From IMG/VR virus record IMGVR_UViG_3300020171_001013, positions 1 to 30,808 of that record: a DNA stretch of 30,808 bases; one strand, written 5' to 3'. The notes beneath the pieces are model-generated. The model ran no database searches and was not told the origin of the DNA. It was given only the letters and a program-made list of their open reading frames with translations. This DNA comes from a virus. The translations under genes and the position numbers were made by a program. Below, piece after piece: positions 1 through 30,808 of this stretch (position 1 is its first letter; every line of letters begins with the position of its first letter).

Positions 1-1
1 A

Positions 2-79
2 GACTGGACGACCGGGGGGGGGCAAAAAATAGAAGACTATGATGCCTGTCGTATCCCGTCCCAAGTACGAAAAAATTAA
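2..79 (+). CDS. 3' end of an upstream gene (partial, tentative)
   Basis: The frame beginning at base 2 stays open for 25 codons and stops at TAA 77-79, leaving 12 nt before the neuB-like start. That spacing fits the tight packing elsewhere. The visible tail contains three glycines encoded by a run of nine G (14-22) and ends in a basic residue and Asn. The other two + frames stop at 30-32 and 40-42, so an upstream gene could also end there, particularly if the G tract length varies. No family can be recognised from so short a fragment. Confidence 0.3.
   Translation, partial: DWTTGGGQKIEDYDACRIPSQVRKN
14..22 (+). repeat. G9 homopolymer tract
   Basis: Nine consecutive G at 14-22, near the window edge and inside the presumed end of the upstream gene. 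Adding or losing one G would change which of the three frames carries the end of that gene. A second G9 lies at 21807-21815. Confidence 0.9.
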
Positions 80-91
80 AAAGGCATTAGT

Positions 92-922
92 ATGAAGATA
101 GCAGGAAGAGAGATAGGTGGTAATCGCCCGTGTTTTATTGTAGCTGAGGCTGGATTAGCTCATGGAGGTGATCCTAAAAAAGCATTTGAGCTAATAGATC
201 TGGCTGTAGAGGCTGGTGCCGATGCTGTAAAGTTTCAGGTTTACAAGGCAGAGGATTTAGTTTCAAGGGATCGGGACGTTGATCTTTATAATCGGTTTAA
301 GAGTAAGGAATTGAGTTATTACGATTTCAAGCAATTAAGGGAATATGCTGAGGTTAGAGGTATTATCTGGTTTGCCACACCGCATACGAAGGGTGCTTTG
401 GAGTTTTTAGAGTCGCTAATGGTTCCCTGTTACAAGGTTGGTAGTGGTGAGCGAGGTGTAGGTTTGTTTTATGAAATTCTTGGAATGAATAAGCCTGTGT
501 TCATAAGCACCGGACTTAGGGACGAAAACGATATTTTATATTTAACGGATACTTTTGAAAGCAAGAATATTATTTTTCTCCATTGCGTCACTCAATACCC
601 AGTCCCTCCGAAAAGCGCCGACCTATTATTTTTAAAAAAATTAAAAACCCCTTTCGGTTATAGTTCTCATTGTGTAGGTTATCTTGACTGTTTGCTTGCG
701 GTTGCTTTAGGTGCGAAGATAATTGAAAAGCACATTAAGTTACTTGAGAGCACCGGGCAGGATTGTGCGGGCGCCTTATTTGGTGATGAATTTAAGGGTA
801 TGGTGAAGTTAATAAGATTATCTGAGAGAATGTTAGGTGATGGAAACAGGCATTACACAGAGGCAGAACGAAAGAACGAGTTATGGGCATTAAAAGGAAG
901 TGATGGAAGGAGGCCGTTATGA
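92..922 (+). CDS. neuB: NeuB-like nonulosonic acid synthase lacking the SAF domain
   Basis: Predicted to condense phosphoenolpyruvate with an N-acetylmannosamine-type sugar to give a nine-carbon sialic-acid-like sugar in the cytoplasm. The (beta/alpha)8 barrel hallmarks are in order: IVAEAGLAHGGD (16-27), GADAVKFQ (42-49), HCVTQYPVPP (164-173), GYSSHC (189-194) and GAKIIEKHI (207-215). H193 and H214 are 21 residues apart, matching the metal-binding histidines of characterised NeuB. At 276 aa it is about 70 residues shorter than usual (about 340-350): it ends where the linker to the SAF (antifreeze-like) domain should begin, and the next gene occupies that DNA. The usual DHKAS-like segment after the EKH motif reads QDCAGA here, so substrate details may differ. 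AAGG lies just upstream of the ATG. The stop overlaps the next start (ATGA). Confidence 0.85.
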   Translation: MKIAGREIGGNRPCFIVAEAGLAHGGDPKKAFELIDLAVEAGADAVKFQVYKAEDLVSRDRDVDLYNRFKSKELSYYDFKQLREYAEVRGIIWFATPHTKGALEFLESLMVPCYKVGSGERGVGLFYEILGMNKPVFISTGLRDENDILYLTDTFESKNIIFLHCVTQYPVPPKSADLLFLKKLKTPFGYSSHCVGYLDCLLAVALGAKIIEKHIKLLESTGQDCAGALFGDEFKGMVKLIRLSERMLGDGNRHYTEAERKNELWALKGSDGRRPL

Positions 923-1125
923 TTACAGAAGAAGAAGCAACAACACACTGGTGTCCGTATATTCGGATAGTGATAGTTCCACCCGGTGCGGTATGGGCAG
1001 GCTCGATTTACACTAACAGAGGTGAAAAGTTTACTCCACAGGCCTGTAATTGTATTGCTTCCAGATGTATGAAATGGAGGCCTGGAAGCAATATAGATTG
1101 TGGTTATTGTGGGATAGCTGAATAA
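919..1125 (+). CDS. Small Cys-rich conserved phage protein
   Basis: A 68-aa protein with seven cysteines in a pattern I recognise from small phage hypotheticals: an N-terminal WCPYIR, then CNCIASRCMKWR (43-54) and a terminal CGYCGIAE. The Cys spacing suggests metal binding or a compact Cys-knot-like fold, but no activity is known to me. The start overlaps the neuB-like stop as ATGA, implying translational coupling. It interrupts the sugar genes and has no evident part in the pathway. Confidence 0.7.
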   Translation: MITEEEATTHWCPYIRIVIVPPGAVWAGSIYTNRGEKFTPQACNCIASRCMKWRPGSNIDCGYCGIAE

Positions 1126-1126
1126 T

Positions 1127-2221
1127 ATGAAGATATTAATATTAGGTGCTGATGGTTATATTGGTTGGCCTTTAAGCTTGCGGTTATTAAACATGGGTCA
1201 TTATGTTAATGGTATTGATAATTACAGTCGAAGGGAAAGGGTATTAAAGGTAGATTCTAATTCTTTAATACCAATATCTGACAAGAGGTGGCGCAATAAG
1301 ATTCTTCCGATTGAGCAAGGATCTGTGCGATTTCTTAATTTCCTGGCTGATTATGACTGTATTGTTCATTTAGCCGAGCAGCCATCTGCCCCTTACAGTA
1401 TGCGTGACATGGGGCATTCGCTTGAAACCATAAATCAGAATGTTATGGGAACCATGAACCTGTTGTGGTTGATAAAGGAATATTGCCCTAACACTCATCT
1501 ATTAAAGCTTGGCACATTGGGTGAATTTGGATATCCTGATTGCCCAATTCCGGAGGGTTTTATTGAAGATGGTGATTTAAAAGGATTGCCATTCCCGAAG
1601 CAAGCCGGTTCTTTCTATCATTTATCCAAGGTGTTTGATAGTTGCTGTATTGAGTTTGTGAACAAGATTTGGGGTTTAAGGTGTACCGATATTATGCAGG
1701 GGGTGGTATTCGGTTCCAAAACATCAGATATTGACACAGCGAGAAAAGCCACAAGATTTGATTACGATCAATATTTTGGTACTGTAATCAATAGGTTTTG
1801 CGCTCAAGCAGTTTGCGGTATTCCTCTGACCATATATGGCACAGGTAACCAGGTTCGGGGATATCTGCCACTAAAAGATTCTATCGAATGTCTATCTCTT
1901 GCCATCCATAACCCTCCGAAACAGGGGGAATACCGGATATTTAATCAGTTTGCCAAGATAATATCGTTGAACGAGCTTGCGAAGCGTGTGGAAACTATTG
2001 GGAACGAACTTGGATTAAACGTAAAAACAGAGCATATTGCCAATCCCAGGGTTGAAATTGACAATCCGTCATACAATCCAAAACAGGAAAACTTAAAAAA
2101 GCTTGGATTTGAACCAAAATGGGCTTTGAATGATGAAATCAGGGAATTGTTAGTTGAATTAATACCATACAAAGACAGGATCAGCAAAAAAGTCATACAG
2201 CCTACAGTAAATTGGAGGTGA
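1127..2221 (+). CDS. sqdB: UDP-sulfoquinovose synthase (SQD1/SqdB)-like SDR protein
   Basis: A 364-aa extended short-chain dehydrogenase/reductase. GADGYIG (7-13) is the NAD-binding glycine motif; the catalytic set is T130 in KLGTLGEFG, Y164 and K168 in SFYHLSK. Resemblance to plant SQD1 and bacterial SqdB runs the whole length: EQPSAPYSM (84-92), NVMGTMN, QGVVFGSKT, FGTVINRFCAQA, IYGTGNQVRGYL, FNQFA and ANPRVE. That family converts UDP-glucose and sulfite into UDP-sulfoquinovose. Plant SQD1 has an Arg where this protein has Pro in EQPSAPYSM, so a variant substrate is possible and a non-sulfur epimerase cannot be excluded. The gene starts 1 nt after the Cys-rich gene and ends 2 nt before the neuC-like TTG start. 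The symbol marks homology only. Confidence 0.8.
   Translation: MKILILGADGYIGWPLSLRLLNMGHYVNGIDNYSRRERVLKVDSNSLIPISDKRWRNKILPIEQGSVRFLNFLADYDCIVHLAEQPSAPYSMRDMGHSLETINQNVMGTMNLLWLIKEYCPNTHLLKLGTLGEFGYPDCPIPEGFIEDGDLKGLPFPKQAGSFYHLSKVFDSCCIEFVNKIWGLRCTDIMQGVVFGSKTSDIDTARKATRFDYDQYFGTVINRFCAQAVCGIPLTIYGTGNQVRGYLPLKDSIECLSLAIHNPPKQGEYRIFNQFAKIISLNELAKRVETIGNELGLNVKTEHIANPRVEIDNPSYNPKQENLKKLGFEPKWALNDEIRELLVELIPYKDRISKKVIQPTVNWR
2214..2218 (+). promoter_or_regulatory. Shine-Dalgarno site fixing the neuC-like start
   Basis: GGAGG sits 5 nt before TTG 2224. It also lies inside the first codons of a longer reading from TTG 2212, which therefore has no site of its own. Confidence 0.7.
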
Positions 2222-2223
2222 TT

Positions 2224-3228
2224 TTGAAAAAAATCTGTTTTTTAATCACAACCAGAGGAAATTATGGTAAAACCAAAACAATTATTGAAAATTTACGAGG
2301 AAAAGCAAAGCTTCAATATATAATTAGTGATGGGTGTCCAACTATAGGGTTTGTTGGTAATATAAACCGGATTAATATTTTTGAACCAATTGACTTGTGT
2401 GCTGTTCAATTATCAGAGGATGCTAAAAGGATATTAAGCGAATTAAAACCTGAAATTTTGGTTATTGTAGCTGATAGATTTGAATGTTTGCCATTTGCTA
2501 TGATCGCTTATTATATGGGTATTCAGATTGCCCATATAGAAGGTGGGGAGCTTTCAGGAAATCTTGATGAGGGCATAAGACATGCCATAACTAAGCTTGC
2601 AAGCGTACATTTTTGCTGTGGGAAAGATGCCACGCAAAGAATTATTAGGCTTGGCGAGAACCCAAATGCTGTATTTAATGTTGGAGCTACAAGCTTTGAT
2701 TTATTAAAAAAATACGGGGTTTATAAAAAAACATACCCTTATATTGTGCAAATAGTTCATCCATCGGAAGATATTGATATTGATGTAATAAATAACGCAA
2801 CAAATTCGTTTAACATCGAAGTTGTATGGATTGATTCTAATATTGACAGAGATTCTGTACAGATCAATAAGAATAAAGTAAGGTTGTCTTTTACAACTGA
2901 AACCTTTGCGGAATTATTAAAAAACGCTATGTGTATTGTTGGAAACTCAAGTTCCGGAATAAGGGAATCCTCTTTTTTTGGTGTTCCATCTGTAAATATC
3001 GGAAACCGCCAAAATAATCGTATAAAGCATAAAAATATAATAACCGTTGAATGCAAAACAGATGATATAAAAGAAGCCATTAGTAAACAGATGTCACATG
3101 GTCTATATGAACCTGATTTCACATATGGTGATGGTAATGCTGGCAATAAGATAGCAGATATATTACTTAATAACGATTTCTCAACACAAAAGGTATTTTA
3201 TGAAGGTACTTGGAATAATCCCTGCTAG
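2224..3228 (+). CDS. neuC: NeuC-like hydrolysing UDP-GlcNAc 2-epimerase
   Basis: Expected to turn UDP-GlcNAc (or a derivative) into free ManNAc plus UDP, supplying the NeuB-like enzyme. The 334-aa protein is a GT-B fold epimerase: an N-terminal strand ICFLITTRGNYGK, then ADRFE (83-87), the signature HIEGGELSGNLDEGIRHAI (104-122), and GNSSSGIRESSFFGVPSVNIG in the C-terminal half. I place the start at TTG 2224, giving MKKICFLITT, because GGAGG lies 5 nt upstream; four extra codons could be read from TTG 2212. The C-terminus overlaps the neuA-like gene by 29 nt. No dehydratase or aminotransferase for legionaminic or pseudaminic acid is present, so the simplest product is N-acetylmannosamine. Confidence 0.85.
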   Translation: MKKICFLITTRGNYGKTKTIIENLRGKAKLQYIISDGCPTIGFVGNINRINIFEPIDLCAVQLSEDAKRILSELKPEILVIVADRFECLPFAMIAYYMGIQIAHIEGGELSGNLDEGIRHAITKLASVHFCCGKDATQRIIRLGENPNAVFNVGATSFDLLKKYGVYKKTYPYIVQIVHPSEDIDIDVINNATNSFNIEVVWIDSNIDRDSVQINKNKVRLSFTTETFAELLKNAMCIVGNSSSGIRESSFFGVPSVNIGNRQNNRIKHKNIITVECKTDDIKEAISKQMSHGLYEPDFTYGDGNAGNKIADILLNNDFSTQKVFYEGTWNNPC

Positions 3229-3871
3229 AGCAGGCAGTAAGGGAATAAAAAATAAGAATACTGAGTTTTTAAGCATAATGCCTTTATATAGATGGGTTTT
3301 GGACGAAGCTATATTATCCTTATGTTTTGACCATATAGTAATATCAACCAATATTACCGAAATAATAAATAGTGGGGATTCAGAATATGTTCAAGTTCGA
3401 CCTAAGAAACTATGTCAAGGTGAGAGTGCTTCTATAAAAAAGGTTATAAGGTATGTTCTTGGACATAATCCAGGCTTTGATATATTTGCCATTCTTCAAC
3501 CTACATCACCATTTATAAGGATTGAAGATATTGAAAAGTGCCTGAACAAATTCTATGATAACGAAATAGATTCTGCACAAACGATAAGGAAAGTTAAACA
3601 TTTAGACCATGCTTATAATCAACGGCTTTATAAGGACGGATATGTAAGTTTCGTTTTTCCTGAATGCCGGAAAGATACGACAAAACAAGATCAGCCCGAA
3701 CATTATGCGCTTGGAAACTTAATTATGACCAGGACAGAGTATTTCTTGCGAACCAATGATTTCTTTGGCAGATCAGCCGGGGTTGAAATACCTTGGAAAT
3801 ATGGTGTTGATATTGACTATCCCGATGATCTTGAGTTAGCAGAATGTATGTATAGTGGTGGAATGATATGA
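3200..3871 (+). CDS. neuA: NeuA-like CMP-nonulosonate synthetase
   Basis: Activates a nonulosonic acid with CTP to the CMP-sugar used by sialyl-type transferases. At 223 aa it matches single-domain NeuA enzymes. Motifs: IIPARAGSKGIKNKN (6-20), the nucleotide-binding loop; LQPTSPF, before the catalytic region; and the late acidic motif DIDYPDDLELAE, which carries the metal-binding aspartates. The start lies inside the end of the neuC-like gene (29-nt overlap) and the stop overlaps the next ATG, so the proteins are probably translated in series. With neuB and neuC it completes a minimal CMP-Neu5Ac pathway. No dedicated sialyltransferase is recognised nearby. Confidence 0.87.
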   Translation: MKVLGIIPARAGSKGIKNKNTEFLSIMPLYRWVLDEAILSLCFDHIVISTNITEIINSGDSEYVQVRPKKLCQGESASIKKVIRYVLGHNPGFDIFAILQPTSPFIRIEDIEKCLNKFYDNEIDSAQTIRKVKHLDHAYNQRLYKDGYVSFVFPECRKDTTKQDQPEHYALGNLIMTRTEYFLRTNDFFGRSAGVEIPWKYGVDIDYPDDLELAECMYSGGMI

Positions 3872-4548
3872 TAGATATATCAAAATTACCGAAACTTATG
3901 TATGAAGGAAAGCCATCACTACCTCCACAGAAAGACGATCTTGAACGGTTATATAATCTGATAGTTGACAATTTCTGTTTAACTGTACTTGAGTTTGGTT
4001 GCGGATATTCTACGCTGGTTATTGAGCAGGCACTTAAGGAAAACAAGAGAAAGTGGGACACCTTAGAAAATAAGCCAGAAGTTAGAAATCCGAACATGTT
4101 TGAATGTCATTCGATTGATACAAACGAAAAATGGATAGCAGAATGTGAGAGTTATTCTGATATATTCTTTTGGTGTTTTGACTCTAAGCGATTTGAATAT
4201 AACGGAAAGCTCTGCCATGTATATGATAACCTTCCATCTATTTTGCCTGATTTTATTTACATTGATGGGCCAGACCCATTAAGCGTATATGATTGGGGAT
4301 ATAATATGCCAATGGCTGCCGACCTATTGCTTATGGAACCACTCTTAATCCCAGGCACAATAGTTTTAATTGATGGCCGTACAAATAACGCGAGATTCTT
4401 GGAAAACAATCTGCAACGGAACTGGAAATTCAGATGGGACAAAGAAGAAGATTATACATTAATGATCCTTGAAGAGGTACGACTTGGTAAGATAAATGCA
4501 ATCGGTAGGGATATTCTGGAATATATAAATGACAATTTCAAAAGCTGA
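3868..4548 (+). CDS. Class I methyltransferase-like protein
   Basis: A 226-aa protein with a Rossmann-like motif I, VLEFGCGYSTLVIE (40-53), and a later strand FIYIDGPDP (129-137) typical of class I SAM-dependent methyltransferase folds of the sort found in surface-polysaccharide clusters. The intervening region is long, and the acidic residue after strand 2 is not obvious. Methylation of a sugar made by the upstream enzymes is a reasonable inference, not a demonstrated role. The start overlaps the neuA-like stop (ATGA), and the end overlaps the terminase start by 20 nt, which ties the sugar genes to the packaging gene. Confidence 0.6.
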   Translation: MIDISKLPKLMYEGKPSLPPQKDDLERLYNLIVDNFCLTVLEFGCGYSTLVIEQALKENKRKWDTLENKPEVRNPNMFECHSIDTNEKWIAECESYSDIFFWCFDSKRFEYNGKLCHVYDNLPSILPDFIYIDGPDPLSVYDWGYNMPMAADLLLMEPLLIPGTIVLIDGRTNNARFLENNLQRNWKFRWDKEEDYTLMILEEVRLGKINAIGRDILEYINDNFKS

Positions 4549-6022
4549 AAAGAAAAGAAAAGTTGAATTAAGAGCCAAGGAACTAAAGCTCAGGCTTATA
4601 GAAGTTTATACGGCTGCTAATAAGCACAAGGAAGATAACCTGCTTGAGTTCTTTGATACCCCACCGAATCCCGGCCCAAACCCGAAACAACAGCAATTAA
4701 TTGAAGCCTTCCTTGATTCTTCATATAAGACCTTGGGCATGTCCGGTGGCAACAGATTAGGCAAAACAACAATCCTAACAATATTAGGTCTTTCCTGTTT
4801 GTTCGGCAAGTTCTTGTGGAATAACCAGAGCATAACGCACCTGTTCCCTCATAAGAAACCAAGAAAAATTCGTTATGTAGGACAAAACTGGCAGGATCAT
4901 ATAAAAGCGGTTGTAGTCCCCGAAATTGAAAAATGGTGGCCTAAGAGTCGACCAGTACACAAACATGGTAATGGTGTAATAACTGATACTTATTGGCGTG
5001 ATGAGAAAACCGGAAGCTCTATAGAAATCATGTCTAATAACCAGAAAACAAAAGAGCATGAAGGATGGTCTGGTGATTTAATCCTTTATGATGAACCATG
5101 CCATAGGGATATTTATGTTGCCAATGCCCGTGGGCTTGTTGACAGGAAGGGGCGTGAGATATTTGCAGCAACATTATTGTCAGACCCTTGGATTGATAGA
5201 GAAATCGTAAAAAAGGTTGATGCTTCAGGCAAGCCTGCAAAAGATGTGTTTTGGATTCATGGTACATCATATGACAATGTAGGATACGGTATTACAAAAG
5301 AAGGTGTTGAGGAATTTTCAAATAAGCTTTCGGATTCTGAAAGAAGTGCTCGAATAGAAGGCATTCCTGAATATATGTCCGGTCTTGTATATCCGGATTT
5401 TGACAGAAGACAACATATAGTTGGGAGTTTTGAAGTTCCTTTAAACTGGATGGTTGATATTGGAATTGATATTCACCCAAGAGAAAAACAGGCCGTTTTA
5501 TTTATTGCAACCGATCCAAGAAACGACAGATATTGTTGTAATGAAATATGGGATCATGGTGACGGAACGTGGGTTGCAGAACAGATAATAAAAAAGATAA
5601 ACCATAATAATTATCGGGTAAACAAAATAATAATTGATCCGTTGTCCAAGGGTGACAGTAATAACGACAAAACAACATTTCAAAAAATATATGACATATT
5701 GTCATTATATGGTTATAACTTAGAGGTTGCGTCTAAAGACAAGGATGATGGTATTCTTGAAGTAAAAGATCATCTCGTGGGGCCAAACAAAAAACCTTCG
5801 ATATTCTTTTTTGACGAACTTGTTCGTACAATTTATGAGATGGAAGGTTACCTTTGGGATAAAGACACCAACAAACCTCTTGACAAAGACGATCATATGT
5901 GCGAAAATCTATACCGCATACTTTTACTCGACACTAAGTATGAAGACCCAAGTGATAGTTTTTATAAGGAATACTTAGTTAACGACAGAACAAACACTAG
6001 GAATCAGCACACAGGATATTGA
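4529..6022 (+). CDS. terL: Terminase large subunit (packaging ATPase and nuclease)
   Basis: The DNA-packaging motor that pumps and cuts phage DNA at the portal. The N-terminal ATPase has a Walker A-like GGNRLGKTT (73-81) and Walker B LILYDEP (184-190). The C-terminal RNase H-like nuclease has DIGIDIHPREKQAVLF (310-325), KIIIDP (366-371) and DKDDH (452-456) as the likely metal-binding acidic set. Length 497 aa is normal for TerL. The start is inside the methyltransferase-like gene and has only a weak GGA upstream, so translation probably depends on coupling. No small terminase gene is recognised in the window. Confidence 0.9.
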   Translation: MTISKAEKKRKVELRAKELKLRLIEVYTAANKHKEDNLLEFFDTPPNPGPNPKQQQLIEAFLDSSYKTLGMSGGNRLGKTTILTILGLSCLFGKFLWNNQSITHLFPHKKPRKIRYVGQNWQDHIKAVVVPEIEKWWPKSRPVHKHGNGVITDTYWRDEKTGSSIEIMSNNQKTKEHEGWSGDLILYDEPCHRDIYVANARGLVDRKGREIFAATLLSDPWIDREIVKKVDASGKPAKDVFWIHGTSYDNVGYGITKEGVEEFSNKLSDSERSARIEGIPEYMSGLVYPDFDRRQHIVGSFEVPLNWMVDIGIDIHPREKQAVLFIATDPRNDRYCCNEIWDHGDGTWVAEQIIKKINHNNYRVNKIIIDPLSKGDSNNDKTTFQKIYDILSLYGYNLEVASKDKDDGILEVKDHLVGPNKKPSIFFFDELVRTIYEMEGYLWDKDTNKPLDKDDHMCENLYRILLLDTKYEDPSDSFYKEYLVNDRTNTRNQHTGY

Positions 6023-6051
6023 TATAAATATTAAATAATAACTTTTGGGCT

Positions 6052-6090
6052 AATTCCGGTTGATCCCCGGAAGACGGTTCTAACCGAATT
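6052..6090 (+). other. Alternative hairpins upstream of portal gene
   Basis: Two mutually exclusive folds can be drawn. One long stem pairs 6052-6061 with 6082-6090 (AATTC-GGTT with AACCGAATT, one bulged C). The alternative is two small stems, TCCGG 6055-6059 with CCGGA 6067-6071, and CGGTT 6075-6079 with AACCG 6082-6086. No known riboswitch class is recognised. Confidence 0.45.
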
Positions 6091-6142
6091 AAAAGAGGGC
6101 AAATATGGTGCCATATTCACTGTATTTTGCCCTCTTTTTTTT
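6091..6142 (+). terminator. Intrinsic terminator between terminase and portal genes
   Basis: A perfect 13-bp inverted repeat (6091-6103 with 6126-6138; core AGAGGGCAAA / TTTGCCCTCT) followed by a T run to 6142. The 22-nt loop holds its own hairpin, TATGG 6104-6108 with CCATA 6111-6115. This is the clearest terminator in the window. It would end or attenuate the sugar-terminase transcript before the head genes. Confidence 0.85.
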
Positions 6143-6146
6143 GCCC

Positions 6147-6150
6147 GGAG
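6147..6150 (+). promoter_or_regulatory. Shine-Dalgarno site fixing the portal start
   Basis: GGAG lies 6 nt before ATG 6157, just past the terminator T run. It argues against initiation at TTG 6127, which sits inside the 3' arm of the terminator stem. Confidence 0.65.
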
Positions 6151-6156
6151 ATTTAC

Positions 6157-8052
6157 ATGAGAGATCTTATAAAAATATTTGATACTAAAAACATAGCTAC
6201 ATTGCTTGATGAATTAGAACTCAACAAAATATCTGAAGATGCTGTTGTTGGGTACGAAAGCGATGATGAAAGCAGGGAAGAGTGGAAAACTCGTAATAAG
6301 CAGGGCATGAAACTTGCGATGCAGCTTTATGAGAAGAAAGACTTCCCGTTTGCAAACGCATCAAATATAATGTATCCACTCCTTTCGATAGCTTCAATTC
6401 AATTTGCTTCGAGAGCATATCCAAACCTAATACCAGGATGGGACATTGTAAAGGGCAAGGTTATCGGGGATGATCCGCAAGGACTAAAAGCTTCCGCAGC
6501 CTCAAGAGTTAGTACCCACATGAATTATCAGCTAAATGAGGAAATGGACGAGTGGGAAGAGGAATCAGACAGGCTTTTAACAGTTATTCCTATTCTTGGG
6601 TGCTGCTTTAAAAAAACATTCTACTCTTCACTTCATAAAAGAAACGTATCCTTTTTTAATAATCCAGCAGATATTGTTATGCACTATAAAGCTAAAAACA
6701 TGACAACAGTTCCGAGAATAACAGAAAAGTATAATCTTTATCCTAACGAAATAGTCGAACGGATAAGAAGCGATTATTTTATCGATTTTGATTTAGGCCA
6801 GCCTGTGAAAACAAAGGACGAAGATGAACAATATAATATAAATGATGATTACAGGCCGCATCTTTTCCTTGAACAACACACTTGGCTTGATCTTGATAAC
6901 GACGGTTATAAAGAACCGTATATATTAAATATTCATTATGACACAAAAAAAGTTGTTAGAATATACCCAAGGTTTCAGCCGGTGGATATTGAGAAGAACA
7001 ATAATAAAATTATAAGGATAAAGGCTAAGAGCTATTACACTAAATTCCCTTTCATGCCTTCTCCGGATGGTTCGATATACGATTGGGGTTTTGGCAGTCT
7101 TTTAACACCGATAAATGAAAGCGTTAATACCTCAATAAACCAATTAACAGATGCCGGTACAATCTCAAATTGCCAAGGTGGTTTTCTTGGGAAAGGACTT
7201 AATCTTGGCCGTGGTCGTGGTGGAGGAGCAATTCAGTTAAAGATTAACGAATGGTTGCCTGTTCCCAGCAGTGGAGACGATCTAAGGAAAAACATAGTTC
7301 CATTACCAAAGGGTGAACCGTCTTCCGTATTGTTCAACTTGCTTGGTTTTATGGTGAATGCTGGCGAGAAATTAAGCTCTGTAACCGACTTAATGATGGG
7401 TGAACAGACAATCCATAACGAACCCGCAACAACAAGTCTCGCAAGAATAGAACAGGGAATGAAGGTTTTCTCTGCTATTCACAAGAGAATCCATAGAGCT
7501 TTCGGAAAGGAATTTAAACTTATATATGAACTTAACACTGATTATCTTCCTCTTGAATATTATTTTAGAATCCTTGATAGACCGGATGTTAATCAACAAG
7601 TATTAAAAGCAGACTATAATAAAGAAAATTGCGATATTATACCGGTAGCAAGTCCTGAAGACGTAACTAATACTCAGAAGCTTATCAAGGCCCAAGCCCT
7701 TATGTCGATGTTAGGACAGGGTTTTAACGATATGGAGATAAAGAAACGATATATTGAGGCGCTACAGATACCTGATATTGGCCCTGTGCTTCAGGTTCAG
7801 CCACCACCTCCCGATCCTAAACTTGTGCTTGAGTCAGAAAAGATTGATCTTGAACGATCAAAGTTTGAATTTGAAATGGCTAAATACGCTATGGAAATGG
7901 CAAAGATGCACTCAGAGATTATTAAGAATCTTGCTGAAGCAGAGGCAAAGGAATTGGGGCCACAGCTTGAAGAATACAAGATACAGGCACAGGCTTTGAT
8001 TTCCATGTCGGCTAAAAACCAGCAAGCAAAACCAAAGGCGCCAAGCAAATGA
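6157..8052 (+). CDS. Portal protein
   Basis: Forms the dodecameric vertex ring through which DNA enters and leaves the head. The 631-aa protein fits podovirus-type portals: an N-terminal region with FPFANASNIMYPLL, a core with LLTPINESVNTSINQLTDAG, a Gly/Arg-rich stretch GRGRGGG near residue 350, and the helical segment TTSLARIEQGMKVFSAIHKR typical of portal stems and crowns. The last 90 or so residues are Pro-rich, then charged and helical, probably a coiled-coil barrel. I chose ATG 6157 because GGAG precedes it; ten more codons from TTG 6127 would be encoded by the terminator itself. The stop overlaps the next ATG. Confidence 0.85.
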   Translation: MRDLIKIFDTKNIATLLDELELNKISEDAVVGYESDDESREEWKTRNKQGMKLAMQLYEKKDFPFANASNIMYPLLSIASIQFASRAYPNLIPGWDIVKGKVIGDDPQGLKASAASRVSTHMNYQLNEEMDEWEEESDRLLTVIPILGCCFKKTFYSSLHKRNVSFFNNPADIVMHYKAKNMTTVPRITEKYNLYPNEIVERIRSDYFIDFDLGQPVKTKDEDEQYNINDDYRPHLFLEQHTWLDLDNDGYKEPYILNIHYDTKKVVRIYPRFQPVDIEKNNNKIIRIKAKSYYTKFPFMPSPDGSIYDWGFGSLLTPINESVNTSINQLTDAGTISNCQGGFLGKGLNLGRGRGGGAIQLKINEWLPVPSSGDDLRKNIVPLPKGEPSSVLFNLLGFMVNAGEKLSSVTDLMMGEQTIHNEPATTSLARIEQGMKVFSAIHKRIHRAFGKEFKLIYELNTDYLPLEYYFRILDRPDVNQQVLKADYNKENCDIIPVASPEDVTNTQKLIKAQALMSMLGQGFNDMEIKKRYIEALQIPDIGPVLQVQPPPPDPKLVLESEKIDLERSKFEFEMAKYAMEMAKMHSEIIKNLAEAEAKELGPQLEEYKIQAQALISMSAKNQQAKPKAPSK

Positions 8053-8264
8053 TAACTGAAGAAGATTATAAAAACTGGTGGGCTTCCCCCGTAGGAATGG
8101 AGGTTGCTGCTATGTTAAAAGAAAGACAGAACAGAATCGCTCATGGACTTGGAAATGGAGCTGCAAGGGGCGATGTATCAACATATGATGAAACGGTTGG
8201 AAGATATAAGGAAATTCAGGATTTAAAAGAAATGACATTCAAAGAGTTAATGGGGGACGTATGA
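8049..8264 (+). CDS. Small phage protein between portal and GroES-like gene
   Basis: A 71-aa acidic, probably helical protein without a recognisable domain. ATGA overlaps with the portal gene upstream and with the co-chaperonin gene downstream imply it is translated as part of the head operon. Small genes at this position are common in podovirus-like genomes, so a head-assembly role is plausible but not shown. Confidence 0.6.
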   Translation: MITEEDYKNWWASPVGMEVAAMLKERQNRIAHGLGNGAARGDVSTYDETVGRYKEIQDLKEMTFKELMGDV

Positions 8265-8581
8265 AAATTGAGGCACTAAAGCCAGTTGAGTTTGGAGTTT
8301 TAATTCAAGTAGATGAGGTTGAGGATAGGTCTTCTGGTGGATTGTTTTTGCCAGAAACAGTCCTTGAACGGGAACAGCTTTCACATGACAGAGGAACCTT
8401 AATATCAAAAAGCGATATGGCCTTTGAAGACTGGAACGGAACTATCCCGGAAGTAGGAGAGAAAGTAATTTTCAAGAAATATGCCGGAACCGTGATTCAA
8501 CACAAAGAAGATCGGGTGATCGTTGGCAAATACAGGTTGTGCAAAGATAAAGATATTGTTGCCGTTATAAGGGAGGATTAA
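8261..8581 (+). CDS. GroES-like co-chaperonin (Cpn10 family)
   Basis: A 106-aa protein resembling GroES: an N-terminal beta strand KPVEFGVLIQVDEVE, a mobile loop with the hydrophobic tripeptide in SSGGLFLPE, a rising strand RGTLISKS, the PEVGEKVIFKKYAGTVI core, and a C-terminal CKDKDIVAVI matching the ESDILAIV ending of GroES. The mobile loop is what binds the GroEL apical domain. Phage co-chaperonins such as T4 gp31 replace host GroES so that GroEL can fold the phage capsid protein. The position between portal and scaffold fits that role. No GroEL gene is present, so the host chaperonin would be the partner. Confidence 0.82.
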   Translation: MKIEALKPVEFGVLIQVDEVEDRSSGGLFLPETVLEREQLSHDRGTLISKSDMAFEDWNGTIPEVGEKVIFKKYAGTVIQHKEDRVIVGKYRLCKDKDIVAVIRED

Positions 8582-8582
8582 T

Positions 8583-9410
8583 ATGGAACCAGAAAACTTG
8601 GAATCGGTACAGGAAGATGTAATGGAAGATGTCCCAAAAGTTGATCCTAAGATTGAGGAACGTGCAAAGCTTCAGGGTTGGGTTCCTCTTGATGGTTTCA
8701 AGGGTGACAAGGAAAGATGGATTTCAGCAGACGAGTTTGTAAAACGTGCGGATACGGTAATGCCGATATTAAAATCACAAAACAAGAAGTTGGAGGATAA
8801 ACTTTTAAATCTTTCCAAAGAACTTCAAGAGCAGAAAGACCTTTCCAAGAAGATGATTAAGATACACGGCAAATATACAGAGGATGCCTATAATGACCGT
8901 ATCAACACCATAAGAAGGTTAAAGTCCGATGCGGTTGAGCTTGGGGATGTTGATAAGTATAAACAACTTGAAGCTGAAGAAAGCAAAATTCCAATACCAG
9001 AAAAGATTGAGATCGATGAGTCTCCGATTCAAGCCATAGACCCTGGTGTCTTGAAATGGCAGGAAGAAAATGCTCACTGGTATGGTAACGATAAAGACCT
9101 TACTGAATACACAGACATTATAGCTGAAAAAATGGGCAAATCAGGGCACAACTTTACACCTTATCAGTTTTGCGAAGAAGTTAAGAAAAGGGTTAAAACA
9201 ATGTTTCCTGAAAAATTTAATGGTGCTGGAAATATATCTTCTGGCGTAGATGAACCGGGCACAAGAGGTTCTGACACTATGCAAAGCAAAAAAGGGAAGA
9301 CATGGAACGATTTGCCGAAAGACGCGAAAGAACAATGCTCTTCGCTAATGGGAACTATCCAAGGTTATACAAAAGAGAAATATCTAAGAGATTATTTTGA
9401 GGGAGAATAA
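8583..9410 (+). CDS. Capsid scaffolding protein (probable)
   Basis: A 275-aa, highly charged, mostly helical protein. The N-terminal pattern GWVPLDGFKGDKERWISADE (32-51) followed by EFVKRADTVMPIL is characteristic of scaffold-type proteins in podovirus head clusters, and 61-100 should form a coiled coil. The position before the decoration and capsid genes agrees. Scaffold proteins direct procapsid assembly and then leave the shell. The C-terminal portion (about 215 onward) is Gly/Ser-rich, then basic. The start is 1 nt after the co-chaperonin stop. Confidence 0.72.
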   Translation: MEPENLESVQEDVMEDVPKVDPKIEERAKLQGWVPLDGFKGDKERWISADEFVKRADTVMPILKSQNKKLEDKLLNLSKELQEQKDLSKKMIKIHGKYTEDAYNDRINTIRRLKSDAVELGDVDKYKQLEAEESKIPIPEKIEIDESPIQAIDPGVLKWQEENAHWYGNDKDLTEYTDIIAEKMGKSGHNFTPYQFCEEVKKRVKTMFPEKFNGAGNISSGVDEPGTRGSDTMQSKKGKTWNDLPKDAKEQCSSLMGTIQGYTKEKYLRDYFEGE

Positions 9411-9412
9411 TA

Positions 9413-9964
9413 ATGGATGAGATTAACACAGAACAAACAAAAGTGCCTGAAAATATAATTAAAGAAGAAAAAGAAATATGCGAAGAATGCGGAAGGGAAT
9501 TTACAGGCCCACATAGAAAAGCTGCAATAACTGGCCACATGAGATCGCATAAAGTTCGGGAAAGAGTGGACATCAATCCCGAAGACCGTAAAAAACGCAT
9601 CCCTTTCGGCATAAAAGAACGTAAATGGAACATACCTGAAAATGATGGGTATTCATATAGAATATTCAACGACAACTGGACAGTTGAACCCGGAAGAATA
9701 CAAAGAGCTTTGAGGGCAGGATATGAGATAGTAGAAAATCAAGATCATAGCGCAGTAGGTACAAATGAGAATGGCTCTGAAATTAAAGGCGTTCTTATGA
9801 GAATCCCGAATGAGTTCTATGATGAAGACCAGAAATTAAAACAGAAAGCAGTCGATGAGATAGACCGAAAAATCAAGGGAGGCACACTTGAGCAAGCAGC
9901 AAACGACAAACGATACAGCCGTGATGGTATTAAGATTTGGAATAATAACACGGAAAATCCATAA
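9413..9964 (+). CDS. C2H2-type zinc-finger phage protein
   Basis: A 183-aa protein with a finger near the N-terminus: C23-x2-C26 followed by H42-x3-H46, with GREFTGPHRKAAITGHMRSH in between. The Cys-to-His spacing of 15 is longer than the classic 12. The remainder has a lysine/arginine-rich segment (PEDRKKRIPFGIKERKW) and then an acidic helical tail. Proteins of this sort sit just before capsid genes in environmental podovirus genomes; their role is unknown to me. It could bind DNA or a head protein. It starts 2 nt after the scaffold stop. Confidence 0.65.
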   Translation: MDEINTEQTKVPENIIKEEKEICEECGREFTGPHRKAAITGHMRSHKVRERVDINPEDRKKRIPFGIKERKWNIPENDGYSYRIFNDNWTVEPGRIQRALRAGYEIVENQDHSAVGTNENGSEIKGVLMRIPNEFYDEDQKLKQKAVDEIDRKIKGGTLEQAANDKRYSRDGIKIWNNNTENP

Positions 9965-9973
9965 TTTTATAAT
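9945..9973 (+). promoter_or_regulatory. Candidate sigma70-type promoter before capsid genes
   Basis: A perfect TATAAT at 9968-9973 lies 17 nt after ATAACA (9945-9950; four of six matches to the -35 consensus). Initiation would fall near 9980, immediately before the AAAGGAG at 9980-9986. Such matches occur by chance in AT-rich DNA, so this is tentative. Confidence 0.3.
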
Positions 9974-9994
9974 TAACATAAAGGAGTTTTTAAT

Positions 9995-10600
9995 ATGTCG
10001 AATCCTAATGCGCCATTCGGGTTACGACCCGTAAGGCATATAGATGGTTCGCCTTGGAATGGGCAGACAATAAGATGTTATTGTTCAGCGTCTTATGCTA
10101 CTGCCCTTTTTGTTGGCGATCCCATAATGTTTGGGGGCACAACTCTTTCCAAAAAAGACGCTACTGCCAAACACATGACGATTGAAACACATGCCGGAAC
10201 AACTGGTCTTATTGTAAATGGTGTAATAACCAGTTTTGAACCAAACCAAGATAACCTTACACAGCAATATCGGCCTGCATCCCAAGCAAGATGGGCTAAT
10301 GTTGTTGTAGCAACACCTAACATTATTTTCCAGATTAGAGATAATGGAACAGGAACGCCAGCTCCGGTATTTACCTATCAGAATGCTGAAATGGCTGCTG
10401 GTAGTGGAAATACCTATTCAGGTCTTTCTGCTTTTGTTCTTGATGCTTCTACACCTGGCGCTACTCAGGCACATCCCCTCTTAATCCTTGGATTGTCAGA
10501 CATCCCCGATAACGAACTTGATGACTATGCGGTTTGGGATGTCCTTATTAACACTTGCTATAATGCTACAGGTCTTTACCTGGGCGTTACTGCTGCATAA
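9995..10600 (+). CDS. Head protein, probable capsid decoration/stabilisation protein
   Basis: A 201-aa protein beginning NPNAPFGLRPVRHIDGSPWNGQ, a start I recognise from proteins encoded directly before the major capsid gene in many phages. The body is beta-rich with many Thr, Ala and Gly residues and lacks an obvious signal peptide. That composition and position suggest a capsid-binding decoration or cement protein, made in quantity. AAAGGAG stands 8 nt before the ATG, a strong ribosome site. Its relation to a named cement family is not certain. Confidence 0.65.
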   Translation: MSNPNAPFGLRPVRHIDGSPWNGQTIRCYCSASYATALFVGDPIMFGGTTLSKKDATAKHMTIETHAGTTGLIVNGVITSFEPNQDNLTQQYRPASQARWANVVVATPNIIFQIRDNGTGTPAPVFTYQNAEMAAGSGNTYSGLSAFVLDASTPGATQAHPLLILGLSDIPDNELDDYAVWDVLINTCYNATGLYLGVTAA

Positions 10601-10618
10601 GGAATAGGAGGTAACAAT

Positions 10619-11530
10619 ATGCCTGGTGTAATAACAACTGGAAATCATCCAAAAGCTCTGTGGCCGGGAGTAAAAGCCTGGTTCGGAGTCGGCTATGGCG
10701 AACATCCCGAAGAATATAAGGATCTGTTCGAAACAATGACCTCTAGCCAAGCGTGGGAAGAAGATGTTAAAACTTCCGGCTTTCCGCTTGCAAACGTAAA
10801 GCGTGAAGGCGCTGCTACAACCTATGCGAGTCATAATCAACTTTACACATCAAGATACACACACGTTGCTTATTCTCTTGGATTCATTGTAACTTTTGAG
10901 GAAAGGCTTAACAACCTCTATGCTAAAATCGCAAACTCAAGATCAAAATCCCTTGGGTTTTCCATGAGGCAGACAAAAGAAAAGGTCGCTGCAAATGTGT
11001 ATAACAGGGCCTTTAGTGGTAGTTATCTTGGTGGTGATGGGGTATGTTTAGTCTCTGCTTCCCATCCGTCTTCTGTTGGCAACCAGAGTAATATACTTGC
11101 TCCTGCTGCTGACTTGTCAGAAAATTCAATAGAAGATTTGTTAATTATGATTATGGGAGCGCAGAACAATGATGGTCTTGAAATCGGTCTTATGGGCGAA
11201 AGCCTTCATATTCCAAGGCAGCTTTATTTTGAAGCCAATAGAATAATGAAGACAACTCTTCAGGTTCATACTGCTGATAATACCATTAATGCGATAAAGG
11301 CTACCGGGCAGTTGCCCGGCGGGATTAAACTAAATCATTATTTTTCAGATGCGGATGCTATTTTTATCCGCACCAACGTGCCAGACGGGATGAAACATTA
11401 TCAACGTCACAAGATTGATTTAGAACAGGACAATGATTTTGATACCAAGAATGCCAAGGCAAGTTCTTACGATTATTATAGCTTTGGATGGTCTGACCCG
11501 CTTGGAGTGTTCGGCTCTCCAGGTGCTTAA
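10619..11530 (+). CDS. Major capsid protein (HK97-fold type)
   Basis: A 303-aa protein opening with GNHPKALWPGVKAWFGVGYG and continuing through DLFETMTSSQAWEEDVKTSG, which is typical of Mu-like/HK97-fold major head proteins. Later segments GFIVTFEERLNNLY, SRSKSLGFSMRQTKE and RAFSGSYLGGDG correspond to the conserved central domain, and IPRQLYFEANRIM lies in the C-terminal part. It would form the icosahedral shell with the upstream scaffold and, perhaps, the GroES-like chaperone. AGGAGG at 10606-10611 is the best ribosome site in the region, 7 nt before the ATG, as expected for an abundant protein. Confidence 0.87.
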   Translation: MPGVITTGNHPKALWPGVKAWFGVGYGEHPEEYKDLFETMTSSQAWEEDVKTSGFPLANVKREGAATTYASHNQLYTSRYTHVAYSLGFIVTFEERLNNLYAKIANSRSKSLGFSMRQTKEKVAANVYNRAFSGSYLGGDGVCLVSASHPSSVGNQSNILAPAADLSENSIEDLLIMIMGAQNNDGLEIGLMGESLHIPRQLYFEANRIMKTTLQVHTADNTINAIKATGQLPGGIKLNHYFSDADAIFIRTNVPDGMKHYQRHKIDLEQDNDFDTKNAKASSYDYYSFGWSDPLGVFGSPGA

Positions 11531-11536
11531 TAATTT

Positions 11537-11562
11537 ATGTGGGGATGGGAACATCCCCATGT
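11537..11562 (+). other. GNRA-capped hairpin after the capsid gene
   Basis: TGGGGATG (11540-11547) pairs with CATCCCCA (11552-11559), closed by the loop GGAA, a GNRA tetraloop; three further pairs including G-U extend it to 11537-11562. No T run follows, so it is more likely an mRNA-stabilising or processing element than a terminator. Confidence 0.7.
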
Positions 11563-11584
11563 CCTTCAAAGGAGGATGTAATTT

Positions 11585-12325
11585 ATGACTACAAGACACA
11601 CAATATCTCATGCCGATGAGCTTTACAGGGGCAATGCCTTTATGGATGGGGCTTCTCCTGATGGTCGCAGGGGTACTGAAATTACCAACATCCACGCTAA
11701 ACAGTATGGTGCCATAGCTTCTTATGACGCAGATGGTATTGTTTCAAGCTATGTAACCACGGGCGCATATACCAATATGCTAACCAACACAGCATCGGTT
11801 TGCAAGGGTGCTTTGGTTTCTTCTGCCCTTGCTTCTGTTGTAACTTTTGACGTACCAAGAAATGTTATTGTTACGGCTTCTGTTGCAGAAGCAAAAAATC
11901 TTTATGTCTATGGAACTGACGAATATGGGAATGATATGGTTGAAACAATTACCGTATCCGGTTCGGCAGTAACAAGTGGTAAGAAGGCTTTTAAGACAAT
12001 TACCAAGTTACAGACAACTGGTGCGTGGGCTTCAACAATCAGCATCGGCTCTGGAAATAGAATTGGTCTTCCCTTTATGATCTTAAACAAAGGAAAGATT
12101 CTTGGGCTTACGATTGATGGACTTGCTACTGGTGGATATACTCTCATAGCTGGTCACGCAACAGCAGCAGCCCCAAGTTCTTCAAATGGTGATGCTGATG
12201 TAAGAGGCACCATTGCGTTCACAACCGTACCGGATAGCGCAAAGCTGTTCACGGTTATGATGATTGTTGATTCAACCACTAGAAACAAGGCTTTTGGTCA
12301 GCCACAAGCAACAGCAGTAACCTAA
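11585..12325 (+). CDS. Putative head-associated beta-sandwich protein
   Basis: A 246-aa protein after the capsid gene. The N-terminal region contains SPDGRRGTEITN; the middle has YGTDEYGNDMVETITVSGSA followed by KAFKTITKLQTTG, a pattern that recurs in phage virion proteins with Ig-like or jelly-roll domains. It has no signal peptide or enzymatic motif. A structural or decoration role is inferred from position and composition. AAAGGAGG at 11568-11575 precedes the ATG. Confidence 0.55.
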   Translation: MTTRHTISHADELYRGNAFMDGASPDGRRGTEITNIHAKQYGAIASYDADGIVSSYVTTGAYTNMLTNTASVCKGALVSSALASVVTFDVPRNVIVTASVAEAKNLYVYGTDEYGNDMVETITVSGSAVTSGKKAFKTITKLQTTGAWASTISIGSGNRIGLPFMILNKGKILGLTIDGLATGGYTLIAGHATAAAPSSSNGDADVRGTIAFTTVPDSAKLFTVMMIVDSTTRNKAFGQPQATAVT

Positions 12326-12337
12326 GATAGTGTAACG

Positions 12338-12359
12338 GGAGGGGTGTAAAAGCCCCTCC
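12338..12359 (+). other. Stem-loop between head genes
   Basis: GGAGGGG (12338-12344) pairs with CCCCTCC (12353-12359) around an 8-nt loop. Only two T follow, then an A run, so it does not look like an efficient intrinsic terminator on the + strand. It may protect the upstream transcript. Confidence 0.6.
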
Positions 12360-12382
12360 TTAAAAAATAAGAAAGGACGTTT

Positions 12383-13252
12383 ATGAATCCAGAAAGAGTA
12401 GCCATAGTAGGCATAGGAGTATCACACTTAGACTATATAGTTAATGTGTGCAAGGTAGGTAATAGAAAGGCAGTAGCAGACGAAGTATGGGCAATAAACA
12501 AAATGGGTGCGGCAATAGAATGTGACGCAATATTCAGAATGGATGATTTGATGACCGAGTTCTCGGTTAATCAGGGTGTATGGAAAAACAATGTAACAAA
12601 GGAAAATATTCATGTTCAGGATGTGTGGTATGAAACTCTTAAAAACTTTAAGGGTTCTATCTTTACTTGTAAAGCGTATCCTGAAGAATTTCCAAACACA
12701 ATAGAATATCCGTTGGAACAGGTTATAAACTGTGTAGGCACATCATATTTCAATACCGGCCCCGCGTATGCAGTTGCCTATGCAATATTAATAGGTGTAA
12801 AAGAAATTCAGCTTTACGGAATTGATTACACATATCCTGATAAGCACGTTTCAGAACAAGGCAGGGCGTGTGTAGAGTTCCATTTAAGGGAGGCAATGTC
12901 AAGGGGCATAAACATAAGGGTAGCCCAAAACTCAACCTTACTTGACACACAAAAGGATTCAGGTCGTAAAATGTATGGCTATCCATATCCGATTGAAGTC
13001 GTACCTGAAAAGGATAATCCAAGAAAATTCAAGGTTATCCACAGGGAAGACTTAGGAAAAAAGAACAAAGAGGCTTTAGAAAAGCAGGAAAAACAATCAT
13101 TAAAAAGACTGCTCGAAAAATATTATAAACCCGATATAACAAAACAACTCCTTGATACGCCCGAAGGGGCGGTTCAAGAAGAACCGTTAAAAGGAGATGT
13201 AAAAGATGTCAAGTCCACAAAGGTACGCAAAAGGCGTAACAAACGTAAGTAG
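12383..13252 (+). CDS. Rossmann-like phage protein, possibly DUF115/glycosyltransferase-related
   Basis: A 289-aa protein with an N-terminal strand-loop VAIVGIGVSHLDYI (6-19), then DEVWAINKMGAAIECDAIFRMDD and a central NTGPAYAVAYAILIGVKEI followed by LYGIDYTYP. These resemble phage proteins sometimes labelled norphogenetic and, more distantly, the DUF115/MptE-like fold shared with some sialyl- and pseudaminyl-transferases. That relationship is from motif impression only. The C-terminus is a charged helix ending in a basic tail, KVRKRRNKRK. It lies between head genes and its last 47 nt overlap the next gene. With a CMP-sialic-acid pathway upstream, a transferase role is worth testing, but similar genes occur in phages that lack such pathways. 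Confidence 0.5.
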   Translation: MNPERVAIVGIGVSHLDYIVNVCKVGNRKAVADEVWAINKMGAAIECDAIFRMDDLMTEFSVNQGVWKNNVTKENIHVQDVWYETLKNFKGSIFTCKAYPEEFPNTIEYPLEQVINCVGTSYFNTGPAYAVAYAILIGVKEIQLYGIDYTYPDKHVSEQGRACVEFHLREAMSRGINIRVAQNSTLLDTQKDSGRKMYGYPYPIEVVPEKDNPRKFKVIHREDLGKKNKEALEKQEKQSLKRLLEKYYKPDITKQLLDTPEGAVQEEPLKGDVKDVKSTKVRKRRNKRK

Positions 13253-13928
13253 TCAAAACCCTATGGGTCAGCTTATAGTTCCTGACCCCACTTCCGTCCA
13301 TATGTTCATGGACGATTTCAACAAATTCAATCCCGGCGATTGGTTTATCACTCGTATTCATGCAGGAGCAACAGCCGGTACGGAAACAATAAGTGACGCA
13401 ACTGGTGGTGTGCTTGCTTTCTATCCTGCCAATGCTGATAACGATTCCACGTTTTTTCAATGGAAAGCCACAGATAACGTATCAACCGCATCTGAAATAT
13501 TCACATTAGAATCTACCAAGAAGCTTTGGTTTAAGGCCAGGTTTAATGTTTCCGATACCGGGGACAGTGATTTTATAATCGGTCTTCAAAGTGCAGATAC
13601 TACACCTACAACCGCCCCTGTCGATGCTGTACTATTCAAATCTGATGATGGTGATGATTATCTTGATTTTCAGGTTTATGCTGCCAGTGCTTCAACCCTT
13701 GCAGATGCAGCACTTGCTACGTTAGTTGACAGTACCTATGTAACGGTTGCTTTCTACTGGGACGGTGTTGATACGATTTATTATTATCTTAACGATCAAC
13801 TGCAAGGATCAAGTTCAAGCCTTACATATCCAACTGCTGCAATGACACCTACTTTTGGTGTGCAGAACGGTTCTGCTTCAGCAAGAACAATGTCAATAGA
13901 CTATGTTTGTGTAATTAAAGAACGATAA
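13206..13928 (+). CDS. Virion protein with concanavalin/LamG-like beta-sandwich (putative)
   Basis: A 240-aa, Thr/Ser/Asp-rich, beta-dominated protein. The pattern FMDDFNKFNP, then FFQWKATDNV, LWFKARFNVSD, SDFIIGLQSAD and VTVAFYWDGVDTIYYYLND fits a jelly-roll of concanavalin A/LamG type often seen in phage head or tail decoration proteins. No signal peptide is present. AAAGGAG at 13190-13196 and ATG 13206 support initiation inside the end of the preceding gene. Carbohydrate binding is possible but unproven. Confidence 0.6.
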   Translation: MSSPQRYAKGVTNVSSQNPMGQLIVPDPTSVHMFMDDFNKFNPGDWFITRIHAGATAGTETISDATGGVLAFYPANADNDSTFFQWKATDNVSTASEIFTLESTKKLWFKARFNVSDTGDSDFIIGLQSADTTPTTAPVDAVLFKSDDGDDYLDFQVYAASASTLADAALATLVDSTYVTVAFYWDGVDTIYYYLNDQLQGSSSSLTYPTAAMTPTFGVQNGSASARTMSIDYVCVIKER

Positions 13929-13946
13929 GCATAAGGAGGGTACAAA

Positions 13947-14390
13947 ATGGCTGACGCAACAATGGTTGAATATCTGTATCCTCCCAATATGCTTGACGGC
14001 GATTGGGATGAAAAACAGGGGAATAGAAAAGTAGTTGTAAGAATGTCTTGCCTGAGTGATGGTTCTGGCGAAACTAATGTTATTAAAATTGCATTGTCAG
14101 ATTTGAAAACCCATAACGGAAACATACCATCAAGAACAGTGGTCGAATGGATTGAATATCAGATATTGGGCATGGCCTGTCTTCTTGAATGGGATAGGGC
14201 GCCACATGCTGAGATTCTACGCATAAATGCTACCGGACAAGAATCAAGCGGAAGGACAGATTATCAAAGTTATGGCGGGAGAATAGATCCTGGCGGTGAC
14301 GATAGAACTGGCGATATCCTAATGACTACGACAAACGTAACCAATGGAGATTCTTACGAAATAAATATTTGCTTAAGGCTTAAAGATTAA
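13947..14390 (+). CDS. Conserved-type phage structural protein, function unknown
   Basis: A 147-aa protein with no domain I recognise. It contains WIEYQILGMACLLEWDRAPHAEIL in the middle (as shorter runs around residues 68-92) and a Gly/Asp-rich loop (GGRIDPGGDDRTGD). A size, position and beta-rich makeup like this in head-neck clusters suggest a minor head or completion protein. AAGGAGGG lies just upstream. The stop overlaps the next ATG as TAATG. Confidence 0.5.
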   Translation: MADATMVEYLYPPNMLDGDWDEKQGNRKVVVRMSCLSDGSGETNVIKIALSDLKTHNGNIPSRTVVEWIEYQILGMACLLEWDRAPHAEILRINATGQESSGRTDYQSYGGRIDPGGDDRTGDILMTTTNVTNGDSYEINICLRLKD

Positions 14391-14872
14391 TGACCAATTA
14401 TTATAAGCCCGGTGATTACAATGTGATTTGTGATAGATGTGGCATGAAGCGCAAGGCCAGCCAGTGCCGAATGACATGGGATAGCCTTTTCGTTTGTGCT
14501 GATAGATGCTGGATGCCGAGACATCCGCAAGATTTCGTAGAGGCCGTACTTGACGATCAATCGGTTTCTATCGCAAGACCCGGCGTCCAATTTTATCTCG
14601 GAGAAACCACGGTACTTACTACAGCATTAATAAATGCTACATCTATTGACATAACATCCATAACCGGATTGGCTGACAAAGATGCTCTTGGAATTGTTCT
14701 TGATAATGGCGCTTGCCACTGGACTTATAGTAACGGTACGCCTTCCGGAAACACAGTAACCTTAGGTTCTTATTTGCCAAGCAAAGCTACTGCCGGAAAT
14801 GCTGTTTATCTACCATCAATAAATAACGAAGACTTTACAACAGCAACCACCTTAACTGCAACGGGGTTATAA
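14390..14872 (+). CDS. Zinc-ribbon phage protein
   Basis: A 160-aa protein with an N-terminal metal-binding module: CDRCGMKRKASQC (14-26), then VCADRCWMPRHPQDFV (35-50). The WxPRHPQDFV ending is a hallmark of a zinc-ribbon phage protein usually found beside head-tail connector genes. In the homologues I recall the second knuckle is CxxC; here it is C36-x3-C40, one residue longer. The C-terminal part is a Thr/Ala-rich beta domain. The role is unknown; a structural neck or DNA-contacting function is possible. Confidence 0.65.
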   Translation: MTNYYKPGDYNVICDRCGMKRKASQCRMTWDSLFVCADRCWMPRHPQDFVEAVLDDQSVSIARPGVQFYLGETTVLTTALINATSIDITSITGLADKDALGIVLDNGACHWTYSNGTPSGNTVTLGSYLPSKATAGNAVYLPSINNEDFTTATTLTATGL

Positions 14873-14873
14873 A

Positions 14874-16109
14874 ATGGCAACTTCTGGTGTATATAGATAT
14901 AATGTAACAGCAAATGATATTTTAGAAGAAACGTTCGGATTGATAGGCGTATATGCTCCAGGTGAAGCTTTGGATGCTTCGGAAGTGACTGATGCGCTAA
15001 GAACCTTAAACATGATGCTAAAGACATGGCAGGCAGAGCATATAGGGTTATGGCTCAATAAGGAGCTGGTATTGTTCTTAGAAAAAAGCGAATACAAATA
15101 TAATATCGGCCCCACAGGAGATCATTGTGCCAATGCTTTTGCTAAAACGGAAGTTGCAACAGCCGCAGCCAGTGGAGCAAGTTCGCTTATTATTGATGCC
15201 GTAACAAATTTTAGCGACACATATGACAGGAATGGCATTATCACAGCAACTACCCCAACGGGAGCAGGGTCAATAACTCTAACAGGCGCTCTTGTGTCAA
15301 GCGGGATAGCTACCTTGCCGGGAAACAGAAAGATATTGATATATTCCGTAGCAGACGAATCAGGGGTTGTTTTTGGAATAACAGGCCAAGATGCTGATGG
15401 AATTGCAGTAACAGAAAATATAACAGGGCCGAATACCACGACAGTTTATAGCACATACGAATACAAAACCATAACAGCCATAACCATTGATGGAGCCGGA
15501 ACCGGCAATATAGAAGTCGGATGTGTAGGGGATGCGATAGGCATAGAGCTTGACGACGGCACGCTGCAATGGACAAATATCGGAGCGGCCCTAAGCACTA
15601 CTACAACATTAATAACCACGCTTACAGATTCCGTGGCTGTAGATAATCATGTTTATTCTTATACTGTAAAGGTTCCAAGGCCACTTGAAATAATAGAAAC
15701 CAGACTGCACGATAGCTCAGACAGAGAAAGGCCGCTTAAGCTTATATCAAGAAATGAATATATGAATCTTGCAAACAAAACAACTACCGGGCAAGCCAAC
15801 CAGATATATTATGACTCACAAACGATTGAAGGCATTATGAACATATGGCCGGCATGCTCAAACGTAAAGGATTATATAAAGTTTACTGCCCGATTGCCTA
15901 TCCAGAATCTTGAGGCAATAACAAATGATTTTGAAATATCTGCTGAATGGTTTGAGCCTATCGCTTGGAACCTGGCAGTAAGAATGTTCCCTAAATATGA
16001 AAAGGCTATTGCTCCTGGGGTAGCTTTAATGGCTGCTGATATGAAAGAAACCGCTAAAGGATTTGATAGAGAATATCAATCTATATTTATTAATATGGTA
16101 ACCAGATAA
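14874..16109 (+). CDS. P22 gp4-like head-completion/tail accessory protein
   Basis: A 411-aa protein whose N-terminus (ANDILEETFGLIGVYAPGEA, then DALRTLNMMLKTWQAEHIGL) is the helical signature of the gp4-like connector that binds under the portal and begins tail assembly. A long Thr/Gly-rich beta insert (roughly 90-260) separates it from a C-terminal helical part ending in WFEPIAWNLAVRMFPKYEKA. Because the insert is larger than in P22 gp4 (166 aa), this is a family-level call. It overlaps the next gene by one base (TAATG). Confidence 0.7.
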   Translation: MATSGVYRYNVTANDILEETFGLIGVYAPGEALDASEVTDALRTLNMMLKTWQAEHIGLWLNKELVLFLEKSEYKYNIGPTGDHCANAFAKTEVATAAASGASSLIIDAVTNFSDTYDRNGIITATTPTGAGSITLTGALVSSGIATLPGNRKILIYSVADESGVVFGITGQDADGIAVTENITGPNTTTVYSTYEYKTITAITIDGAGTGNIEVGCVGDAIGIELDDGTLQWTNIGAALSTTTTLITTLTDSVAVDNHVYSYTVKVPRPLEIIETRLHDSSDRERPLKLISRNEYMNLANKTTTGQANQIYYDSQTIEGIMNIWPACSNVKDYIKFTARLPIQNLEAITNDFEISAEWFEPIAWNLAVRMFPKYEKAIAPGVALMAADMKETAKGFDREYQSIFINMVTR

Positions 16110-17515
16110 TGGCAAAAATTGAAATAAACTTTATCAATGGAGCATATACAGCAAGGAGTAAGAATCTCAATGCCCAGCTTTGCCAGAATTTCTATATTGA
16201 AACAGATACTACCGGAGCGAAGAACGGGGTAGCTTTAATCGGTTGCCCAGGATGCATAGAATGGAAAGACACTGGTAATTATGCCGAGGTAAGAAATTTT
16301 AAAGTGTACCAGAACAATTTGTATGTAGTGGTTGGAAATACTTTGTATAAAATATCCACCGCAAAAACACAAACAACCATAGGAACCATAGGGACTTCTT
16401 CTGGTTGGGTAGATATGGAAGAGGACGGAATCTATTTAGTAATTGGAGATTCTGCTGGTGGATGGGTTTATGATGGAGGCACATTAACATATGTTTCACC
16501 CACAACATTAACGCCTTCAAGCCTTACGTACCAAGATGGATATTGCATAGCTACAATTACCGGAACTGACCAGTTTTTTATTTCTGCTCAAGATGACTTT
16601 TCTACATGGGACGCTACAGATTATGCAACCGCCGAATCAAGCGGAGATATCCTTGTATCTGCTAAATCCGTAAGGAATCAGCTTTGGCTTCTTGGTAAGT
16701 TTTCGACAGAGGTTTGGTATAATTCTGGGGAAACCTTTCCATTCAACAGAAACCCTGGTGGCGTACTTCCTTATGGATGTAGTTCTAAACGAAGCGTTGC
16801 GTTTTTTAAAGATATGTTGTTTTGGCTTGATAATCAAAATCGGGTTGTAATAGGTAAGGGACTTACGATACAGCCAGTTTCAACATATCAGATTGATTAT
16901 CAAATTGGTCTTATGAAAAGAAAAGACAATTCGGTAGGATTCACTTATTCCCAGGAAGGCCATGATTTTTACGAGATTACATTCCCTACCGATAGCAAGA
17001 CCTTCTGTTATGATATTACTACCGGAATATGGCATACAAGAGCAAGTGGAGCATTGAACAAAAGGAGTATTGCTAATTGTGCAATCGAGTTTGATAGTAA
17101 GGTTTTGGTCGGTGATTTTGAGAATGGTAAGATATATGAGTATAGCCTTGAAGCATACGACGATGATGGAGAACCTAAGGTAGCCATAAGACGAGGCCAG
17201 ACAATAAACGACAAGAAGCAAAGAATATTCTTTGGGCTTTTCGAGCTTGACATGGAGACCGGCATAGGCAATGCAGACGTAACAGATCCACAGATAATGC
17301 TTCGGTGGTCGGATGATAACGGCAAAACCTGGTCTTCTGAAAAATGGAAGTCTCTTGGAAAGACAGGAGAATATAAAACAAGAGTAAGATGGAAAAGGCT
17401 TGGAAGTTCCTTTGGCAGAATATTTGAAGTTGCGATAAGCGATGCTGTAAAGAGAAACATTACAAACGTATATGTAGATGGAACCGCTGGAGGCACAGCG
17501 AATGCCAAAACTTAA
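16109..17515 (+). CDS. P22 gp10-like packaged-DNA stabilisation (tail hub) protein
   Basis: A 468-aa protein typical of the gp10-like plug that seals packaged DNA and joins the tail. Features: LNAQLCQNFYIE near the N-terminus, YAEVRNFKVYQNNLYVVVGN and similar beta-propeller-like blades, QLWLLGKFSTEVWYNSG in the centre, and IMLRWSDDNGKTWSSEKW with RWKRLGSSFGRIFEVAISD at the C-terminus. Length matches the family (about 470 aa). It follows the gp4-like gene directly, the order seen in P22-like phages. Confidence 0.87.
   Translation: MAKIEINFINGAYTARSKNLNAQLCQNFYIETDTTGAKNGVALIGCPGCIEWKDTGNYAEVRNFKVYQNNLYVVVGNTLYKISTAKTQTTIGTIGTSSGWVDMEEDGIYLVIGDSAGGWVYDGGTLTYVSPTTLTPSSLTYQDGYCIATITGTDQFFISAQDDFSTWDATDYATAESSGDILVSAKSVRNQLWLLGKFSTEVWYNSGETFPFNRNPGGVLPYGCSSKRSVAFFKDMLFWLDNQNRVVIGKGLTIQPVSTYQIDYQIGLMKRKDNSVGFTYSQEGHDFYEITFPTDSKTFCYDITTGIWHTRASGALNKRSIANCAIEFDSKVLVGDFENGKIYEYSLEAYDDDGEPKVAIRRGQTINDKKQRIFFGLFELDMETGIGNADVTDPQIMLRWSDDNGKTWSSEKWKSLGKTGEYKTRVRWKRLGSSFGRIFEVAISDAVKRNITNVYVDGTAGGTANAKT
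17489..17493 (+). promoter_or_regulatory. Shine-Dalgarno site choosing ATG 17502
   Basis: GGAGG lies 8 nt before ATG 17502. The earlier in-frame ATG at 17478 has no purine-rich site upstream. Confidence 0.6.
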
Positions 17516-18254
17516 GCAACCACCTTTTATTGAATTGCCTAATTCTAAGAATGGTGATTGGTCGGATTCATGGCATGAATTTATAAGGGATTTGCAACCA
17601 AGAATAAACGAGCGCCCTGAATTAGTTGGAAGCACAACACCAGGCAACATAACCATAATAGACAACGCCGGAAACCTTGAGGATGGAGGAGTTTCCGTTC
17701 CATCCTTGCCAGACGGTACTATAGCAGACGAAGAATATGTAAGAGAATATACAGGCGAAAGATTTATAATCGATAACGTGTTGCCAGAAGCTGGAACGGA
17801 AGAAGGCGCAAGATTCGGAAGTTACAGAATTGGTTTATTAACAGAGAATGATTATGCTTATTTTGATGAGAATGGCAAGCTGATATTTTATGGTACTTCC
17901 GGGACACAGATAATAACTCCAGAGAACGCCACCTCAACAACCAGGTTTGCAGTGTTTGATTCGAGCGGAAACCTTAAATATAGAACCGCGGAACAACTGG
18001 CGGATGATTTAGATGGTCTTCTTGTAAGTAGGGACTATGTATCAGAAACCTTCATAACCGAGAATTTGCTTGATGAGGCTGCATTAGATGATTTAATTGT
18101 TACGGGGATTGACTCAAGTGGTGACGTGGTAATTGATTCATCAATAGAAGGCGTAGTTTTAAAAGATAGTCAATCACCTCCACATTATTGGAGAATAACG
18201 GTGAGTGTTTTGGGTGTTTTAACAACAACGGATCTGGGGGTTATTAAACCTTAA
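17502..18254 (+). CDS. Tail fibre/appendage-type protein
   Basis: A 250-aa protein if started at ATG 17502, supported by GGAGG 8 nt upstream; ATG 17478 would add eight residues. The N-terminus PPFIELPNSKNGDWSDSWHE probably docks to the tail hub. The C-terminal motif HYWRITVSVLGVLTTTDLG is common at the ends of phage fibre modules. The middle is acidic, beta-rich and repeats EYV/DYV segments. Role is inferred from position after the gp10-like gene. The next gene begins at the base after the stop. Confidence 0.6.
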   Translation: MPKLKQPPFIELPNSKNGDWSDSWHEFIRDLQPRINERPELVGSTTPGNITIIDNAGNLEDGGVSVPSLPDGTIADEEYVREYTGERFIIDNVLPEAGTEEGARFGSYRIGLLTENDYAYFDENGKLIFYGTSGTQIITPENATSTTRFAVFDSSGNLKYRTAEQLADDLDGLLVSRDYVSETFITENLLDEAALDDLIVTGIDSSGDVVIDSSIEGVVLKDSQSPPHYWRITVSVLGVLTTTDLGVIKP

Positions 18255-19160
18255 ATGCCAATACACGTTGCATTAGATGAAACGGGAAAAGTCCCAACGG
18301 CTCAACTTCCAAAGAGCCAGGGCGGGGTTACGCTTGAACAAGTGAAAGCCGACACAGATATAGCGGATGCTATATCAAAAAAACATGCGTACGGCTCTGA
18401 TAATCAGGACTTGTCTGGTTATGTTCTTACCAATGATTCAAGGCTTTCGGATGCAAGAACCCCAACTACGCATGGTCACGCTATAAGTGATGTTACAGAT
18501 CTTACAACTACCTTGGCTGGAAAAGAAACGTTCGGGGCTGTATCTTCGCATGAAGGCACATACAATCATACAAACTATAATACGGCTTACTCTCACAGTC
18601 AGGCAGCACACGCTCCATCCGGAGCACAGGCAAACGCTGATATTACTAAGGCCGAGATTGAGGCGAAGCTCACAGGGGAGATCTCAAGCCACAGCCATTC
18701 TGGTGGGGCAGACCCATTTACAAACAAACTGGTACTTGGTTCAGATAAGCCGACAGGAGCCAACACAACTCCTGTTACACTTGGGCTTTCGTTTAACTAT
18801 GAGGCTGGCAGTAAATATGTGATTGATATTTATGCTATTGTAGCCCCAGCAGTAGCCGGAACAGGGTGCGGTTTTCTAATAGACGTATCCTCTACTGTAA
18901 CATATGTCGGAACGTTCACGGCTCATCAGCTTGCCGCAACAGGAACTGTTTCAGGCGGTTCAAGCATAGGTGATTTAGGGGCTACTTCGCAAGGGGTATC
19001 TTCTGGTATGGTTGGTACTGGAAGCAACTTCGTATATGGTGGCGGGATGGTAATCACAGGGGCAAACACAGGAACGGCCACCTTTTTTTTTAGATCGGAA
19101 ACCACAGCAGTTACAACCTGTAAAGCAGCAACTATGATTCGGGTTATGAAAATGGCATAA
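18255..19160 (+). CDS. Histidine-rich tail fibre protein
   Basis: A 301-aa protein with the fibre-type segment GYVLTNDSRLSDARTPTTHG (55-74) ending in HGH (73-75), a second histidine cluster HSQAAHAP near 114-121, and HSH (146-148). In T4 the tip of the long tail fibre uses HxH motifs to bind iron and lock a trimer; similar metal-assisted trimerisation is plausible here. The C-terminal half is Gly/Thr/Ser-rich beta structure, the likely receptor-facing or head domain. There is no signal peptide. A run of nine T (19083-19091) lies in frame. Confidence 0.65.
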   Translation: MPIHVALDETGKVPTAQLPKSQGGVTLEQVKADTDIADAISKKHAYGSDNQDLSGYVLTNDSRLSDARTPTTHGHAISDVTDLTTTLAGKETFGAVSSHEGTYNHTNYNTAYSHSQAAHAPSGAQANADITKAEIEAKLTGEISSHSHSGGADPFTNKLVLGSDKPTGANTTPVTLGLSFNYEAGSKYVIDIYAIVAPAVAGTGCGFLIDVSSTVTYVGTFTAHQLAATGTVSGGSSIGDLGATSQGVSSGMVGTGSNFVYGGGMVITGANTGTATFFFRSETTAVTTCKAATMIRVMKMA

Positions 19161-19161
19161 T

Positions 19162-19503
19162 ATGGTGAATAAACTAAACGAAAAACCAAAAGAATACTTC
19201 AATGGTTTGTCGGATAATTGTTTATACTTTGAGGTCTTATATAAAGATAGACCATATGCGTATTTAGCATTTCAAATATTAAACGATTCCGCTATAATTC
19301 ATAATGAAATTATTGAGTGGAATCATAAAATAGCCAAGGTAGCCAAGATAGATTTTGAGTATGTGTCGGGCTTTTTGAAGACTATAGGCATAAAAAAGGT
19401 TGAAGCTTTTTATCCTAAAATTGAAAAAAGATGGGGTAAATTTATAAAAATATTCGGGTTTTCTGAACCTGAATATTTAATGAGAGCTACAAAGGAGCTT
19501 TAA
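19162..19503 (+). CDS. Small GNAT-like phage protein (tentative)
   Basis: A 113-aa protein with a layout like a compact N-acetyltransferase fold: LYFEVLYKDRPYAYLAFQIL, an alpha segment with YVSGFLKTIGIKKVEAFYP, and a terminal strand KIFGFSEPEYLMRA. The acetyl-CoA loop is not clear, so catalysis is doubtful. Small GNAT-like proteins occur next to ejection proteins in podoviruses (T7 gp13 is a positional parallel). It sits 1 nt after the fibre gene and 1 nt before the ejection genes. Confidence 0.4.
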   Translation: MVNKLNEKPKEYFNGLSDNCLYFEVLYKDRPYAYLAFQILNDSAIIHNEIIEWNHKIAKVAKIDFEYVSGFLKTIGIKKVEAFYPKIEKRWGKFIKIFGFSEPEYLMRATKEL

Positions 19504-19504
19504 A

Positions 19505-20200
19505 ATGGGGGTCGGAACAGCATTAATAGCATCGGCTGTTATTGGAGCTGGAACAGCGGTTTATTCTGCAAGCGCATCAAAGAAAGCTTCCGCCGCTGGA
19601 GCTAAGGCCATGACAGCCTCCTCGTATGCAGCCATGAACACCGAATGGGAAATGTATCAGCAGGCAAGAGAAGACTTTGCCCCATGGCGTGACGCTGGCG
19701 AAAGGTCATTATCTACTGCTGAAGGCATGATAAACGAAGGGCCTGGGGAATTTAAACCAAAAGAACAACCTGGCTATGAGTTTGGCTATAAGAACTTTGT
19801 TGAAAAGCCATATCTGTCTGGACAGAGTGCAAAGGGCAAACGATTAAGTGGCGAAACCATGAAAGGGCTTATTGGATATGCTCAGGACTATGCAACCACA
19901 TCTTACGATAATTTCCTGGACAGATATTATAAAAAGCTTAATCCATTTCTTCAGTTAGCTGGTACTGGACAAATCGCTGCGGGTGGTTCTGCAAATACGG
20001 CTCAAGCTACTGGAAATGCTGTTGCCGGATTGCAAACTAATATTGGGCAGGTACAGTCCCAGAATGCTCTTAATCAAGCCGCTATTTCGGGACAAGCCGC
20101 ACAAAATGTAGGCAGTGCAGCGACTGGGTTGATCTCTGGGTTATCATACGCTGGCAATCTGTCCGGTGGTAGCAGTAATCTTCAAAACCTTCAATACTAA
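19505..20200 (+). CDS. DNA-ejection (pilot) protein, small
   Basis: A 231-aa protein with an Ala/Gly-rich hydrophobic N-terminus (ALIASAVIGAGTAVYSASA) able to insert in a membrane, then PWRDAGERSLSTAEGMI, QPGYEFGYKNFVEKP, GETMKGLIGYAQDYATTSYD and LNPFLQLAGTGQ. This series is typical of DNA-transfer proteins in short-tailed phages (compare P22 gp7). These proteins leave the virion at infection and help DNA cross the cell envelope. The C-terminal third is low in complexity, rich in Ala, Gln and Gly. Confidence 0.75.
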   Translation: MGVGTALIASAVIGAGTAVYSASASKKASAAGAKAMTASSYAAMNTEWEMYQQAREDFAPWRDAGERSLSTAEGMINEGPGEFKPKEQPGYEFGYKNFVEKPYLSGQSAKGKRLSGETMKGLIGYAQDYATTSYDNFLDRYYKKLNPFLQLAGTGQIAAGGSANTAQATGNAVAGLQTNIGQVQSQNALNQAAISGQAAQNVGSAATGLISGLSYAGNLSGGSSNLQNLQY

Positions 20201-20211
20201 GGATTAGTCTT

Positions 20212-21621
20212 ATGGCAAACTTTTTAGACATATCACAAAACATGCAAATTCTTAAGGATGCAGCAACTTCTACTGAAAACAGGAGGATAGAAATATTAAA
20301 TCGGGCTGCACTAAAAAACAAAAGCGAGGAAGAAGACAAAGGCAAAAAGCTTGAAGAAGAAAAAAAAGTCTTGGATCTTGCCGATAGATATATTAAGGGC
20401 GTAACGTCTGTTGATGACTATAAGACTATGAAAGCGCATGTTGAAAAAACATATGGTATTGATTATTTGCCTAATGTGAGTTCAGAAGAAGAGCTTATGA
20501 AAGTTAAGGATTATGTTTCCGGCAACATCAAGAACTATAGAGATTATCGAGACGGCAAAGAGTATACCTTATATAAAACAAATAAAGAAACCGGCGAAAC
20601 AGAAGAAATAAAAGTAAATCAGCAGACCGGGGAAGAGTATGAGAAGAAAGGCTGGAGCAAGGCAAAGACTATTACTCCCGCCATATCTGATGTCAAAGCC
20701 AGAAAAAAGGCTGAGGCCGAGGCTGCTGCTGAAGTTAAAGCCCAATATCCTACAGAAAGCACACCAAAAACAGCTATGGAAGCATTTTTAAAGAAAAATC
20801 CAAATGCGACCATTGATGAAATAGCAGAATATTCTCAAAAATTAAAAGCAAGTGATGGTAAAAATAGCGGCAAGGGGGAGTACGCTCCAGACATGCAAAC
20901 ATATGTACATACAAAATCAGGTAAAACAAAATCTGTTAATGTAAGAGACCCAAGAGCAATTTCAGATGCTGTAGGGGCTGGATTTCAAGCTGCGGGGCCA
21001 TTGCAAAGAGGTTTCTTGCAAGAAGAAGGGAAGTCTGGTGCTGAGTATGCAAGCGAAATCGTTAAGGATGCTCAAAAAGCTCAAGGAAACATAACAACAC
21101 TTAGCACGATGGATCAATTACTTGATAGGTTTCAATCTGGTAAACTTACTAATGTAACAAAAAATATTCAAGAATGGGCAAATGCTTTTGGGCTTCCGAT
21201 AGATACTGCAAATCTTAGTTCTAAAGAAGCTTTTAATGCTCTTGGAGAACAACTTGCACTTCAATCAAGAAACATGGGTGAAGGCATGGTGTTGGCAGGG
21301 CAGATGTCAGATAAGGATGTGCAGTTTCTTAGAGATATGAATCCTCAACTTTTAATTAGTAAAGGTGGTAATAAGCTAATTATAAAAGTAAGAAAAGCTA
21401 TAGCAAAAAGAAATATTGAAAGCGCTAAGGTGGCAAAAGAATACAAAGACAATAATAATGGGGTTTTGGATCAATTAGGTTTTAGGGACTATATAGCAAA
21501 AACTCTTGGCACAAAATCTGTTTTTGGAATCCCGGAAGGGGCTACTGTAGCTGGTACTGATAGAATTACCGGACTTCCTGTTTACAAGAGTGGTGATAAA
21601 TTAATTATCCCAGATTTTTAA
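20212..21621 (+). CDS. Internal virion/ejection protein, middle-sized
   Basis: A 469-aa, lysine/glutamate-rich and strongly helical protein with probable coiled coils (around 25-60 and 155-180) and an ending IPEGATVAGTDRITGLPVYK seen at the ends of other phage internal proteins. No enzymatic motif is visible. Its place between the small and the large ejection-type proteins suggests a P22 gp20-like role, but sequence similarity to gp20 is not evident to me. Confidence 0.55.
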   Translation: MANFLDISQNMQILKDAATSTENRRIEILNRAALKNKSEEEDKGKKLEEEKKVLDLADRYIKGVTSVDDYKTMKAHVEKTYGIDYLPNVSSEEELMKVKDYVSGNIKNYRDYRDGKEYTLYKTNKETGETEEIKVNQQTGEEYEKKGWSKAKTITPAISDVKARKKAEAEAAAEVKAQYPTESTPKTAMEAFLKKNPNATIDEIAEYSQKLKASDGKNSGKGEYAPDMQTYVHTKSGKTKSVNVRDPRAISDAVGAGFQAAGPLQRGFLQEEGKSGAEYASEIVKDAQKAQGNITTLSTMDQLLDRFQSGKLTNVTKNIQEWANAFGLPIDTANLSSKEAFNALGEQLALQSRNMGEGMVLAGQMSDKDVQFLRDMNPQLLISKGGNKLIIKVRKAIAKRNIESAKVAKEYKDNNNGVLDQLGFRDYIAKTLGTKSVFGIPEGATVAGTDRITGLPVYKSGDKLIIPDF

Positions 21622-21630
21622 GGACATATT

Positions 21631-24000
21631 ATGGCTGAAATATCTATGGATAGGTTAGACCCTATAAATGATAAAGAAAATGATAATGTTATTGAAATTT
21701 CACCAGATAGACTTGCGGAGGATACAGAATCACAAACAAACTGGCAAAAAATATATCTTAAGGCCCGGCCATACCTTAAAACAGCAGCAGAATCCGGTGG
21801 CATGGCGGGGGGGGGCGCTCTTGGAGCTGCCGCTGGCGTTGGTGTCGTAAGTCTTTTCACTGGGGTAGCTGGTGGAGCTTTGGGATATGCGGCTGGAAAA
21901 GAAAGCATAGACTTGTTAGATCAACGGTTTGGCATTAAAGACCAGGAGTCATTACCTAAAGAATTATTGCAGTCTGGCAAAGATGTGGCTGAGGGTGCTA
22001 TACTTGAAATTACCGGAAGATCAGCAGGCGTAGTAATTAGCAAAACAGCTGGTTTCGCCGGAAAGGGCATTAGCAAACTTCTCAAAAAAGCACCACTTAG
22101 GGAATCGGCTATAAAAAGAAAAGCAGGAGAAGAACTGCTGTCGCAGGGTAGTGAAGCACTTGATCCTCAAATTGCTAAAAATATTGAAATAGCTAAAAAT
22201 ATTGAAGCTAAAATTCCTGAGTTAAAATTCACAAGAGGACAAGTCACCAACGATGCACAGGCTATATCGCTTGAAAGAGCATTGATTAGAAGCGGAACAA
22301 GAATAGAAAAAGGAAAGTTTGTTGTGTCTGGCGCTGATTTAAGTCAAGAGCAAAAGGCTTTTGGAGAAAGAGCATTGCAAGAATATTATGCCAAACAAAC
22401 AGCTACTACTGGGAAACTAAGCGATGTTTTAGATGTTATCGGAAAGCAAAAAGCCACATTGGAATCATCTATTAAAACAGCAGAAGGAAAAGTTAACGCT
22501 GAAGTACAGAAACTAAGCAGTGTTATCGATGAGCAGGAAATAGGAAAGAACATAATAGGGAAATCTCTTAATCCGGTAAAAGAAGCAGCGAAAAAGAAAG
22601 CTACTATTTTATATGATAAAATTCCTAATGTTGAAGTTGGAACAAAAACTATAGGCAAAAGAGTATCTGAAATAAAAAAAGACTTTGATCCACTTATTGA
22701 AAATCCAAAAAACTTCCCCAATAGAATTGTAAATGGAATATTGAAAAAGACAGAAGACGGAACTACTAATATAGGTTTCCAGGATTTACGAAAATTAAGA
22801 AGTACAATACTTGCCGAAAGAAGAATGGCAAGTGGTGGGGCAAGCCCGAATCCTCAACTCAACAGAAGGCTTGGGCAGATTCAGGATGTTATAGAGGACG
22901 CTATAGACACACAAATGCAAGGAGATACCGGAAGTGCAGGTAAGCTTTATAGGGAAGCAAGTGCCTATTATTCGCAATACTCAAAAGCATTTAAACAAGG
23001 GACGGTAGCAGATGTTTTGCAGAAAGGGGTTCGTGGAGAAGAAACAAAAATAGCTATGTCAAATGTGGCAAGCAAATTTTTTACAAAAGACGGTTTTGAT
23101 GATTTTGCAAGAGCAGTAGGAAACGATAAGCTTGCAAGAAATTCAATGAAAGATTATGCGCGTTATGATATGTTTAACAAAACCTATGACGCTGGAAAAA
23201 ATACTATTAACCCAACAAAAGCTTTTGGATGGATACAAAAAAACAATAAGGTTTTAGATAAGCTTGGTATTAAACAAGAGTTTTTAGATATAGCAAAAAC
23301 AGGGCGTAGCGTTAACATAGCTCAAAAAGAACTTGATTTATTTAATAAATCTATGTCAAGCAGGATTTTAAATGCTGATACCGATACTGTGGTTACGGAA
23401 ATATTTAGAGGTAGCAAGAATTATGCTTATACTGCTAATCAGCTCTTAAGCACAATGAAGGGAAATAAAGCAGCAGAAGAAGGAATAAGGAAAGCTGTTG
23501 CAGATCATATTATTGATTCAAGCAAAGTTACTGCTGAAGGATTTTTTACCGATTTTAAAGTAAGCGCATCAAAACTATCGCAAACATATAAAAAATTTCG
23601 ACCGGCACTAAAGGTTCTTTATAAAAATGACAAAGCAAAACTAACTGCTATTAGAGATGTTAATAGAGCATACACAATTTTAAACAGGAACACGGCATCT
23701 CCGATAGGTGGTGGATCTGATACAGCAGAAAACATTTCAAATATATTGGCAGCATCTACGGGCGCAAGGGCTGGAAGATATTATCTTATAATAGGAATTA
23801 AAAAGGCGATTACAAAATATTCTAATAATGCTGTCAATAGATATTTATTAAGAGCCACTTTTGATCCTGATTATGCTACGAACCTGATGGGGTTAGCAAG
23901 GGCTAATGCTAGCAAGGCAGATGTGCCAAAAGTTATCGGTAGATTTGACAATCTTATGACCAGAATGGTAGCTTTAAGCACTAAAGAATTATCAGAATAA
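21631..24000 (+). CDS. Large internal virion protein with glycine-zipper segment
   Basis: A 789-aa protein. Residues 56-89 form a glycine-zipper type membrane segment (GGMAGGGALGAAAGVGVVSL, then TGVAGGALGYAAGKE), suited to pore formation in the host envelope. The rest is helical and basic, with Lys/Glu-rich stretches. It is the third and largest of the ejection-type set, comparable in position with P22 gp16. A G9 tract (21807-21815) encodes part of the zipper; gain or loss of a G would truncate the protein after about 60 residues. No lytic transglycosylase motif was seen. Confidence 0.6.
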   Translation: MAEISMDRLDPINDKENDNVIEISPDRLAEDTESQTNWQKIYLKARPYLKTAAESGGMAGGGALGAAAGVGVVSLFTGVAGGALGYAAGKESIDLLDQRFGIKDQESLPKELLQSGKDVAEGAILEITGRSAGVVISKTAGFAGKGISKLLKKAPLRESAIKRKAGEELLSQGSEALDPQIAKNIEIAKNIEAKIPELKFTRGQVTNDAQAISLERALIRSGTRIEKGKFVVSGADLSQEQKAFGERALQEYYAKQTATTGKLSDVLDVIGKQKATLESSIKTAEGKVNAEVQKLSSVIDEQEIGKNIIGKSLNPVKEAAKKKATILYDKIPNVEVGTKTIGKRVSEIKKDFDPLIENPKNFPNRIVNGILKKTEDGTTNIGFQDLRKLRSTILAERRMASGGASPNPQLNRRLGQIQDVIEDAIDTQMQGDTGSAGKLYREASAYYSQYSKAFKQGTVADVLQKGVRGEETKIAMSNVASKFFTKDGFDDFARAVGNDKLARNSMKDYARYDMFNKTYDAGKNTINPTKAFGWIQKNNKVLDKLGIKQEFLDIAKTGRSVNIAQKELDLFNKSMSSRILNADTDTVVTEIFRGSKNYAYTANQLLSTMKGNKAAEEGIRKAVADHIIDSSKVTAEGFFTDFKVSASKLSQTYKKFRPALKVLYKNDKAKLTAIRDVNRAYTILNRNTASPIGGGSDTAENISNILAASTGARAGRYYLIIGIKKAITKYSNNAVNRYLLRATFDPDYATNLMGLARANASKADVPKVIGRFDNLMTRMVALSTKELSE
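21807..21815 (+). repeat. G9 homopolymer inside the glycine-zipper codons
   Basis: Nine G in a row, read as the end of GCG, two GGG codons and the start of GGC. The frame is intact at this length. Such a run is rare in DNA of this composition and prone to slippage or sequencing error. Confidence 0.9.
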
Positions 24001-24011
24001 AGGAGAAAATA

Positions 24012-26426
24012 ATGTTTGAATATCCAAGATTTAAACGATTAAATATAATAATATTAACTTTATTTATAATATTATTTACAGCTTCAGGATACGCCGGGAA
24101 TAACTTTGTTTATCCAAGATTTAAAGCTATTGACGGTAATGGCAATCCGATTCGTGGCGGGCTTCTTTATTCATATATTGAAGGTACTTCCACAGCAAAA
24201 GATACTTATTCAGACAAAGAATGTAGTGCTGCTAATACTAATCCTGTTGTGCTTGATTCCAATGGCGAGGCATTAGTTTATCTTCTTGGAACCTATAAGT
24301 TTAATTTAAAAACAAGTTCCGGTGGACAGGTTCCTGGCTGGCCTGTTGATAATATAGAGGGAGCAGCAGCAGCGTTTATGGATTTCTATTATCCTGATTA
24401 TGCAGCAGCAGATCAGGGAGCAACTGGTGATTCAAATACCGTAAAGTATTATGTAGATACAATCGGAGCCACCAATAAGGCAACGATTTTTCTTCGCCAT
24501 AATTCAGGTAACGAGTTTACGGATTATATATTCTTAACTTCTGATGATTATACTGCAAATACGAATATAAATTTTGTGTTTGAAAATGGCGCGAGATTAG
24601 CTCCTGCAACTACCAAAACAGTTACCATCCCCTCTCCTGAAAACATTATAGCAAGCGATAGGCAACAAATAAAAACAGGCGCTGGAACGCTTGCTTTTGC
24701 TACATATGGTACAGTCTCGCCTTTATGGTTTGGAACAAACACAGTACCTGGCACAACGGATATGACGTCAGCATGGAATCAGGCAGTTGATGCAATCACG
24801 ATCGGAGGCGTGATAGACGCTCCGATAGATAATTATTATATTTCTGCTGTAATTGGTGTAGCCGATACAGCAGGAACACAATCAAATAAATATATAATAA
24901 GAGGTAACAACTCTATCTTTACATGCGCTGCTGCGCTTACAGATGGAGTTATCAGATGGGGAACTACTACGCTTATTGGTTATCCTCCCGACATACAAGA
25001 CTTATGGCTTGATACAGGACTTGACTTGAGGGCTGATGGGTCAAGCAATTCTATAGGAATTTATATCACAGGTCGTCAAAGAGGAAAGCTTCAAAATGTC
25101 CATGTTTTCGGGTTTGCCACTGGATTTAAAATTGAAGGTTGGGACGTAGCTGAGGGCTTAATTGGATGTGAGGCTTATTTTTGTACGATAGGCGTTGATG
25201 CGAATAATCTTAACAATGGAGTAAATCATGGCTTACAAGCGTTTGCCATAAAAGATGGTTTGTATGCTTGGAATGGGATAGGAATACAAATATCAGGTGG
25301 ACATGCAATAACTATATCCGGCAACCAAATTAATAATAATTCGGATATAGGATTATGGATCGGACAACATATTTCCGAAGTAACAACAATGCCAACTGTC
25401 ACGGGCAATCACTTTGAAACAAATAGGAATTATGATGTTAGAATTGGGGGTGCTACACCGGTCAGAGGTGGTAAATTTACTGATAATGTTAACATAACAG
25501 GCAGCACAGAATATACTTCTATTTCATATTATGTCTTTAATATTCAAAATTCTCCAGAAATAGGGAATAATAACATAACGGGAGCCGATGGAAACACAAC
25601 TTATATTCCATATGAATATTATGAACCTTATGCTTTTGGTTTGGGAGTAAATCATAATTCATATAATTGGATAAAAAATGGTTCTTTCTATGCTTGGAGC
25701 AGCGGTATATCTGAAGTTGCTCCCGACAACTGGGCGCTTTCAAACGCTTACGCTTATATTGGAACTGTTGCGCCAAAAGAATCAACATCTTATTCGGCTT
25801 TACTCTCACAGGGAACTTGGGCATATTTACAGCAAACTTTTTCCTCTGATGATGTTTTAACGCTGGCAGGAAAATATTGTACTTTCGGCGCTTGGGTAAA
25901 GGCCTCTGACGTAAACGATAAGGAACAACGGCTTGTAGTTACGGACAACCTTGGCACAATATATGTCAGTAGGGTCATCCCGAAAGACAGCGCGTGGCAT
26001 TACATGTCAGTAGGTTTTCAAACGAACCCGGCTATAACAGCCTTATACGCCCGTGCTTATGTTAATTATTCAGCGGTTGCAGATACAACTGATGTTTTAT
26101 ATGTGTCTTGCGCTACTTTAAGAGAGGGCAATTTTGATATTAATTTTACTCCTAATCCAAAAGACGTGATGGGGATTCTTGATATTTCGGCAACCTGGGA
26201 TGCCGGATCAATAGCAAATGGGGCAAAAGAAGCCAAGGACATAACAATATATGGCGCGGCTTTAGGCGATTTTGCAATGGCAAGTTTCAGTCTTGACGTT
26301 TCTGATCTTGTGCTTGATGCACAGGTTACAGCGGCAAATACGGTTACTTGTGTGCTATTAAATAATACAGGTGGAGCAATTGACTTAGCTTCAGCAACTG
26401 TATATGTAAGGATTTGGAAACGATAA
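24012..26426 (+). CDS. Tailspike-like beta-helix protein with N-terminal signal peptide
   Basis: An 804-aa protein. Residues 11-28 read as a Sec signal (NIIILTLFIILFTASGYA, cleavage after A28). After it comes a typical tailspike head-binding domain: YPRFKAIDGNGNPIRGGLLY, NPVVLDSNGEALVYL, and VPGWPVDNIEG. SPLWFGTN (about 236) leads into a right-handed beta-helix with GNQINNNSDIGLWI and similar coils (about 250-500). A carbohydrate-binding-like sandwich (NGSFYAW to about 710) and a C-terminal ATWDAGSIANGAKEAKDITI domain follow. YPRFK occurs at 4-8 and again at 34-38, on either side of the signal. GGAG 7-8 nt before ATG 24012 supports this start. Likely binds or degrades host glycan. Confidence 0.75.
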   Translation: MFEYPRFKRLNIIILTLFIILFTASGYAGNNFVYPRFKAIDGNGNPIRGGLLYSYIEGTSTAKDTYSDKECSAANTNPVVLDSNGEALVYLLGTYKFNLKTSSGGQVPGWPVDNIEGAAAAFMDFYYPDYAAADQGATGDSNTVKYYVDTIGATNKATIFLRHNSGNEFTDYIFLTSDDYTANTNINFVFENGARLAPATTKTVTIPSPENIIASDRQQIKTGAGTLAFATYGTVSPLWFGTNTVPGTTDMTSAWNQAVDAITIGGVIDAPIDNYYISAVIGVADTAGTQSNKYIIRGNNSIFTCAAALTDGVIRWGTTTLIGYPPDIQDLWLDTGLDLRADGSSNSIGIYITGRQRGKLQNVHVFGFATGFKIEGWDVAEGLIGCEAYFCTIGVDANNLNNGVNHGLQAFAIKDGLYAWNGIGIQISGGHAITISGNQINNNSDIGLWIGQHISEVTTMPTVTGNHFETNRNYDVRIGGATPVRGGKFTDNVNITGSTEYTSISYYVFNIQNSPEIGNNNITGADGNTTYIPYEYYEPYAFGLGVNHNSYNWIKNGSFYAWSSGISEVAPDNWALSNAYAYIGTVAPKESTSYSALLSQGTWAYLQQTFSSDDVLTLAGKYCTFGAWVKASDVNDKEQRLVVTDNLGTIYVSRVIPKDSAWHYMSVGFQTNPAITALYARAYVNYSAVADTTDVLYVSCATLREGNFDINFTPNPKDVMGILDISATWDAGSIANGAKEAKDITIYGAALGDFAMASFSLDVSDLVLDAQVTAANTVTCVLLNNTGGAIDLASATVYVRIWKR
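24021..24035 (+). repeat. 15-nt direct repeat, copy 1, flanking signal-peptide segment
   Basis: TATCCAAGATTTAAA, encoding most of YPRFK, just after the start codon of the tailspike-like gene. Identical to copy 2, exactly 90 nt downstream. Extended leftward to 24015 the two copies match at 19 of 21 positions. Confidence 0.95.
24111..24125 (+). repeat. 15-nt direct repeat, copy 2, flanking signal-peptide segment
   Basis: Second exact copy of TATCCAAGATTTAAA. The 90-nt offset keeps the frame, so the DNA between the copies adds exactly 30 codons, nearly all of them signal peptide. Confidence 0.95.
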
Positions 26427-26442
26427 TATAAGGAGAATAAAA

Positions 26443-26937
26443 ATGAAATGGATTCGTAGCTTTTTAATGGGTTTTCTAATGCTGCTGATGGCTTCCGGGG
26501 CATGGGCAGCAGGAACAATCATCGTAGCAAGCGATAGCGACACATCTGGCACAAGCAACAATGTAAGAATTATATCTTATACGGTTACTTTCGATGCTTC
26601 CGGGGGATCACCAGATGCGGTAGCATTAGATAGTATTGTAAAATCAGGCGGTGGGCTTGTTCCAAGCTTAAAAGGATGGTGGATACTTGAAATAAACACT
26701 CTATATGGAGCTACAGCCCCAACGGTCGATACGGATCTGTACCTATACCGTTATATAGGAACAAATCGTATAGATGTATTTGGGGCAAGCGGTGCAGATA
26801 AAATCGATAACGCAACTGATAATACGTTCAATCCTGCCACTACATCAAGGCCATTGTTAGGAACAGAGCTTTTAAGCATATCTAACAACTCGGTAGCCAG
26901 CGCAACCTGCACTATAGTCTTTACGTTGTACCGATAA
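26443..26937 (+). CDS. Secreted small virion-type beta-sandwich protein
   Basis: A 164-aa protein. The N-terminus is a textbook Sec signal: basic n-region MKWIR, hydrophobic FLMGFLMLLMASG, and AWA ending at A22. The mature part (about 142 aa) contains YTVTFDASGGSP, GWWILEINTLYGATAP and TDLYLYRYIGTNRIDVFG, a pattern I associate with beta-sandwich domains encoded in phage tail regions. The same kind of domain normally lacks a signal peptide. AAGGAG lies before the ATG. The stop is in frame with, and 9 nt before, the ACG proposed as the start of the next gene. Confidence 0.65.
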   Translation: MKWIRSFLMGFLMLLMASGAWAAGTIIVASDSDTSGTSNNVRIISYTVTFDASGGSPDAVALDSIVKSGGGLVPSLKGWWILEINTLYGATAPTVDTDLYLYRYIGTNRIDVFGASGADKIDNATDNTFNPATTSRPLLGTELLSISNNSVASATCTIVFTLYR

Positions 26938-26942
26938 GGGGG
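26936..26942 (+). promoter_or_regulatory. Shine-Dalgarno-like site before the proposed ACG start
   Basis: AAGGGGG overlaps the preceding stop and ends 4 nt before ACG 26947. GTG 26971 has only pyrimidine-rich DNA upstream. Confidence 0.5.
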
Positions 26943-26946
26943 CGCT

Positions 26947-29115
26947 ACGAAACGAATCTTTATTCTTTTTGTGTTGTTGTTTTTTCCTGTTAGTTCTTTT
27001 GCTGGTGGGCCAATATCTTTTGGTGGGGCCGCTGTAGCTGACGCAGAACTCGGTTATCTTGCAGGCCTCACCTTTGCGGATGCCAGTATCATACAGTTAA
27101 CAGGAGCCACTTCCGCTGCGGTTTTAACAAGTGGTGGGAATGATTACTTTTTAAAATCGGCTACCGATAATTCTTCGGTTATATTTGCTTCTCCTGCCGA
27201 TGCTAGAACTGCACTTGGTCTTGTAATTAGCACAAACGTTCAGGCTTATGATGCTAAGTTGGCCGCCATAGCTGCTTTAGCAAATGGAGCTGGGCAACTT
27301 ACAAACGATGGCTCTGGTAACTTCTCTTATGCAGCCGGAGGATCTGGTGATGTAGCTTCCGATACAATATGGGATGCTGCCGGTGATCTTGTACAAGGTA
27401 CAGGAGCCAACACAGCAGCTAAACTCACCAAGGGAGCCGAGGGTACACTCTTAAGAGCAGGGGCAACTTCTAACGCTTATACAACAAGCACCTTTGCAGA
27501 CACTTATGCTAAAGGAACCTTCCTTTATAATGCGTCTGCAAATACCGTTGCAAGTCTTGCTCATCCAGGTACTGCAAACTATATACTTTATACTAATGCG
27601 GCGGATACGTCTGCTTGGTTAGCTTCAAGCGCAAACATGATTTCCCTTTTAGGAAGTGCTGATTATGCCACAGCGAGAACAAATTTAAGTCTTGTTCCCG
27701 GAACGAATGTTCAAGCATATTCCGCTACCCTTTTATCCCTGGCAGGATTAACAGAAACTTTCGGTGGGATTCCTTATGGCACAGCGGACAATGCGTATGC
27801 TTGGTTAGCTGCCGGCGCTTCAGGGAAGATTCTGATAGGCAAAGGGGCTGCTGCTCCTGAATGGACTCCCTATACCTTACCGGCAACAGTCCCTACCGTT
27901 GGAAAAGTTTTAATAAGTGATGGAACGAATTTGATTGGTTCAACTGCTCTTGGCAGTGCAGCCTATGTAACGGCAGCAGACTATCTCGCAATTGCCGACA
28001 TAGATGATGAGCCTGTTAACGGGGTAACGACTGCTCCGATAAGTTCAAACTATATTTATGACCTTGTAAATGGCGTTGACCCTTTTCCAATATATATGCA
28101 GGAAAACAACCTCGGTTTTGGTGCTAATAACTATATTCAGATTGCCGCTGATCCTGGGACGCCGGACGCCACTACGTTTCTGAATGGACTTGGGAAATGG
28201 GCTGTTCCCGAAGGAACCGGAACGCCAACAGAAATCACAGTTGCAAATGAGGCTACAGACCAAACTTGTCATCCTTTATTCGCAACAGCGCTAACAGGTG
28301 ATCTTGGGCCAAAGACAAATGCTGGTTTTACCATTAATTCAAATACCGGAATGTGGGGCTTGCCTGGAATAACCGTTGGAGCTTTAGGCGTTACAGTAAG
28401 TAAGCAGAGCGGTGTGGCTGGTAGATCGGTTCTCTATGAAGCCAATTCAACAGATGTGCATACGGCTGGTTTCCGGGGCCCTGCTTCAATAACAGGGGAT
28501 GGAGCTTATGAAGGACAGCTCCCGAACGCAAGGCCGAGTTCAGCAAACATGGTTATGGCTTGGACAAATGCCGGAGAATCAGGGAATGGCACAGCAGCAA
28601 CCCCTTACGTTCAAGCCACCTCGTGGATTGATCTTGATGGCTACCAAGCAACAGTGACAGAGGGCAGCCTTGCTGATTCAGTGATTGTAAGCGCAGATAT
28701 TAAAGATGGTGAAATAACCACTTCTGACATGGCCACGGCTACATCAACTAAGGTAAATCGTTATCATCAGACAGCCCATTTTAATCCAGATGCTCTTTAT
28801 GCTCTTAACACAGGCATTCTTGTACTTGATCCTAAAACAACAGCAGCAATTACCATTACTGAAATCGCAGTTTATCTTAACGAAAATCCAACAACAGAAT
28901 TGACGGTTACCCTTTACTGGAAAGCGGTTGCGATAGGATATACTGGCGGGACACAGATTGATGCAAACGACACGGTGGCTGGAACTTTTGTGGCTACCTC
29001 TTCATTTGATGATGCTACAATTCCGGCAGCAAGCAAGATTTGGCTGGTTATAGGGGATAATCCTGATGCCACGACAACTGGTTTTGAGATAGCTTTAACT
29101 GGAACATACGACTGA
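26947..29115 (+). CDS. Long fibre-like repeat protein with signal peptide; likely ACG start
   Basis: From ACG 26947 the protein is 722 aa and begins (M)KRIFILFVLLFFPVSSFAGG, a complete signal peptide with cleavage after A19. The only standard start that could replace it, GTG 26971, removes the basic n-region and half the hydrophobic core and has no ribosome site. No ATG, GTG or TTG lies between the previous stop and 26971. The mature protein has fibre-type repeats (ARTALGLVISTNVQAYDAKL and ARTNLSLVPGTNVQAYSATL), stretches of Gly/Ala/Thr beta structure, the phage-type segment FATALTGDLGPKTNAGFTIN, and a C-terminal beta domain. It is probably a trimeric fibre or adhesin. Confidence 0.65.
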   Translation, partial: TKRIFILFVLLFFPVSSFAGGPISFGGAAVADAELGYLAGLTFADASIIQLTGATSAAVLTSGGNDYFLKSATDNSSVIFASPADARTALGLVISTNVQAYDAKLAAIAALANGAGQLTNDGSGNFSYAAGGSGDVASDTIWDAAGDLVQGTGANTAAKLTKGAEGTLLRAGATSNAYTTSTFADTYAKGTFLYNASANTVASLAHPGTANYILYTNAADTSAWLASSANMISLLGSADYATARTNLSLVPGTNVQAYSATLLSLAGLTETFGGIPYGTADNAYAWLAAGASGKILIGKGAAAPEWTPYTLPATVPTVGKVLISDGTNLIGSTALGSAAYVTAADYLAIADIDDEPVNGVTTAPISSNYIYDLVNGVDPFPIYMQENNLGFGANNYIQIAADPGTPDATTFLNGLGKWAVPEGTGTPTEITVANEATDQTCHPLFATALTGDLGPKTNAGFTINSNTGMWGLPGITVGALGVTVSKQSGVAGRSVLYEANSTDVHTAGFRGPASITGDGAYEGQLPNARPSSANMVMAWTNAGESGNGTAATPYVQATSWIDLDGYQATVTEGSLADSVIVSADIKDGEITTSDMATATSTKVNRYHQTAHFNPDALYALNTGILVLDPKTTAAITITEIAVYLNENPTTELTVTLYWKAVAIGYTGGTQIDANDTVAGTFVATSSFDDATIPAASKIWLVIGDNPDATTTGFEIALTGTYD

Positions 29116-29125
29116 TAGGTGAACC

Positions 29126-29854
29126 ATGAAGAAAATCCTTTTATTAATATGTTTGTTATGCTTATTGGCTTTTAGCTCGAATGCCGGAAACGTGGTAACA
29201 TTCTTTCCCGTTGCTGATACTGCATGTGCCGATGAAACCTGTACAGGCTTTTTAATTTGCCAGAATTTTGAAGGTACTGGCTATGATAACTCAGAGGCAG
29301 GCTGGTCTGATGCTGGCGAAAATACCACGCGGGACGCTGATTATACGGGGACGGTACTTAGAGGTTCACAGTCAGCATCAGTGGTTCAAACAGCCTTTGG
29401 TGGATGGGGAGGCATTCTAACAGGGTTTACGCCACAAACCACTGTATATGCGTTTGCCAGGGTTAGAACGGCAGGAGTTGGTGCTATAGGAGCTGTTTTT
29501 ACCATTGGAGATAGCGGATGGGTAAATGATTTAGTGTCTATTAAGTCGAACGGTGTTTCTGGCTACTTATATTGCGGAACTGTCCAAAGTACCTCATTTA
29601 CGTTTACGAATGATGTGACATATTACGTTTGGTTAGACTATACGAAAGGCACAGGAGCAAACGCAGTTTGCGTCGCTTATGTTAGCACAACGAGAACAAA
29701 GCCAGCAGCTACCGTAACGGTTGCAAATGGGAATGCTACCACGGACGCAGAACTTGTCATAACCCCATTGGTAGGCGCTGATGATTCTGACAGTAGGATT
29801 ATTGCAGATCAGGTATTAATAAAAACATCAGACATAGGGACAGTATGTGAATAG
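29126..29854 (+). CDS. Secreted LamG/concanavalin-like protein
   Basis: A 242-aa protein with a clear signal peptide (MKKILLLICLLCLLAFSSNA, cleavage after A20). The mature part has two early Cys pairs (CADETC and CQNFEG region) and a beta-sandwich: CQNFEGTGYDNSEAGWS, TTVYAFARVRTAGVGAIG, VSGYLYCGTVQS and DVTYYVWLDYTKGTGANA, the layout of LamG/concanavalin-like glycan-binding domains. It resembles in fold the product of 13206-13928, which has no signal peptide. AGGTGA precedes the ATG. Disulfide formation in the periplasm would suit its cysteines. Confidence 0.65.
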   Translation: MKKILLLICLLCLLAFSSNAGNVVTFFPVADTACADETCTGFLICQNFEGTGYDNSEAGWSDAGENTTRDADYTGTVLRGSQSASVVQTAFGGWGGILTGFTPQTTVYAFARVRTAGVGAIGAVFTIGDSGWVNDLVSIKSNGVSGYLYCGTVQSTSFTFTNDVTYYVWLDYTKGTGANAVCVAYVSTTRTKPAATVTVANGNATTDAELVITPLVGADDSDSRIIADQVLIKTSDIGTVCE

Positions 29855-29862
29855 GAGATGCC

Positions 29863-30808
29863 TTGATTAATTTTACAAGACTTATAATAATATATCTCAT
29901 TACTTATCTGATAATACCGATAAACATAGTTGCTTTTGGCGCAACCCAAACGATGTCTACCTGTTCCTCTGCTGCATGGGACACAGCTTATTCAGCAGCC
30001 TCGGCAGGCGATACTATTGCGTTTCCGGCGGGCACTTGTAATCTCACAATGACAAAAACTATTGCGAAGGCAAATCTTGTCATCCTTGGTAATGGAGTAA
30101 GCAATACGCAAATAACAGGTGGATTTAATGTAACTGCCCCTGCGGCGAACGGACTAAGAGTTACGGCAATAAGGTTTGTGGGCGGGCCAGCAATGAATGC
30201 CAGTGGTTCTGGCTTATCTGGTTTAAGATACGATCATTGCTACTTTTATAATGGAAACTACTTTTTTAATTTTTATCCGAATGTAACCAATAGTGTTGTA
30301 GATCACTGTACTTATGACACAGTTACCGGGGAAGGCAACTACGTCTGGGGCGAAGTACCAAGAAGTTCTCCGGGGTTCCCATATGCCTTAGGCGCAGCTT
30401 CCGGTGGGGCAGGGGTTTATTTTGAAGATAATACCGTAATAAATGCAAGTTCAATGGCGCATTGGATTGTTCAAAGTCGTGGTGGTTCAAGAGTTGTTAT
30501 AAGATATAATCGTATAGCTTGCCCACAATGGGATTCAATTGACGCCCATGACAATTATGAGGGCACGAGTGAATCGGGTAGTGCTACATGGGAAATTTAC
30601 AACAACCTTTTTACTTCTGGCTCTAATTCAAGGCAGGTACATTTAAGGGGTGGGCAAGGCGTAGCATTTAACAACTACTTCTCAAGCAACACTTCGTGGA
30701 GCTTAACCCTAGACTCATATATTCTTTGTAACGAAACTTGCGTAAAAGGTTCTGTGGGTATTTGTTCCTGGCAAAACCAAGGCAACTATATATGGAACAA
30801 TAGATATA
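29863..30808 (+). CDS. Secreted beta-helix (pectate-lyase-like) protein, 3' truncated by window
   Basis: Open from TTG 29863 to the end of the window (315 codons seen). AGGAG at 29853-29857 lies 5 nt upstream; an ATG at 29858 runs into a stop after two codons. Residues 1-27 (MINFTRLIIIYLITYLIIPI, then NIVAFGA) read as a signal peptide. The mature region shows the start of a parallel beta-helix enzyme or adhesin: SAASAGDTIAFPAGTCNLT, LVILGNGVSNTQITGG, VDHCTYD, GVYFEDNTVINAS, RVVIRYNRI and AFNNYFSSN. Such motifs are typical of pectin/pectate-lyase-like folds in spikes. Catalytic residues cannot be assigned without the rest. Confidence 0.7.
   Translation, partial: MINFTRLIIIYLITYLIIPINIVAFGATQTMSTCSSAAWDTAYSAASAGDTIAFPAGTCNLTMTKTIAKANLVILGNGVSNTQITGGFNVTAPAANGLRVTAIRFVGGPAMNASGSGLSGLRYDHCYFYNGNYFFNFYPNVTNSVVDHCTYDTVTGEGNYVWGEVPRSSPGFPYALGAASGGAGVYFEDNTVINASSMAHWIVQSRGGSRVVIRYNRIACPQWDSIDAHDNYEGTSESGSATWEIYNNLFTSGSNSRQVHLRGGQGVAFNNYFSSNTSWSLTLDSYILCNETCVKGSVGICSWQNQGNYIWNNRY

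Follow-up and report, generated by a model that had tools for sequence, protein, structure and literature searches.

The window analyzed here, a stretch of 30,808 nucleotides of viral DNA, contains a tailspike gene (24012; genes are named by their first position) whose product is predicted to carry a cleavable Sec signal peptide directly ahead of its head-binding domain, and this gene opens an array of five consecutive genes with such signals. In most phages, the head-binding domain, by which the spike fits onto the virion's tail, opens the protein. According to textbooks, the entire assembly of tailed phages takes place in the cytoplasm. A spike that binds the virion and bears a cleavable export signal departs from this rule, with its docking part predicted to lie across the membrane until lysis; virus assembly may be divided between two cell compartments.

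Signal peptides in a five-gene array

The array starts directly 3' of the last ejection-protein gene in the window's ORF layout (Table 1). As the initial annotation had claimed, all five products bear Sec/SPase I-type signal peptides, compared to 0/27 other window genes (chance of this 5/5 vs 0/27 split, 5e-6), using a rule-based score for a charged n-region, a hydrophobic core and a -3/-1 site. Scores were 15.9 (24012), 14.5 (26443), 15.8 (26947), 16.8 (29126) and 13.3 (29863). Ten established E. coli signal peptides scored 11.7-16.7 and the other 27 genes 11.5 or less; of shuffled N-termini, 0-1.8% attained the observed score. The cores reach a mean Kyte-Doolittle hydropathy of 3.5, and no twin-arginine motif was found in the 24012 N-terminus. 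The annotation had also described the upstream fibre proteins as signal-less, which holds for both (17478 and 18255, the latter matching tail protein phrog_1197), with the correction that the first ORF opens at 17478, not 17502.

Table 1. Array genes, their sequence features and neighboring genes (positions in the window)
Feature	Position	Strand	Remarks
Conserved tail gene	16109..17515	+	query for related phages
Two upstream fibre-like genes (17478, 18255)	17478..19160	+	no signal peptides
Large protein gene, ejection-protein position	21631..24000	+	directly upstream of 24012; marks syntenic spike place in relatives
Spike/fibre array	24012, 26443, 26947, 29126, 29863	+	one operon, gaps 8-16 nt
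Tailspike gene, 804 aa	24012..26426	+	signal peptide, head-binding domain, long beta-rich body, C-terminal cap domain
24012 signal peptide	24012..24095	+	MFEYPRFKRLNIIILTLFIILFTASGYA, predicted cleavage before GNN; score 15.9
21-nt direct repeat, copy 1	24015..24035	+	putative old gene start, now n-region of signal peptide
24012 head-binding domain, P22/Pam1/Pan3-type	24096..24380	+	by profile and fold
21-nt direct repeat, copy 2	24105..24125	+	19/21 identical; start of head-binding domain
164-aa protein	26443..26937	+	signal peptide 26443-26508; no family match
722-aa tail-fibre-like protein	26947..29115	+	phrog_24210, E 6e-6; signal 26947-27003 if ACG is the start
242-aa protein	29126..29854	+	signal 29126-29185; low-confidence lectin/lyase-like beta-sandwich
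Beta-helix-like protein	29863..30808	+	weak Pectate_lyase_4 match; signal 29863-29934; gene cut by contig end

The charged n-region, hydrophobic core and small -3/-1 residues are present in all five genes, in 26947 only with an ACG start. This codon, preceded by AAGGGGG, yields MKRIFILFVLLFFPVSSFA with GG following the predicted cleavage point; the first standard in-frame start, GTG at 26971, drops the charged n-region, so the ACG would be either an uncommonly used start codon or an error in the sequence. Gene 29863 begins with TTG.

The proposed prediction on these genes and their homologues was carried out with the same rule-based predictor in the array and in its relatives, where good -3/-1 sites are again found. 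The conserved tail gene led to 88 relatives in IMG/VR. The background of signals in related phages is 4/313 for upstream ORFs and 7/340 for downstream ones, the latter including two spikes of this type. The two homologues of 29126 that were detected, one in L240 and one in Caudoviricetes sp. vir555 (BK063671), also have signal peptides. Direct comparison of whole 24012, 21631, 26443 and 29863 to IMG/VR returned no relatives, and tblastn searches of named phages with 26947, 26443 and 29863 gave no match. The spike/fibre label that the annotation had given to all five genes is backed by homology in 24012 and, weakly, in 26947, but 26443 and 29126 match no family and 29863 is weakly pectate-lyase-like. 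An AlphaFold model of 29126 built from two sequences reached a pLDDT of 49, and its lectin/lyase matches are hints. The signal-bearing proteins of other phages are nearly silent in Pfam and PHROGs, with one weak match to phrog_460.

A signal ahead of a head-binding domain

Located with tail and ejection genes, 24012 encodes a domain that matches 7eeq_A in hmmsearch (E 1.3e-15) and is modeled by AlphaFold at pLDDT 86.5, with the top 23 PDB fold matches all being phage tailspike head-binding domains or tail complexes, including the Pan3, Pam1, P22 and Sf6 tailspikes. Its C-terminal cap domain is common to E. coli phage tailspikes. In alignment, the predicted cleavage point coincides with the start of the signal-less homologues; the domain sits at the N-terminus only in the predicted mature protein, the precursor having the signal first, and cleavage would restore the usual spike N-terminus.

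The signal also bears marks of recent gain in the window's lineage. The two repeat copies lie 90 nt (30 codons) apart and form the sole 19/21 repeat at offsets of 30-300 in the 30.8-kb window. Because this repeat of the old gene start brackets the signal, the latter looks to have been inserted into a spike gene that earlier had none. The nearest head-binding domain, that of L090 (57% identity, support 99/95), is preceded by no signal. On the head-binding-domain tree, which has 97 columns and many open forks, the signal label changes 9 times, at least 3 of them forced.

A signal before the head-binding domain, in a comparable genomic position, is also seen in about 12 other phages or prophages. 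The spike beside tail or ejection genes bears a signal in G001-G004 and G006 and none in L011, L013 and L090; such close relatives differing at the same genomic place offer a clean natural comparison, which makes the purpose of export directly testable. In Acidobacteriota genomes, 8/9 head-binding-domain genes (E < 1e-10) have a signal or a clear signal-like N-terminus, compared to none in Proteobacteria genomes. Two Acidobacteriota copies, L170 and L173, sit among apparently bacterial genes. G005 has a second, signal-less head-binding-domain spike, and an arrangement of this kind, a signal-bearing copy beside a signal-less one, fails as a general explanation for the other phages examined.

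Cysteine content differs as well. Even counts occur in 28/37 signal-bearing genes vs 86/191 (p 0.001), or in 27/31 when the window and G005 are left out, a subdivision chosen once the data were known, and cysteine density is 1.49 per 100 aa in signal-bearing spikes vs 0.61 in signal-less ones (p 2e-4). Cysteine-rich, even-count fibres are as expected of disulfide-bonded exported proteins, although the window's own array lacks the even pattern (7, 1, 1 and 6, with 8 in the truncated 29863). Export of the array proteins is well supported by these sequence data, since the signal ends where signal-less homologues begin, the 29126 homologues keep theirs, the arrangement recurs, and the relatives' fibres have even cysteine numbers.

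Proposed export, maturation and attachment at lysis

How exported proteins would reach the virion is less clear-cut, and we give about even chances to the following account. The array proteins, host-contact proteins of a podovirus-like phage, would be made late together with other structural proteins, and the signal peptide would direct the spike to the membrane through host Sec. Signal peptidase would cut it, regaining the usual N-terminus, and the spike would fold and trimerise in the periplasm. Once lysis breaks the inner membrane, the head-binding domain would dock on the tail machines of virions that had been put together in the cytoplasm. In P22, the spike is known to be the last part added to particles that are otherwise complete. 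The initial annotation had listed attachment outside the inner membrane, periplasmic assembly, membrane tethering, and released enzymes or decoys as routes; of these, maturation in the periplasm followed by attachment at lysis is the best match, given the virion-binding head-binding domain of 24012, with free enzymes or decoys less likely. Counting against it, the window contains no lysis genes to fix the timing, its own array lacks the even-cysteine pattern, and three or four of the five products bear no domain shown to bind virions. The signal-less fibre genes in the window and the signal-less second spike of G005 also mean that the virion may have adhesins beyond the exported ones.

The main rival is that the array proteins are exported yet stay free and are no virion parts, acting as soluble enzymes that degrade polysaccharides, as adhesins that mask receptors, or as decoys, and being released at lysis or earlier. 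We regard this as rather unlikely, although signals and even cysteines fit export, most of the array proteins show no known virion-binding domain, 29126 and 29863 weakly resemble carbohydrate-active folds, a signal-less fibre (phrog_1640) precedes the row of signal-bearing genes in vir555, and bacteria have an exported tailspike-like enzyme, WceF (PMC7949094). A purely free enzyme, however, would have no need of a head-binding domain, and 24012 keeps a well-formed one at the expected syntenic position; in the Acidobacteriota genomes and G001-G004 the signal-bearing spike is the only head-binding-domain gene found.

That the hydrophobic segments stay uncleaved, as inner-membrane anchors of spikes or hydrophobic virion parts, seems improbable: their cores are very hydrophobic and cleavage is a prediction, but the good -3/-1 sites, short charged n-regions, even cysteines in relatives and a segment stopping exactly before the head-binding domain speak for cleavage, and an anchor would bar that domain from reaching the tail. 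We find it hard to believe that the array was picked up from a host as cargo encoding secreted proteins, without a part in phage entry; the L170 and L173 copies would fit, but operon and spacing are those of structural genes and the domain is a phage one, found mostly among tail and ejection genes. Chance, or an artefact of AT-rich sequence, start-codon choice or assembly, is scarcely credible: the predictor is rule-based and one gene requires ACG, but no other window gene scores as a signal and the feature appears in many independent contigs and named genomes, G+C-rich ones included.

The suggestion that the array and a NeuB-type sugar cassette form a coordinated surface-remodelling system found no support beyond one shared contig. 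The sugar genes lack signal peptides and are located at the window's other end, adjoining the terminase gene, and an unsystematic look elsewhere did not turn up the pairing.

More broadly, and a little short of an even chance, attachment at lysis may be a recurrent strategy, clearest in Acidobacteriota phages, in which virion adhesins are made as Sec precursors and acquire their disulfide-bonded fold in the periplasm, separated from the heads and tails in the cytoplasm, and only lysis allows infectious particles to be finished; a lineage would acquire this strategy, or drop it, when a signal is added to or removed from the front of an otherwise ordinary head-binding domain. If spikes are indeed kept across the membrane until lysis, phage assembly would have an extra compartment, cysteine-rich fibres would be explained, and the discovery of receptor-binding proteins in metagenomes would be affected.

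Comparison with known systems

In the openly available literature, signals are described on endolysins, spanin-type proteins and the esterase PBR31 gp40, and no signal-bearing tailspike was found. Phage proteins are known to pass through Sec before lysis in the case of signal-peptide endolysins such as fOg44 Lys44 and of SAR endolysins (PMC6116005); these are lysis enzymes, whereas the array proteins are putative virion adhesins. WceF of Pantoea stewartii is exported and has a phage-tailspike-like beta-helix fold, but it is bacterial, carries a Tat signal and is no virion component (PMC7949094), and while its class is defined by a bacterial exopolysaccharide locus, a Tat signal and no virion role, 24012 lies in a phage tail operon.

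In vir555, as in the window, a signal-bearing row that includes the 29126 homologue ends the tail module. Its genes are annotated only as hypothetical proteins, however, its tail genes are T7-like and its host is written as Methanomicrobiales, and likeness of the two arrays in gene order or size beyond 29126 was not confirmed by sequence. The closest named relatives of the 24012 domain, in the spikes of Xanthomonas phage PBR31, Rhodoferax phage P26218, Thalassomonas phage BA3 and Shewanella phage X14 (38-51% identity), start directly at the domain, unlike 24012. P22-type tailspikes are produced and assembled with no known export step. P22 gp9, the Pam1 and Pan3 cyanopodophage spikes and Sf6 gp14, all of this type, resemble 24012 in the profile and fold of the head-binding domain, in position by tail and ejection genes and in a long beta-rich body, but they begin at the domain, where 24012 begins with a signal peptide.

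Signal peptides along a consecutive gene array

Genes 24012, 26443, 26947, 29126 and 29863, named by their start positions, form a consecutive + strand series in which 8-16 nt separate neighbours, and Shine-Dalgarno-like sequences precede all five. As proposed in the initial annotation, each begins with a predicted Sec signal peptide: on a rule-based score that gives 11.7-16.7 for ten known E. coli signal peptides, the five reach 13.3-16.8, while the 27 other window genes all score below 12, the highest (11.5) being an ejection-type protein without n-region charge. The chance of such a split is 5e-6, and 0-1.8% of shuffled N-termini score as high. One start needs correction, as 26947 requires an ACG, preceded by AAGGGGG, from which a textbook signal peptide is read; GTG 26971, the first standard start, gives none. 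This ACG, with its good Shine-Dalgarno sequence, is either a rare start or a sequence error. The annotation had also joined the exported spikes to the sugar cassette in a possible surface-remodelling system, a link for which our analysis yielded no evidence.

The window is an entire IMG/VR virus record of 30,808 bp with linear ends and is probably a fragment. A small gene at 3304-3618 of the compared locus L012 resembles the window's GroES-like gene.

Gene order in the window, with signal scores of the five signal-bearing genes
Feature	Position	Remark
NeuB-type nonulosonic acid cassette (NeuB; two epimerase-type genes, epimerase/dehydratase and UDP-GlcNAc 2-epimerase; CTP transferase) and methyltransferase	92-4548	start of gene order, directly upstream of terminase gene
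Large terminase, portal		
GroES-like co-chaperonin (Cpn10)	8261-8581	adjoins portal; further structural genes follow
Conserved tail gene	16109	after structural genes
Two fibre-like genes	17478, 18255	then one small gene
Ejection-type genes	19505, 20212, 21631	immediately before the five genes
Signal-bearing gene	24012	score 15.9
First repeat copy	24015-24035	within 24012
Second repeat copy	24105-24125	within 24012
C-terminal domain of 24012	26174-26420	residues 721-803
Signal-bearing gene	26443	score 14.5
Signal-bearing gene	26947	score 15.8
Signal-bearing gene	29126	score 16.8
Signal-bearing gene	29863	score 13.3

Gene 24012 and the origin of its signal

Judged by its domain, 24012 is a P22-type tailspike. 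Residues about 31-118 match tailspike N-terminal domains of Xanthomonas, Rhodoferax, Shewanella, Vibrio and other phages, and a profile of this domain retrieves PDB 7eeq ('tailspike head-binding domain', E 1.3e-15) as well as the 9vyg/9vyh spikes. The best 23 fold matches of its AlphaFold model (pLDDT 86.5) are tailspike head-binding domains or tail complexes (Pan3, Pam1, P22, Sf6). Profile and fold matches thus place a virion-docking part behind the signal peptide. In all homologous tailspikes translated here, the head-binding domain is the very start of the protein, and alignment sets the predicted cleavage point of 24012 at the start of its signal-less homologues.

Among 102 head-binding domains placed on a tree, the signal-less one of locus L090 is nearest to the window's, with 57% identity and 99/95 support. 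Across this tree, presence or absence of a signal switches nine times, and well-supported branches force at least three of the switches; the domain is short and leaves many forks open. The 24012 signal is bracketed by TTTGAATATCCAAGATTTAAA and TTTGTTTATCCAAGATTTAAA, which lie 30 codons apart; at offsets 30-300, the window has no other repeat that matches at 19 of 21 positions. The second copy is the start of the head-binding domain (FVYPRFK) and the first is the present n-region of the signal (FEYPRFK). Read most simply, the gene's former start was duplicated and now flanks a hydrophobic stretch on both sides, an event that would have converted a spike of the cytoplasm into a precursor for Sec.

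A 164-aa protein encoded by Dunaliella viridis virus SI2 ends in a stretch 65% identical to the C-terminal domain of 24012; the SI2 record contains tailed-phage genes, yet has an alga entered as host.

Recurrence of signal-bearing spikes and arrays

In locus L240, an 809-aa protein with a signal but no head-binding domain matches the body of 24012 (residues 177-368). The two detectable homologues of 29126, in L240 and in Caudoviricetes sp. vir555 (BK063671), are both signal-bearing, as are their neighbours. Taken together, these matches show that the export-signal property belongs to the module rather than to one protein family. The vir555 record is circular (43.8 kb) with T7-like tail genes, and its row of signal-bearing genes comes after a fibre gene that has no signal (phrog_1640). 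Methanomicrobiales is entered as its host; the relatives found here indicate bacterial hosts, and the entry may be worth checking.

Loci for comparison were found via relatives of tail gene 16109, with an IMG/VR domain search contributing L091, L119 and L125. A spike gene lies directly behind the last ejection-type gene in L011 and L013 (no signal) and in L038 and L086 (genomes G001 and G002; signal), and between tail gene and ejection genes in L090 (no signal) and in L091, L119 and L188 (G003, G004 and G006; signal); in L125 (G005), a signal-bearing spike gene follows a large ORF. Phages with a signal-bearing spike tend to have a run of further genes with signals, numbering three in G004, two or three in G001, and two each in G002, G003 and G005; the acidobacterial loci L224 and L225 have several. 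One phage contig (L190, G005) carries two head-binding-domain spikes, around 1230-3200 and 13428-15887, one signal-less and one signal-bearing.

A second IMG/VR domain search, biased to acidobacterial sequences, gave 5 distinct domains with a signal among 46, and one more clear signal-like N-terminus under threshold; this fraction and those from the bacterial genomes below are indicative, as the searching profiles themselves included signal-bearing sequences. Acidobacteriota genomes yielded eight signal-bearing genes, counting L173/L212, whose clearly signal-like N-terminus the rule-based score missed, and one weak match without signal (L208). One Thermodesulfobacteriota genome has a gene with signal (L236) and one without (L237), and the Proteobacteria genomes yielded no signal-bearing gene. 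The signal-bearing head-binding-domain genes on Acidobacteriota chromosomes (L173, 5929-7659; L170/L226; L225, 8693-14680) are possibly prophage remnants or domesticated spikes; L173 and L170 have no obvious phage neighbours, and in L225 two more signal-bearing genes follow.

Probable export and a proposed route of assembly

Cysteine counts give an independent check on export, since even numbers are favoured in the exported proteins of bacteria with Dsb systems (PMC7678975). Among the phages studied, 28 of 37 signal-bearing genes have even counts, compared with 86 of 191 that lack a signal (p 0.001); leaving out the window and G005, the former figure is 27 of 31, a split chosen after seeing the data. 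Signal-bearing spikes contain 1.49 Cys per 100 aa versus 0.61 in signal-less spikes (p 2e-4 for content), 24 of 50 of the latter having even counts. The even pattern is absent from the window's five genes (7, 1, 1, 6, and 8 in the truncated gene) and from the signal-bearing genes of G005 (13 and 1); its absence could be explained if the host forms no disulfides in the periplasm.

At the level of sequence, the predicted signals, the cleavage point, the docking domain, their recurrence and the gain in this lineage are established, and the five proteins are very probably exported. They would then fold in the periplasm, and the spike would dock on virions at lysis, a step that we moderately favour given export. 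Tailspike addition in P22 is the terminal assembly step and works in extracts on finished particles, making docking as a last step plausible. The leading alternative sees the exported proteins as free enzymes or decoys; the head-binding domain kept by 24012 counts against this for that protein, but argues nothing against it for the other four.

The exported phage proteins known to us are lysis proteins, superinfection-exclusion proteins and similar, and we found no report of a signal-bearing tailspike in the open-access literature. Export of tailspike-like enzymes by bacteria is known from WceF. Every characterised P22-type tailspike checked lacks the signal peptide seen in 24012; assembly split between compartments would be a wider and more surprising reading.
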